Part shown: piece by piece, positions 1 to 64,000 of the stretch | Numbering within the stretch: the stretch's first letter is position 1 | Layout of the letters: the number at the start of each line of letters is the position of its first letter | NCBI GenBank assembly: GCA_002049455.2 | Contig: KV918835.1 | Location: 62,001 to 126,000 of the forward strand | DNA length: 64,000 nt | From: Porphyra umbilicalis | Taxonomy: Eukaryota > Rhodophyta > Bangiophyceae > Bangiales > Bangiaceae | Reading direction: 5' to 3' | Notes under the pieces: generated by a model | The model's database searches: none | Told to the model about the DNA's origin: nothing | Seen by the model: only the letters and a program-made list of their open reading frames with translations | Program-made: the position numbers and the translations under genes

Positions 1-1562
1 GGTTTCGTTGCTGCTCGTGCCGAGTACGTTGCGTGTTGCTCCGTTTTTTGTAACGATATGTCATAGCTCCTGACGCAGGCATGAGGACTGTCGACTGATT
101 GGGCACGCATGCTACATTCTCACGAAGATGTGAAGGAGCAGCAACCATGGCATTCTCGCGGTATGGTGACTCTGAGCTCACGCAGCCGAGCACCTGCGCC
201 AGCACGGGCGAAAGAAAGAGGCTCGACGAGGGCCCCCCCGCCGCCCGCGCGCCCGTGAACTGACGTCCCAGGCCGAGGTCGTGGATTTTCTCAATATCTG
301 CGCTGTGGCAGTAAGTACATGTAGTACAGTACCAGAGCTGAAACAATCCGTGTTCGGTCTTCCCAGCAGTGTGTTTAGTATAGATACGGGGGCTATATGA
401 TGACATTTCAAAAAGTCTCTCATTCGTCCAACACACACCGTGTCGATTCGAAAAAAACACACGCCTGCACCGATTTAAACCCGAGAGAGACTCATCCTGG
501 TTGGCCGAGACGACCTCGGGCAGGGCTCTCGAGAGGCGACCTGCCCCACAGTCGGGTCAGGGCCACCGCACGGGTCCACTCATCACGCCGTTTCGCGCCT
601 CATCTCGCTGCACAGGGTCTCTGTTTCCCCCTTGCTGTACCCTACACCCCGGTCGACACAACATACTCCTCGTCTGTCAGACACGATCCTCTCCAAGGCC
701 AGCTCGACGACCATCGCTTTTCAAGCTCGAAAAATGGCTCGGGAAGGGTCTTAAATGCATCATATCAACAGCTCTTCTTATTTCGTGTGACTGTTTGAGT
801 GAATATCGACCCTGCGTAAAAATGTTCGTCCCTTGACAGTGGACCAAATGACCCCTTTCAGCTGGCTGTGTTCCAAAACGTATCCACGACAACTATGGAT
901 GCTCAACATGCGACCGTGACATGTTTTCACGAAAACCTTGAAGGTCAAGTCGTCTGAGAAGCGTTGTTGATTCATGTTGGATTGCTCGCACAAGGTCAAA
1001 CGACGTGCCAACGCCGCGCGCGGAGGACGCGGCCCGCACGCGCGCCACACAGAGGTGGCGGTGGGAGGGTGTGCAGGCGCGACCCCTCGGCGGCCACGTG
1101 CACGGGTCGGCGGTGTCCGACCTGCGGTTGCTCCCGCGCCGCCGCCTCCCCCCCCCCCCCCCCACCGCCCCGCACTCCCGCGCGCGTGACGCGTGCGTGA
1201 CGCGTGCGGGTGCGCCGCGCGTCGCCAACGCGGCGCGGGCGTGGCGTCGACGGCGCCGCCGGCACCTGGGCGGCACGCGCGCGCCGCCGCCGCCAGTGGC
1301 GGTGTCGCCGCAGCGGGCCCCGCCCGCGCTAGCCCCGCGTGCGTCGTGGCGCGGGGATGCGTTTAGCCCTTTTTTTTTTCTTTTCTTCTTCTTTCTTTGT
1401 TGTTTTCGCGGCTTTGCGGGGCCGCCTGCCTCTTTCCCCCTCTGACCCACGGTCGCCACTTTTACCGGCGCGCTGCGCTCCTGCACCCGGCCGGCCGCCC
1501 CCCCTTCATCGGCTGGATTGAGTAACCCCTCATTCTCTTTGGTTCGACAGGCTGCCCCTCTT
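1..1562. other. 5' intergenic region, no gene recognised
   Basis: I recognise no protein or RNA gene here. The first ~950 bases have balanced composition. From about 1,000 the sequence becomes extremely GC-rich, with short C and G runs, a T-rich stretch near 1,370-1,405, and then a 26-base C run just before the next gene. The second half is probably the promoter and 5' leader of the coiled-coil gene. Open frames on both strands here look like composition artefacts. Confidence 0.4.
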
Positions 1563-1588
1563 CCCCCCCCCCCCCCCCCCCCCCCCCC
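1563..1588 (+). repeat. Poly-C tract (26 C) upstream of start codon
   Basis: An uninterrupted run of 26 C ends six bases before the ATG at 1595, with ACCACC between them. Similar sense-strand C runs precede the start codons of the Der/EngA and LYR genes. It could be a 5' UTR element, an i-motif or G-quadruplex former on the opposite strand, or simply a slippage-prone tract. Confidence 0.85.
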
Positions 1589-1594
1589 ACCACC

Positions 1595-4500
1595 ATGTCT
1601 GGCCTGGCGCGCAAGCTCGGCAAGTCCTTCTCCCGCCGCGACCGCGCGCTCCGCTCGGGGGTGTCGGCCGGCGGCGATGGGGACACGGCCTCCTCCACGT
1701 CCGCGTCGTCGGAGCACATGGGCATCGGCGTCCTCGGCGACCGCCGCCGCTCCTCCCTCACCGCCCGCGACGGCGACACGGTGCCGCCGCCCGTCTCGCC
1801 GGCGGCGCCGTCGGTCGGCGGCGACCGCACGGGCGGGCAGCCGCGGGTGGGCGTCGGTGACCCGGGGGCGGCGCCGGCGCGCGGCGCGGGCCACAGCGGG
1901 TGCACCGGCGCCACGTGGGGGGGGGCCGAGGGGGGGGTGCGCCGCCCGACGCGGCGGCGGGCGCGTCCAAGGAGCCCCTCGACTTTTCGGGTCCGTACAT
2001 GGGCGTGGAGGAGCTGTCCGAGGTGTTGCGGCGGATGGACAGCACCGCGTCGGCCGGGTCGACCGGCAGCGGCGGCGGCGTCGGCGGGGGCGGTGGCGGC
2101 GCGCCCGCGTCGGCGTCCATGGACGTGTCGTCCACGTTTAAAAAGGCGCTCAAGCGGCTGACGACGGAGCGGGACGCCCTCAAAGGGTCCCTCGAAGCGG
2201 CGGAGCGGGCGGCCGCGGAAGCCGCCCGCCTTCGCGAAGCGGCCGTCGACGTGCGGCACCGGCTGCGCGTCGGCACCGCCGCCGCCACCACCGAAGCGGC
2301 GTCGGTCGCCGCCGCCGTGGCCGCCGCCGACGCGTTAAAGGTCGAAGTGCAACGCCGCCGCGGCGCCGTCTCGGCGGCGCTCGCGGGCGTGGCGTCGGCC
2401 GGCAAAGTCGCGGCCGACCGCGAGGGCGGGGTGGCCGCCCTCCGCGAGCGCGCCGCCCAAGCCGAAGCCGCCCTCGCGTCGGTGGTCAGTGAAGCGGCGG
2501 GGCGCAAGCGGGAGCTCGCCGCCGCCGCCGACGCGGCGGCCAAGGCGCGGCGGTGCGTCGCGCGGCGGACGGCGGTGGCGGTCGAGGCCGAGGCGGCGGC
2601 GGCGGCGGCAGACGCGGCGGCGGCGCAAGCGGCGGCGGGCGTGGTGGCCGCCAAAGCGGCGGCGGCGGCGGCCGAGGCGGCTGCCGCCACGGCGGGGGGG
2701 GAGGTGGAGTCGACCGCCGCGGCGGTGCGGGAGGCCGAGGCGCGGCGGGGTGCGGCGCTGGCGGCTGCCTCGTGGCGATCCGAGGACGCCACCCGCCGCG
2801 CCGCGTCGGCGGCGGTGCGGTTGGCGGAGCTCGCCGCCGCCGCCCAAGCCGCGCGCGTGGAAGAGGCGGCGGCCGTCCAGGCGACCACGACGGCCGCCGA
2901 CGTCCTCCGCACCAAGCAAGCCGAGGTGGCCGACGCGCGCGCGGCGGCGGCCGACGCGACGGCCGCGTCGGTGGCTGCCGCCGCGGCGGCGGTCGACCAG
3001 GCGCGCGCCGCCGTACGGGCGGTCAAAGCGGAAGCCGCCCGCTGCGCTGCGGCCGCCGACGCGGACGCGGCGGCCGCGTCTGCGGCTGCCAAAGAGGCCC
3101 TCTCGTCGGCGACCGCGACGGCCGACGCGGCGGTGGCGGGCCTGGCGGCGGTGGAGGCAGAGGCCACCGCCGCCCGCTCCGCCGCCCGCGTGCGCGCCGA
3201 GGGCCTTGAAGCCGACCTCCGGTCGGCGGAGCAGGCGCTCCGCCGCGCCGCCGCCGACGCGGCCGACGCGGACGCGGACGCGGCCGCCTCACGGGCGCGG
3301 TTGGCCAAGGCGGCCGCCCGCCTCGATGGCGTGCGCGCCGACGGGGCGGTGACGGAAGCCGACTTGGCGCGCGAAGTCACCGCCGCGGGGGTGCGGGCGA
3401 CCAAAGCGTCGGCCGCCGCCGCCACCGCCGAAGCGGGCGCCCGCGTGGCGGAAGCGAAGCGCGCCGACGCGGCCGCCGAAGAGGCGCGGGCGGTGGCGGC
3501 GGCGTCCGCTGCCGCCGACGAGGTGGCGGGCCTCCGCGCGCGCCTCGACGCGGCGGCGGCGGCGGCGGCCGACGGGGAGAAGGAGCGGACGCGGCTCGCC
3601 GCCCGCCTGCGGGCGGCCACCGTGGCCGCCGCTGACGCGGACGCGGAAGCCACGGCGGCCGACGCGGCGGCGGCGGCCGCGAGCGGGCGGGCCGAAAAGG
3701 CCGCCACCGCCGCCGCCGCCGCGCGGGCCGACGCTGACACGGCGACGGCGGCGGCGGCCACGGCCACGGCCGAGCGGTTGGCCGCCGAGGAGCGCGCGGA
3801 CCGGCTCGTCGCGACGCTGCCGGCGCTCGAGGAAGACGTGGCGGTGCTCGCCGACGCGGACGCGTCGATGCGCTCCGAGGCGGCCGAGGCGCGGCGCCAC
3901 CGGCGGGAGGGGGAGGAGCGCCGCCGCGCCGTTGAGGCGGCCACGGCGCGGATGGCGGCCGCGGGGGATGCGGTGGCGGCCGCCACCGCCTCGTCGGGGG
4001 CGGCCGCCGACCGCCTGACCGCCGCGCGCGACGCCCTCGGCGGGCTGACCGCCCGCACGGCGGCGGCGGCGGAGCACGCGGACGCGGACGAGGCGGCGGC
4101 GGCGGCGGCGGTGATTGCAGCCGCCGCGTCCGTGACGGCGGGGCAAGCGGCGGCCGCCGCCGCCGCCGCGTCGGCCGCCGACGCGGCGGCGGCCGGCAAG
4201 GAGGCGGCCGACGCGGCGGCGGCGGCCGATGCCGCGACCGCCGCGGCCGAAGCGGCGGCCGCCCGCCGCGTCGTGGCCGACGCTGCCACGGAAGCGGCGG
4301 CGGCAGACGTGGCCACCGCGCAAGCCGAAATCGACCGCCGCCGGGGCGACGCGGAGCGGGCCACGGCCGCCGCCGCGGCGGCCGTTGCGCGCGCCGACGA
4401 TGCGGCGGCGCGCCTGGCCGCCGCGACGGCGGAGCGCCAAGCCGCCTCCGCGGCGGCCGACGAGGCCCGCTCCGCGGCTGCGGCCGTGGCCGCAACGCGC

Positions 4501-7500
4501 GACGCGGCGGCGACGGCGGCCGAGGAGGAGGCGGCGGCCAAGGCCGCGGCCACGGACGGGGTGTCTGCTGCCGACGCGCGGGCGTCGGGCCTCCGCGCCG
4601 ACGTGGCGGCCGCGTCGGCGGCGGCGGCAGCAGCAGAGGCGGCTGCCGCCGACGCCCAGGCGGCCGCCGCCGCCGCCGCCGACGTGCGCGCAACGGCCGA
4701 GGTAGACGTGGCGGCGGCGGAAGCACGGTCGGCCGAGGCGACGGCGGCCGTAGCTGCCGCCGAAGCGGCGGTGGCCGAGGCGTCCTTGACGGCCGACGCG
4801 GCGGCCGCGGCGGCCGCCGACCGTGAGCGGGCGGTGGCCGTGGCAGCCGCGGCGGCGACGAGGAGAGACGCGGTGGCCGCCACCAAGGCGGCCGCCGACG
4901 CTGATCGGCGGGCGGCGGCGGCGGACAAGGCCGCCGCCGCGGCGGCCGCCGCCGCGCAAGCCGATCGCGCGGCGGCGTCCGAGGTGTCTGCCGCCGAGGC
5001 GGCCGAGCGCAACGCGGCGGCGGCGGCCGACGAGGCGGCGTCGCGCGCGACGACCGACGCGGTCGCGGCGCGTGCCGACGCGGCGGCGGTCGAGGGTGGC
5101 CCGCAAGCGGCCGCCGCGACCACCGCCGCCGCCGCTTCGCGCGACGCGGCGGCGGCGGCCGACGCGGCCGCCGCCCGTCACGCGGCGGTGGCCGTCCACG
5201 CGCGGGCGGCAGCGGCCGAGGCGGACGCAGACGCGGCAACGGCGCGGGAGGCGGCGGCCGCCGCCCGAGCCGCAGCCGCGACGGAATGCAGAGCCGCCGC
5301 CGCCGCGTCGACGGCCGCCGCCGACGCGGTGGCGCGGCTGGCGGCGGCAGACGCGGCGGCCGAGGCGGCCGGCGCGGCGGCCGCGGCGGCGCGCCAGCGG
5401 TCGGCGCGCGCGTCCGCCGCGGCAGACGAATTGCGCGCGTCCCTTGCCGGCGCGCACGCCGACGCGGCGGCGGCGGCGGAGCGCGAGGCGGCGGCGCGCG
5501 AGGCGGCCGCCACCGCGCAAGCCGAAGCCGCCGACGCGGTGGCGGCGGCGGGCGTGGCGGCGGCAGCGACGGCCGTCCAAGACGGCGCCGTGGCCGCCGC
5601 CGAAGCCGCCGCGTCCGAACGCCAGGCGGCGTTGCGAGCCGCCCGCGCCGCCGCGGGCACCGCCGGCGGCGCAACGACGACCGCCGACGACCGCCTCACG
5701 GCGGCGGTCGAGGCGGCGCAGGCGGCGTACGCGGCGCAAGAGGCGGCCGACTCGGACGCGGCGGCGGCGACGGCGGCGGCCAATGGGGCCAACGCGGACG
5801 CGGCGGCGGCGGTGGCGGCGGCGGCCGACGCGCGCGCTGCCGCCGCGTCTGCTGCCGCGGACGAGGCGGCGGCCGACCAAGCGGTGGCGGCGGCTGACGC
5901 TGCTGCCGCGCAAGCCGACGCGGATGCCGAGGCGGCGGCGGCCACGACGGCGGCGGCGCTGGCCGCCGCCGACGCGGCGCGGGCCGAGGCGGCGGACCTG
6001 TCGGCGACCGCCCTCCCCGCCGCGCACGCGGCGGTGCGGGCGGGCCGCGACGCGGCGGCGGCGGTCGAGGCGGACCTCCACGCCGCGATCGTTGCGTCGG
6101 GCAAGGCGGTGGCGCGCCGCGAGGCGGCCGCCGCCGCCGCTGGCGTCGCTGCCGACGCGGCCGACGCGGCCGAAGCGGCCGCCGCGGAGGCGGGCGGGGC
6201 GGCGGCGGCCGCCGCCGCGCGGCTGGTAGCGGCGGCGGCGGTGGCCGCCACGGGGCCCGCGTACGTGGCCGCCGCGGAGCGGGCGACGGCCGACGCGGCG
6301 GCCGCCGACGCGCGCGCGGCGGCCGCGGTCGCCGCCGCGGCTGCGGATGAGGAGGCGGCGCAGGCAGAGGCAACGTCCGCGGCGGTCGCGGCGGGCAATG
6401 CGGCCGTTGCGGCGGCCGCCGCCGCCGCCGACGTGGCCGACCGGCGGGCGGCGGACCGCGACCGGGCGGCGGCCGAGGCGGCCGCGGCCGAGGCGGCCGC
6501 GGCCGCGGCCGCGTCCGAACGGCGGTTGGAGGCGGGTGCCGCCACCGCGGCGGCCGACCGGGCGGCCGTGGCCGGGGCGGGTGCCGCCGCCGACGCGGCG
6601 CGGGCCGACTTGGCCGACGCCCGCGCCCGCGTCGACGCGGCGGTCGACGACGCCGCCGCGTCGCGGGCGGCGGCGGCGCGGTCCGCAGAGGCGGCGGCCG
6701 CCGCCCGCGGCGACGCGGCCGCGTCAGACGCGGCGGCGGCGGCCGATCGCAAAGCGGCCGACGCGGCGGTGGCCGCCGCCGAGACGGCGCGCGCCGACGC
6801 GGCAGCGTCGGCGGCCGACGCGGACGCGTCGACGGCGGCGGCGGCGGCGGCGCGCGACCGCGTCGCCGCCGCCGCCCGGCGGTTGACGGAGGTGACGGCC
6901 GACACGGACGCGGCGACGGCCGCCACGCAGGCCGACGCGGCCGCTGCCGCCGACACGGCGGCGGCCGACGCGGCCGCCGCCGCTGACGTGTCGGCCGTGA
7001 CCGCGGCGGGCGTTGCGGCGCGCAAGCGCGCGGCCGCGCTCGCCGCCGCCGCCGACGAGGCGGCCACTGCGCGGCGCGACGCGGAGGCGCGGCGCGACGC
7101 GGCGGTGGCCGCAGCGGCGGCGGCGGCGGCCAAGGCCACCGCCGCCGCCGCGGCGGCCACCGATGCGTCGGCGGCGGCCGACGCGGCGGCGGCCGACGCG
7201 ACGGCGGCGGCCGCCACCGAGGCGGCCGCGCAAGCGGCGCGCACCGACGCGGCGGCCGCCGCGGCGACCGCCGACGAGGGCGCGACGGCGGCCGACGTGG
7301 AGGCTGCCGCGGCGGAGCGGGCGGCCAAACTCTCCAAAGCCGCCGCCCGCGCCGCGTCGACAGACGTGGCGTCGCTCCCCCGCCGCCTGTCGGCGGCCGT
7401 CACGTCGGCGGCCTTGATGGAGGAGGCCCTCCCAGGCCGCCTCGCCGCCTCCGCCACGGCCGTGTCGGATTCGCACGAGCAGGCGGCGGCGGCGGCGGCG

Positions 7501-7616
7501 GCGACGCGGCATGTCAACTACCAGCTCACCGAAGCGGCGGGGCGCCACACAGAGGCGGAGCGCCGCGCGCGGGCGCTCGGGCGGGACATTGCGGCGGCGC
7601 GGGCGGCGGCGGATAA

Positions 7617-7648
<32 letters not shown>

Positions 7649-8193
7649 TTGCCGCCGCCGAGACGGCCAAAATGGCCGACGGCCTCGCCGCCACCGAGGC
7701 GGCGGTGCTGGCGGCGGGGGGGCCCGCCGCGCGGGAAGTGCGGGCGCTGGTGCGGGCGCGGGAGCGCCGCGCGCGGGCGGCGGCGGCGGCGGCGGCGGGG
7801 AGGGGGGGGGGGGGGGGGAAGGCCGCCCGCGCTGGCGGCGGGGCGGGGGGGATCGACGGGCTCGAGGTGGCCGAGTCGGTCGGCTCGGTGACGGTGCTCC
7901 TGGGGGGGTCGGCATGCTCCTCCGGGGGCTGGGGGGGGGGGGAAGGGCCGCCGGTGACCCCGGGGGGGGCGGTGACCCCGGGGTGGGGGGGTGCCGCAGG
8001 GGGGGGGGGTGGGGGTGGGGAGGGGCAGCGCTCCTTGCGGCTGCATCTCTTTTTCTGTGTGGGTGTTGGTTTTGGTTGGCTTGTCGTGCCGCCGGCGTTC
8101 CGGCACCCCATCAGCGCTGTTTTTTCTTCTCTTTCGGCGATTCCTTCTTTTTTGATGTTGTTCTTCGTGCACATAGACATAGCGGCAAACTGA
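1595..8193 (+). CDS. Giant alanine-rich coiled-coil protein (~2,200 aa)
   Basis: No family is recognised. The proposed start is the ATG at 1595 in an ACCACCATG context, giving a basic N-terminus beginning MSGLARKLGKSFSRRDRA. That frame runs to about 1,917-1,937, where two G runs (9 and 8 G) coincide with a change to the frame that stays open to the stop at 8193. The long frame alone has no ATG at its left edge, so I treat both parts as one gene with a miscalled or variable G run. About residues 100-190 are mixed sequence (EPLDFSGPYMGVEEL). The next ~1,800 residues are almost only A, E, D, R and K in continuous heptad-compatible strings such as AAEAAAADAA, predicting a very long, low-hydrophobicity alpha-helical rod. 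The last ~100 residues are Gly-rich and poly-G encoded, so the exact C-terminus is doubtful. A structural role is inference. Long antisense open frames across the gene are GCN/CGC artefacts. Confidence 0.65.
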
Positions 8194-8894
8194 TGGGGGC
8201 GGACATCTGCTTCTTTTCTCTCTTTCGTTCTCGCGACCGTCGAACGAGCGCGTGCATGGCAGGAGCGGTGGCCGTCGGCGGCGGTGCTGCCGTCGGCGGC
8301 GGTGGCCATGGCCGGGGCGGTCGCCCGCGCCGGCACGGGAGGCGGGCGCGTGCGCGCCACGCGGCACGGCCTGGTTCTGCTGCGCGTTGGGGGGGGCGCC
8401 GTGCACCCGCCCCGACGCCCCGCGGGCGGACGGGGACCACGGGGTGCGTGCGCTGGCACGGCCGGCTATGGCGCCGTGCCGGTGTTTGTCCCATCGCGCG
8501 CGCGCGCGGCGGTCGAGGCGGGGTGGCTGGCGGAGGGCACCGCGGCGTTTCGGCACGGACCGGCTCGCGGCGCACTCCGCGCTGCTTGACCGTTCCTTTG
8601 TCGCGCGGGGTCCGACGGGATGGGGCCGTGTTGCCGTTGCGCCGTGCGCAACGCGCGGGTGAGCCATCGGCTGGGTGTCGACGGCGCCTGGGGATGTTTT
8701 TCGAGACGCTGGTGACGGGCAAGACAATCAAGGCGTATCGTCGCACGGGGCGGCACGAGGTACACGCGCGCACACCCCCGACGTTGGCGTGCAACAGCGT
8801 ACGAGCCCTGGCACGCGGACACGTTTGTTTGGGTGGTCGGGCCCCACAGTGCCGACAACAAGGAGAAGCAGTCCGTCGCGTCGAGAACGAGGCG
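8194..8894. other. Intergenic, 3' side of coiled-coil gene
   Basis: T-rich bases at about 8,120-8,230 look like the 3' UTR of the preceding gene. The rest is GC-rich without a recognisable product on either strand. Confidence 0.3.
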
Positions 8895-8900
8895 CAAAAA
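8895..8900 (-). terminator. Pol III terminator of tRNA-Ser
   Basis: On the minus strand a run of six T follows the tRNA 3' end after four bases. This is the expected RNA polymerase III termination signal and supports a functional tRNA gene. Confidence 0.7.
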
Positions 8901-8904
8901 ACTC

Positions 8905-9019
8905 GCGTCCTGCAGGGCGCCCATGAGTTCGAACCTGCGAGTCCCTAGGGACAGTAGATAGATTGTACGTTCAAGTCTACCGCCTTGTGCGTCACATGTA
9001 ACCACTCGGCCAAAGACGC
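8905..9019 (-). tRNA. tRNA-Ser (UGA) with three apparent small introns
   Basis: Read on the minus strand, the ends form a seven-pair acceptor stem (GCGTCTT with AGGACGC, one G-U). Then come TG, a D-stem GCC/GGC with GAGTGGTTA, an anticodon stem GTAGA/TCTAC with loop start CTTGAA (anticodon TGA), a class II variable arm (GTCCCTAGGGAC) and a T-stem GCAGG/CCTGC with TTCGAAC. Three extra stretches interrupt this otherwise canonical serine tRNA: ~12-13 nt in the D-loop (near 8,985-8,997), 10 nt after position 37 (near 8,961-8,970), and 9 nt in the T-loop (near 8,917-8,925). Removing them leaves 83-84 nt, a normal tRNA-Ser length. Exact intron edges are ambiguous by a base or two. Nuclear tRNAs with introns in D- and T-loops are known from the red alga Cyanidioschyzon merolae. 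A pseudogene is the alternative, but perfect stems and a T6 terminator argue against it. Confidence 0.85.
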
Positions 9020-9373
9020 AACCATGTCGCCCGCAGCAAATAATGAAGCAAAATAAATACAACACATTTTAATGGGCAAAATGCCGGGATTATGCTTCGG
9101 AAAAGCGAACTCCATATACCAACTCCACCTGATATAGGTTCAGTTTTGAACAGAAAACAGCTTTGACACAAGCACTGCGTGGCACGGGACAGGAACCGAG
9201 CAACCCATCGTTTTCACGAGACGAAAAATCATAGGTTGACGGTCAAGCCGCTTTCGCACACGGCATATAATTTTCACACATTTTGGGTCCCCGAAACCGA
9301 TGCAAGCCAGTTGCTCGCCCCAACGGTACTCTGCCTGCCACCCAGTTTGCCAACCCCGGCGCCGCCCCCGCCC
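9020..9373. other. Intergenic spacer between tRNA and Der gene
   Basis: An A/T-richer spacer of about 350 bases holding the upstream side of the tRNA gene and the 3' side of the Der gene. No gene is seen. Confidence 0.4.
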
Positions 9374-11188
9374 CTATGCCCGCCGCGGCCGCGCCGGCCG
9401 CGTCGACGTGCGGCGGAGGACGAGGGGCACGCCCGCGAGGCCAAACTCGGCGCGCAGCCCGTTTTCCAGCGCCGCCATATAGTCGGCCGCCACCCCCGCC
9501 GGCGCGTACACGTCAAACGTCGGCGGCGCGGTGGCGGTTTGGGCGAGGAAGCCCGCGCGCGGGGGCGGGGGCGCCCCCCCCCCCCCCCCCGCCGCCGCCC
9601 GACGGCGCGGCGCGCGTTGAAGGCGCGGAGGAAGCGGTTGAGCGCCGCCGTCCCGACGACCGCCACCCACTGGCCGTGCGTGGCGGTGACCGCGTCGGCC
9701 AGGGCGGCCGCATCCCGCCCCGCCCACGCGCCCGACGACGCGTACACGACGCGCACGCCCGGAAAGGCGGCGGCGAGGCGGCGGCGCAGCGACTCGAGCG
9801 ACGCCGTCAGTGGCGGCGGCAGCGTGTCAATCTTGTTGGCGAGGACGACGACCGGCCGGCCGGCGGCGGTGGCGGCCGCCGCCAGCCGCCCGTCTTGGGC
9901 GGTGAGGGCGGCGCCCGCGTCGACGACGAGGAGGGCGACTTGCGCGCGCCGCAGCGACGCGACCGACGCGGCCGCCGACGCGACCTCGACGGGGTTCATG
10001 GTCGGGACGCGGCGGCGGAGGCCGGCCGTATCCACAATCGTGACCGTGTGGGGGGGAGGGGGGGGGGGGGTGGCCCCGCTGCGAGGGGGCGCCGGCAGCG
10101 TCCACTGCGTGTGGAGGGCGTCGCGCGTGACGCCCGCCGCGGGGCCCGTCAGCGCCACCGTGTCGCCGACGAGGGCGTTGAGGAGGGTGGACTTCCCAAC
10201 GTTGGGCCGCCCGATAATGCACACGGAGCGCAGGCGGGGCCGCGTGGCCGCCGCCGTCGCGGCGCCGGGCGCGGCGTCGGCGGTGGCGTCAGCGGCGGCG
10301 GCGGCGGCACCGTCGGCCGGCGCGTCAGCGGGCGGCGGTGGCGCCCCCCCCACCGCGGGTGGTGGGCCGTCGACCGCCCCACGCCGCGCCGCCGCCGCCC
10401 GTGCGCCCGCCGACGGCGGCACGTCGGCCAAGACGGCGGCAGCCGGCATGGCCGGCAGCCCCGGCACCCCCCCAAACACCCGCGGCGGACCGACAATCCC
10501 CGCGTCGAGCGCCGCGACGGCGGCGTAGAGCTCCGCGAGCCCCTCCCCGTGCTCTGCCGACACGGCGAGCGCCTCGCCGAGGCCGAGGCCGTAGGCGTCG
10601 GCGTGGACGGCCGCCGCCGAGTGCGCGTCGGCCTTGTTGACGACCGGCACGATCGTCGGGCCGGCAAACCGGTGCCCGCCCCCGCCCCCACCCCCACCGC
10701 CGTCGCCGCCGGCACCATTGCCGTCGCTGGTGTCGGCCACCGGCGGCGACGCGGTCCGCAGCCACCGCACGAGGGCGCGGTCGGCGGGGGTGACCCCCCC
10801 CACCCCATCCAACACGAGGAGCACCCCGTGCGCCGCGCGGATGGCCGCCGCCGTCCGCCCCGCCATGCCCGCGTACAACCCCGCGTAGAGGTCCCCGTCG
10901 GCAACCGACGGGCGGCCGGCCGCGTGCGCGGGGGCGACCGCCGACGCGGCGGCGGCGGCGGCGAGCGACGGGCGGCGGCCGGGCGGGCCGCGGCGGCTCG
11001 CCGTCGGCGACGCGGTCGCCTCGCGGGCGGTGCGGGGGGGGGGGGGGGGGGGGGGGGGGGACGGCGCCGCCGCCGCTGTGACGCCGCCGCCCGGGGGGGG
11101 GGGGGGGGGGTCGCATCGGCGGCGGCGGCGGCAAGCCACGCCGCCGCCGACCGGGAGGGCGCCCACCCGGGGGGGGCGCCGCGTCGGC

Positions 11189-11227
<39 letters not shown>

Positions 11228-11758
11228 TGCCCGTGGGGGGGGGCCCGACAGGGGCGGCAGCCGTGACCGGCCGGCGCCCGCCGCCACCCCCGCCGTGTCG
11301 ACGAGCGTAAAGGCCAAGTCGGACACGACCGCCACCGACGCGCGCGCGTCGCGCGTCACCCCCGCGGTGGCGTGGACGACGGAGCGGGAGAGGATGCCGC
11401 CGCCGGGGCCACCACCGTCGGCGTGGGCGCCCGCCCCCCCCCCCCCGCCGCCGCCGCCGCCGCCGCCGCCGCGGACCCCGCCGCCCGCCCGCACCGCGGC
11501 GGTGAGGCGGTTGAAGAGGGTGCTTTTGCCGACGTTGGGCCGCCCGACGAGCGCGAGCACCAGGCCCGTGTGGACAATGCCTTGGAGGCGCCGGTTGGGG
11601 CGGCGGCGGGCGGCGGCAGAGGGGCGGGTGAGCGGCGCCCGCCGGGGGGGGGGGGGGGGGGGCGCCTGCGGGGGCGGCGGCGGCCCCCCCCGCCCGCGGC
11701 GGCGGCCGGGGGGGGCCACCGCCGCCCGTGCGAGGGCGGGGAGCGACGGGACCGGCAT
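9374..11758 (-). CDS. der: Der/EngA double-domain GTPase, probably plastid-targeted
   Basis: Der/EngA is a ribosome-assembly GTPase that acts on large-subunit maturation; plants and algae have a plastid form. Both G domains are visible. The first has GRPNVGKST (~11,545), ATAGVTRD, DTAG (~11,296) and NKAD (~10,630). The second has GRPNVGKST (~10,205), DTAG (~10,030) and NKID (~9,830). The C-terminal KH-like domain is recognised in FLAQTATAPPTFDVYAP and AALENGLRAEFGLAGVPL, ending at a TAG at 9374. The start is the ATG at 11758 (MPVPSLPALARAAVAPPGRR), an Arg/Ala/Pro-rich transit-like N-terminus. The product would be ~790 aa, against 440-490 in bacteria, because of poly-Gly, Ala and Pro insertions, one inside the first G domain between G1 and G2. 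The frame changes twice at G/C runs (roughly 11.04-11.11 kb and 9.57-9.59 kb). Conserved motifs on both sides suggest homopolymer miscalls or slippage, not an old pseudogene. Confidence 0.85.
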
Positions 11759-11763
11759 GGCAT

Positions 11764-11780
11764 GGGGGGGGGGGGGGGGG
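11764..11780 (-). repeat. Poly-C tract (17 C, sense strand) before Der start
   Basis: On the coding (minus) strand 17 C are followed directly by ATGCC and then the proposed Der ATG. The ATG touching the tract is in another frame. This is the same arrangement as at 1563-1588 and 12260-12281. Confidence 0.8.
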
Positions 11781-12259
11781 CGCTTGTGCGAATGGGTAGG
11801 CCACACAATGGGGAAGGGGACGACACGCTTGGCAAGGGGGGGGTGTGCGGCGGCGCGCGCGGGGCGGGTGGGGTTGCGGGCAGCGGCGGCGCGGGGGGCG
11901 GCGCGCCGCCTTGGCAAGGACGACACCAGACGCGGGATCCGGTCAAGGCAGTTGGTTGATCGACGAGCCTTGGATCGTCGCAGCTGACGGATGTGCCGAC
12001 TTTTCACGACCTCGTCGCAGAGTTGGGCTCGAAAAACGGGTGGGATCGTCACCCGACCCCGGTTTGGCAAGAGCCCACCACCTTGGTGCCGCTGCCCGCA
12101 CGGTCGGCCCTCTTGTGCGCGTGGTCGTGGCGGCGTCGAGCGGCAGCCGCGCGCGTCTTCCCCCTTCCCCCCCTTCCCACCCGCCCCGTGCCAGTGCCAC
12201 GCGTCCCGGTCGCCCCCCCTTGCGCCACCCCCCTCACGCGTGGCTCCCCTCGGCGTGCG
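11781..12259. promoter_or_regulatory. Divergent promoter region, Der / LYR gene
   Basis: About 480 bases separate the divergent starts of the Der gene and the LYR gene. The region is GC-rich with a less GC-rich core near 11,940-12,080. It must hold the leaders of both genes. No TATA box or other motif can be named. Confidence 0.4.
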
Positions 12260-12281
12260 CCCCCCCCCCCCCCCCCCCCCC
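12260..12281 (+). repeat. Poly-C tract (22 C) before LYR gene start
   Basis: An uninterrupted run of 22 C lies seven bases before the ATG at 12289, with GCGCGCC between. It is the third example of a sense-strand C run abutting a start codon in this part of the window. Confidence 0.85.
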
Positions 12282-12288
12282 GCGCGCC

Positions 12289-12576
12289 ATGTCGCCCGCC
12301 GCCGCCGCGGCGGCGGCCGCCCCCGCCAACGTCCTCCGCCTCTACCGCGGCCTGCTGCGCGCCGCGGCGCGGTACCCGTCCATCCGGCGGCAGGCCTACA
12401 CCGACGCCCTCAAGGCCGACTTTCGCGACTCCCGCACCGCGACGGGCGCCGCCCTCGAGTACAAGCTGCAGCTCGGCGCCATGGAGCTCCAGCGCCTCTC
12501 CGTCTACGCGCCGAGCCGCGACGCGGACGCGCCGAGGCGGATGACGCGGGAGCGGGATTTTACCATCCAGTTGTGA
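12289..12576 (+). CDS. LYR-motif (Complex1_LYR) mitochondrial protein, 95 aa
   Basis: Small basic LYR proteins are matrix adaptors for Fe-S cluster transfer or respiratory-complex assembly and bind acyl carrier protein. The signature is the L-Y-R tripeptide at residues 18-20 in VLRLYRGLLRAAARYP, followed by the family's conserved FRDSR-like pattern (ALKADFRDSRTATG, residues 40-53) and a second amphipathic helix (KLQLGAMELQRLSVY). The start is the ATG at 12289, which gives 95 residues, a normal family length; the frame is open further upstream, but through the C tract. Which LYRM member it is cannot be decided from sequence alone. It lacks a clear ISD11 signature. The gene is divergent from Der and has no intron. 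Confidence 0.8.
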   Translation: MSPAAAAAAAAPANVLRLYRGLLRAAARYPSIRRQAYTDALKADFRDSRTATGAALEYKLQLGAMELQRLSVYAPSRDADAPRRMTRERDFTIQL

Positions 12577-13366
12577 GGGCGCCGCCGGGTGTCGGGGGGA
12601 GGGGGGGGGTGGGGGGGGGAGCGGTGAGCGGCAGCCTCGGTATGGGGCATTGGTGAGGGGCTCCTGTGGGGCTTTGGTGGAGTTTTTCTTTTTTTGTGCT
12701 TTGGTGGGGCTGCTGCGGGACTCGTGTGCGTGGGACCGTACGGCATGCGTCGGCGCCTACTGCCTTTGGCTGGCTGCGGGGGGGCGGCGGAGCGGTCGCC
12801 ACTGGTGGGAGGTGGTGGCGCCGCCAGCGAGAGCGGGTGTGGGCGTGTCCTGCGCCTGCCGTGCGGGGGTGTCGTGACGGACGGAGCGCCGCCCCCGCGC
12901 GGTGGGTGTTGGACTGTGCCGCGCAGGCGGGCCGAGGGCGGCGACGGCCCGCGGGTCCCCGCGCGCCCCGTGGTGCGTGTCCTCTCTCGCAGCGTGCGCC
13001 GTCGAGGAGTACGCGGGGAATGCACGGCAGCGGTGACGGCATTGCCCCCACCGCCACGTCCATAGGCCCGGCTGTGGGTGGGGGCCTCCTCTACTGCGGC
13101 GGGGGGGGGGGAGGGCACTCGCCCCGGCTCGCGCTGGCTGTGCTTGGTGCTTGGGCGGTGGGGTGCGGACCTGCAGCTGAGTGTGGCCGTTTGTGATTCA
13201 ACATTAGGCGGGGTGGGTGGTACTGCCAAACGTGGAACAGGATACGGTGTGCTGCATGTCCCCGCCCAAACGCCCGGCGAGAAGTCAAATAACATAAATG
13301 AACGTCCCCCGCCCCCGTCTGGACTCTCAGACTCTCCTCGGCAAAGCTCCTCGGAACCAACGTGGC
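12577..13366. other. Intergenic region between LYR and LPA1-like genes
   Basis: The 3' flanks of two convergent genes. The sequence is G-rich on the plus strand with short G runs (12,595-12,620; 13,101-13,111). I see no coding region. Confidence 0.4.
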
Positions 13367-14908
13367 CTAGGCCGACTCGTCCGTGTCTCCCCCTGCGGGC
13401 TTCGTTGCCGGCGTTCGTGTCGGTGGCCCCTCCCCGTCTGCAATCGCGTCGATATCCCCCACAAGTTGTGACCAGGCGGGCATGCCCATGGAGCGCCCGC
13501 CGACCTTGCCGTTAAACTTGACAATGACGACGAGCACCTCGTCCGCCGCGCGCGCCTCGTCGACCTTGGCCGCCACCTTTTCCTCTGCAAACCACTCGAG
13601 CCACTCGGACGCCAAGACGGGCGTCGCGATCCAGTTGCCCGTCGGGAAGGTCACTTCGGCCTCGGCGGTGCCGCCCGCGGGCGGGAGGAGGAGCGGCACG
13701 ACCAGGATGCGCCGGTCGTAGAGCGCCCCTTTGAATTGCTCTGCCGACGCGACGGCGGCGGTGAGGATGGGCTCCCGGCCGGCCAAGATGACGAGCCGCC
13801 GCTTGGAGCGGAGGCCCCCAAGTTTGGTGATGACCTCCTTGGGGGGGACCGTGACTTTGAGGCGCGCGAGGGAGGCGCCCCGCGCAAGCCGCGACATGCG
13901 CCGCTCGCCGGTGCGCACTTCTTGGCGCAGCAGGAAGGCGCAGGTGAGGAGGACCCCAAAGTTGATCGCCAGCTGTGGGGTGGCGGACCAGTCGCCAGCA
14001 CGGGGCCAAGGGGATGCCGGCAGCGCATCGAGGAACAAGAGCAAACAAAACAAGTGGGCGCACACACAGAGGCGAGCACAAAAGAAAAAGCACGATGTGG
14101 TCAGTGTGCCAGCCAAACGCCGTCTGGCGACGCACAGCGTCGCCGCGGAGGCGTCCGACGCACACGGCGCCACACGGCGCCACACAGAGCCACACAGCGC
14201 CACACAGCGCCACACACAGCGCCACACAAAGCCACACAGAGCCACACAGAGCCACACGGCGCCGTCTGGCGACGCCACAGCGGCGGGGTTGGTTGGCCGC
14301 AGGTGACGCGCGCGTGAGCGCGTCGCGGAGAGAGCCCACCGCGTGGCGAAATTGGGCTTCAACCTGCCCCGCCGTCTGCCACCCACGTGCCGCCCCCATC
14401 GAGTCTCCACACCGACCCCAAAACGCACGTTGGGCAGCGTCTCATCCAGCGGCTGCACGCCGCGCACGCCCACGGCGGCGGCCACCACCCTGCTTGCCGC
14501 CACCAGGCTGCCGACGCCCGCCGACGCGGCCGAGGCGCCAAACACAAACATGCGGGCTTTACGAAAGGGCGCCTCCGTTTCCTCACGGAGGCGCGTCGCC
14601 TGGGAGTAGGCCGGCTTTGGCGACGGCGGCGGCGCATCGCCGAGCACCTCCACCGTCTGGGTGGTGCTCGCCTCCCCCGCGGGCGCTGGGCCATCCCCGT
14701 CGCTGCCGCCCGCCGCCATGCGGGCGGCGCGGGTGGCGGCGCCAGGCGGCGACCGCCGCCGTGCCGCAACCGCCGCACGCTGGCCAGTGACTGGGAGGGC
14801 GACGTTGCATCGCCGCCCGTCGAGACGGGCGCCGCCGCCGTGGCGGGCGGCGCCAGCCGCCACGGGCGTGGCGGCGGGAATAAAGGCCGGGCACAGGGCC
14901 CCCGCCAT
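13367..14908 (-). CDS. LPA1/REP27-like plastid PSII assembly protein
   Basis: Two exons: 14908-14417 and 13972-13367, with an intron 14416-13973 (GTCGGT...CACAG, 444 bp, phase 0), giving 365 aa. The start ATG at 14908 has a GCC-ATG-GCG context and begins a ~60-residue Ala/Arg-rich transit-like peptide. The mature part has APFRKARMFVFGASAASAG (first membrane segment), a DETLPNVRFG linker, a second membrane segment LAINFGVLLTCAFLL just after the splice junction, and a soluble domain with RRMSRLARGASLARLKV and KRRLVILAGREPI. This order (two transmembrane helices followed by an ERRMxRLxRGASLA block) is what I recall of the conserved C-terminal half of LOW PSII ACCUMULATION 1 / REP27, which helps D1 assembly in thylakoids. 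The TPR part of those proteins is absent. The family call is from memory of the motif; membrane topology is seen directly. Confidence 0.6.
   Translation of the reverse strand: MAGALCPAFIPAATPVAAGAARHGGGARLDGRRCNVALPVTGQRAAVAARRRSPPGAATRAARMAAGGSDGDGPAPAGEASTTQTVEVLGDAPPPSPKPAYSQATRLREETEAPFRKARMFVFGASAASAGVGSLVAASRVVAAAVGVRGVQPLDETLPNVRFGVGVETRWGRHVGGRRRGRLKPNFATRWALSATRSRARHLRPTNPAAVASPDGAVWLCVALCGFVWRCVWRCVALCGSVWRRVAPCASDASAATLCVARRRLAGTLTTSCFFFCARLCVCAHLFCLLLFLDALPASPWPRAGDWSATPQLAINFGVLLTCAFLLRQEVRTGERRMSRLARGASLARLKVTVPPKEVITKLGGLRSKRRLVILAGREPILTAAVASAEQFKGALYDRRILVVPLLLPPAGGTAEAEVTFPTGNWIATPVLASEWLEWFAEEKVAAKVDEARAADEVLVVIVKFNGKVGGRSMGMPAWSQLVGDIDAIADGEGPPTRTPATKPAGGDTDESA
14160..14262. 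repeat. Degenerate 10-11 bp tandem repeat in LPA1-like intron
   Basis: About nine imperfect copies of a GCCACACAGC-type unit lie inside the intron of the LPA1-like gene. On the sense strand they read as a GT-rich tract. Confidence 0.8.
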
Positions 14909-15905
14909 GGCGACAGGGGTGTCGGGCGTCATCAAGCGGCCAGCGGAAGGGAAATCGGGCTGGGCCAGAAGCACAGGGCCAGAGTGTGGGGCGGCGAGCG
15001 CGAGACAGGCCAAACTGCAGCAGGGGCCGTACGTCGCACACAAGACGCACCAGCGGCGGGACGAATGTGGAGGAGGTCCGCACAAGGGAGGTATCGTAGT
15101 CATAAGCAGGACGTACCCGTGGTGGGACTGACGTGGAGGTGGTCGGCACAGGGGGGGTATTGTCGTCGCAGCGATGTGGGGAGGGGGTGGTCGTGGAAGC
15201 GCGTCCCCACCAAGACGCATGGCCGAGGGTGACGATTTGTGGGGCTGAGCGCGATGCGCTCGCAGCAGAACCAGGGCCCTGGTTGGCCCTAGCTTGGGCC
15301 AGGTTGAGCCCATCGAAAGCTGGTCAATTGGGTAAAGTTTCTGCCCATCAATCAGGGGTCAATGGACTTCATGATTTGGTGGGTGGCCTGAAGACACCTT
15401 GGTCAAAATCTGATCACCAGAAATTCTACCTGCACGATCGGCGCCGAGACACCATCGGCTGCGCTCCCCTGGTTGGCTTGCGCGGCGTCCGTTGGCCGCC
15501 TGCCTGCGCGCAGGAGGGCGCCGCGGACGCTTGAGAGGGGCGCCCCTGGCCGCCCCGTCAGCTGACGCGCTGACAGACACGCCCCTCCTCTCCCTGGTGG
15601 CCACGGCACGCTGTTAGTGCTCGTGGGGCCAACCTCGTGTCGTGTTGGCCAGCGGCCGCGTCCCTTCCGCGCGGGCCTGCACCGTGCGTGCTTGCGCGCC
15701 GGGACGCGCTGTGCTGGACGTTGCCGAGTGTGCACCCCACGGCGCAGGCGGACCGGCTTGCCAGCTTGCGCACGCGTCTCTCGTCTTGCTCCCCTGCCAT
15801 TCGGACGACCCGCACCCTGGGCACCGAGACGCTGCTTCCCCGCCCCTAGACCGGCGCTCCGTCCACACACCCACCCCCTCCTACGGGCCAACGGCTGCGG
15901 TCATC
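14909..15905. other. Divergent intergenic region, LPA1-like / calmodulin
   Basis: A ~1-kb region between divergent starts. It contains two imperfect copies of a ~40-bp segment (near 15,066-15,110 and 15,131-15,170, each a TGGAGG(A/T)GGT core followed by GGTAT). The 300 bases before calmodulin are pyrimidine-rich. No gene is seen. Confidence 0.4.
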
Positions 15906-16992
15906 ATGCGTAGCGCCACCCAGGATCTCTCCGAGGAGACCATCAGGGAATTCAAGGAGGCATTTGCTCTGTTTGTACGTTCTTGGGTCGTTGGTCGTGG
16001 CCGTAGCCTGTAGGGTCTGTCCTGCTGTTGTGTCCTTTGGTCTGGCGTGCTGAGTTTCTGCAGAGGCAGGGCAATGACTGGTGGGCTGGTGTGGAGCCCC
16101 GCGCCGTTGTTGGTGAGTGGCTTCCGCCCACCATGTTGGGGGCTGGAGTGGTGCACCCCCCGGTGGCGGCACAGCCTCACGGGCGTGTGTCCCACCTGCC
16201 CTGTTTGCATTCCGGCGACCGCAAGCGTGCCCGAGGTCGGGCGGCCTGTCAGCCGAGCTTTCTGCGTGTCTCCTGTGCTGGGCCATCTCGGCACGAGCGC
16301 CATGTTTGGAAGTGTCTTCATGCTCGCTGGTGCAGCAGCGGGCTTCGTGGCGCATGTCAGCAGCGTCTTCGTTTATTAGGCTATTGGCAGTGCTGGTGCT
16401 GTCTTGTTGCTGGTAGGCGCCCTTGGCGTGCGTCAAACAGCCTGGGAGCGGCAGACTAACGCCTGTTGCGGTCGTTTTGTTGTATTTTGTCTTCCCCATT
16501 TCGCGCTGTGGCGCGAATGCGACGCGCGACGCGTCTGGTTTGGCCCCTACATGGCCGTGGTGTGATTTTGTATTGCTTTTGGTGCTCTGTTTCCCGCTCT
16601 AACAGGACAAGGATGGGGATGGCACCATCACGTCGACGGAGCTGGGTGCTGTCATGCGCTCTCTCGGCCAGCAGCCGACGGAGGCGGCGCTGAAGCAGAT
16701 GATCTCCGAGGTGGACGCGGACGGCTCGGGGACGATTGACTTCGCCGAGTTCTTGACGCTCATGTCCCGTAAGATGAAGTCGGCCGACTCCCAGGCGGAA
16801 ATTCTAGAGGCCTTCAAGGTGTTTGACAAGGACAACAGCGGCAAGATTAGTGCGGACGAGCTGCGCCAGGTGATGAACAACCTGGGCGAGAAGCTCTCGG
16901 ACGAGGAGGTGAACGAGATGATCCGGGAGGCGGACACCAACGGGGACGGTGAGATTGACGTGAAGGAGTTCGTCAAGATGATGCGACTTTGA
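15906..16992 (+). CDS. CAM: Calmodulin (151 aa, two exons)
   Basis: Calmodulin is the universal Ca2+ sensor. Exon 1 is 15906-15974, intron 15975-16605 (GTACGT...AACAG, 631 bp, phase 0) and exon 2 16606-16992, giving 151 residues, two more than the usual 149. The N-terminus [20 protein letters not shown] replaces the common MADQLTEEQ. All four EF-hand loops are intact: [36 protein letters not shown] and [12 protein letters not shown], each with acidic residues at loop positions 1 and 12. The intron falls after Phe of the first EF-hand's E-helix, directly before the first calcium loop. The C-terminus FVKMMRL is slightly divergent. No frame problem is seen, and the central linker ([13 protein letters not shown]) keeps the typical SD/AE pattern. 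The call is certain at family level. Confidence 0.97.
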
Positions 16993-17456
16993 GTGCAGCG
17001 GCCACTACTGGTAGCACCGTGCTTCTTGCCCGCTGTGCGTGAGGGAGGGGGGGCCAAGGCGTCCTTCTTGTGCTTGCGTTGTTTTTCTTGAATGTTCCTT
17101 GCCCATGTACCATGTAGCAGGATGTTGTGGACACCTGTGCTAGGCGTAGGATGGGCCGGCGCAGTGCCTGCCACTCGCGGTTGCTTCCGGCCTTGGCGAT
17201 TGCGACTGCTGTTGACTGGTCACTGGTCCGTGCCCGGCCGCCGAACGAGCGGTTCCTCGGCGCTCGATCCCGAGCACCTGGTCGCCGGCAACCCTGCGTG
17301 GCAATTGTGTACAACTGGGCATCCGTCACAGCTGCAGTCTCCTGCTCATCTGGCCAACGAGCAACACGGTAGCTCGTATACTTGCCCCACCAAAACAGCA
17401 TGCCGACGCAAGACGAGACGTACGGCTCGATCGTGGCTCGAGCGCTCCCGCCCACG
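16993..17456. other. 3' spacer, calmodulin / MOCS3
   Basis: The convergent 3' flanks of calmodulin and MOCS3. No further gene or clear element is seen. Confidence 0.4.
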
Positions 17457-19079
17457 TTAGTAGGCCGGGAAGCCCGGCCACGCGGCCAGCCCCCCTATTA
17501 TGTCCACCGCCTCCACGCCCGCCCCTCGCGCAGCCGCCACCGCCACGCGTGACTGGTTGCCGCGGCGGCACACGATAACCATACGGCGTATCGCGGCCGC
17601 CCCCTCGCCGGCATCTTTCCCTCCAATCAACCGGGTGGCCAAATCCGGCACGGCCGCCGCAAACCCATCCACCGGTACGTTCACCGAGCCGGGCACCGCA
17701 CACAGCTGGTACTGCGCCGCCGGCCGAACGTCGACAAGCAACGTGGCTGCCGCGCCGGCAGGTGTAAAGTAAGTGGCGGCAAACGCGTCGGCGGGCAGGC
17801 GCCACGCGGGCGGCAGATGGGGGGGCAACGCCGACGGTTGAAAAGGTACTACCGAACATGAGCCGGCGGGGGCCGCCGGCGCGCCAGAGGCGGTGTCCAC
17901 GTCTGTCGATCGGGGTACCGCCGCCGCCGCACCCTCTGCCGCAACAGCAACGGGTGGCGCGGCGGTGGCTGCGCGCGGCTTCCCGCGCGCCCAAGCCGCA
18001 TAGTCCACCCCCGCCGTCGACGTCACCGTGCGCGCCGGGGAGCACACCGCGCAGTCTGGGCGCGCTGGCCGCAGCGTGACGGTCGTAAACGCCCCGTCGG
18101 CGCCGTCAAAGAGCAGCATTCGGCGGGCGAGGACGGTCAATCCCGCCGCCGCCGCCGCGCCCGACGGGGGCAGCGGCACGCCCGGCGCTGGCGCGGCCGG
18201 GTCGTCAGGCGCGGCCGCCACGGCCGCCGGCGTGGCCAACACCTTGATGGCTTCGAGCGCTTGGAGCACGCCAATGACCCCGGGCACGGGGCCGAGCACC
18301 CCCGCCGTGTCGCACGAGCCGACGCATGACGGCGGCGGGGGCACTGGGAAGACGCAGCGCAAGCACACGCGACTGCTCTTCCGTGGCGGCAACAGAGTTC
18401 CCACGACTGGTGTCGCGGGCGACCCCGTGGGTGGGCGCGCGACGTCGACGGCCGACGCCTCCCAGTTGTACACGGTCAGCTGGCCGTCGGTGCCGACGGC
18501 GGCGCCCGCCACCAGCGGCACGCCGCCGAGCACACACGCGTCGTTAATTAGATAGCGAGCGGCCACATTGTCGGTGCAGTCGAGTACCACATCGTAAGCG
18601 GCAACGAGGGCCTCGGCGGTGGCGCCGCCCGGCCGGTCGCCGCCCGCAAAGGCGCTCCCATCCACCACCGTGACGTTGACGAGCGGGTTGATGGCACGCA
18701 CCGCAATGGCAAGCGACTCGGCTTTTTCCACGCCGACGCGATCGGTGGTGTGGCCGACTTGGCGGTGCAGGTTGGTCACCTCCACCACGTCGCCAGGGCG
18801 GTCGGCCAGCGCCAGGTGGCCAACACCCGCCGCACCGAGGTAGAGAGCGGCGGGGCAACCGAGGCCGCCGCAGCCGATGATGAGGGCACGGGAGGAGGAG
18901 AGGGCGATCTGCCGAGTCGGTCCAAAGACAGGCAGAAGCAGCTGCCGCGAATAGCGAGAAATGGATTCGGGGGGGAGGTTGGCGGGGGTGTAGGCGTCGG
19001 CGGGGGGCAGGCCAAGCGCTAAACTCCCGTTTGCAGCACTCGGAGGAGCAGCCAGGGGCGGGTCCGGGGGGACCATCAT
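17457..19079 (-). CDS. MOCS3: MOCS3/UBA4 adenylyltransferase-sulfurtransferase
   Basis: This E1-like enzyme adenylates the C-terminal Gly of MOCS2A and URM1 and then thiocarboxylates it, feeding molybdopterin synthesis and tRNA wobble-uridine 2-thiolation in the cytosol. The 540-aa product has a ThiF/MoeB domain: ISRYSRQLLLPVFG (residues 40-53), nucleotide-binding GCGGLG (69-74), LDCTDNVAARYLINDAC, a zinc CxxC pair (CLRC, then CAVC), and SCDTAGVLGPVPGVIG with the conserved Cys. A C-terminal rhodanese domain follows, with active-site loop CRRGNQSR (Cys ~504). The start is the ATG at 19079 (MMVPPDPP); the open frame continues upstream without a convincing Met, so a short upstream exon is possible. 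Length and domain order match animal and plant MOCS3 (~460 aa) with Ala/Pro-rich inserts between the domains. The gene is divergent from FabZ. Confidence 0.93.
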   Translation of the reverse strand: MMVPPDPPLAAPPSAANGSLALGLPPADAYTPANLPPESISRYSRQLLLPVFGPTRQIALSSSRALIIGCGGLGCPAALYLGAAGVGHLALADRPGDVVEVTNLHRQVGHTTDRVGVEKAESLAIAVRAINPLVNVTVVDGSAFAGGDRPGGATAEALVAAYDVVLDCTDNVAARYLINDACVLGGVPLVAGAAVGTDGQLTVYNWEASAVDVARPPTGSPATPVVGTLLPPRKSSRVCLRCVFPVPPPPSCVGSCDTAGVLGPVPGVIGVLQALEAIKVLATPAAVAAAPDDPAAPAPGVPLPPSGAAAAAGLTVLARRMLLFDGADGAFTTVTLRPARPDCAVCSPARTVTSTAGVDYAAWARGKPRAATAAPPVAVAAEGAAAAVPRSTDVDTASGAPAAPAGSCSVVPFQPSALPPHLPPAWRLPADAFAATYFTPAGAAATLLVDVRPAAQYQLCAVPGSVNVPVDGFAAAVPDLATRLIGGKDAGEGAAAIRRMVIVCRRGNQSRVAVAAARGAGVEAVDIIGGLAAWPGFPAY

Positions 19080-19731
19080 GTACAGGTCTGAAAACAACGC
19101 AAAAGAGGTGTGGTCGTATTGCAGGAGAACAGCATGAACAGTGGTGTTGAGTGACTTCCTGTCGTGATCGAGTGTGCTCGGAGACGGATCCGCTGGCAAA
19201 AGGAGTGACAAGGCCAATGGAGAATCCAAGCCATGGTTGATCCCGTCGATTGCAAGAATGCAAAAAGAAACAAGTGTCTGAGTTTGGAGCAACTTGATCC
19301 AGCGTCGACTCTCGCAGATATGTAGGGACCAAGTCGGCAGAGAAACAGAGACTCTTTGTCATCCTGGTGCCAGCGTCGTGCTGAACAGAAAACAGGGAGA
19401 ACCAACGACGAAAGCAAGGACAAGTATTAATGCGCTTCGCGTATACATTGGAGCGGTCTGTTGGTGAAAAAAAAATCACGAGCGCCGGAGATGCATCGAC
19501 TGGCTAGTCTCGACCAATCAGGTGACCGACAATCGATCTGTTTCTGTCGCTTGATCGATGTTGAGGTGGCCATCGCCTGTTCCTGTTCTCCGCGGCTGCG
19601 GCTGCAGTGCAGCTTCTTCGGCACTCCTTGTGCAATCGTCGCATTTGGCTCTGGGAACGGCGGCCGCGTTCTGTTTCCCTGAAACGCTTTCCACCGTGTC
19701 ATCTGCGTCGTTTCTTCGGCCTCGTCCCGCT
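19080..19731. promoter_or_regulatory. Divergent promoter region, MOCS3 / FabZ
   Basis: A 650-bp shared upstream region, clearly less GC-rich than the genes, with an A-run at 19,465-19,473. No specific factor site can be named. Confidence 0.45.
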
Positions 19732-20588
19732 ATGGCGTTTGTCATCCATGCGGCCTTAGTTCCGAGCGGGGCATTGACCCGCCGCCACGCCGGAGCGCCC
19801 AGTCGCCGCCCGACGGCTGTTGCGACGGGCCGTGGACGGTCCCTGTTGCGCGCTGCCGCTGTGTCAGAGGAGGTGTCGGAGTCAGAGGCACCCCAGAAGG
19901 AGGCGCCGATGGATGCCAAGACCATGTCCCTGAACGCTGCGAGTATGTTTATGACGCGCTGTATGTGGGTGTTCATCAGCTTGCTGTGCTTGTTCCGGAC
20001 TGGCACTGACTTTTTTGTCCCTCTGCTCAACCGCTATCTGATTACACGTTGATTTCGTTTGTCGCCTTTTTTGTTTGCACCTCTGTCTGGTTGCATCCAT
20101 GGAACCACCTGCACGTCATGTGGCCAGGCATGCCATCGGTGATGGATACCGTTGCCATCATGGGCGTCCTCCCCCACCGCTACCCGATCCTCCTCGTCGA
20201 CAAGGTCATCGCCTTCACCCCGGGCGAGTCGGTTGTTGCGGTGAAGTGCATCACGATGAACGAGCCGCAGTTCACGGGCCACTTCCCCGGCCGGCCCATC
20301 ATGCCTGGCGTCCTGATGATCGAGGCCATGGCTCAGACTGGCGGACTGGTCATGCTCCAGGAACCAATGACCGACGGCAAGGGGGACTTCTTTTTCGCTG
20401 GTCTGGACAACGTCAAGTGGCGCCGCCCAGTCGTACCGGGTGACGTGCTCGTCATGGAGATGGTGCTCAAATCATACAAGGCGCGCTTTGGCATCAGCAA
20501 GATGTCGGGGAAGGCATACGTGGGTGGGCAGCTGGCCGTCGAGGGGGACTTTACGTTTGCGATGGTCGTCGACAAGACGAAGAAGTGA
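19732..20588 (+). CDS. fabZ: FabZ 3-hydroxyacyl-ACP dehydratase, plastid
   Basis: FabZ dehydrates (3R)-hydroxyacyl-ACP in plastid type II fatty acid synthesis. Exon 1 is 19732-19942, intron 19943-20127 (GTATGT...GCCAG, phase 1) and exon 2 20128-20588, giving 223 aa. The join reads NAAS-MPSVMDTVAIMGVLPHRYP. The first ~45 residues (MAFVIHAALVPSGALTRRHA...) are rich in Ala, Arg and Ser with no acidic residue, as expected for a plastid transit peptide, and are followed by an acidic linker. The hot-dog domain has LPHRYPILLVDKV, GHFPGRPIMPGVLMIEAMAQ with catalytic His122 and Glu136, and the closing DNVKWRRPVVPGD. The family core is ~140-150 aa, and this is a normal plastid precursor length. It is divergent from MOCS3 and nearly abuts the convergent hypothetical gene. 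Confidence 0.95.
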
Positions 20589-20793
20589 GGCGAGGTTGTT
20601 CAGCAGGAAGGGTTGGAGGAGCCTTGCTGCCCCGCCGCTTCTTTTTCTAAGCTTGAGCATCACCTGCCAGACCGTATTCGTTTTCTGTGCGATTCATTGT
20701 CTTCACACGCGCCGCCCGCCCTACCTTGTTCCCCCCAGTCATCTGTACACAAGTGGCGTTGGGGTGGGCGAGTCTCGTCAGTCAAGGCAGCCG

Positions 20794-22947
20794 TCAGCCG
20801 TCCCCGCATGGCCGCCCCATGGCGGCCGCCACCCTCCGTCGACGGGAGCGCTTGGCCTCCTCGCTCCGTACTTCCAAGTCCGAACTGACCCCCGCGTCGG
20901 GGTCGTTAAGGAGATTGAGCCCGGCGGACTGTGGGGGAGTCTCAAAATCTGAGTAGAGGGCGCCCTCGGGGGTGAGCGGCGACGCTGGCGGCAGCTCGTC
21001 ACACGTGGCCACCGTCGCGGCCGTCGCTGGCTTTGCACCCGCCACCGTCGGTGTCCGCCGTCGTCTTGGCGGCGCCGCGGGCCGGCGCAGGCCCCCACCC
21101 CCATCGTCAGACGAAGAGGTGTCATACGACCGCGGCGGCGGTGTGGGCGGCACGTCACCCGCATGACCGACGGAGCCCTCGTGGATGGAGGTGGCCAGGC
21201 TGTAGTCCCCGTCCGATCCCGACCCAGTGTCGTCGGTGAAGAAGGCGTCGATGTCCCCATCATAGGTGCCACCCCCACTCCCGTCCGACGCGGCGGTGCC
21301 AACGACCATGACCAGGCCGCCCGAGCCGCCGCTCTCCGCGCTGCCCACACTGACCGCGTCGTCACCCCTTGCCAATCCGCCGCCGCCCCCTCCGCTGGGC
21401 CGACTGCTGTGTGCGCTCCCGCCTGAGGCGGTGCTCGGGCGGCCGCGGCGTCGAGTGCTGCTGCTGGCGCTCGATGGCCCGTCTCCGCCCGCACTGTGTG
21501 CGTCCTCCGCCCCGCTGCCGTCACCGGCCGTGCCACTGCCGCATCCGCCCGCCGCGTCACCGCCACCCGCCGCAATCTGCGCATTGACGAGTCGCAGCTG
21601 CTCGGCAAGCTCGCGCATGGCCGGTCGTAGCATCTCGGCCAGCTCTTCCCCGTCTGCATCACAAAAAGACTCGAGTTGCGACTCAAAACGGCTGAGCGTC
21701 TCTTGGAGGGTGCTCCGCTCCGCGAGGAGCTCGCCCAGGGGCCTTCTCCGCTTGGCCGACGAGCCTCCACCGCCGCTGCGGCCGCCGCCGCCGCCGCCAG
21801 CGCCTCCAGAGCCGGCGTGGCGGCCGCCCGGCCGCGCCCGCAGCGCGGCGTCGCTCACAGCGGCCTCCCAATCAATAGGCCCCTTCTTGGCTGGGTCGAC
21901 CGCGGCGGCGCGTGCTCCCGGAGGGCCGCCTGCGTCCGCTTCGGCCTCAGCCATGGCACGCTTGCCAGTCGCTTCCGCTACCATCATGAGCCGCTGGTCG
22001 AGCGCAGCCTGTAGCCGCGAAGGCCGGCGATTGGGCGAGGCATCGGCAGCAGCGTCGCCATTGAGTTCCGCAGCCGTGGCGTGGTCCATGTCAGCCATGA
22101 GCGCCGCGCTGACGCGCTGAAGGGCAGCCAGCGGGACGGCTTCGACCAGCCATGCGCTGACGTCGTCCACCTGCACCGACGTTAGCACTTGACGGTCATA
22201 GAAGAGGCGTTCCCGCTCGCCACACACGATCGCGACGCCGAGGTCGGCGAGCGACGCCCACCTGGGCGCGGTTCGACCCCAACCGCCCCCTGCGACAGGG
22301 GTCGCACCGCGGTTGGTGGCGGTCGAGGCAGCATCGTTCGCCGCGTCGGTACTAGCTCCGGCTGGCAAACCCCGCGGCCTCCCTGTTGGCACCCAGGCCA
22401 GAGCCGATACCGGCAGCGTGGTCCCCCGGCGGAGCAACACAGGCGGCTCCCCCCCCGGATTGCACGTCCAGCCGACACCTCCGCGACCACCACAGAGATC
22501 CCACCGACGTGCGGCAGATGTGGCGTCCTCGACCATTTCCACCACCACGTCGTCAGCGTCAAGCGGCCGCGGCCACGGGGGCCCCCGTGGTGGACCGTCA
22601 GCCCAGTAGGCAGGGGTACTGAGCGTGACGTTCCCAAAGCTGCTTGCCGGAGTACCCGTGTCACCCCCCGCTTCGCTGCGGCACCCCTCCGGCACGGGTG
22701 CCGTCTGTCGCCGCCCGAAGAAGGAAGTGGCATACAAGAGGCGCGGGTAGGCGTCGCACGGAGGCGCGCTGTGGCGGTGCCTATGACCACTAGTGCTGTT
22801 GTCGATGACCTCACCAAAACTGCCACAGTCGCTAGTACCGGCATCAACGCCGCAGCCGTCGCCGGGGCTGCTGCCGCCGCTGCCGCTTCCACGGCCGCCG
22901 CCTCCTTCGGGGATGAATACACAGTCCCCGCTGGGCAACCGACGCAT
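20794..22947 (-). CDS. Hypothetical protein with one coiled coil (717 aa)
   Basis: No family is recognised with confidence. The frame is open from the ATG at 22947 (MRRLPSGDCVFIPEGG) to the TGA at 20794, with no homopolymer frame change. About residues 225-350 look folded (LGVAIVCGERERLFYDRQVL, VSAWLVEAVPLAALQRVSAAL). A predicted coiled coil near residues 420-485 is built on LGELLAERSTLQETLSRFES and MRELAEQLRLVNAQIAA. The rest is low-complexity Ser/Gly/Asp-rich, with an acidic stretch (GDIDAFFTDDTGSGSDGD) and a basic C-terminus (KRSRRRRVAAAMG) that could be a nuclear signal. The coiled-coil block faintly recalls the conserved C-terminal motif of FAM13 proteins, but I would not name it so. Base composition matches its neighbours. 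Confidence 0.7.
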   Translation of the reverse strand: MRRLPSGDCVFIPEGGGGRGSGSGGSSPGDGCGVDAGTSDCGSFGEVIDNSTSGHRHRHSAPPCDAYPRLLYATSFFGRRQTAPVPEGCRSEAGGDTGTPASSFGNVTLSTPAYWADGPPRGPPWPRPLDADDVVVEMVEDATSAARRWDLCGGRGGVGWTCNPGGEPPVLLRRGTTLPVSALAWVPTGRPRGLPAGASTDAANDAASTATNRGATPVAGGGWGRTAPRWASLADLGVAIVCGERERLFYDRQVLTSVQVDDVSAWLVEAVPLAALQRVSAALMADMDHATAAELNGDAAADASPNRRPSRLQAALDQRLMMVAEATGKRAMAEAEADAGGPPGARAAAVDPAKKGPIDWEAAVSDAALRARPGGRHAGSGGAGGGGGGRSGGGGSSAKRRRPLGELLAERSTLQETLSRFESQLESFCDADGEELAEMLRPAMRELAEQLRLVNAQIAAGGGDAAGGCGSGTAGDGSGAEDAHSAGGDGPSSASSSTRRRGRPSTASGGSAHSSRPSGGGGGGLARGDDAVSVGSAESGGSGGLVMVVGTAASDGSGGGTYDGDIDAFFTDDTGSGSDGDYSLATSIHEGSVGHAGDVPPTPPPRSYDTSSSDDGGGGLRRPAAPPRRRRTPTVAGAKPATAATVATCDELPPASPLTPEGALYSDFETPPQSAGLNLLNDPDAGVSSDLEVRSEEAKRSRRRRVAAAMGRPCGDG

Positions 22948-24560
22948 CGTCCGTCGCCCACCCCTCCGCCGTTGCGTCAAAACCGACGGCGAGCCGTCGC
23001 CCTCACGGCAACCCTCCCCCCCGCCCCCCCGGCCCCTCGCAACGTTGACGCCGTTGCACTTGCACGGTCAGCGGCAAGACTGGTGGTGACCGCACAACAG
23101 CGACGCCCGTGATACGAGAGCCTGCCGTTGCCGCTGTCACCAAAAGACGCATGCGGGAGCGCCGCAGCAACTCGGGCCACGGTGGCCACAACTGCGCACC
23201 CGGGCACGCGAGCGCCCACCCCTCCTCATGGGGTCGAGACAGGAGGGCTCACTAACAGGACAGACGCTCCAAAGATGGAATGGTCATCGGCAAGCCGTCA
23301 GCGTCCCGCGTCCCAGTAGGCAAATAGCCACCCGACGGGTGCGTGCGGCCGCTCAGGCGTTGCTGGTCCCGGCTTTGTCAGCGGTGTCGAGTGATCGACT
23401 TCGCCGAACCAGGTTGGTCTGCCACACAGTCGAAAAATTCAATCAATTGTACATGCAATTTGGGACTCTTTCGAGTATCGACCATGGGAGGCCACATTTT
23501 ATGGTGGTCCTTGCAAATACTCGCCACTGATGTTGACTTCCATTGGTGCCCAGGTAACTGGCCGGTACAGAGCCAATGGGAAGCCCGTGTGGATTGCCAA
23601 TGCATGCACTCAGGCTCAGATAGTCAAACTCGGAATTCAGCAAAGAGCCGCATTCAAGTATTTGAAGAAGAGTAAACCAACAATCCAGCACTCCAATTTC
23701 CTGCCATTGTAGTCGTTCGCGTGACCGCTGTGGAGATGATGGTGCTTTCTGGGCGCTGAGAGAGTCCATCCACTGGAGCTTTCGATCTCGTCGGGCGGCC
23801 TCAGCCACACAGCCCTCTTGGCAAGCGATCGTGTGGTCAAAGGCCGACAATTTGCTGCCCAGCCTCGTGTGAATCTCACGAACACTACCAATCTCGCTGG
23901 GCTCATTGCCAATATTCCATACATTGAAACTAAGGTGCGGCTGGGCGACACCACATCCGGGCCCAATAGCAGTGCGCTGCTGCGTTGACAGCCGCCGAGA
24001 CCAACACTAACCGCCGCCTCACGCACTGTCCCACTAGTGTTGCCCTGCTGTGCGGCTTCGTGGCGTCCCCGTCGCGGCAGTTTGCGCTGGGACGTCGTAG
24101 AAGCCTTCGGGCGGGCGCGCGGTGGCTCCCACGGAGCGCAGGAGGCTCGTGCGTAGCGTGCCGGGCACGTGCGGTTCCTCGTCTGGAAGCGAGGACGAGG
24201 GCATTCGCAACCGTAAGGGGGTGCACATTGCGGTAGGAGGGGGCATCGACGACTCTGGCTGACCTGTGTCGGTCGTTGAGCGGAGAGGGTGTTCGTGGGG
24301 GTGAGTGGGGTGGCCACTGCTGTCGCACGCCGCTCAGGAGACGAGTGAGTCGTCGGCAGCGCTGTACTTCGTAGGGAATCCGCTATCGCGGCGGGACGCG
24401 GCAGCTGTCTGCACCGTGGGCCGTGGGCAGCGGCACTTGCTGGCGAAGAGTGGACTCGACGTAGGCGGTATTGGCGGTGACGACGGCAGCGGCGGTGAAT
24501 CTCTCAAGTGCATTCGGCTCCACGTCAGAACAGCCAACCTCGAGCATCTGTTTGCCCCTT
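22948..24560. other. Divergent intergenic region with an AT-richer island
   Basis: A 1.6-kb region between the divergent hypothetical and kinase genes. About 23,430-23,720 is noticeably less GC-rich than the surroundings and holds short open frames on both strands with no recognisable product. It may be a fragment of an inserted element. The kinase leader lies at its right end. Confidence 0.4.
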
Positions 24561-26082
24561 ATGAGCGGCGCGCCGACAGCGATGACGGCGCCGGGGGCGA
24601 CCCCTGGGATTGACCTGCCTGTCCCTGGCGCCGACTGCCCGCCCGTCGAGGCTGTTGCGGCCGCCGCCGCGTCGGCTGCGGTGACAGCAGCGGCCGAGGG
24701 CGGAAGGGAGGGGGAGCTGAAGGCCGCCGCGGTGGAGGCGGTGGCCCCTGCGCCAGAGGGTGGGCGAAGTGGGCAAGCTCGCATTGGGCCCTACACTCTC
24801 GGACGCACGCTGGGGACGGGTTCGACTTGTACGTTGAATTGCGCTGTTCGGTGGTTTGTTGGTGTGGCTGTGTTGCCGTGGCAGGACTGCGTTGGGCAAT
24901 GCTGAACTGCGAGAGGTGGCTCGGACTCGTCGTTGTGGGGAACGTGCCACTGATGTTGCCTGTGTTCCATTGCTTGTGCAGCGTGTTTTCAGCGTCTTGT
25001 GCGCTGTGTTCTTGTTGTATCTTTCTATGTTTCTTTGTTTTGTAGGCAAGGTGAAGCGCGCGGTCAACGAGTCTACTGGGGAGATGGTTGCCATCAAGAT
25101 CATTAGCAAAGAGCTGCTGCGCAAGAAGCCGTCTCTGAGGAGGAAGATCCAGCGCGAGATTGCCGTCATGAAAATGATGCGCTCTCACCCCAACGTCATC
25201 GATTTTTACGAGCTGTACGAGACGGACGGCCACCTGCTGCTGGTTGTCGAATATTGCCCTCACGGGGAGCTGTTTGACCGCCTCATCACCCGCGGCTGCT
25301 TTCCCCCTGAGGAAGCGCTCGACATTTTCCAGCAGGTCATCCACGGTCTCAAGTATTGCCACAAGCGGCTCATCTGCCACCGGGACATCAAGCCTGAGAA
25401 CCTGCTTCTCGCTCCTAACAACGTCGTCAAGCTTGTGGACTTCGGGCTGGCGACCATGGCGGTGGGGAACCTCCTCGAAACGGCCTGCGGCAGCGCGCAC
25501 TATGCGTCGCCCGAGATCATTTCCGGCGAGTCGTATGACGGCTACCTTTCAGACGTGTGGTCGTGCGGGGTGCTGCTGTTTGCGCTGCTGACCGGCTCCC
25601 TCCCGTTTGACGATGACAACTTTTCACGTCTGCTTGCTAAGGTGCAAGCTGCCAAGCTGACCCTACCGCCCTCCATCCCCTCTGAAGTACGGTCTCTACT
25701 GCTGGGCATGCTGACGGCCAACCCTCGTTCACGCTTCACCCTCGAGGAAGTCATGGCGCACCCCTGGTTCACCTCCCAGCGCCCACGGCTGGCCGTTTTC
25801 TATGACGTGCCCGATCCGTTTATGAGCGCCGAGTCGGCGGCAAACTCGGTGCCCGTCCGAGATCCCAACCCGGTCTACCTTGGTCACCTGCGCGCGCTCG
25901 GCTGGGGCGAAACGTCCGTGCTTAAGCGCAAGCTTGCCCAGGTCGAACACTCGCTGGAGCGCGAATGCTACCGCACGTTTGAGAGGCACTACGAACAACA
26001 AGAGGACAAGCGGCGCGTCAGCCGCGACGTGGCTGGGCTCGAGTCGCAGCTGGCTAACGTCGAGCTGGTCCCCTCGTCTTAG
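24561..26082 (+). CDS. CAMK-group Ser/Thr kinase (BRSK/Gin4/SNF1-like)
   Basis: Exon 1 is 24561-24828, intron 24829-25045 (GTACGT...TGTAG, phase 1) and exon 2 25046-26082, giving 434 aa. The intron splits the glycine loop, and the join reads LGTGSTCKVKRAVNESTGE. All catalytic elements are present: VAIK (Lys107), HRDIKPEN (Asp203), DFGLA (221-225), an activation segment ending in CGSAHYASPE, and the HPWF that closes the C-lobe. CGSxHYASPE together with GVLLFALLTGSLPFDDDNF points to the CAMKL branch (BRSK/SAD, Gin4/Hsl1, SNF1). After the kinase domain come ~100 residues with HLRALGWGET, possibly a UBA-like helix, and a charged coiled-coil tail. The Ala-rich first ~70 residues are disordered. 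The start is the first ATG in frame. Confidence 0.88.
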
Positions 26083-26470
26083 GCGATCGTCGATCCAGTG
26101 TGGAGGGGCGGGGGGTGCCGCCGCTAGGCAGGGCACTTGTGCACGTGGTGAAAGCGGTTCCTTTAGATAGCGCCTCCGGGCAGTACCTTGCCGCTTGTTG
26201 CATGTTTCACAATCTTACTGCCGCCAAGGCCACCTCTCGTGTTACACCTCTCGTTTGTTTTCGCCCTTTGGGCTCTCCCCGCACAGCGGGCGTCATGGTC
26301 CTCTCTGGACAGACAACGGACTGTGTCTACACGGTTTCTTGACAGGAGCTTGGTGGTCACCCTGGGGGCGCCATCACAAAGGCCGCAAACAAAATGCGCA
26401 CGGGCAGTACACGGACCGCCGTCCATGCCACAAACCAAGGCACAGAACGCACACTCCACATCTGGCCCGC
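26083..26470. other. 3' spacer, kinase / mS35
   Basis: The convergent 3' flanks of the kinase and mS35 genes. Nothing else is recognised. Confidence 0.4.
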
Positions 26471-27562
26471 CTATGCCCGCTTGAATCTCCTCGCTGCCTG
26501 GATATCCTGCCACTCCTTCGCCGCCACCGCCAGCAGCCCCGGGCTGTCCTCATCCCCGTCCGCCGCCGCTTGGCGTTCCACCTCCGCGGCAACCCCCGCC
26601 CAGCCACCCTGCACCCCCCGCTCGTCGGCAAGCGGCTCGCCGACGCTCGCCTTGGCCGCCCGAAGCAGCTTCCCCATCAACACAACCGCAGCCGCCCGGT
26701 TGGCATCGGCGGTCGGATGGCGGTCAACCGGCAGCTTGATCACCGCCTCGGCGGGGCGGTGGCGGAGGCCCGCCAGCGCCAACACCGCTGCGAGTGTCGG
26801 TGCGGACACCCACCGGCCGAGGCGCTCCACGTCCACGTACGCGGTGACTTTGCGGGTGATCGGGTCGGGCAGCTCTGAGGCTTGGAAGACGGTGTGGGAT
26901 TGGAGGGTGGCCGCCCGGAGCATCGTCACCGCCTCGGCAGTGAGGGCGGGACGGGCGCGGCCCGCGGGCGCGGGCTCGCTAACAGACACGGTGGCAGTCG
27001 CATCGCTGCCCGCGCCGTCCGACGTCGATGACGTGGCGGCGGCGGCGACGCCTGCGGCAGCAGCGACACCACTACCACCCCCGGTGGCAGCTCGCACCAT
27101 CCGCGCCACCACCTCGGCGGCGAGTTCGGGCGTCATAGACGCGGCGTCCTCCAACTCGGTGGGGGAGAGCGACATCTCGGGGGTGTCGTCTAGGGACAGG
27201 TCCGCTTGCTCCTCCTCGTCCTCAAAGCCAATGTTCGCAAACTCGTCCTCCTCGACCTCATCGTCATCGCGGCCGCCGTCGTCATCGGTGGTGGCGGACG
27301 GGCCGGCCGCAGCAGAGGTGGTGGCGACCGACCGGTGGCCGCGTCCGCAGCTGTGGGTATAGCGGGAAAGAGAGTGGGGTGAAGTTGCCACAGCGACACC
27401 CAAGGAAGAAAGGGGACACCACGCGTGGCAGTCTGACAGATGGCGCCGTGTCACTGCGGGCCTCGACGCACTTGGTAGCGGCGTAGACAGGACGGTGGAT
27501 CGGCGGAAGGCCGACAGCAACAATCGATGTGCAACCGGCGAAAGAGCACGAGGAGCTGCCAT
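26471..27562 (-). CDS. Mitochondrial ribosomal protein mS35 (MRPS35/Rsm24-like)
   Basis: A structural protein of the mitochondrial small ribosomal subunit. The C-terminal domain reads ELPDPITRKVTAYVDVERLG, then LAALAGLRHRP and IKLPVDRHPTADANRAAAVV. The run PDPxxRKVTxxVxxxxLG ... LAGxRxxP ... LxxDRxPTxxxN is the hallmark of mS35. The ATG at 27562 starts a typical mitochondrial presequence (MAAPRALSPVAHRLLLSAFR), followed by an acidic linker (DDDEVEEDEFANIGFEDEEE). The uninterrupted frame gives 363 aa. Bases 27,419-27,351 could be a 69-bp phase-2 intron (GTGTCC, pyrimidine-rich, CCACAG). Removing it keeps the frame, and it encodes unlikely sequence (Cys/Ser/His-rich). I think splicing is likely, giving ~340 aa. 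Confidence 0.78.
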   Translation of the reverse strand: MAAPRALSPVAHRLLLSAFRRSTVLSTPLPSASRPAVTRRHLSDCHAWCPLSSLGVAVATSPHSLSRYTHSCGRGHRSVATTSAAAGPSATTDDDGGRDDDEVEEDEFANIGFEDEEEQADLSLDDTPEMSLSPTELEDAASMTPELAAEVVARMVRAATGGGSGVAAAAGVAAAATSSTSDGAGSDATATVSVSEPAPAGRARPALTAEAVTMLRAATLQSHTVFQASELPDPITRKVTAYVDVERLGRWVSAPTLAAVLALAGLRHRPAEAVIKLPVDRHPTADANRAAAVVLMGKLLRAAKASVGEPLADERGVQGGWAGVAAEVERQAAADGDEDSPGLLAVAAKEWQDIQAARRFKRA

Positions 27563-28524
27563 CGGAGCAACCAACGCACCTTCGACACGGCACCAACAGC
27601 AGCGCGGACGTCCGAAGGTTGTCGGCACACAGCTCAACGCCACCAGCGCCACTGCCGTCCAGGTGGTGTCGCACAGACGGCCAATACACAGCGTTTTGTC
27701 CCCGATTCGTTAAAACTGAGAAATGCCAGATTCGAACACGCCCACCGACGGTTCGCAGAACTGTCACACATTTCCCTGGCCTTTAGGACAGGGTGCTCTC
27801 AAAGTGTAGTGATGCACACATATACTTAGATATCGGGACTTGATCACCGATTCAGAGGTGGCAGTCTGCATTCGTCACCCCTAGTTAAGGTGGCTCTTCT
27901 GGGTCTCAGCATTACACAGATCCCGGAGCCACGTTAGGAATTCCGGTAGGCTCTGAGTTATCCTTGCGGGGAAATCGGACTTGGCCACAGGGGAAGCGCG
28001 CATTCAAATCCCACCAAGACTAGAAGCAAGTCTCATGCTTAGCGAGATCGACCGGAGCGATGGGGCGAGTGACTGCCAGCACCGTGACCGGATATACGTT
28101 TCAATCGAGGGGATCGATATCAAGCGGCCTCTGCCGCGCACATGCGAGGGACAGGTGGCTGCCATTTGATCCAGACTCGATCGCAGGTCGACCTGCACCT
28201 TGTACCCTGGCATCTTGCGTGCTTTGAGGGTCAGTGAGGGGTGCGCGATAGCGTCGTTTCCCCCGCACAATGTTGTGTTTCCTGCGGCCGATAACCGTGA
28301 CTGGAAACGGTTACTTGCCAGGGGAAACACCACATAAGCTTCAGGAAACACAAGGTTGAGATGTGCACCAGACATCAGAAAGGGCGATCACTGCTAGCCG
28401 TACGCGATTGTCACAAGGTGGATACCGCATCTATCATTGCGATCCGCAAGCCATGACTTATATCGAGCGCAAGGCCGGCACAGAGTGACGCGCATTCTTC
28501 TTCCGCCTCAGGCGCCACGGATTC
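27563..28524. other. Intergenic, no gene recognised
   Basis: Composition shifts to near-balanced here, marking the left border of the repeat-rich half. No coding region or RNA gene is recognised. Confidence 0.4.
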
Positions 28525-29135
28525 TTGGCCGGTAGGCGCCGTCCATGGTAAGCTACTTTGCCTCTTTTTTTGCCATAGCGGCGCTCTTACGGCAGACGTG
28601 GGCCACGAGCGCGGGCTTAGCCGTTCACCAGTAGTGGTTGTGCACGACGTCGCTGTCTTGGAATGCGCACGCTTAAGCGGGACCGCCGTAGCGCAGCTCT
28701 TTTTTACTGCCGGCAGGCGTCGTCTATGGTACGCTGCTTTGCCTCGTTTGTTGCCGTTGAGGTGCTCTTAGGGCACATGTGGGCCGCGAGCGCGGGCTCA
28801 GCCGTGCACCAGGGGTAGGTGCGCAGGACGTGGCTCTCTTCGGATGCGCACGCGAACGCAGGACCGCCGTAGCGCAGCTCTTTTTTACTGCCGGCAGGCG
28901 TCGTCTATGGTACGCTGCTTTGCCTCGTTTGTTGCCGTTGCGGTGCTCTTAGGGCACATGTGGGCCGCGAGCGCGGGCTCAGCCGTGCACCAGGGGTAGG
29001 TGCGCAGGACGTGGCTCTCTTCGGATGCGCACGCGTACGCAGGACCGCCGCAGCGCAGCTCTTTTTTACTGCCGGCAGGCGTCGTCTATGGTACGCTACT
29101 TTGCCTCGTTTGTTGCCGTTGCGGCGCTCTCAGGG
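28525..29135. repeat. 181-bp tandem satellite, ~3.4 copies
   Basis: A unit with period exactly 181 bp: the core GGCGTCGTCTATGGTA recurs at intervals of 181 from about 28,535. Copies at 28,681-28,861 and 28,862-29,042 differ at only a couple of bases. The left copy is clearly diverged and the right copy is partial. No reading frame is conserved. Confidence 0.92.
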
Positions 29136-29599
29136 CTCTTGTGAGCGGGTGCAGAGACCCCCGGAGAGTACTCCGGGGAAGTCTTGATGTGGGCCTGTGC
29201 ATGGTGGCTATATTTAGTTTGGTGTTCCATGGTCGATCCTCGCTTCGCTTGGTCGTGCAGCACATCGATATTGCTCGGGGCTTCGCGCCGACAGGGAGAA
29301 GAGTGTCGTGCTGCAGTGGCAAATATTGTGACCAATATTATCATTGACGGCATTTATTATAATCTCGTACGTATCACAAAGTTTGTGACAAGCTTAGCTA
29401 TTATCGCTTGCAACATTTGACAGCAGTAGCACCCCTTCTATCGCCGCGTCGACTTTCCCGTCTGCCCTTCCGCTGCTCCAGGACTGCCATTGATGATGGT
29501 CGCGCGCCCATTTCCAGGGGCCCCATGCGCGCCACACTCCGGAGGGCTCCGCTCCGCCATGTCCACCAACTGCGGCGGCCAACGGCAGTCTCGGCGAGA
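29136..29599. other. Spacer between the two tandem arrays
   Basis: Mixed-composition sequence with an AT-rich core at 29,330-29,420. No gene is seen. Confidence 0.35.
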
Positions 29600-30560
29600 A
29601 GAGCCGCGCGCCCGTGCTGAAGTGGGCCGAAGTGCTGCTGCCTAGGGAGGCCGCGCTGGGCGTGTGCCCGCTGGCGGCGGTGGGTGCGTTTCCGGCCGCT
29701 GCTGCCGCAAGGTCGGTCGCTGCGGCGGGGGCGGAGGACGTCGTGCCGCCCGTGGTGGCGGTTCTGGGCTTGCGGCCGCTAGCGGATGGGGGCGTGCTAC
29801 CCGCTGCCGCCGCCGCCAAGTCGGTCGTTGCGGCACACGGCGGTGGGCGTGATGCTGGCCGCTGCCCCCGCTAGGTTGGTGGTTGTGGCGGGAGCGGGGC
29901 AGACGTGTTGCCGCGCGCGGGGGCGGTGATGGGCTTGCTGCCGCGGGCGACGGGTCGAAGGCGTGTTGGCAGCCGACGTCGCCACGTCGGACGTTTTGGC
30001 GCGGGGGGGGGCGCATGTGGTCCTGCGCGCGGGGGCGGCGCTGAGCTGTCGGCCGCCGGCGTCTGGGGGGGGCCTTGCTGCCGGCTGCCGACGTCGCCAC
30101 GTCGGTCGCACTGGCGTGGGGGAGGTGGACGTGATGCCGCGCGCGGGGGCGGTGCTAGGCGTGCTGCCGCCGCCGGCCGAGGGCGCTTTGTCGGCTGCCG
30201 CGGTCTCCAAGTCAGTCGTTCTGGCGGGGGCGGGGAGGGGAGTGGACGTGGCGGACGTGGTGTCGCGCGGGGGGGGGGCGGACGTGGCGAACGTGGTGTC
30301 GCGCGCGAGGGTGGTGCTGGGATTGTTGTCGTAGACGGGGGGGGGCCTGCTGCCGGCCGCTGGGCCGCCAAGTTGGCGGCTGTGTCGGGGAAGGCCGACG
30401 TTGTGCCGTGCACGAGAAGGGTGCTGTGCTTTCTCCCGCCAGTGGCGGCGGGCGTGTTGCCGGCTGCCGCCGCCGTCGAGTCTGTCCTGGGGGCGCAGGG
30501 GGCAGCCGTGCTGCCGCGCAACACGACGAGGACGAGGCGCTCGGCGAGGTGGGTGGCTGT
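29600..30560. repeat. Degenerate ~110-bp GC-rich tandem array, ~8 units
   Basis: The anchor (A)AGTCGGTCG recurs near 29,709, 29,818, 29,984, 30,099, 30,209, 30,370 and 30,478, mostly 108-115 bp apart, with one short and one long interval. On the minus strand the units read as ~37-residue Ala/Pro/Arg/Thr repeats, but the frame drifts between units. It is either a minisatellite or a decayed repeat-protein gene. Confidence 0.75.
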
Positions 30561-31032
30561 GGGGACGAGTCGAAAGGTGGCATTGCCAGCATGTGCATGA
30601 ATAAAACAAGGCACGACGACAAGAACACCGTCCCAATGGTCAATGGCATTCGGCCAGATTACCAGCTTGTTATGTCTTGTACTGAGATGCATTGGTCCCT
30701 CCAGCCTCATGTGTACCAAAGCACACCGTGACAGCGGGACGCCTGATGCGGCTGTCCCCACAGCCTCAGATGTGCCCTACGAGCAGCAGCATCTTAGGCG
30801 AATGTGCCACTTGTGACGTGGCGCGAGGCGCAAGGTGCAATGGTGCAATATGGCGACAGTGAGCGACGAATGTCATAGCGACTGGACAAGGCAGCATGAA
30901 ATGAACACGTAAAGAACCCTGCCGCCCCAAAGCAAATCCCACGATGCAAACGACCCTTCTCCAGGCTCCGAGTCAGTGAGCCTATGACACCTCGCCACAC
31001 GCCCACCAAACGCGTCAAGTCAGCCGACCGGC
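30561..31032. other. Intergenic, no gene recognised
   Basis: Spacer of balanced composition. Nothing is recognised. Confidence 0.35.
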
Positions 31033-31410
31033 TCAACAAGACGCGTCATCCGGCATAGGGCGTTGATGAAAACGATAAGCAGCTTGCAACACCGTGTGCA
31101 CTTGAGACAGGAGCATGAGAGACGCCCCCGCGCCGCGACGCATGCCGCACTTGGCAGACGCCTCTAGTATGGCGGCGGCAAACCAAGGGGCCAGTCGATG
31201 GCGGCTTGCAGGAGGGTGCCACTGGGCGACGCCCGTGGCAAAGAGGTTGACAAAAGCCGGCGTAAAGCCATCCGTCTTGTCGAAGACGGAGCAGAGGGTG
31301 CGCGCCACCACCGGCTCCATCGGCAAATCCCACCGGCGGAAGTCAGCCATCCATCGGGCCGCGTGAGCATCTGACTCGTCCTCCCGCGCCCGCTTTCGCT
31401 TCCCCGACAT
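31033..31410 (-). CDS. Hypothetical 125-aa protein downstream of Ulp1-like gene
   Basis: A complete ATG-to-TGA frame on the minus strand, starting 42 bases beyond the stop of the Ulp1-like gene. It begins MSGKRKRAREDESD, a likely nuclear signal, and continues with mixed hydrophobic/charged sequence (WMADFRRWDLPMEPVVARTL, FVNLFATGVAQW, MLLSQVHTVLQAAYRFHQ) that looks like a folded helical domain. No family is recognised. Position and strand suggest it may belong with the protease gene, as a second gene of the same unit or as its last exon. Confidence 0.4.
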   Translation of the reverse strand: MSGKRKRAREDESDAHAARWMADFRRWDLPMEPVVARTLCSVFDKTDGFTPAFVNLFATGVAQWHPPASRHRLAPWFAAAILEASAKCGMRRGAGASLMLLSQVHTVLQAAYRFHQRPMPDDASC

Positions 31411-31452
31411 ACTCCCAGATGGTAGAAGGTCGGCCGCAAGAGAGATGTTGGT

Positions 31453-32863
31453 TTAAGAGGCGGGCAAGATGCCCAGGAGGAAGTCCATCTCGCCAGCGTT
31501 GCCGTCTTCTGCGACCGTCGCGGCAGTCGCGGCTGTATGTGCCTTGGCGGTGACCGGGGGTCCCTTGGCAGCGCCACCGAGTCGAGTCGCGCCCCCCGGT
31601 GCTTGGACGGCAGGATTGACATCCGCGAGCGTCGTAGCGACCTTCGCTTCCCCGGTAGTCGACTTCGGGTTCCCAACCGCCGGGGTGGAGGGCCCCAGGC
31701 CGGTATGACGCGTCTGCTCCAGCGGTCCGTACGCCGCAGACGGCGGCCCCCCCTCGCTCGGCCCCACAGACGGCTGCCCCCCCTCGCTCGGTCCCGCAGA
31801 CAGCCGCCCCCCCTCGCTCGGTCCCGCCGACGGCTGCCCCCCCTCGCTCGGCCCCGCCGACGGCTGCCCCCCTCGCTCGGTCCCGCAGACGGCTTCCCCC
31901 CCTCGCTCGGCCCCGCACCAGCTCTCGTCGAGCGCAAGCGACGCCGCCGCTCCGGTCGCGCGTCGACCAGCTCACCCTTGGCGTCAGGCTCCCGCTCCGT
32001 CAGCGTCTTGCAAAGATTGCGCATGGCGGCGCGCGTTAGTAGATTGAAGTTCTCCGCCCACGCCCTTGTGCCCACGCCGTCCGCGCGCAACAGCGAGGAG
32101 CGCTCACCAGCGGGGCATGCAAAGAACGACCGGAAGAACGACAGCGCAAACAGACCACAGTCGTGAAAGTTGGGTTGCTGGGGCACATCCGGCGAGGTGA
32201 CGGCGAGGCACGACAGCGACCATCCTTGCCGAAGTCCTCCATCGTTAGCTCCAACAACGCCACGCCGCATGCACTCGTGCTCCAACCACTCAATAACAGA
32301 GCTAGACGCACGTCCGGCGATCGATACCGAGCCCAACGAGTTGAAGAAAGCGAGAGTAGCCGTCGGCGACCCCGTGTGCGCGGCACTACCAGCGGCTGTC
32401 ATGCCCAAAGCCCTGTGCAAACGTTGAACCCCCGAAAGCACAGCAATCCACCAATGATTGCCCTCACAGAAAAAGAACACCCAGGTAGAGAAAGAAAAGA
32501 TATCTACAGACCGAGTCATAGCGGTCACACGAGACGCCCCCCCCCCACGTCTCGCAAAAGCTTGTTCCAAAAACTACAAAACACCAGGCAGTCGGCAGAG
32601 TCCTCCGGGGAGAGCTCCTCTTCCCAGATGTACCGGGCGATGGCGTCCACGACGCCGTCGCGCAAGTCCGTCCCGTCCTCGAGGCTCATGCAGTCCGCCC
32701 GGTTGACGGTGATCGGGCCACCTCGGCCTCGGGCGTACGTGAAGATGACGTCATGGGGCTGCGCACGGACGCCACGCGACGCCCCGGGCCAGGTATTGTC
32801 GTCATTGCTACCGTCTTGGGGCGCAGGCGCCGGTTGCAAGTCACGACCGCTGCGCGTCCGCAT
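31453..32863 (-). CDS. Ulp1/C48-type cysteine protease with decapeptide repeats
   Basis: Ulp1-family proteases cleave SUMO-like modifiers; related domains also occur in DNA transposons. The start is the ATG at 32863 (MRTRSGRDLQPAPAPQDG). The N-terminal part has the family's substrate-side pattern: ITVNRADCMSLEDGTDLRDG, a predicted helix IARYIWEEEL and LVFCSFWNKLL. The catalytic core has NHWWIAVL (His), FFNSLG and PQQPNFHDCGLFALSFF (Gln and Cys). The usual Asp of the triad is Asn in FFNSLG, which could reduce activity. The C-terminal third holds [GPSEGGxPSA]-type 10-residue repeats and ends DFLLGILPAS. The gene is read in more than one frame, with about two changes at C/G-run-type tracts. It could be a host gene or a plain DNA-transposon gene (KDZ-type elements carry Ulp1 domains); I see no transposase nearby. 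Confidence 0.6.
31735..31915. repeat. 30-bp minisatellite, ~6 copies, in Ulp1-like gene
   Basis: A tandem 30-bp unit (GACGGCTGCCCCCCCTCGCT core on the plus strand) encodes a 10-residue GPSEGG-type repeat on the minus strand. One unit has a shorter C run, so the reading frame drifts within the array. Confidence 0.88.
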
Positions 32864-33117
32864 GGTGAGCTGCACGTCGCTCGCGGGCCAACAAACAGCG
32901 CCAAGACGCTGCGTGGCTGTTGCTGCGGCTCAAGACAGCGCAGCGAATGGAAATCACGTTGGGAGCACGGCGAGGACGCCCCGCGCCTTACAAGCTGCAT
33001 CTCGAAGCACAGTGTAAATGCCGCATCGAACCTTGTATGCAATTTAGCAATCGTGTATGTACTTGTTATCGCGTACTCTGATAACATTCTAGTCCAGCAG
33101 TTTGATAGTACGTCCTA
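32864..33117. other. 5' flank of Ulp1-like gene
   Basis: Presumed leader and promoter of the Ulp1-like gene. No motif is identified. Confidence 0.3.
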
Positions 33118-33570
33118 ATGGAGGACCGCTGCCCCTCCCTGCTACCGCCCACGGCCTCCGCCCCCGCCTGTGGCCCTTGCCCACACCTACTGCCAACGCC
33201 CCAAACCCGCCGCCCCCGCCCACGCGCCCGCCCGTTGCCCACGTCCGCGCCCGCTGCCCCCGCCCGCGCGGGCTGCCACCGTCACTGGGTGATACGCTCG
33301 CCCCCGCCCTGTGCCCGCGCCGCTGGCCGTCACTATCGACGCTCGTGGCCGCCTTTTCGACGATGGTGGCCGCCCCCACTACGGTGACTAGAATGGTTTT
33401 TCACTTGTTGCAGTGTTTCTTGCTTCTAGAAGGTAATATATGTATTAGTCGGTCCATAGGTATAGTGGTAGGGTTGTGGCAGCGCCAGCAGTCTCGAACT
33501 GGTGGCGCGTTGCCTGTCCAGAAAAGCATGAAGAACAGGATTCTGTGTCAAACGACGCATACAGCAGGCA
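33118..33570. repeat. Dispersed repeat, copy A
   Basis: A C-rich head, then a block shared with 35,840-36,125: GCCGCTGGCCGTCACT, then GACGCT.GTGGCCGCC, TGCTTCT.AAGGT, GGTC.ATAGGTA, TGTCC.G.AAAGCATGAA and AAACGACGCATA in the same order. Copies are clearly diverged. The stretch TATAGTGGTAGG near 33,455 looks tRNA/SINE-like, but no complete promoter is present. Confidence 0.65.
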
Positions 33571-34859
33571 AGTACGTTTGAGGTATCTCGATAAACCCGA
33601 TGGAAACTGCTACAGGCGGGTTGCAAATCGCAGCCGAGTGACGCACTGTACCGTGCAGTGTCAGCCGAGCCTCCCATGCAAGACCATGTTGCTCTGTGAG
33701 ATCGGAACATCAGACCTGACACTGGCCGTGACTGCCAATCTCCGGATCTTGCGGGCCAAGACCGCGCATCTCTGTGACGCCTGCGGAGTTGCAGCCGCTT
33801 GGTCTCATGTCAAACGAAGAATCGAATTACAGTACTCTTCGGTTCCGTCGCGCCAGTGCTGCTCGCGCGGTCGACCAACGGCGAGTTAAATGCAGCCTGA
33901 AAACGAGAAACTCTCGCAAGACACCGCGTGCGTATCGAGCTCCTCTGCCTATCGCATTCCTGGCGCTCATGCAGCCTAGCAAGCCGACTCCTAGACTGAC
34001 GTCTGACGTGCAGCACGCACTGCTTTGTCTCCGTTCCTGGAAAAATAGCCGTCTTCCACGGAAAGGTTCGCGGTGTCAGCGGTTAACAATTTTCTCGGGC
34101 TTGAAGACGCATGACATGCATGACAATGCCGTCCACGGCAGCGTGACACGCACCAATTTGCATGTCAGCAGCACAGCCTCGACGCAAGGTCAGATGTCCG
34201 ACTCGCATTCGAGGTGACAGACCACGTGGCGGCGAACGCGTTGAGCGCTCCCCCCACTGCGCTTTTACGCCGGCCTTTTCCGGACAGGAATGTCCTCTGC
34301 ATCTATCAGTCATCGGCACGGGCGCGTGCGGCCTGTCAACCGCTCTCTCCAGGCCGAGGAGGCCTGGTTTCTGTACTGCTCCGGCTTTGCTGCGTCATGA
34401 TCATGGTGCGAGAAAGAGGATGTCAGCACGATGTGACTGGGAATTAGCATCCAATCAGCGTGGGACGAGTCCATTAATAGATCAGATAAGAGTGTGACGG
34501 GTGTCAGGGGTGGGGTTGGGTCCATGCTAAATCCAGATTGGGATCGAGTTCGTTTTCATCAGTGCAGACGCCGCTTGAGTCTCGGCCTCCAGAGAGACAC
34601 ATCTGCTCAATATCCCCACTTTCAGGCCATGGGGGCGGGTGGGTTCGAGTCTGTGTTAAGCCACCGATGGGGGGCTGCTTTGCAACCTCTGAAGGGAGGT
34701 GGCCTGGAATCATCCGTGGGCGGCCGCCCACGTCATCATCACCGACGGAGGTGACCTTGGCATGGCATAACAAATTGACGTTTGACCGACTGGAGGCCAG
34801 CGAGCAGCGCGGGTGGCGGCTCGATCTGTCGTCCAGATGAATGTTCGGGCGGTGATGGC
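33571..34859. other. Intergenic, no gene recognised
   Basis: Balanced composition and short open frames on both strands, none recognisable. No RNA gene is found. Confidence 0.35.
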
Positions 34860-35520
34860 ACTACGTCTGGGGCGATGAGCATCCCCGACCCCCACTCAAT
34901 GAGCACCGGCTGCGGCAGGGCCACCCGCCACCGGCACCGCTCTTGCCGACATCACTGCCGCGCGGCAGCTCTGCAGCTCGTTGCTGTCTGCAGCCGCCCC
35001 ATGGTCCCCCACTACCCCCCGGGCCACTGGTCGCCGCCTCTTCCCCGCCATGAGCACCTCGTGGAGGCGGGCGGTCGGCACCGGGTCTGGCGGTCGTGGT
35101 GCACGAGGTGCGTCAACGCGGTGGCAGCGTGCTTAGACTACCCAGCGCGGCTTTGCGGCCGTGGCACAGCAGCGCCTGCTGCCGTGACGGAGTGCCCTTT
35201 CCACTCTGGCGTTTTCTTGCATCGCTGAAACAAACGTTGCCTGATCTGACACTCATCCTCTTGTCTGCCATGCTGGTCTGCCTGTCCCCCCCTCGTGCCA
35301 CTACCGCGCTTTTGCCTGCCGTCCCCACCTCCTGACTGTTCCTCCCCCCCGCAGCCCCCAACGACCCGAAAATTTTAAAACAAGTCGCTTACCTGACCAA
35401 AGACGTCTACCGGCGCCTCGGGCGGGAGAGAGGGGGGACCCCGCCGCCGTCGCCGACGCAGCCGCCCCGCCGCCACCACCCGGCCGCCACCCGCAGGCCA
35501 AGAGGAGGGGGCGGGGGAGG
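34860..35520 (+). other. Possible two-exon gene fragment, unknown
   Basis: The plus-strand frame ending near 35,228 has a Cys/His-rich segment (WCTRCVNAVAACLDYPARLC, TECPFHSG) that could be a small zinc-binding module. A pyrimidine-rich stretch ending CCGCAG at 35,351-35,353 precedes a coding-like segment PNDPKILKQVAYLTKDVYRR, less GC-rich than the following low-complexity sequence. Together they suggest two exons of an unidentified gene or transposon remnant. The evidence is thin. Confidence 0.2.
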
Positions 35521-35839
35521 GGTAGGGGAAGGAGGAAGATGAGACGCGTGAGGCGCTTTTTTGGGAGAAGAGGGGGGTCGGCGTTGCGGGTTGAGGGAGG
35601 CGGGGGATGGCAACGACGCGACGCGCCCGCATGCTTAGGGGGGGAAGGGGGTGCATACGCGGAACAGGAAAGCGTCAGAACGGCTCCCCTCGCGTCAGTC
35701 GCCGCCGGGGCAGGTACTGTGAAAGTGTTCATGATTGCGCGTGGGGGCGGGTTTCGACGCGTCGAGCGGCGAGCCGCCCCCACTCCGCTGACCGCTGCTC
35801 CCGCCGCTGGCGGCCATTCCTTCCATTAGCTGCACCATT

Positions 35840-36125
35840 GCTGAGCGCCGTCCCCACCGTGGGCCACCCCCCCGCCGCTGGCCGCCCCTCGCCGCTGGCC
35901 GTCACTCTCGACGCTGGTGGCCGCCCCCGTTTCGTTCGCTAGACTGTTTTTTACCCACTCTATACACTGTTTTTTGCTTCTGAAAGGTGAGATATGTCAT
36001 AGGTGGTCTATAGGTACGCTCGTCCGGGTCGAGTGCCGCAGGCTGTCTCGGACTGGTGGCACCTTGCTTGTCCTGTAAAAGCATGAATAATACGATTTTG
36101 CGCGAAACGACGCATACCATCGCGA
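35840..36125. repeat. Dispersed repeat, copy B
   Basis: The partner of 33,118-33,570, sharing its ordered blocks and ending at the same AAACGACGCATA. It lies only ~45 bp from the left arm of the foldback element at 36,171, so both may belong to one element. Confidence 0.65.
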
Positions 36126-36170
36126 CCAGCCCACGTGAGTGCACCAGGTGTGCTTCCTAGCAGGGAGTGC

Positions 36171-36780
36171 GTGTTTTGGTCGTTTTGCTCATCGTTTTCT
36201 GGCAAGTACCCATTTCACCCCCGGAAGAGACACGACACCGGACTGGCACATATGAAGAAAGACGTCCATCCGGACAGCTTTTTACATGGATGGAGATGCT
36301 CAGCAGAGATGGAGTGCCCTACAGGAGACAGGTACATCGCTTTTTTTGTGGAAATAACCATGAGAAGTGCCGTAGGCAGGTGGGAAGCGCGACTGCGTGT
36401 TGCACTGGATTTTGCAGTGTCAGCTGCCTGCGATCAGCATGCTCTGCATCGACCTCATTGAGCCGCAGATCAGTTGCGATCCCCAGATCGGTTCTGACAC
36501 TCGCCAATGCAGAGCATGAGGAGCGCAGCTGACACTTCACAATGCAGTGCAACGCGCGTTCGCGCTTCCCTCCTTCCTACAGCACTTCTCATGGTTATTT
36601 CCAAAAGAAAGAGATGGACCTGTCTCCTGGAGGGCACTCCATCTCTTCTGAGTATCTCCATCAATGGAAAAAGCTGTCCGGATGGACGTCTTTCTTCATA
36701 TGTGTCAGTCCGGTGTCGTGTCTCTCCCGGGGGTGCAATGGACTCTTCTCAGCAAAAGATGAGCAAAACGACCAAAACAC
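36171..36780. mobile_element. Foldback element with ~275-bp inverted arms
   Basis: The left arm 36,171-36,449 and right arm 36,507-36,780 are inverted copies of each other, roughly 85-90% alike by eye, around a ~57-bp centre. Both outer ends carry GTGTTTTGGTCGTTTTGCTC (right arm inverted). The arms contain no recognised domain. The structure fits a foldback/long-TIR DNA transposon or MITE, or an inverted duplication of one gene fragment. Confidence 0.8.
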
Positions 36781-36839
36781 ACATTTTCTGCAAGAGAACA
36801 CATTACAAAGAGCGCGAAGCGCAACGAACAGCCTCGGAC

Positions 36840-38798
36840 CGTGTGCTCCCTGAGAAAGTTAGGCAAGGCACGCGCCACAAAAAAAGAGCAACAGCAGCAC
36901 CATAGACCTCGTGCACGTGCGGAGCTGTCGTAAAACAGCAGCGCCTCTGTCCCTCGACATTGACCAGCCCCTTCCCCCCCCCCCCGCCGCACTGCCGCTT
37001 TCGTCATCTGCGTCCACTCCGCCAGCCCCGCAGGGAGGCGCCCTCCCCACCCATGCCACCAACATGGGGGGCTCTCCCCTCGCCACTCACGCCCCTCCCA
37101 CCGACCCATTGCGGGGGCACACGCGCATCGAGCGGCGGCGGTCGGACCGCCACGCACGCCTCTGCACGGCTGGGCGCGTCCCTCCGAGGGGTCATTGCCC
37201 CTGAGAGGGACCTCTTCCGCCCGATGAGCGCCCGCCACGGCGGTGGGCGACGTGCCCGGGACCGCCGGAAAGGGCATTAAAAAGGCGGCCAGCGCGGCCG
37301 CCGATGCGTCCCCCCGCCACGCGCCGCACGCGGACACGCGGCGCAGAGGTTCGTCGTCTCCTGCCAACGCGCGCGCCTGCACACCGCTCTCGGCCGACCA
37401 GTCGGTCGAGCTGGGCGCAGACGTCGCACAGTCGCGCGGAGAAGGACGCCGCTCTGCGCGGCGGCGCCGCCGCCGCCCCTCCCTTTCACCGCCCAACGCC
37501 CCCCACCCGCACCAACGCGCGCCGAAGAGGTCATGTCCGGACGGGCATGGCGCTGATGACCGCCGCCCCATGGCCGCTACAGGTCGCCGCCGCAGCGCAG
37601 CTGCGGCGCGAAGTGGTCTGCTCTTCGAGTGGGAGGACGACGGACCGCGACGGCGGCAGCGGCTGCGGCAGCCGCGGCGGCGGCAGCTCAGTGGTGGCGC
37701 CACCCACTGCCGGCCGGTGCCCCTTGCCGGGCGGTGTCGGCGAGATGCCGACGCCACGGCCGCGCCGCGCAGACCGCACAGGCGGGCGCGCCGCAAGGGC
37801 CACAGGCATCACTGCCAGCAGCCGCTGTCGCCCTCGCCGCCGCCCCCACCCGCCGCGCCTCGGTCACACGATGGCGCCGCGCGGTGCCGGCAGCGGCGCT
37901 GCCTCAGCCGGCGCGACGCCACCGCGGAGGTGGCAGTCACGCCGTTTGCTGGCTCCGGCGCCTCTGCCGCCACCGGCTGCTCATTGCGGGCGTGGGGGCG
38001 CTCTGGCAGCGTGAGACACCCGAGGCCGCCGCCGACGGCTCCGGCGGCGCCCCTCACGCCGCAGGCCACGCCGCCAGTTAGCGCTACTGCGGGTCCCGTG
38101 GCGGCAGCCGAGGGGGGACCCCCGCCGCCCGCCGCCCGCCGCCGGCCGCCACGCGGCTCGACCGGCGTGGCGTCTGCTCCCGCCGCCACCGCCGACGAGG
38201 CTCCGAGACTGAGACCGCTACGACCGCGCCAGTGATGACGGCGGCAACACCAGTGGGACCGCCGCCGGTGAGCCGACGCTCTCCAAGCGGACAAGGGGAC
38301 GGTCGGTGACGGAAATAGGCGTGCCGCCTGTGCCGGTGACGCGGCGCATAAATGCGGTACGGGACCGCGCCCTGCGCCGCTGGACGGCGCCAACCGCCGG
38401 CTCACCGCGTGCGCCGCGGCACTGGACTTTGGCCGCGTCGCCCCCGCCCTCTCCCGTGCCGCTGCCGTCGCGACCCCGCCACACACCGTCGGCGCTTTGA
38501 CCGCGGCGGCTCGGCGCCGCAGTGGCGGCGGCGGGGACGGCGGCACTCAGCTCGAGCGTCGTACCCGGCCCGCGGCCAGCAGCCACAGAGAGCTGTGGCG
38601 ACAGCCGCCACCAATGGACATGAGGCAGCCGCGTCCCGGCGTGGTTGCGCCAGCCATCACCCTTCAAACATGGGCAGCGGCACATCTGCCGTTCCGCACA
38701 CGGGCGGCACGCCGCCCCACACCTCCCCCCACCCCCCCCCAGCTCTCACCACCCACCACGCGCTGTCGACCGTCCTCGGGCCGGTAGCAACGTCAACG
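36840..38798. other. GC-rich region, possible remnants of coding sequence
   Basis: Genic-like, very GC-rich composition. On the minus strand some stretches look protein-like, e.g. TAVAGAHRAEEVPLRGNDP near 37.2 kb, PPSAAATGPAVALTGGVACG near 38.1 kb and SVTDRPLVRLESVGSPAAVP near 38.3 kb, but in different frames and without a recognisable family. It may be a broken or homopolymer-damaged host gene. I cannot delimit one. Confidence 0.25.
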
Positions 38799-39163
38799 GC
38801 CGCCGCGAGCCGAGGACCTGCCACCGCCGCCGGCCACGAAGGCGGTCGGCGCCCACCGCGGCCGCGCGGGCGCCGACGCGCTCCGCGCGCGGTCGGTGGC
38901 GGCCTCCGCGATGGCGACGCCCAACCCCCCAGTTGCCACCGGCGGCGGCGGGGCCGTGTCCCACCAGGTCGCGCCGCCGCGCCCGAGGTCGTCGCCCCGA
39001 GGTGGCTGCTCATGAGCGTGGCGCAAGCCTCGACGCGGCGGCGGAGCCACCACGGCTGCCTTCCGACCACGTTGCTGGCCGCCCCGCAGGCCAACGACGC
39101 CGGTCGGCGACGTCAAAGTGGAGGGAGGTCTCGGGTTGGCCGCCGCGTCGGCCAGCGGCGCCA

Positions 39164-42100
39164 CTACGCCGCACTCGCCAGCCGCCGTTGGCCGAGGGTG
39201 TAAGAGCCCGCGCCAAGGGCAGCGGGCAGGTGCCGGCCATGTTTCCCACAGCAACCACGTTGTAGAGCACATAAGTTTCTACCCGACCGACTACCCGTGC
39301 TTCTTGACTGATCTTCACCTGCTCCACCACCTGGCTCTTGGCCCGCACCGCCTCCCTGCCCTTCAAGATAGCCACTCTCCCGCCCCGCGTCTTTGACATC
39401 ACTCTGTTGCTCGTTCTCGCCAACTCCTTGCTCCCCGCGCTCGCCTTCGCCATCCCCTCTACGCCCACCACTACCTCGCTTGTCACCGACGTCGGCGCCC
39501 ACGCCCGGCGGCGCAGGCACATCGTCTGCGCGACGATTGCTTCGGTTGGCGGCGGTCCCAGCCTTGTTAGCGCGGATTTTGTCCGGCTCTGGGACAAAGG
39601 CAAGCAGCTCGTCCAGCCACATCTGCCATGGCACGCGTACAGACGGCTTTCTCTTTCCAGCCGCGGTCGTCGTGACCTCCCGCTTGGCCTCCTTGTCCTT
39701 CCAGTCGGGGTCCGCCCACGCAACGTCCCACAGGCGCAGGATGTACACGCGTGCCTTCTCCTTGTTGTCGACGCCGGGTTTGCCCATGGCCACTTGGCGT
39801 AGCTTGTCGTAAACCCGGTTCTCCCGCTTACCGTACCCCCCCCAGCGAAAAGAAGACAGCATTATACGCAACGACTCCGCGCTGATGTTCTTTTTCGTCT
39901 CGGAGATGACATCGGGGCGGATGTTGTCCACGTCGGACCAGATGTCCTGCTCCGCGTCGTACTCCTCCATGAGGATGCGCGCGGCGACCATCATCCGCCT
40001 CCAGGTAGGGTCTTGCTTGTTCGGGTAGACCTTGTTGACGACTGCCACCTTCTTGGCGCCGCTGCCTTGACGAACGCTTTTCCGGGGTGAGCGCGCCGCG
40101 GCGATGCCGCCTCCTCCCCCCTTAAGAGTTGGGGCAGCCGGCGTGCTTGGTGGTGGCGCGACCTGGCTTGCCGAGGACGGTGTGACCGTCAAGGCGGTCT
40201 TGACGCTCGCCGCCCCAGGGACCGCAGATGGCGACGACCTGGCGACGCCCAGCAGAGCTACAACGGTAGCATCAGGAGCCGCCGAGTCCGGCAGCTCATG
40301 GTTGAGCTTGGCGTACCGGAGGTGGATGACGGTGAGCAAGTTGGAGATGAGAAACGGACCCACCTGCCGGATCTCCCCGTTGATGCCCGCCGGCAGCGCG
40401 TCACGCAAAACGTCCAGGAACCACGGCTTCAGCCCTCTCTTGGTCGCCGGTGGCGAGTGGACCGAGCGACCAGCCGCAAAGTTGATCAAGTAGTACGGCC
40501 ACACGTCGGCCTTGACGAGGACAGAGATCAGTTGGTAGCGGGGAGTGGCGTCGAAGATGACACCCACAAAAGCAAACAGCCGAGCCCATGTGCTTCCCGG
40601 AGTCTCGGAGACAGGAGCGATGACAGGGACAGCCGGGGGGTCGCCCAGGCTGCAGCGCCCGCCCCTCCGCCCACAGGCAAATTGCTGCCGGCAGCCGCGT
40701 GAAGCGGCGGCGGCGGTGACGGCGCTGCAGAAGCGTCCGAAGAGGCCCGGTAGCGGGACCCAGGCAGCTCGGATTGGGGGCCATGGCCAGCTTGCGATTG
40801 CCAGGCACTGCCGTCAGGTACCGCAGGCGGCCCACTAGGTGCGCCGCTCCAGACCGTTTGACCAGCTTTTCGGGCGGCCGCGCTGAGCTCAGCAGCGGCC
40901 GCGTCGTCCGCCTCCGATCACTGTGGGTGCACGGCCGCTGCCTTCTCTTCTTCCGCGGCCTGACGCTCGGCCGCCGCTGTTAGCGCGAGCGCCGCCGCCG
41001 CCACCTGCTCGTCAGCGGCCTTGCGGTCGACGGCGGCCTTGCGCGCGAGCGCCGCCGCCACCTGTTGCTCTTCGGCGGCCTTGCGGTCGACGGCGGCCTT
41101 GTGCGCGAGCGCTGCCGCCGCCTCCTGCTCGTCGGCGGCCTTGCGGTCGGCGGCGGCCTTCTGTTCCAGCGCCGCCGCCGCCTCCTGGTCGTCGGCGGCT
41201 TTGCGGTGGGCGGCAGCCTTGCGCGCGAGCGCCGCCGCCGCCTCCTGCTCGTCAGCGGCTTTGTGGTCGGCGGCGGCCTTGTGCTCACGCGCCGCCACCG
41301 CCTCCTGGTTGTCGGCGGCCTTGCCGTCGGCGGCGGCCTTGTGTTTCAGCGCCGCCGCCGCCTCCTGGTCGTCGGCGGCCTTTCTTTCGGCGGCGGCCTT
41401 GCGCGCGAGCGCCGGCGCCGCCTCCTGCTTGTCAGCGGCTTTGCGGTCGGCGGCGGCCTTGTGCTCCAGCGCCGCCGCCACCTGTTGCTCTTCGGCGGCC
41501 TTGCGGTCGGCGGCGGCCTTGCGCGCGAGCGCTGCCGCCGCCTCCTGGTCGTCGGCGGCCTTGCGGTCGGCGGCGGCCTTGTGTTACAGCGCCGCCGCTG
41601 CCTCCTGGTCGTCGGCGGCCTTGCGGTCGGCGGCGGCCTTGCGCGCGAGCGCCGCCGCCGCCTCCTGCTCGTCAGCGGCTTTGCGGTCGGCGGCGGCCTT
41701 GTGCTCCAGCGCCGCCGCCGCCTCCTGCTCGTCAGCGGCTTTGCGGTCGGCGGCGGCCTTGTGCTTCAGCGCCGCCGCCGCCCCCTGGTCGTCAGCGGCC
41801 TTGCGGTCGGCGGCGGCCTTGTGCTCCAGCGCCGCCGCCGCCTCCTGGTCGTCGGCAGCCTTTCTTTCGGCGGCGGCCTTGTGCTCCTGCGCCGCCGCCG
41901 CCTCCTGGTCGTCGGCGGTTTTGCGGTCGGCGGCGGCATTGCGCTCCAGCGCCGCCGTCGCCTCCTGCTCGTCGGCGGTCTTGCGGTCGGCGGCGGCCTT
42001 GCGCTTGAGCGCCGCCGCCGACTCGCGCTTGTCGGTGGCCTTGCGCGCGGCCGCGGCGCCGCGCACAACCACCTATGCCGCCTCCTGGTCGTCCGCGGCC

Positions 42101-42585
42101 TTGCCGCAGGCCGGAGCTTCACGCTCGCGCTTCTTCCCGGCTCCGGCCTTGTCGGTGCTGTCCTTCACGCCGCTTGCTGCTTTGTTGGCGGTTTGGCGGC
42201 GCCGCTCCTTTTTCGCTAGCCGTCGCGAGGGCTGCCTGTCGCCCGCGACGGCTAGGAGCTTGTCTTTTTCAGCGGCCAAGCGTCGCTCGAGGTCGGCGTT
42301 GTCCTCCGCAACTGTCGCCTCAGCCGCGGCGATGGCCTTGTGCATTGGGCTGAGGGCAGGCGCCGAGGGCAGGGAGGCAGCCCGAGTCCCAGCGCTGCTG
42401 TTTTGCGGTGAGGCCCGTTCGTTGGCGGTAGCGCCGCCAGGGCGTCCGTCCGACGCAAATTTGGCCAGCCTGGAGCGCTTGGAGCGCGGAGAGGATGGGA
42501 CATTGGAAGAACCTGTAGCCGGTGCACAGTCGCCGGCGTTATCGACGGTGCGCTTAGTGCGCGGCTTGCGCTTGTTGCCGCCCAT
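39164..42585 (-). CDS. ORF1 of the repeat element, copy 1
   Basis: No family is recognised. The start is the ATG at 42585 (MGGNKRKPRTKRTVDNAGDC), with a K/R-rich nuclear-signal-like N-terminus. Next come a charged helical part (ADLERRLAAEKDKLLAV), ~18 units of a 20-residue repeat (ALARKAAADRKAADEQEAAA type), a linker, a conserved hydrophobic block (FDATPRYQLISVLVKADVWP, YYLINFAAGRSVHS, QVGPFLISNLLTVIHLRYAK) and a basic C-terminal domain rich in Trp (DPTWRRMMVAARILMEEYDA, WDVAWADPDWKDKEAK, VPWQMWLDELLAF). The frame is not continuous in this copy (it changes within or after the repeat array); the same region in copy 2 is one frame. The protein looks like a nuclear, coiled-coil, nucleic-acid-associated factor; this is inference. 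Confidence 0.55.
40981..42060 (-). repeat. 60-bp tandem array, 18 units, inside ORF1 copy 1
   Basis: Exactly 60-bp periodic units, each with a CTCCTGGTCGTCGGCGGCCT-type core on the plus strand, encode a 20-residue alanine/lysine/glutamate helix repeat on the minus strand. Copy 2 has only about eight units, so the array has expanded or contracted between copies. Confidence 0.95.
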
Positions 42586-42670
42586 CTACGAAGAAAAGGC
42601 CAATGCAGTCGCACAATCGGTGTTGCACACGAAAGGACAGCAAAAAGAAAGAAAGTTTCAACGTTAGGCT

Positions 42671-43452
42671 ACAGTGCTCCGCGTTCCTTGACGTCGATCA
42701 AGAGTATGCCTCTGCCTCTCGTGTACCAAGTCAGACAAGACCACCAACACGCGAAAAACCAAGTCACAAGATCGAGCTGCAGTCATACCGTTGGAACACA
42801 GAACGACGCGGCGGGGCTTGTAGCCAGAGTGAGGCACGCCAACAACGCCAACAGCGAGCAGCCCCGCCCCGCAGCCAACAGTGTCGGCCGCAGAGTGTAC
42901 CACTGCGCCGCGCACACAAGCACAGGCACAGTACATGAAAGGGCAGCAAAGAGCATGGGAGTTTCAAAGTTAGACTACAGTGCTCCGCGTGCCTCCATGC
43001 CCATCACGAGTATGCCTCTGCCCCTCGTGTACCAAGTCAGACAATACCACCAACACACGAAAAACCAAGTCACGAGATCGAGCTGCAGTCATACCGTTGG
43101 AACGCAGAACGACGCGGCGGGGCTTGTATCCAAAGTGAGGCACACCAACAACACCAACAGCGAGCAGCCCTGCCCCGCAGCCAACAGTGCCGGCCGCATA
43201 GTGTACCACTGCGCCGCGCACACCAGAACAGGCACATTACATGAAAGGGCAGCAAAGAGCATGGGAGTTTCAAAGATAGACTACAGTGCTCCGCGTGCCT
43301 CCATGCCCATCACGAGTATGCCTCTTCCCCTCGTGTACCAAACCAGACAATACCACCAACACGCGAAGAACCAAGTCACAAGATCGAGGTACATCTGTAC
43401 CGTTGGTAAAGAGAACCACGCAGCCCGGCATGTAGCCAGAGCGTGGCAATAG
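42671..43452. repeat. 306-bp tandem repeats (2.5 copies) upstream of ORF1, copy 1
   Basis: ACAGTGCTCC recurs at 42,671, 42,977 and 43,283, exactly 306 bp apart. The array starts ~85 bp upstream of the ORF1 start. The period is a multiple of three, and a plus-strand frame from ATG 42,706 (MPLPLVYQVRQDHQHAKNQV) stays open through all units (~248 codons). The same frame is open in copy 2. Promoter repeats for ORF1 or a short repeat protein on the plus strand are both possible. Confidence 0.9.
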
Positions 43453-44931
43453 AGCAGCGACCAGCTCTACCCCACAGCGAATAGTGACGGCAGCCGACCG
43501 TAGCACTGCGCCCAGCGCACCAATACGGGCACAGGTCCTGCGCAACTGTGAAGGATGCACAGACACTAACAGCAACAAAGACAGACGCGATTGCCTCGCA
43601 GTCGCGAACGGAGGTCGATGCGTGCGAGATGAGTGCGCCATGCCTTGTCAGGTGTGTGGCCAACTTCGTGACAGCATGCGGTGCGCAATCGAATCGTTAC
43701 CATGTGACCGGGCTCCCAATGTTTGTAATGATGACGACACCTGTCAGAGAAGCATGTGTCAAATGATGCGGCTAGATTTAGTCGAAGTTGCACGACATAT
43801 AATGATCTAGTTACTGGATGATAGGGCTGCGTACCATATCAGAAAATTACCGTCTGTCACATTTTGACTCTTAGCTCGGGTCGTACCTGACGCAGGGGCC
43901 AACCTATTCGACCGTCACGTGCCCCGTGAACAATGAAACTTGCGTGTGCATTTGGTAAGGATGGGGCGGCTGTGGACGGCGCCATGTGGACGCATCGGTG
44001 CGGCCACCCGCGACACTGGGGCGGATCGGGAGGTCATCGGAAGTGGCGGACCGCGGCGTGCCGGGACTGGGCGGGGAACGTCGCCGCCGCCGCCTCGACA
44101 GCGGGCACGCGTCTCTGTGTGGGGTGGAATGGTCGGTGGCAGTGCCCTCTGTGGCGTGAGCGGGCTGTGTATGAAGGCGGCCGTGGCAGCGCCGGAACGG
44201 CCCGGCGGACAGCCGCGAGCCATAGCCACATTAGCCACCAGGTGGAGCGGTCGGCTGCAGCCTGGCGGCTGCCGTGGTCCGCGAACCTCGCTGGCGCACC
44301 CTCGCTGCTGCCGCCACCGGCGCTGTCAATGCACACTGTCGACCGTTCCGCTCTGCACAGACACCTCGACGACTGGCGGCTGGTCGGCGAATGCGACCGG
44401 CCGGTAACGTGGGTCGGCTGTCGCGTGGGGCCACCGTTTTCATCTCACGCCTTTCGTGCAATTTTGTGTAGTAGGCTGGTGGGGGGCGGGACGGGTGCGG
44501 CGGCTGCGGTGTGGCGTCCGCCGGCTGCGCGAATCGCCCACCTGAGTGGTGCATGTGCCTCTTACGAAGTACTGGCGGGTTGCTTCGTTGGGTGTGGTTG
44601 GGCGCAGGGCCGGGCTGAGTGCGGTGTGCCTCCATGCCGCCCGTTTGCAGGCGACGGGTGGCAGCTGCGTCTGCGGCTGCGCTGGCCGCCTGTGCTTGCT
44701 TTTGTGGCCCATGTTTGTTCTGCGGGCCGCTCCAGCGCTGAGCGCGTGTCGGACGGACGCCTTGAATCGAGTTGGTGCTCAGGAAGCTCTTTTCATGCCC
44801 CGCAGAGTGGCGATTCATCACTCACAAGTAAATGAGCCCGTCTGTTCTTTGCATCTACGATCCACGCAACATGACAGAGCAAAACGTGTGCACCTCGTTA
44901 TATCTAAACCGCTGTCCTCGCCCAGCCCGCT
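43453..44931. other. Repeat-element spacer between ORF1 promoter side and gene B
   Basis: Part of the repeated element, matching 61,820-63,221. A minus-strand frame of ~196 codons (44,231-44,821) is open in both copies, while a longer plus-strand frame in this copy is interrupted in copy 2. Neither has a recognisable domain. Confidence 0.4.
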
Positions 44932-45591
44932 TCACGCGCTCCACGCGAAGCTGGTCAAGGAGTGTTGCCCACCCACCGGCTCTGCTCGCAGCCTTGGCAA
45001 TTGCTCGGCGCTTGGCGAGCATGGAAGAAGATGCCCGTCCAAAATGCTGCTTCTTGTCCAGCTCGCGTCGTTCAGGCTGGCCCTGTTGAAGCTTTTTGAA
45101 GAACAACCGCTAGCACTGGGGACCATAGACGGTGGCAAGTTCCCTGCGGGCAGCGCGCTTGACCGCATCGGCTGGGACCTTGCCGCCTCGACAATCGGTT
45201 GCCCAAAAGAAGCACTGGCCAGAACCGAGGCCGACTGAACGAACTGGGCGGCCAAACCTACGGAGGCAGCGCCTCGGCGATGGGCTTCTTTGACGTTCAT
45301 GAGCCGAGCCTCGAAGGAGTTGCAAAGCGCGCGGACCGGCGCAGATATTTGTTGCTGCCGTCGACCAGCCACGAGTGCGTGCGCGAGACGCAAATGACCG
45401 TCAATGTTGTCAGGAAGAGGACGCGGTACAAAAGCACGGTTCAACGGGTTCACGGCAGCAGCAATCCCCACGACGAGCTTGTCTTGGGTTGGATGGCGGG
45501 CTTCATCTTGTGCAGTTTGCCCTTCCGATGCACGGGCCGCGGCATCTGCTTCCAGCAAAGGAGGGCTGGCGGCTGTTGAAGGAAAAGCCAT
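44932..45591 (-). CDS. Gene B of the repeat element, copy 1 (shortened)
   Basis: The start is the ATG at 45591 (MAFPSTAASPPLLEADAAAR). It is an acidic/Ala-rich N-terminus, then VVGIAAAVNPLNRAFVPRPL, DNIDGHLRLAHALVAGRRQQ and a helical QISAPVRALCNSFEARLMNV segment. This copy lacks ~170 bp present in copy 2 and therefore ends differently, without the DNA-binding-like C-terminal domain seen there. The start lies just beyond the part of copy 2 that the window includes. Confidence 0.45.
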   Translation of the reverse strand: MAFPSTAASPPLLEADAAARASEGQTAQDEARHPTQDKLVVGIAAAVNPLNRAFVPRPLPDNIDGHLRLAHALVAGRRQQQISAPVRALCNSFEARLMNVKEAHRRGAASVGLAAQFVQSASVLASASFGQPIVEAARSQPMRSSALPAGNLPPSMVPSASGCSSKSFNRASLNDASWTRSSILDGHLLPCSPSAEQLPRLRAEPVGGQHSLTSFAWSA

Positions 45592-47324
45592 CAGACGACG
45601 AGGAATTCTGACTTGCTCACGACAGAGACTGCTCGTGACAAGTCCGAGGTTGGAGAGGCAACGCAAGATGTCGGTCCCGTCCTGCGGGCCAAGGAAACCT
45701 CCGATAAGGGACGAGTTTTGCTTCCATATGGTCCGAGCCGTTATGGTCAGAAACCGCATGTGGACGGGCGTCGCAATTGTGGCCCACTAATGTCAGATTG
45801 CACGCCTGTCTTGATTATAGAGGGAGAGAAATACCTCGCCTTTCCAATCGCTTAAGCAAATTGAGAATCCGGTGCGGGATAACGCCATCCCGGCACCGAA
45901 TTGCAGACATCATCGGGTAGGTAATTGTATTTGTTTGGGCGTATCTTGTCTGTCGCGCACAACGCGTCCCGACGGCCAATCGGATCTGCGCAGCAACAGC
46001 CCGCTGAGAGTTGCTGATCCGGTGGCCCGATCCAGTCCCTGGTTTGTTGGCCCGGTGGGCCAGGCTGCCGCAGTCGACGCTTGTCGAACGCCGATCCGAG
46101 CTCCTGACGCGCCCACCTTTGGAGTCAGCCGCCCCAACTCGTGTCTCATCATCGTTTTTGATTTTCTCTGCTTACATACACACATTGTGCCTCACTGTCC
46201 GGCCCCCTGAAGTGTACTGGAGATTGATTCTCTACGACGTTCACAGCCTGGTCGTCAGCAGCCGAGAAAACTCGTCTTTGCGACCAGACGCTTTCGAGGA
46301 GCTCTACATATTTTGGTTTTCATATCGTGGCGCACTCTCCTCATACCTCATGGTCTCGTCCCTGCTGACGAATCCTGCCCCACAGGCGTCCCCTCCATTT
46401 GATGTATCTGCGCCCCGTGATGGCAACGCAGTCGGGAAGGCGGACGAATCAGCGCGGACTGCTCCACCCGTGTTGCGCGTTGTGAGCGGATACGCTGTAC
46501 GGGCCCATCCTCCGCAATCATGTAGTGCACTTTTGGCAGCTTGTACGCGACAAGGTGCCGGGGCCCTGCTCAGAGAATAAGGGGAAGCAACCGATTCTTG
46601 CTTATGACGCTGTTCCTCGAAGTCAGCCCTGCTACTTGTAGTCCTCTTTTTCATCTGCGTGCGCGACTTGGCTGTTGAAGAGCTGGCTAACACTAAGAAT
46701 GTGCTATCGTGCTTGTTGCTTTGTCAGTGGAGATTTTTTTCTTCGTGCGCTGTGAGCTGGTGCCTGGTCTTGTGCTGATCAGACATGGGATGCGGTATTT
46801 TCTTCGAGCTTCGCTGCTGTCAACAGGGCCTCCTTGCAACCCGGCAACAGGGCGTCCGTGCAACCCGACGTACGACAGGGGTACCGCATTCTTTTCCAAT
46901 GAAAGAGACGTTTTAACATGGTGATGCAATGTTCGAGAAGGCCCCAACGCATTGATGTTGCGAAGTTCTTTGGAGCTGGCAATTCTCGAGCCACGTTGTT
47001 TGTCAATGCCACAGACTGGCGGGAAGAGTACATCGCTTGTTTTTCCGTACGTAAACGATATTCCAGTACAACACAAAAGATCCAGTCACAAGGTTCGTAA
47101 ATACATACGACAGCAAAGCGAAACCTCGTAGGTCATTCGCCAAGATTTTCGAAGAGGCTGCATGCGGATAATTTGTCAGCTCGCGCACGAATCACGTTCC
47201 CACGTGATGGTGCGAGGTGTCTTGATTATGGCGATCATATCCTCTCGCTGCGGCGTGCACTCTCGCTGCACGCACGCTCTCATCTGGCAGGCAGGCCCGC
47301 GCGTCGACATCGGCTGTGAGCAGA
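45592..47324. other. Spacer between repeat element and recombinase gene
   Basis: Balanced composition. One 24-bp tandem duplication is visible at about 46,820-46,867 (CAACAGGGC(C/G)TCC(T/G)TGCAACCCG). No gene is recognised. It is unknown whether this belongs to the repeat element, because copy 2 ends before it. Confidence 0.35.
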
Positions 47325-48885
47325 ATGTCATCTGCGGCTTCCGTGGATCGCGGTTCGTCGCGGCTTTCCGGCTTACAAGATGGCCGCACGAGCGCAGCGC
47401 GGAGCGTAGCGTGGTTAAGTCTTGCACCCTCGGCCAACACGTATGATCCTGTGGCTTCTACAGCGGCCGTTGTTGAGACGGCTCGCTCACAAAGCAGCTC
47501 CGAAGTACACAAGCGCACCCGGAAGGAATACCTCGAGTATTGCGCAAAGGTCGGCGTTGATCCGTTCAAGGTGAACGCAACCACTGCGGCGCACGTCGCC
47601 ACGTTCTACACGGCCCGCACCAAGAACTTCGAGCTCGGTACGTCGACTTCCAAGCATCTGTCTGCCCAGATGACATTGTTTTTTACTGAGCTAGGTTGCA
47701 CCGGTCGTTGGACAGCGGGCGAGATCGACGGAAAGGCGTTTGTCAACGGCAACCCGAACGACAGCAAGGCTATCGAGGACATGAAGCGAGCTCATATGGT
47801 CAAGCTCGCTCGCGATGGACGCGTGACACTTCCAATGGACCCGCTGGAGTACGGGCACATCTGTGCCTACAGCCGTTCTCTCGAAAATCCCGCACTCCAA
47901 CTGTTGCAAAAGAGTGCCAAATCGGCCTCTACGACACCTCAGAGGCCGATTTGGCACTCTTTAGGAACAGTTGGAGTGCGGGATTTTTGAGAGAACGGCT
48001 GTACTACGATCACTTCATTTTCGACCAAGACCACGTCTCCCCACGGATTTTGTCGCAGTTTGCCGCCATGATGACGGCCACCTTTCTTCTTATGCGCTTT
48101 GACGAGGTGACCAAGATCAAGTACGTAGATGAGAGTTCACGCCGAGTGCGCGACTAACCCATCTTTGCGCCTGTCCGAGCCGAGGCCTGGTCATTCGTAC
48201 TCGGCTTGTCTCGATCTGATCTTCACGGGCACTGATACTAACCAGCTTGAGCTCATCTGTCCGAATGCGGTTCTTGTTTGGAGCGTATTGTATACACGGC
48301 GCTTTGTGACGCAGGCGAGAAGACGTCCTGCAGACGGAGGACGTGCGAGGTAACCTGGTGTTTCGCATCAACATCCTCGACGGAACGAAGACGTCAACGT
48401 CAGGCCGACGGTACTACTTTGAAGGTGGGCCTGGTTTGGTGGGCGACCCCCGCGTGGATCCTGTTCTGGCTTTGGCCATGTACCTGATGGTGCGTGGAGA
48501 TGCCGACGGCTTCTTGTTCTGCCCATTTCACGCCCTGCCGTCTGTGGATTGGGAGATGTCGGTGCACATCAAGCTCAAGGACAACGTCTTTGTCGAGTCC
48601 TTGCGCCATTCGCTTGATGAAGCTGGTGTGGACTTGTACAAGTTCTTGGGGACCCATTTCTGCAAGCGTGGAGGTGTCCAGCGTTATCGTCTTCTGGGTG
48701 TGGCCGATACGGAGATTAAGGAACGCGGTGGTTGGCATACCATGGCCGCGTACTGGGCCTACGTCCAAGCATCTAATCGGCTTGAAAAGCGCTTTACGTA
48801 CACGTCACCGGCGGAGGCGCTGGCAGATGTAATTGTCAATGGGGGAGAGGTGCCCGAGTGCGTGCCTCGGAGTTTGGAGATGTGA
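47325..48885 (+). CDS. Crypton-type tyrosine recombinase
   Basis: Tyrosine recombinases of Crypton-type DNA transposons cut and rejoin DNA through a Tyr nucleophile without target duplication. The ATG at 47325 begins an N-terminal SAM-like DNA-binding domain (RTRKEYLEYCAKVGVDPFKV, KNFELGTSTSKHLSAQMTLF). The catalytic domain shows box I Arg in LLMRFDEVTKIK, then GTHFCKRGGVQRYRLLGVAD, IKERGGWHTMAAYWAYVQ with the GGW and terminal Tyr. An intron 48121-48314 (GTACGT...CGCAG) joins KIK to REDVLQTEDVRGNLVFRI. Between the N-terminal and catalytic parts lies a 63-nt quasi-palindrome (47,868-48,003) across which the frame changes, so this copy is probably not functional as it stands unless that region is spliced out. 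It lies 430 bp upstream of a RecQ-family gene on the same strand. Confidence 0.75.
47868..48003. repeat. 63-nt inverted repeat (10-nt loop) in recombinase gene
   Basis: The left arm 47,868-47,930 and right arm 47,941-48,003 are reverse complements with three mismatches around the loop ACGACACCTC. Only the right arm reads as recombinase protein (LALFRNSWSAGFLRERLYYD). The left arm looks like an inverted duplicate of it, as template switching would make. Confidence 0.95.
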
Positions 48886-49319
48886 GGAGCTTGTCACAAC
48901 GCCCGGTTCAGCATGATTGCCTACTGCCAAGAAATGGTGACGATCTTCTCTTTGCTTTGTACGATGATTCTTGTTCGAACAGCATCGTGTGATGGTAGAA
49001 CATTGGTTGCGACATGGTCATCATGCCTTCTCTATTTCCTTGTGCATACTTTCCAGTCGTGAGATGGTCACGCGCTCTGATGCGCGCTGAAAATTCATGT
49101 AGGCATGTATACGTGATTTTGAACTGGTACGGTACGCTGTTTTGTGGTTACCAAATCACGCCATAACGTAACGCGATTATCGCGTTCAAAGAGAGGGCTC
49201 GCGCGGATGCCAAATTCGTCAGCTGGGGCCTTCGTAAAGAGACTTGAGGGGCGGCGCCGTGCGGCCGCGGCCAGCTCCGAACGTCGTGCACGTGCTCGGC
49301 GACACGCTTGTGCGTAGCC
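48886..49319. other. Spacer between recombinase and RecQ-like genes
   Basis: 430 bp of AT-richer sequence, presumably the 3' end of one gene and the promoter of the next. No motif is identified. Confidence 0.35.
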
Positions 49320-51602
49320 ATGGAGCGATCCGATGTCGAGGCAGCCGCTCTGGACACCCTCGACCATAAGTTTGGCCATGCAAACTTTCGGGCTGGACAG
49401 CTTGAAGCTATCATTCCACTTCTCGAACAGGACCGTGATGGGGCGGACGTCCTGTCTGTGATTGCCACGGCATCGGGCAAGGTATGCTTCATCTCGTCTT
49501 TGGGCGGAGGTTGTGCTACTCGTTCTGGTTCCCGTTCAGCGTGTGTGGCATGTGCGGCAGCGACCTTCGCATGTATTTTTCTTTTTGTCAGTGCGCTGAT
49601 AAAATTGATTCTGCTCGCTATTGCCGTCGTTTTCCTGCTCCATCTGTAGACGACTATCTTTGGTGTTGCTGCTACCCTCCTCTATGAGCGACGCAAGGCA
49701 TTAAGCGTTATGCTGGTCCCTCTGAAGGGCCTTGGCAGTCAGCACGCGGACATGATGACAAAGGCTGGCGTGCCGGCATTGGCACTTTCTTCTTCTAGCA
49801 CGACGGCGGAGTGGGCGCGCTGCAAAACGATGATCATCGAGAAGGCTATGTGCGCGCTCTTCATCTCTCCAGAGGTGTTGTGCCACAACCCGAGCTTCGT
49901 CAAGCTGTTGAACGAGCACAACATCGCTCTTCTTTGCTTCGACGAAGCTCATCTCTACAACGACTGGTACCTTTCGAGGCCCACCATGTCAATGGCGGCA
50001 TCCTTGGTGAGCGCTCAAAGCCGCCTGGGTCTGACGGCCACCATGCGTCGTCGGGACCAGCAGCTTGTCGTTATGCGCACGGGGATGTCTGCCCCCATCG
50101 TGCAGCGTGGACGCTTCCTCCGGTCAAATCTGCTTCTTCAAGTCATCAAGCGGCCGGCTGCCCTGACCTTTGGCCGGGCGTCACTGGCGGACCGACTTTC
50201 GGCGGCCACTGAGGCTAAATGGCGGATTGCACGCACTCTTCGTATGGCCATAAAGGCTCGGTCACTCCAAGGGAACACCATCGTTTACGTTCCTTCACGT
50301 GCACAGGCCGAGAGAGTTTGCAAGCAGCTGGTGCAGGCAGCTAAGGACCAGAAGTAGGTTGCTGTAGGGGCGGCGCGCAAATTTCTTCCTTATCATGCAG
50401 GCCGTACGGACCGCTCCGAGGTCGAACAGCTGTTCTTGTACCAGCGCGGAGTCGTCGTGGTCGCGACAATTGCGTTAGGTCTTGGCGTAGACTGCGCCCA
50501 CGTCCGAGTGATCATCCATTTCGTACGTTGCTGGTACTTTGCTCACCTGTTTTGGTCACCGTGTTCTATACTTGTAACCATCTTAGCCAGATTTCTCGTG
50601 CTTCGCACTGGCAGCCAGCTTGATGTCCGGTCTTGAACAGCGACGTGGACAGCTCGAGCTCACCATCTTTTTCGTTATATGCGTGCGCTTTTCTTGGCGT
50701 ATCTTCTTTTCTCTCGTGTTTTTTTTTTCACACGTGGCCTCTATGTACGTCTGATTCAGTCACGGGCGAGGTCCTTGGCTGAGTACGCTCAGCAAGTCGG
50801 CCGCGGCGGACGTGACGGTGAAGACGCGTACTGCTTGTGCTTCTACAATCCAAGCGACAGCCAAGGGATCCGGCGCAGCATCGAGTCGGCGGTTTTGACG
50901 ACGTCGACGACGACTGCCCTCATGCGCAAGGTAGCAGAGCGCTCAACCGAACGCGGCCCAACTTCATTTTTACATTGGGCCGACTTGCACAGGGCTGGCA
51001 TCGACGACGACAACACGGATGCCGTCTTAGCCGCGCTCTGCCGCACAGGCTTGGCGCTAGCAGGTAAGCGACAACCCGCGCGCATCTCGGCAATGAAGGG
51101 CTCAAAGCGGACCATTCAGCCGCTCCCCGCGTTGTCCAGGTTTGCTCTAGCGCTGTGGCAGGATCGCTTTCAGGCCGCGTTCGCTTCGGGCAAGCTCAAT
51201 GTGGCTGATCGATGTGATGTGCGAGACGTGTGCACGGTGCCACCCTTCCTGAAGATGGGCGCAGGTGGGCCCACGGTGGTTCACGACGCGCTGGAGGACC
51301 TGGCTGCTGCAAAACTCGTCGACATCGACTATAGTGATGACTACCCGTTGATTCAACCCCTGGCAGTGCTCGATCGCCAAGATGCGCGAGCTGCTGGGCG
51401 GCTGCCTTCCAAGTCCATGAAGTCGGCTGCGGCGCAGCAGCTCGCTGTGCTTGACGAAGCCCTCGACTTCATGGAAGCTGATGGGTGCCTTCAACGTCGG
51501 CTTTGTGACGTTTTCGGTGCACCTGATGATTTGGACGCTGCTGTTGAGTCCTGTCGTTGCGGTATGTGCGAGCCTGCGACGATTGGAGCCAGTTTTGCTT
51601 GA
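49320..51602 (+). CDS. RecQ-family DNA helicase
   Basis: A 3'-5' DNA helicase of the RecQ type. Exons are 49320-49481, 49650-50522 and 50760-51602 (introns GTATGC...TGTAG, 168 bp; GTACGT...TTCAG, 237 bp), all phase 0. Motifs in order: motif 0 FGHANFRAGQLEAI, motif I ATASGKTT across the first intron, motif II CFDEAHLYNDW, motif III GLTATM, IVYVPSR, YHAGRTDRSEVEQLF, motif V VVVATIALGLGVDCAHV and motif VI AQQVGRGGRDGE after the second intron. A Cys-rich end (CRCGMCEP) may be the RecQ zinc site. The aromatic-rich loop after DEAH (HCVSQWGHDFR in typical RecQ) is absent. An in-frame TAG lies at 50,355-50,357, just before YHAGRTDR; no convincing intron removes it, so this is a miscall or a damaged copy. 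The tandem recombinase suggests a mobile cassette. Subtelomeric RecQ-like genes of fungi are a parallel. Confidence 0.82.
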
Positions 51603-52271
51603 CCTCTGGGTTGCTTCATGAGACGTGACCTTTGCGTGTGCCCGCGCGATGTGGGCGCCACCTCTTTCTTGAGTCTGTCGGTGCTGAGAGGAACCCTGCG
51701 GGTGTTTTGCGGCAACGTGTTTTAGATACTTCGAGGTGCTACAGCAACCTTGGTTTTTGTCCCATCGGCATGAGCAAGGTCTCAAATGAGCTGTGCGTGT
51801 TTCTTGCTTTTTTTTGCTCCGTGCCATTTTGTTTCAGGGTCCACATGCATGCGCACGATGTTACTTCTTGCGATTTATGGGTACCAAAGTAGGACGTGCA
51901 TGATTCATCAAACTGGGTATGTGTTGTCACGGAATTCCAGTTTGATTACGGTATAACAGGTCTCTTATATTGTCACATGTCGCTTGACAGTTTCAGAGAG
52001 ATGTTTTCCAACCGTGTTTGTCAACACGGTGCTGCGATCCGGCCGCTCTCTTCGTGCACATCCCGCCTTTCTCTTCGTTGCGCACTACTCGTGTACAGAT
52101 CCTTTTAGACGCTTCAGTTGTTTCGCAAGCAAAAGTTTGCTAGACAGGCGCCAAGATCGTGCCATGTACTTTGGAACACCCTAGAGGTCGTCAACCCCGC
52201 GTCAGTGACCATGTCATCACCGATGCGAGCTTCAGCGAAGACGAAGAACAGATGCCAGCTTCAGCGGAGAC
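51603..52271. other. Spacer up to ambiguous base
   Basis: AT-richer sequence following the helicase gene. No gene is recognised. Confidence 0.35.
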
Positions 52272-52272
52272 N
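52272..52272. other. Single ambiguous base (N)
   Basis: The only N in the window. Composition changes abruptly from balanced (left) to extremely GC-rich (right) at this point, which suggests an assembly join. Confidence 0.9.
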
Positions 52273-52416
52273 GGCGGGGGGGTGTGGCGGCGGCGCCCGC
52301 GGCGGCGGTGGAGGTGGCAGCGGAGGGTAAACCCCCCCGCCCAGCTCGGCCTGTCGGTAGCGCTCGACGAGCGCATCCCCCGCGACGTCCCCGTCGCCTT
52401 TTACCGCCGCACCTAG
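52273..52416 (+). CDS. 3' end of an unidentified gene, cut at the N
   Basis: The plus-strand frame to the TAG at 52,414-52,416 ends PPAQLGLSVALDERIPRDVPVAFYRRT, which reads like a genuine protein C-terminus, not low complexity. Its upstream part is replaced by unrelated sequence left of the N. No family is identified from this short piece. Confidence 0.35.
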   Translation, partial: GGGVWRRRPRRRWRWQRRVNPPAQLGLSVALDERIPRDVPVAFYRRT

Positions 52417-52678
52417 GCGGCCGGCCGTGCGGTTGGAGGAGGTGGGGCGTCCGGTGGGGGTGTGCTGCGTATGGGGAACGGGGGCAAGTGGCTCTCACGC
52501 GTGTCCCTCGGCCTATTTGTAAGCATCTCTGGGTGCGAGACGCTCGTCCCCTCGAGGCGTCTGCCCCGCTCCTCGCCTTATTGCTCGTGGGCAGGCCCTG
52601 TGCCTGGTGCTCACTCACCAGCCGCCTTGGTGCTCGCGTCCAGGTCCTCTGCCCGCTGCCGGTACAGGCGCTTGTTTC

Positions 52679-55455
52679 TCAGACGTCGGGACGGACGTGC
52701 ACGGGGCGCTCCGCGTCTCGCCCGATGGCCCAGCGACGGATGGGGGCCGACTCGACGCGCGCGTGGCTCGCGATTGCTCCGTCCAATAAACCAAGGATGG
52801 GCACGCGCCGGCCACCGCACGTCACACCGCCCCGCCCGCCGCCGCGCGTTACCCCCCCCACCGCGTGGCGCGCAGCGTCGCCGACCCCCCCCCTCCCCCT
52901 CGCCCCCCAGCCGCGCAGCGCGTCGCGCAGCACCCCCCCCATGCGCCCGCGGGCGCGCCCCCGCCCGGCCCCCCCCCACCACGGGCGGCGCGCCATCGGC
53001 AAACAGCGCGGGAACCCCCCCCCCCCCCCCTCCTTCGCCACCCCAGCCGCGCCACACCCGACACCGTCTCCCGCAACAGCCCGAGGCTTACAGCCTCGGT
53101 GTCCCCCCCCCCCGCCAACGCGGTCAGCACCGCCGACGCAGCTGCGCGGCGCGCGTCGGCGGCCGCGCCGCGGGCGCCTGCCACCGGCGGCCCCGCGGCG
53201 GTCAGCGCGTCGTCGAGCGCGGCGGCCAAGTCGGCCGAAGCAAACACAGGGGCGGGCGACATGCCGCCGCCGCCGTCGCCGCCCACGGCAGCGGCGAGCA
53301 CCAGCGGCGTGGTCGCCGCGAGCGCGGCAGCGAGCAGCGGCCGCGCCCACACTGCCGGCCCCGCCTTATAGGCGCCGAGCCCCGCCGCCCGACCGGCGGC
53401 GGCGGTCGCCGCGTGTACCGCCGCCGCGTGCGCGGTCACCACCGCCGCCGCGGCGGCGGCGGCGGCGAGCAGCGCCGCCACCTCGTCGTCGGTCGCCACG
53501 TCGGCGGGGGGCGGGGGGCAGCCGCCACCGCCCGCGGACGCGGCGGCGGCGGCGGCGGCGGCGGCGACTGCGGCCGCACCGGTCAGCGCCGCCGCCCGCC
53601 GCACGAGGCCGTCGAGGGCGGAGGCCGCCCAGTCCGGCGCCAGCGGCAGCGGCGCAAGCGGCCGCGCGGCGGCGGCCGCCCACGCCGCCGCTTGCACGCC
53701 GAGTGCCAACACGGCTGCGGCGAGGCGGCGGGCGTCCCCCCACCCGCCACCAACGTCGAATGGGGGAGGAAAAGGGCCTTGGCCGCCACGACGCAGAGCA
53801 CCACGTCCGCGGCAACGGCGGGGTGGTCGATGGCGGGGAGGAGGGTGGTGAGGGTGTCGGCGAGAAGCCGCCGCGCATCGGCGGCGCGAATGGGGTCGAG
53901 GCCCGCCGCGTCGGCGGCCGCCGCATCGGCGGCCGCGTGCGCGGCGGCCGTAAGCCTACCGCTCCCACGCGGCGTGGCGGTGACGCCATTGACCAGGGCC
54001 GGCAGGGCGGCAGGGCCGGGCCGGCGCGCGGCGGACGCCACAGCCGACGGCGCCGCCCACCCGAGCCGCGCCGCCGCGTGCGGCGTAGGCAAAGTCGTCG
54101 CCGCCGCCGCCGCCGCCGCCGACTCGGCCGCCGCCGCGCCTGCCGCCGTCCCTGCAGCCGCGCCCGCCGCCGCCGCAGCCATCGCCGCCGCCGCCGCCGC
54201 CTCTGCGGCCGCTGCCACGCGCGGTGAGCGGCGCGGCGGCGTTGGCCGCTCGGTGCCCAAGAGTGCGGGGGCGGAGGGGGGGGGGGGTGGGACACTTCCC
54301 CGGCGGCGGCGCTGCGAGCCGCCGCGTCCACAGCAAGGGGGGCCGCCGCCGTGGGCGGGTTCGACCCATCAGCCGGCGGCGGGCGCCACGCCGTAACTGC
54401 TGTTGCCGCCGCCAAAGTGGCCGCCACCATCGCCGCCTCCGCCGCTGCCGACTCGTCTGCGTCTGCCGCCGCCCGCCCACCGCCCGGGCGCTGGCCGCCG
54501 GCGAGCGCTGAGTTGGGGGCGGGGGGGGGGGGGGCGGGGGAGGGGAGATGCGCAGCGCTGGCGGCCAGCGCCGCTGCCGCCGCGTCCGGCGCAACGGCTG
54601 CCGATGCCGCCGAGGGCAGCGCCGCCGCCACGTCGGCGCAAGCGGCCGCGCACGCCGGCGGCGGCACCGCAGTCGCCTCTGCAGGAAGCGGCGCCGGCGC
54701 CTTGTCGACCAGCACCTACCCTCGGCCGAGCCCGCAACCCGTCCGAGACACCCGTCTGGGCCCGGACAGTCGGGCGGGGAGGGGGGGGGGGATGGGCGCG
54801 GGCCGGGGGCGCCACCGCGCCCACACGGCGCGCTCGCAATGCCGGCGGCTGCCGGCACCGACAGCCCCCGCAGCGCGCCCCCGACAACCACCGCCTCCGT
54901 CACGCCCGCCACGTGCCGGGGAGGCTCCACACCTCGTGACGTGCCATCCGCCAGGGAAGGGGTGGGGGGGGGGAGTTGCGCTGCGCCGGCGGCGCCAAGT
55001 GCCGCGCGGCGACAGTGCACAGCGGTGGCCGCCATCGTCGCTGCCGCCGCGTCCACTGCCACTGCGGCTGACGCCCCGGAGTGCGCCGCCGCCACGGAAG
55101 TGCGCGCCTCCAAACGCACCGCCAGCTTTCGAATGCCCGAAACCTCGGGCCCAGCGACGGCGGGCACCGCGTCGGCGGCAAAGCCATCGGCGGCACAGAG
55201 CGCTATCGCCGCTGCCGCGGACGCCGCCGGTGAGGGAGCGCAGTCGACGCCGCCGTCGACGCCGCCGGGCGCGCCGGGCACGGCGGCGGCGGCCACGACA
55301 GCAGCGCCGGCGGCTGGCGTCACGGCGGTGGCGGGGCCGGCACGTGCAGCAACGGGCGGCGTCGCCGCTGGCGTAACCGCCGCGGGGGGCTCGGCGGCCG
55401 CTGATTGGGCGGGCGCGGCCCAGACGACGGACGGCGCTGAGGGCGTCGCTGCCAT
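52679..55455 (-). CDS. Alanine-rich hypothetical protein, frame-disrupted
   Basis: No family is recognised. The proposed start is the ATG at 55455 (MAATPSAPSVVWAAPAQSAA). Coding-like minus-strand sequence continues for ~2.8 kb but switches frame several times, near G/C runs (about 54.78, 54.28, 53.74 and 53.03 kb). Coding-like stretches include PEVSGIRKLAVRLEARTSVA, GLDPIRAADARRLLADTLTT, HPAVAADVVLCVVAAKALFL, LAPDWAASALDGLVRRAAAL, SADLAAALDDALTAAG and DTEAVSLGLLRETVSGVARL. Amphipathic helical pairs of this kind are typical of HEAT/ARM-like or TPR-like solenoids. The 3' end (VPILGLLDGAIASHARVESA, stop at 52,679) is tentative. It lies downstream of the separase-like region on the same strand and could even be part of the same locus, but order and composition do not prove it. 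Confidence 0.4.
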
Positions 55456-55492
55456 CACCGGTGGCGCGGCCGCGCCGCGGCTAGACAGCTGA

Positions 55493-56305
55493 CCAGCGCC
55501 GTCGAGGCTGCTGGTGACCCCACAGACGCGTTTTTTTAAAATGGCCGGACGACTACGGGACCCAGCTCAATCGATAGCTTGCAAACAATTGCCCATGGCC
55601 CCCCCCTTCTCCCGTTTGCGCTGCTCAGATTTGTCCGTAGGGCAGCCGTTCCGGAGATACAGAGCGTCGAAGAAAGAGAAAAAGTGCCTCCAAGCTGTCA
55701 GAATCGGCTACTTTTCCAGAGAGAGATTAATTTGTTCTCTGTTCTGAGGAACTACTACACCAAAGAAGCAACATCTTTGGACTTGTGATGCGGCTGAAAA
55801 AAGATGTCAACAACACTGTTGTTGCGTTGAAGGATCGGCGGCCCGCCTCGTATCCAGGGTCTATACGTGCTATATGTGCGCTGTTGTGTCGGAAGCGCAT
55901 TCACACACATCAGCCCACAACGTCCGTTCATGCATGTTTACTGAAGGCAGCGTAAGAAAACGGTGAGCAAACAGCAAGCAGTGCACCCCTACAGCAGTTG
56001 CACCCCACGGCGGCCGGGGGGGAGGCGGCCCTCCCCCCGGACCCCCCCACCCCGCCACCTGGCGGCCCCCCCACCCCGCCACCCAGCAGCCGGTGGGAAG
56101 GCGCCCTCGCGCTGCGCCGCTCGCGGTAGCGCTGGCGCTTGGACCGACGCCCTCGCGCTTCGCCTCTGGCCGTAGCGCTGGGGTTCGGACGCCCTCGCGC
56201 TGCACTGCTCGCCGTCAGGAATTGATCTGGGCGCTGGATCCCGGTCCTTAGAATATTGGCCGTGCAATGCCCTTTAAATCTGGGCCATCCCAGCGAATGT
56301 AGTTC
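55493..56305. other. Intergenic spacer
   Basis: AT-richer at 55,520-55,960, then C-rich low-complexity at 56,010-56,200. A ~19-base imperfect palindrome (CAACAACACTGTTGTTG) lies at about 55,809. No gene is seen. Confidence 0.35.
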
Positions 56306-56585
56306 CGAGGCTGTGCACGACGTTGCGATTGGCTGGTTCCAAAACGCGAATAACGGACAGACAAGTGGCCTACCGCGAGCTTTAATATGATGGAATTACT
56401 GTATAGATTGCTCTCCAAGAAACCATGCAGAAAAGGATCCCATAGGGTCACTGTAGAAGCACTGGGTAGGAAGCGTGCTCGGGGGTGCCCGACGACCCCC
56501 GGTAGGCGGCCGTTGCTACCCGTTTCATGGGCGGTGGTGCTGAGAAAGTTTACAGAGCGTGCAATGCGCAACGAACAGCCTCGGG
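56306..56585. mobile_element. Possible ~280-bp MITE-like element
   Basis: CCGAGGCTGT at 56,308 and its inverse ACAGCCTCGG at about 56,574-56,583 bracket a ~280-bp AT-richer segment inside GC-rich DNA. A 19-base match including the right end recurs at 36,819-36,837, just outside the foldback element. No target duplication is evident, so the call is weak. Confidence 0.3.
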
Positions 56586-56665
56586 CGTACGCTTGTCGGG
56601 AGAACAGCAAGACAGAACACATGACCCGCCCAAACCGGCACGCTCGTCCCCCCGCCGGCCACGCA

Positions 56666-56768
56666 CTACCAACCACTCCCCGCCGCCCACGTCAGTCGCA
56701 GCGACCGCTCGGTGCGGGAGCGCATCGTCCGCCGCCCTTCGCCCGACGCTCCGTCGGCTGGCGTGGCC

Positions 56769-56820
<52 letters not shown>

Positions 56821-58568
56821 GCGCGCGCGCCCGCCGCCGCGCCGCGGGCGTCCCTGCCGCGGCGGGCGCCGCCACCTCCGCCGCCTCCACCACTGTCACG
56901 CAGACGTCGGCGTCGGCGTCGGCGTTGGCACCGGCCGCCTCCACCGCCTGCCACGCAGAGCAGCAGCCAATCCGCACCGCCGTGGGGGCAGCGGGGGGGG
57001 GGGTGCCCCCGCCCGCCGCCGCCGCCCCGGCCGCCGTCGCCCGCGGGTGGCGGCGACGGCGGGCGCCCGAGGTACGCCCAGAGGACCCCTCCCCCCTCCC
57101 GTGCCCGCAATACAGCCACACTTCTGGGGGGTGCCCACCCTCGCCACCCCCTCCCACCCCCGTGAGAGCGGCGAGCGGCAGCGGTGGCGCGGGCGGCGGC
57201 GGCAAGCCGACGGTGCCGACCCACCCCGGCGCCGCGCTGGTGGGCGGCCCAAACGCCACCGCGGTCGCCGGCAGGGCCCCCGCCGGGTCGAGCACGTGCG
57301 CTACCACCCCCGTGTCGACGGGGACGGCGTGCCGCGGCGGGGCAGGGAGGGGGGGGGAGCACCAACGACAGCTACAGCAGCCGCGAGATGGGCCGGGGTG
57401 GGGGCGCCAGACCGGGGAGCGCCTCCCGCGGGAAGGCTTTGAGGGTGGGGTCGAGGACGAGCACCAGCGCCGGGAGGGGGGGGGAGGACCCGGCACCCGC
57501 GTTTGCGGGGGGTGGCGGGGGGGGGGGGCGGGGGGGCGACGACGACGTTGACGGCGGCGGTGCCCGCCGCCGCCGGCCCGTGCGCCCCGCCAGTCCACCC
57601 CCCGCCGTCCCGACGGCGGCGGACGCCGGGGAGTCGACTCCCCCCGCCGCTCGGCAGGGAGCGAAAATAGCCAGTCCTTTAAACCCTCCCCCCACCCACC
57701 CCCCATCCACTTGCGCCGCCAGCCGCCCAAGTCCCGCGTCGAGGTCCAGGCGGCGGGCCGACCACGCCCCCCGGTCCGCATTCCGCCCCGCTGACGCCCG
57801 CAGCGCGGCCGTCAGGGACTCTCTGCCCCCCGCCACGACGTCGGTGGCGGCCGCGACGCCAGCCGCGGAGAGGTCCGCACCCCCCGCCGCCACCGCCGAA
57901 GGAGGGAGCGGCCGGCTGCCGCAGTCAGCCGAGCCGCGGCGGCTCCCCCGCCGTCGCCCGCCACGCGTAGCCGCAGTCGCGGCGGGGGGAGAGGGCGACG
58001 CCGGTGACCGTCGGCGGCGGTGGCAGCGCCGCCCGCACCGCCGCGGGGCAGCCGTCAGGGGAGAGAAACGCCGGCCACCCGCCGCGGTGTCGGCGTCTCC
58101 CCCCACGGCCAGCCGTCCGAGGGCAGACGCGACAGCGTCGACAGGCGGATCGGCGTCGGTGTCCCCCCCAACTCCGCCGCGGACGGCCGGAAGGGTCCCT
58201 GGCCGCGGCCGCCCCCAGCGCCAGCCGCGCCGCCGCCGCGCCCGCCACCACCGCTGCGCGAATGTTACACGACCGCCCCAAGGCGGCGGCGGCGGCGGCC
58301 ACACCCCCTGCAGCCGCGTCAGGGCCGGCGGACGAAGCGACCGCCGCCGACGCGGACCGGTGGGGGCGGGGGGGACGGCGGCGGCGGCGCGCTGCCGACC
58401 GCGAGCGGCGGGCGTCGCGACGGCCGCCAAACGCGTGTCGTCGGGGCGCGCCGCGCAGCCCGCCAACACCGCGTCGAGCGTGGCGGCCGGTAGCCGCGGG
58501 GCCGCCAGCCCCGCGGTAGTGTGGAGCAGGTTGACGGCCGCCGCCGGATCTTCGTCTTTGTCATCGCC
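56666..58568 (-). CDS. Separase (peptidase C50) catalytic region, truncated
   Basis: Separase cleaves the cohesin kleisin SCC1/REC8 at anaphase. On the minus strand the hallmark LVLVLDPTLKAFPREALPGL (near 57.45 kb) is followed, in another frame, by GVVAHVLDPAGALPATAVAF, then EVWLYCGHGRGEG with the catalytic His, and AVRIGCCSAWQAVEA, where the Cys should lie (family: GCSSG). Upstream (57.6-58.57 kb) there is helical, Ala-rich sequence (DPAAAVNLLHTTAGLAAPRL, AATLDAVLAGCAARPDD) consistent with the TPR-like part. The family's post-Cys NLWDVTD-type motif is not seen, and frames change near C/G runs with a stop at 57,372, so it is a pseudogene or badly called. The upstream end stops at the border of the repeat element at 58,569; a full separase would need well over 1,000 residues more. 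Confidence 0.6.
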
Positions 58569-58882
58569 GGCCGCCGCGAGCCGAGGACCTGCCGCCGCCG
58601 CCGGCCACGAAGGCGGTCGGCGCTCACCGCGGCCGCGCGGGCGCCGACGCGCTCCGCGCGCGGTTGGTGGCGGCCTCCGCGATGGCGACGCCCACCCCCC
58701 AGTTGCCACCGGCGGCGGCGGGGCCGTGTCCCACCAGGTCGCGCCGCCGCGCCCGAGGTCGTCGCCCGGAGGTGGCTGCTCATGAGCGTGGCGCAAGCCG
58801 CGACGCGGCGGCGGAGCCACCTCGGCTGCCTTCCGACCACGTTGCTGGCCGCCCCGCAGGCCAACGACGCCGGTCGGCGACG

Positions 58883-60952
58883 TCAAAGTGGAGGGAGGCG
58901 ACGAACTCCTCCATGAGGATGCGCGCGGCGACCATCATCCGCCTCCAGGTAGGGTCTTGCTTGTTCGGGTAGACCTTGTTGACGACTGCCTCCTTCTTGG
59001 CGCCGCTGCCTTGACGAACGCTTTTCCGGGGTGAGCGCGCCGCGGCGATGCCGCCTCCTCCCTCCCCCCTTAAGAGTAGGGGCAGCCGGCGTGCTTGGTG
59101 GTGGCGCGACCTGGCTTGCCGAGGACGGTGTGACCGTCAAGGCGGTCTTGACGCTCGCCGCCCCAGGGACCGCAGATGGCGACGACTTGGCGACGCCCAG
59201 CAGAGCTACAACGGTAGCATCAGGAGCCGCCGAGTCCGGCAGCTCATGGTTGAACTTGGCGTACAGGAGGTGGATGACGGTGAGCAAGTTGGAGATGAGG
59301 AACGGACCCACCTGCCGGATCTCCCCGATGATGCCCGCCGGCAGCGCCTCACGCAAAACGTCCAGGAACCACGGCTCCAGCCCCCTCTTGGTCGCCGGTG
59401 GCGAGTGGACCGAGCGACCAGCCGCAAAGTTGGTCAAGTAGTACGGCCACACGTCGGCCTTGACGAGGACGGAGATCAGTTGGTAGCGGGGAGTGGCGTC
59501 GAAGATGGCACCCACAAAAGCAAACAGCCGAGCCCATCTGCTTCCCGGAGTCTCGGAGACAGGAGCGATGACAGGGACAGCCGGGGGGGTCGCCAAGGCT
59601 GCAGCGCCCGCCCCTCCGCCCACAGGCAAATCGCTGCCGGCAGCCGCGTGAAGCGGCGGCGGCGGTGACGGCGCTGCAGTAGCGTCCGAAGAGGCCCCGT
59701 AGCGGGACCCAGGCAGCTCGGATTGGGGGCCACAGCCAGCTTGCGGGTGCCAGGCACTGCCGTCAGGGACCGCCGGCGGCCCACTAGGTGCGCCGCTCCA
59801 GACCGTTTGACCAGCTTTTCGGGCGGCCGCGCTGAGCTCAGCAGCGGCCGCGTCGTCCGCCTCCGACCACTGTGGGTGCACGGCCACTGCCTTCTCTTCT
59901 TCCGCGGCCTGACGCTCGGCCGCCGCTGTTAGCGCGAGCGCCGCCGCCGCCACCTGCTCGTCGGCGGCCTTACGGTCGACGGCGGCCTTGCGGTCGGCGG
60001 CGGCCTTGCGCGCGAGCGCAGCCGCCGCCTCCTGCTCGTCAGCGGCTTTGCGGTCGGCGGCGGCCTTGTGCTCCAGCGCCGCCGCCGCCTCCTGCTCGTC
60101 GGCGGTCTTGCGGTCGGCTGCGGCCTTGTGCTCCAGCGCCGCCGCCGCCTCCTGCTTTTGAGCGGCCTTGCGGTCGGCGGCGGCCTTGTGCTCCAGCGCC
60201 GCCGCCGCCTCCTGGTCGTCGGCGGCCTTTCTTTCGGCGGCGGCCTTGTGCTCCTGCGCCGCCGCCGCCTCCTGGTCGTCGGCGGTCTTGCTGTCGGCGG
60301 CGGCCTCGCGCTCCAGCGCCGCCGTCGCCTCCTGCTCGTCGGCGGTCTTGCGGTCGGCGGAGGCCTTGCGCTTGAGCGCCGCCGCCGACTCGTGCTTGTC
60401 GGTGGCCTTTCGCGCGACCGCGGCGCCGCGCACAACCACCTCTGCCGCCTCCTGGTCGTCCGCGGCCTTGCCGCAGGCCGGAGCTTCAGGCTCGCGCTTC
60501 TTCCCGGCTCCGGCCTTGTCGGTGCTCTCCTTCACGCCGCTTGCTGCTTCGTTGGCGGTTTGGCGGCGCCGCTCCTTCTTCGCTAGCCGTCGCGAGGGCT
60601 GCCTGTCGCCCGCGACGGCTAGGAGCTTGTCTTTTTCAGCGGCCAAGCGTCGCTCGAGGTCGGCGTTGTCCTCCGCACCTGTCGCCTCAGCCGCGGCGAT
60701 GGCCTTATGCATTGGGCTGAGGGCAGGCGCCGAGGGCTGGGAGGCAGCCCGAGTCCCAGCGCTGCTGTTTTGCGGTGAGGCCCGTTCGTTGGCGGTAGCG
60801 CCGCCAGGGCGTCCATCTGACGCCAATTTGGCCAGCCTGGAGCGCTTGGAGCGCGGAGAGGATGGGACATTGGAAGAACCTGTAGCCGGTGCACAGTCGC
60901 CGGCGTTGTCGACGGTGCGCTTAGTGCGCGGCCTGCGCTTGTTGCCGCCCAT
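58883..60952 (-). CDS. ORF1 of the repeat element, copy 2 (689 aa)
   Basis: One continuous frame from ATG 60952 (MGGNKRRPRTKRTVDNAGDC) through the basic N-terminus, a helical part, about eight 20-residue repeats, a Pro/Ala/Ser-rich linker (SGAPSGPPAVPDGSAWHPQA) and the conserved block WARLFAFVGAIFDATPRYQL / VKADVWPYYLTNFAAG / QVGPFLISNLLTVIHLLYAK. It ends in a different frame from copy 1 after the Gly-rich linker, and the Trp-rich C-terminal domain of copy 1 is missing because of the ~840-bp deletion. That the same long frame is kept over ~450 codons at ~97% identity supports real coding capacity. Function unknown. Confidence 0.6.
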   Translation of the reverse strand: MGGNKRRPRTKRTVDNAGDCAPATGSSNVPSSPRSKRSRLAKLASDGRPGGATANERASPQNSSAGTRAASQPSAPALSPMHKAIAAAEATGAEDNADLERRLAAEKDKLLAVAGDRQPSRRLAKKERRRQTANEAASGVKESTDKAGAGKKREPEAPACGKAADDQEAAEVVVRGAAVARKATDKHESAAALKRKASADRKTADEQEATAALEREAAADSKTADDQEAAAAQEHKAAAERKAADDQEAAAALEHKAAADRKAAQKQEAAAALEHKAAADRKTADEQEAAAALEHKAAADRKAADEQEAAAALARKAAADRKAAVDRKAADEQVAAAALALTAAAERQAAEEEKAVAVHPQWSEADDAAAAELSAAARKAGQTVWSGAPSGPPAVPDGSAWHPQAGCGPQSELPGSRYGASSDATAAPSPPPPLHAAAGSDLPVGGGAGAAALATPPAVPVIAPVSETPGSRWARLFAFVGAIFDATPRYQLISVLVKADVWPYYLTNFAAGRSVHSPPATKRGLEPWFLDVLREALPAGIIGEIRQVGPFLISNLLTVIHLLYAKFNHELPDSAAPDATVVALLGVAKSSPSAVPGAASVKTALTVTPSSASQVAPPPSTPAAPTLKGGGRRRHRRGALTPEKRSSRQRRQEGGSRQQGLPEQARPYLEADDGRRAHPHGGVRRLPPL
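59930..60430 (-). repeat. 60-bp tandem array, ~8 units, inside ORF1 copy 2
   Basis: The same 60-bp unit as at 40,981-42,060 but with about eight copies, one of them partial near 59,985. Confidence 0.93.
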
Positions 60953-61037
60953 CTACGAAGAAAAGGCCAATGCAGTCGCACAATCGGTGTTGCACACGAA
61001 AAAACAGCAAAAAGAAAGGGAGTTTCAACGTTAGGCT

Positions 61038-61819
61038 ACAGTGCTCCGCGTACCTTGACGCCGATCAAGAGTATGCCTCTGCCCCTCGTGTACGAAGTCA
61101 GACAAGACCACCAACACGCGAAAAACCAAGTCACAAGATCGAGCTGCAGTCATACCGTTGGAACCCAGAACGACGCGGCGGGGCTTGTAGCCAGAGTGCG
61201 GCACGCCAGCAACGCCAACAGCGAGCAGCCCCGCCCCGCTGCCAACAGTGTCGGCCGCAGAGTGTACCACTGCGCCGCGCACACAAGCACAGGCACAGTA
61301 CATGAAAGGGAAGCAAAGAGCATGGGAGTTTCAAAGTTAGACTACAGTGCTCCGCGTGCCTCCATGCCCATCAAGAGTATGCCTCTGCCCCTCGTGTACC
61401 AAATCAGACAATACCACCAACATGCGAAAAACCAAGTCACAAGATCGAGCTGCAGTCATACCGTTGGAACGCAGAACGACGCGGCAGGGCTTGTATCCAA
61501 AGTGAGGCACACCAACAACACCAACAGCGAGCAGCCCTGCCCCGCAGCCAACAGTGCCGGCCGCAGAGTGTACCACTGCGCCGCGCACACCAGCACAGGC
61601 ACATTACATGAAACGGCAGCAAAGAGCATGGGAGTTTCAAAGTTTGACTACAGTGCTCCGCGTGCCTCCATGCCCATCACGAGTATGCCTCTGCCCCTCG
61701 TGTACCAAACGAGACAATACCACCAACACGCGAAAAACCAAGTCACAAGATCGAGCTACATCCGTACCGCTGGTAAAGAGAACCACGCAGCCCGGCATGT
61801 AGCCAGAGCGTGGCAATAG
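61038..61819. repeat. 306-bp tandem repeats upstream of ORF1, copy 2
   Basis: ACAGTGCTCC at 61,038, 61,344 and 61,650, again exactly 306 bp apart. The plus-strand frame across the units is open here too. Confidence 0.9.
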
Positions 61820-63221
61820 AGCAGCGACCAGCTCTGCCCCACTGCGAGTAGTGACGGCAGCCGACCGTAGCACTGCGCCCAGCGCACCAACACGGGCACC
61901 GGTCCAGCGCAAATGTGAAGGATGCACAGACACTGACAGCAACAAAGATAGACGCGATTGCCTCCCAGACGCGAACGGAGGTCGATGCGTGCGAGATGAG
62001 TGCGCCATGCCTTGTCGGGTGTGTGGCCAACTTCGTGACAGCATGCGGTGCGCAATCGAATCGTTACCATGTGACCGGGCTCCCAATGTTTGTAATGATG
62101 ACGACACCTGACGTAGAGACATCTGTCAAATGATGCGGCTAGATTTAGTCGAAGTTGCACGACATATAATGATCTAGTTACTGGATGATATTGCTGCTTA
62201 CCATATCAGAAAATTACCGTCTGTCACATTTTGACTCTTAGCTCGGGTCGTATCTGACGCAGGGGCCAACCTATTCGACCGTCACGTGCACCGTGAACAA
62301 TGAAACTTGCGTGTGCATTTGGTAAGGATGGGATGGCTGTGGACGGCGCCGTGTGGACACATCGGTGCGGCCACCCGCGACGCTGGGGCGGATCGGGCGG
62401 TCAACGGAAGTGGCGGACCGCGGCGTGCCGGGACTGGGCGGGGAACGTCGCGGCCGCCGCCTCGACAGCGGGCACGCGTCTCTGTGTGGGGTGGAATGGT
62501 CGGTGGTAGTGCCCTCTGTGGCGCGAGCGGGCTGGGTATGAAGGCGGCCGTGGCAGCGCCGGAACGGTCCGGCGGACAGCCGCGAGCCATAGCCACATTA
62601 GCCACCAGGTGGAGCGGTCGGCTGCAGCCTGGCGGCTGCCGTGGTCCGCGAACCTCGCTGGCGCACCCTCGCTGCTGCCGCCACCGCCGCTGTCAATGCA
62701 CACTGTCGACCGTTCCGCTCTGCACGGACACCTCGACGACTGGCGTCTGCTCGACGAATGCGACCGGCCGGTGGCGTGGGGCGGCTGTCGCGTGGGGCCA
62801 CCGTTTTCATCTGACGCCTTTCGTGCAATTTTGTGTAGTAGGCTGGTGGGGGGCGGGACGGGTGCGGCGGCTGCGGTGTGGCGTCCGCCGGCAGCGCGAA
62901 TCGCCCACCTGAGTGGTGTATGTGCCTCTTACGAAGTACTGGCGGGTTGCTTCGTTGGGTGTGGTTGGGCGCAGGGCCGGGCTGAGGGCGGTGTGCCTCC
63001 ATGCCGCCCGTTTGCAGGCGACGGGTGGCAGCTGCGTCTGCGGCTGCGCTGGCCGCCTGTGCTTGCTTTTGTTGCCCATGTTTGTTCTGCGGGCCGCTCC
63101 AGCGCTGAGCGCGTGTCGGACGGACGCCTAGAATCGAGTTGGTGCTCAGGAAGCTCTTTTCATGCCCCGCAGAGTGGCGATTCATCACTCACAAGAAAAT
63201 GAGCCCGTCTGTTCTTTGCAT
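61820..63221. other. Repeat-element spacer, copy 2
   Basis: Matches 43,453-44,931. The minus-strand frame 62,598-63,188 (~196 codons) is open as in copy 1. No recognisable domain. Confidence 0.4.
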
Positions 63222-63998
63222 CTACGATCCACGCAACATGACAGAGCAAAACGTGTGCACCTCGTTATATCCAAACCGCTGTCCTCGCCCAGCCCGCTTC
63301 ACGCGCTCCTCGCGAAGCTGGTCACGGAGTGCTGCCCACCCACCGGCTCTGCTCGCAGCCTTGGCAATTGCTCGGCGCTTGGCGAGCATGGAAGAAGATG
63401 CCCGTCCAAAATGCTGCTTCTTGTCCAGCTCGCGTCGTTCAGGCTGGCCCTGTTGAAGCTTTTTGAGCGCGATGGTGGAACCAACACCTTCTTCCCAAGA
63501 CCGCTCGACGACATCCATCATGAGCTCCCAGTCACGGGGAAGCCGCTCCATTGCAATTGGCTTAACACGGATCTGCAGGGCAGCGGATGAGCTCTGCTTA
63601 CGAGGATGAACGCTGCAAGTGCACGAAGAACAACCGCTAGCACTGGTGACCATAGACGGTGGCAAGTTCCCTGCGGGCAGCGCGCTTGACCGCATCGGCT
63701 GGGACCTTGCCGCCTCGAGAATCGGTTGCCCAAAAGAAGCACTGGCAAGAACCGAGGCCGACTGAACGAACTGGGCGGCCAAATCCACGGAGGCAGCGCC
63801 TCGGCGATGGGCTTCTTTGATGTTCTTGAGCCGAGCCTCGATGGAGTTGCAAAGCGCGCGGACCGGCGCAGATATTTGTTGCTGCCGTCGACCAGCCACG
63901 AGAGCGTGCGCGAGACGCAAATGACCGTCAATGTTGTCAGGAAGAGGACGCGGTACAAAAGCACGGTTCAACGGGTTCACGGCAGCGGCAATCCCCAC
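63222..63998 (-). CDS. Gene B of the repeat element, copy 2, GCR1_C-like C-terminus (partial)
   Basis: 5' part off the window; stop at 63,222. It reads through the same VNPLNRAFVPRPL and QISAPVRALCNS segments as copy 1, then a region absent from copy 1: RVKPIAMERLPRDWELMMDV, ERSWEEGVGSTIALKKLQQG, KKQHFGRASSSMLAKRRAIA, KAASRAGGW. A Trp-Glu-x-Gly-type helix, a Leu-rich helix and a basic R(R/A)xxIxxxI helix in this order resemble the GCR1_C DNA-binding domain found in fungal transcription factors and in Crypton recombinases. The resemblance is by eye and weak, but it makes a DNA-binding role the best guess. Continues past the window edge. Confidence 0.45.
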   Translation of the reverse strand: MGIAAAVNPLNRAFVPRPLPDNIDGHLRLAHALVAGRRQQQISAPVRALCNSIEARLKNIKEAHRRGAASVDLAAQFVQSASVLASASFGQPILEAARSQPMRSSALPAGNLPPSMVTSASGCSSCTCSVHPRKQSSSAALQIRVKPIAMERLPRDWELMMDVVERSWEEGVGSTIALKKLQQGQPERRELDKKQHFGRASSSMLAKRRAIAKAASRAGGWAALRDQLREERVKRAGRGQRFGYNEVHTFCSVMLRGS

Positions 63999-64000
63999 GA

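Follow-up and report, generated by a model that had tools for sequence, protein, structure and literature searches.

The minus strand of the window (the whole 64,000-nucleotide stretch of DNA analyzed in this study) contains, from position 9019 to 8904, a complete tRNA-Ser(UGA) of class II, all stems of which are fully paired. Judged from its sequence, this locus is a real and very probably functional gene in what appears to be nuclear DNA, and its precursor would carry three short introns. The features of the gene and its flanks are as follows.

9030 to 9089, minus strand: AT-rich stretch at -70 to -11, 62% AT; possible TATA-like element with a putative function
8904 to 9019, minus strand: entire tRNA-Ser(UGA) gene, beginning at the first acceptor base (9019) and ending with the discriminator G73 (8904)
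9019-9013 with 8911-8905, minus strand: acceptor stem
9010-9008 with 8984-8982, minus strand: D stem
8986 to 8998, minus strand: D-loop insert, 13 nt, putative cut after the ninth loop base with 1-2 bases of play on each side
8980-8976 with 8958-8954, minus strand: anticodon stem
8971 to 8973, minus strand: anticodon TGA (UGA)
8960 to 8969, minus strand: anticodon-loop insert, 10 nt, position 37/38
8939 to 8953, minus strand: variable arm of class II type with a 5-bp stem
8938-8934 with 8916-8912, minus strand: T stem
8918 to 8927, minus strand: T-loop insert, 10 nt, best putative cut 59/60
8904, minus strand: discriminator G73, next to the last acceptor base (8905)
8896 to 8901, minus strand: T6, likely RNA polymerase III terminator, two bases downstream of G73

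No mismatch was present in any of the five stems (acceptor, D, anticodon, variable, and T), and the extra bases were confined to the loops. These results agree with an earlier note on this DNA, which had recognized a class II serine UGA tRNA with correct stems and a T6 stretch behind it. The same note had placed the gene at 8905-9019 without naming a strand; the 5' end at 9019 holds, but an end at 8905 omits G73 at 8904. The two halves of the gene are in linear order, and the circularly permuted arrangement, with the 3' half upstream of the 5' half, was not found. The locus has T8, G15 with C48, G18G19, T33, and T54T55C56, which are residues expected in eukaryotic elongator tRNA (PMC3978253). 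Of the internal boxes, A is intact and B retains GGTTCGAA ahead of the T insert. Additionally, A14 and G53-C61, plus G73 for serine, are present at the locus and are presumably further expected residues.

As encoded, the loops measure 23 nt (D), 17 nt (anticodon), and 17 nt (T), which corresponds to 13, 10, and 10 extra bases when mature loops of 10, 7, and 7 nt are assumed; the D-loop excess would be 12 instead of 13 if the mature D-loop retained one base more. Among the roughly 12, 10, and 9 extra bases proposed before, the anticodon value was correct and the D value is 12 or 13, but the T-loop holds 10. Removal of the inserts left 83 nt including G73, which ARAGORN identified as tRNA-Ser(tga), in line with the canonical tRNA of 83-84 nt that had been anticipated. 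The gene shares the anticodon-loop insert at 37/38 with ordinary single-intron eukaryotic tRNA genes, but that class has this insert only, whereas the D- and T-loops are also interrupted here. Like multi-intron eukaryotic tRNA genes, it contains more than one insert, some of them outside 37/38, and yields a full cloverleaf after their removal. With mismatch-free stems and inserts only in loops, three introns in a tRNA-Ser(UGA) gene, as first suggested in the earlier note, are the best reading of this anatomy.

We propose that RNA polymerase III would transcribe the gene from its internal boxes, perhaps aided by the AT-rich upstream element, and would stop at T6. A tRNA splicing endonuclease would then excise 10 nt at 37/38, 10 nt from the T-loop (best at 59/60), and approximately 13 nt from the D-loop. 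The exons would be connected by a ligase, and the resulting 83-nt body would receive CCA. The 62% AT content at -70 to -11 compares with a window mean of 32%; of the 60-mers, 0.86% in the window (step 10) and 0.95% within 3 kb were as AT-rich.

The bulge-helix-bulge motif consists of two 3-nt bulges, each cut after the second base, and a central helix of four pairs. In the T-loop, a cut at 59/60 gave a central helix with 4/4 pairs, three of them wobble, and exact 3-nt bulges, and in the anticodon loop a cut at 37/38 gave 3/4 central pairs, with C32 opposite U in the helix. No alternative cut leaving 7-nt T and anticodon loops reached three pairs, and the intron length at both 59/60 and 37/38 would be 10 nt. 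Among shuffled T inserts, 4.9% showed 4/4 pairs at 59/60 and 7.1% at any of three cuts, while 13.5% of shuffled anticodon inserts showed 3/4 pairs at 37/38. The D insert folds as a hairpin and had six candidate cuts with 3/4 pairs and mature loops of 8-12 nt, none of them with clean geometry. The folding energies of the arms were not unusual: shuffled inserts equalled or exceeded their stability in fractions of 0.106 (D), 0.58 (anticodon), and 0.136 (T). The folding of intron borders, which had been suggested as a check, thus gave a fit to a minimal bulge-helix-bulge at the anticodon and T junctions, one that shuffled inserts often matched, and no such fit at the D junction. The splice-site evidence for three introns is suggestive only, and the case is carried by the exons.

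The weakness of the splice-site motifs would also suit a pseudogene, that is, a former tRNA-Ser(UGA) gene that received three small insertions and became dispensable through intact copies elsewhere. In a passage of one review, the non-canonical tRNA introns of other eukaryotes are for the most part regarded as pseudogenes (PMC4090602). However, random decay is expected to affect stems as well, and the insertions at this locus are restricted to three loops, the stems are free of mismatches, and G73 and T6 are retained. Neither broken stems nor lost key residues, which would mark a pseudogene, were found at 8904-9019. We therefore consider a pseudogene unlikely and a functional gene with three introns the preferred interpretation.

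Standard tRNA finders did not detect the gene. Neither ARAGORN nor Rfam (gathering score) reported a tRNA in the whole window, and for 8801-9130 Rfam gave none even at E<=10. When each of the three inserts was kept or removed, ARAGORN called a tRNA in three of the eight combinations. With the anticodon insert alone kept, a tRNA with a 10-nt intron was reported, and with the T insert alone kept, tRNA-Ser was still called at a shifted position. There was no call in any of the four combinations keeping the D insert, nor with the anticodon and T inserts both kept, and the raw precursor gave 0 calls at the ordinary threshold. With the threshold set to 70% and introns allowed, the raw precursor gave 119 overlapping calls, which were meaningless and were discarded. 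In addition, 704 combinations of insert boundaries leaving 10-, 7-, and 7-nt loops were submitted to ARAGORN, and 468 were called as tRNA, namely Ser(tga) in 203, Asp in 139, Glu in 63, and Ala in 63. Because several isotypes were called, ARAGORN leaves the insert boundaries unfixed.

The call with the T insert alone, together with the hairpin formed by the D insert, could be explained by a functional tRNA that keeps one or more inserts in an enlarged D- or T-loop, the 37/38 anticodon intron alone being removed. However, the contact between D-loop and T-loop on which tRNAs depend would be disturbed by loops of 23 and 17 nt, respectively, and ARAGORN was silent whenever the D insert was kept. 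Retention of inserts therefore appears very improbable compared with the excision of all three.

The resemblance to a tRNA was also evaluated with a descriptor that required both internal boxes (A and B), every stem, and a terminator, with insert sizes free and one acceptor mismatch tolerated, although the gene itself has zero acceptor mismatches. In the real window, the descriptor found one locus, the tRNA-Ser(UGA) gene at 8904-9019. A chance resemblance is extremely improbable, since 10,799 shuffled windows (2-kb blocks, dinucleotides preserved) gave one false locus in total on both strands, even though the descriptor was composed only after the gene was known and the Rfam tRNA model found no match even at the relaxed E value.

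Further disrupted or permuted tRNAs, for which the earlier note had suggested a search, were sought within the window, and 8904-9019 was the only result. A relaxed linear scan returned this locus alone, whether or not a terminator was demanded, and a permuted-tRNA scan of the window returned none. Among 10 listed box-B-like sites in the window, solely the one at 8935 falls within a scan-reported locus, and no 14-mer of the gene occurs a second time in the window. A pattern for a Ser tRNA with a disrupted D-loop had 0 matches in viral contigs, and a slightly looser version had 0 in a second contig set; these collections consisted of viral and prokaryotic contigs, and such blanks are therefore little informative for algae.

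The tRNA-Ser(UGA) gene is flanked by a minus-strand ORF with a GTPase domain (stop at 9274) and a plus-strand alanine-rich ORF (end at 8193), and a spurious-looking ORF (7914-8948, plus strand) overlaps it. The GTPase gene (MMR_HSR1; EngA/Der-like by eye) extends over 9274-12070 on the minus strand and is split over two overlapping reading frames, perhaps by a spliceosomal intron or a frame error. The plus-strand ORF at 1900-8193 is a candidate gene of 2097 aa in DNA of up to 85% GC; by eye, most of it looks alanine-rich and coiled-coil-like.

The window also contained repeats. A repeated region was found as two direct copies (39164-43695 and 58883-62062), approximately 18-19 kb apart, with 300-nt blocks up to 98% identical. 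Both copies harbor tandem arrays of 60-nt units (18.6 and 8.3 units, respectively) and of 306-nt units (2.7 and 2.5 units). Pfam gave no match for either minus-strand ORF at the left ends of the copies, and a peptide pattern from the ORF at 39164-40567 matched three stretches in viral contigs, with 0 relatives among them. This region is possibly a mobile or duplicated element. A further tandem array at 28528-29143 comprised 3.4 copies of 181-nt units with 91% matches.

The window encodes a protein kinase (24925-26082), for which the nearest PDB entries were BRSK2, HSL1, and SNF1, and a pattern from which matched 20 stretches in the second contig set with 0 relatives. It also encodes a ThiF-rhodanese protein, which we take to be MOCS3-like, and a protein with a Low PSII accumulation1/Rep27 domain (DUF3493). 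Together, these three genes suggest nuclear DNA of a photosynthetic eukaryote. The mean GC content of the window is approximately 68%, and the values given in part of a published comparison are 64-68% for Pyropia yezoensis, P. haitanensis, P. umbilicalis, and Bangia and 37-57% for other red algae (PMC7423979). Among red algae, Bangiales would therefore be the likeliest order, provided that the host is one of them; it may also be another GC-rich alga.

The closest precedents come from Cyanidioschyzon merolae, in which at least 12 tRNA genes have several introns and three have introns in the D-, anticodon, and T-arms (PMC9602550). The earlier note had named mainly this alga as precedent, which is correct for these three genes but omits the two in the Guillardia theta nucleomorph (PMC4090602). 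The introns of C. merolae tRNA genes measure 11-69 bp, with up to three per gene (PMC3978253); those of tRNA-Ile(UAU) lie at 12/13, 37/38, and 53/54, the D and T introns are thought to be removed ahead of the anticodon intron, and the processing of three-intron tRNAs has RT-PCR evidence (PMC9602550). The present gene resembles them in having one short putative intron each in the D-, anticodon, and T-arms, a run of T, and AT-rich DNA upstream (PMC3978253, PMC9602550). In contrast, its two 10-nt inserts are just below the 11-69 bp range (PMC3978253), its bulge-helix-bulge motifs are less clear, and the window GC of approximately 68% exceeds the 37-57% of non-Bangiales red algae, C. merolae among them (PMC7423979). 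Unlike C. merolae tRNA-Ile(UAU), it is a class II serine tRNA gene with different places of the D and T inserts.

The Guillardia theta nucleomorph is the reduced genome of a secondary endosymbiont. Its three-intron tRNA genes are those for eMet and Cys(GCA) (PMC4090602), and its non-canonical insertions of 3-24 nt are removed according to RT-PCR, many of them being described, in the passages concerned, as having no defined bulge-helix-bulge (PMC4090602, PMC3978253). The presence of three small inserts in one gene, some at non-canonical places, is common to both (PMC4090602), whereas the present gene is for Ser rather than eMet or Cys(GCA) and lies in a window with long repeats and tandem arrays. 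Another algal Ser(UGA) gene with a disrupted structure is that of Ostreococcus lucimarinus, tRNA-Ser(TGA), which is permuted with an extra intron at 27/28; its halves are reversed, unlike the linear gene found here (PMC3978253). Green algae have permuted tRNAs and, as stated in part of the same source, almost no tRNAs with ectopic introns (PMC3978253), and permuted ones also occur in Auxenochlorella (PMC12636532).

With tRNAscan-SE, 97-165 tRNA genes were counted in four multicellular red algae, in a study with Porphyra umbilicalis among its species, and 22-26 in unicellular red algae except Galdieria (82), according to the available part of that study (PMC10496412). These counts imply that most tRNAs would be ordinary if the host belonged to the multicellular group. 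Among the matches listed from the openly licensed literature, covered by titles and abstract starts, none described nuclear tRNA genes with several introns for Porphyra, Pyropia, or Bangia.

Taken together, three-intron tRNA genes are a rare arrangement already known from C. merolae and the Guillardia nucleomorph, and the present gene is of a known kind in a possibly new lineage. We give roughly even credence to a broader view, in which D- and T-loop introns of minimal bulge-helix-bulge size (10 nt) also occur beyond Cyanidiophyceae and nucleomorphs, in a nuclear genome that is rich in repeats and probably belongs to Bangiales. In that case, permissive tRNA splicing endonucleases would be an ancient and common property of the red lineage, not a peculiarity of genomes that have been reduced, and essential tRNAs would be missed by standard finders. 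If the precursor is spliced as proposed, an essential tRNA would depend on an unusually permissive endonuclease cutting at three different places in one molecule, and such eukaryotic cutting has been described for C. merolae and nucleomorphs (PMC3978253, PMC4090602). If true, this finding would account for tRNAs absent from annotation, as in the low counts of unicellular red algae (PMC10496412), and one more lineage would make it easier to determine the age of the relaxed splicing system.
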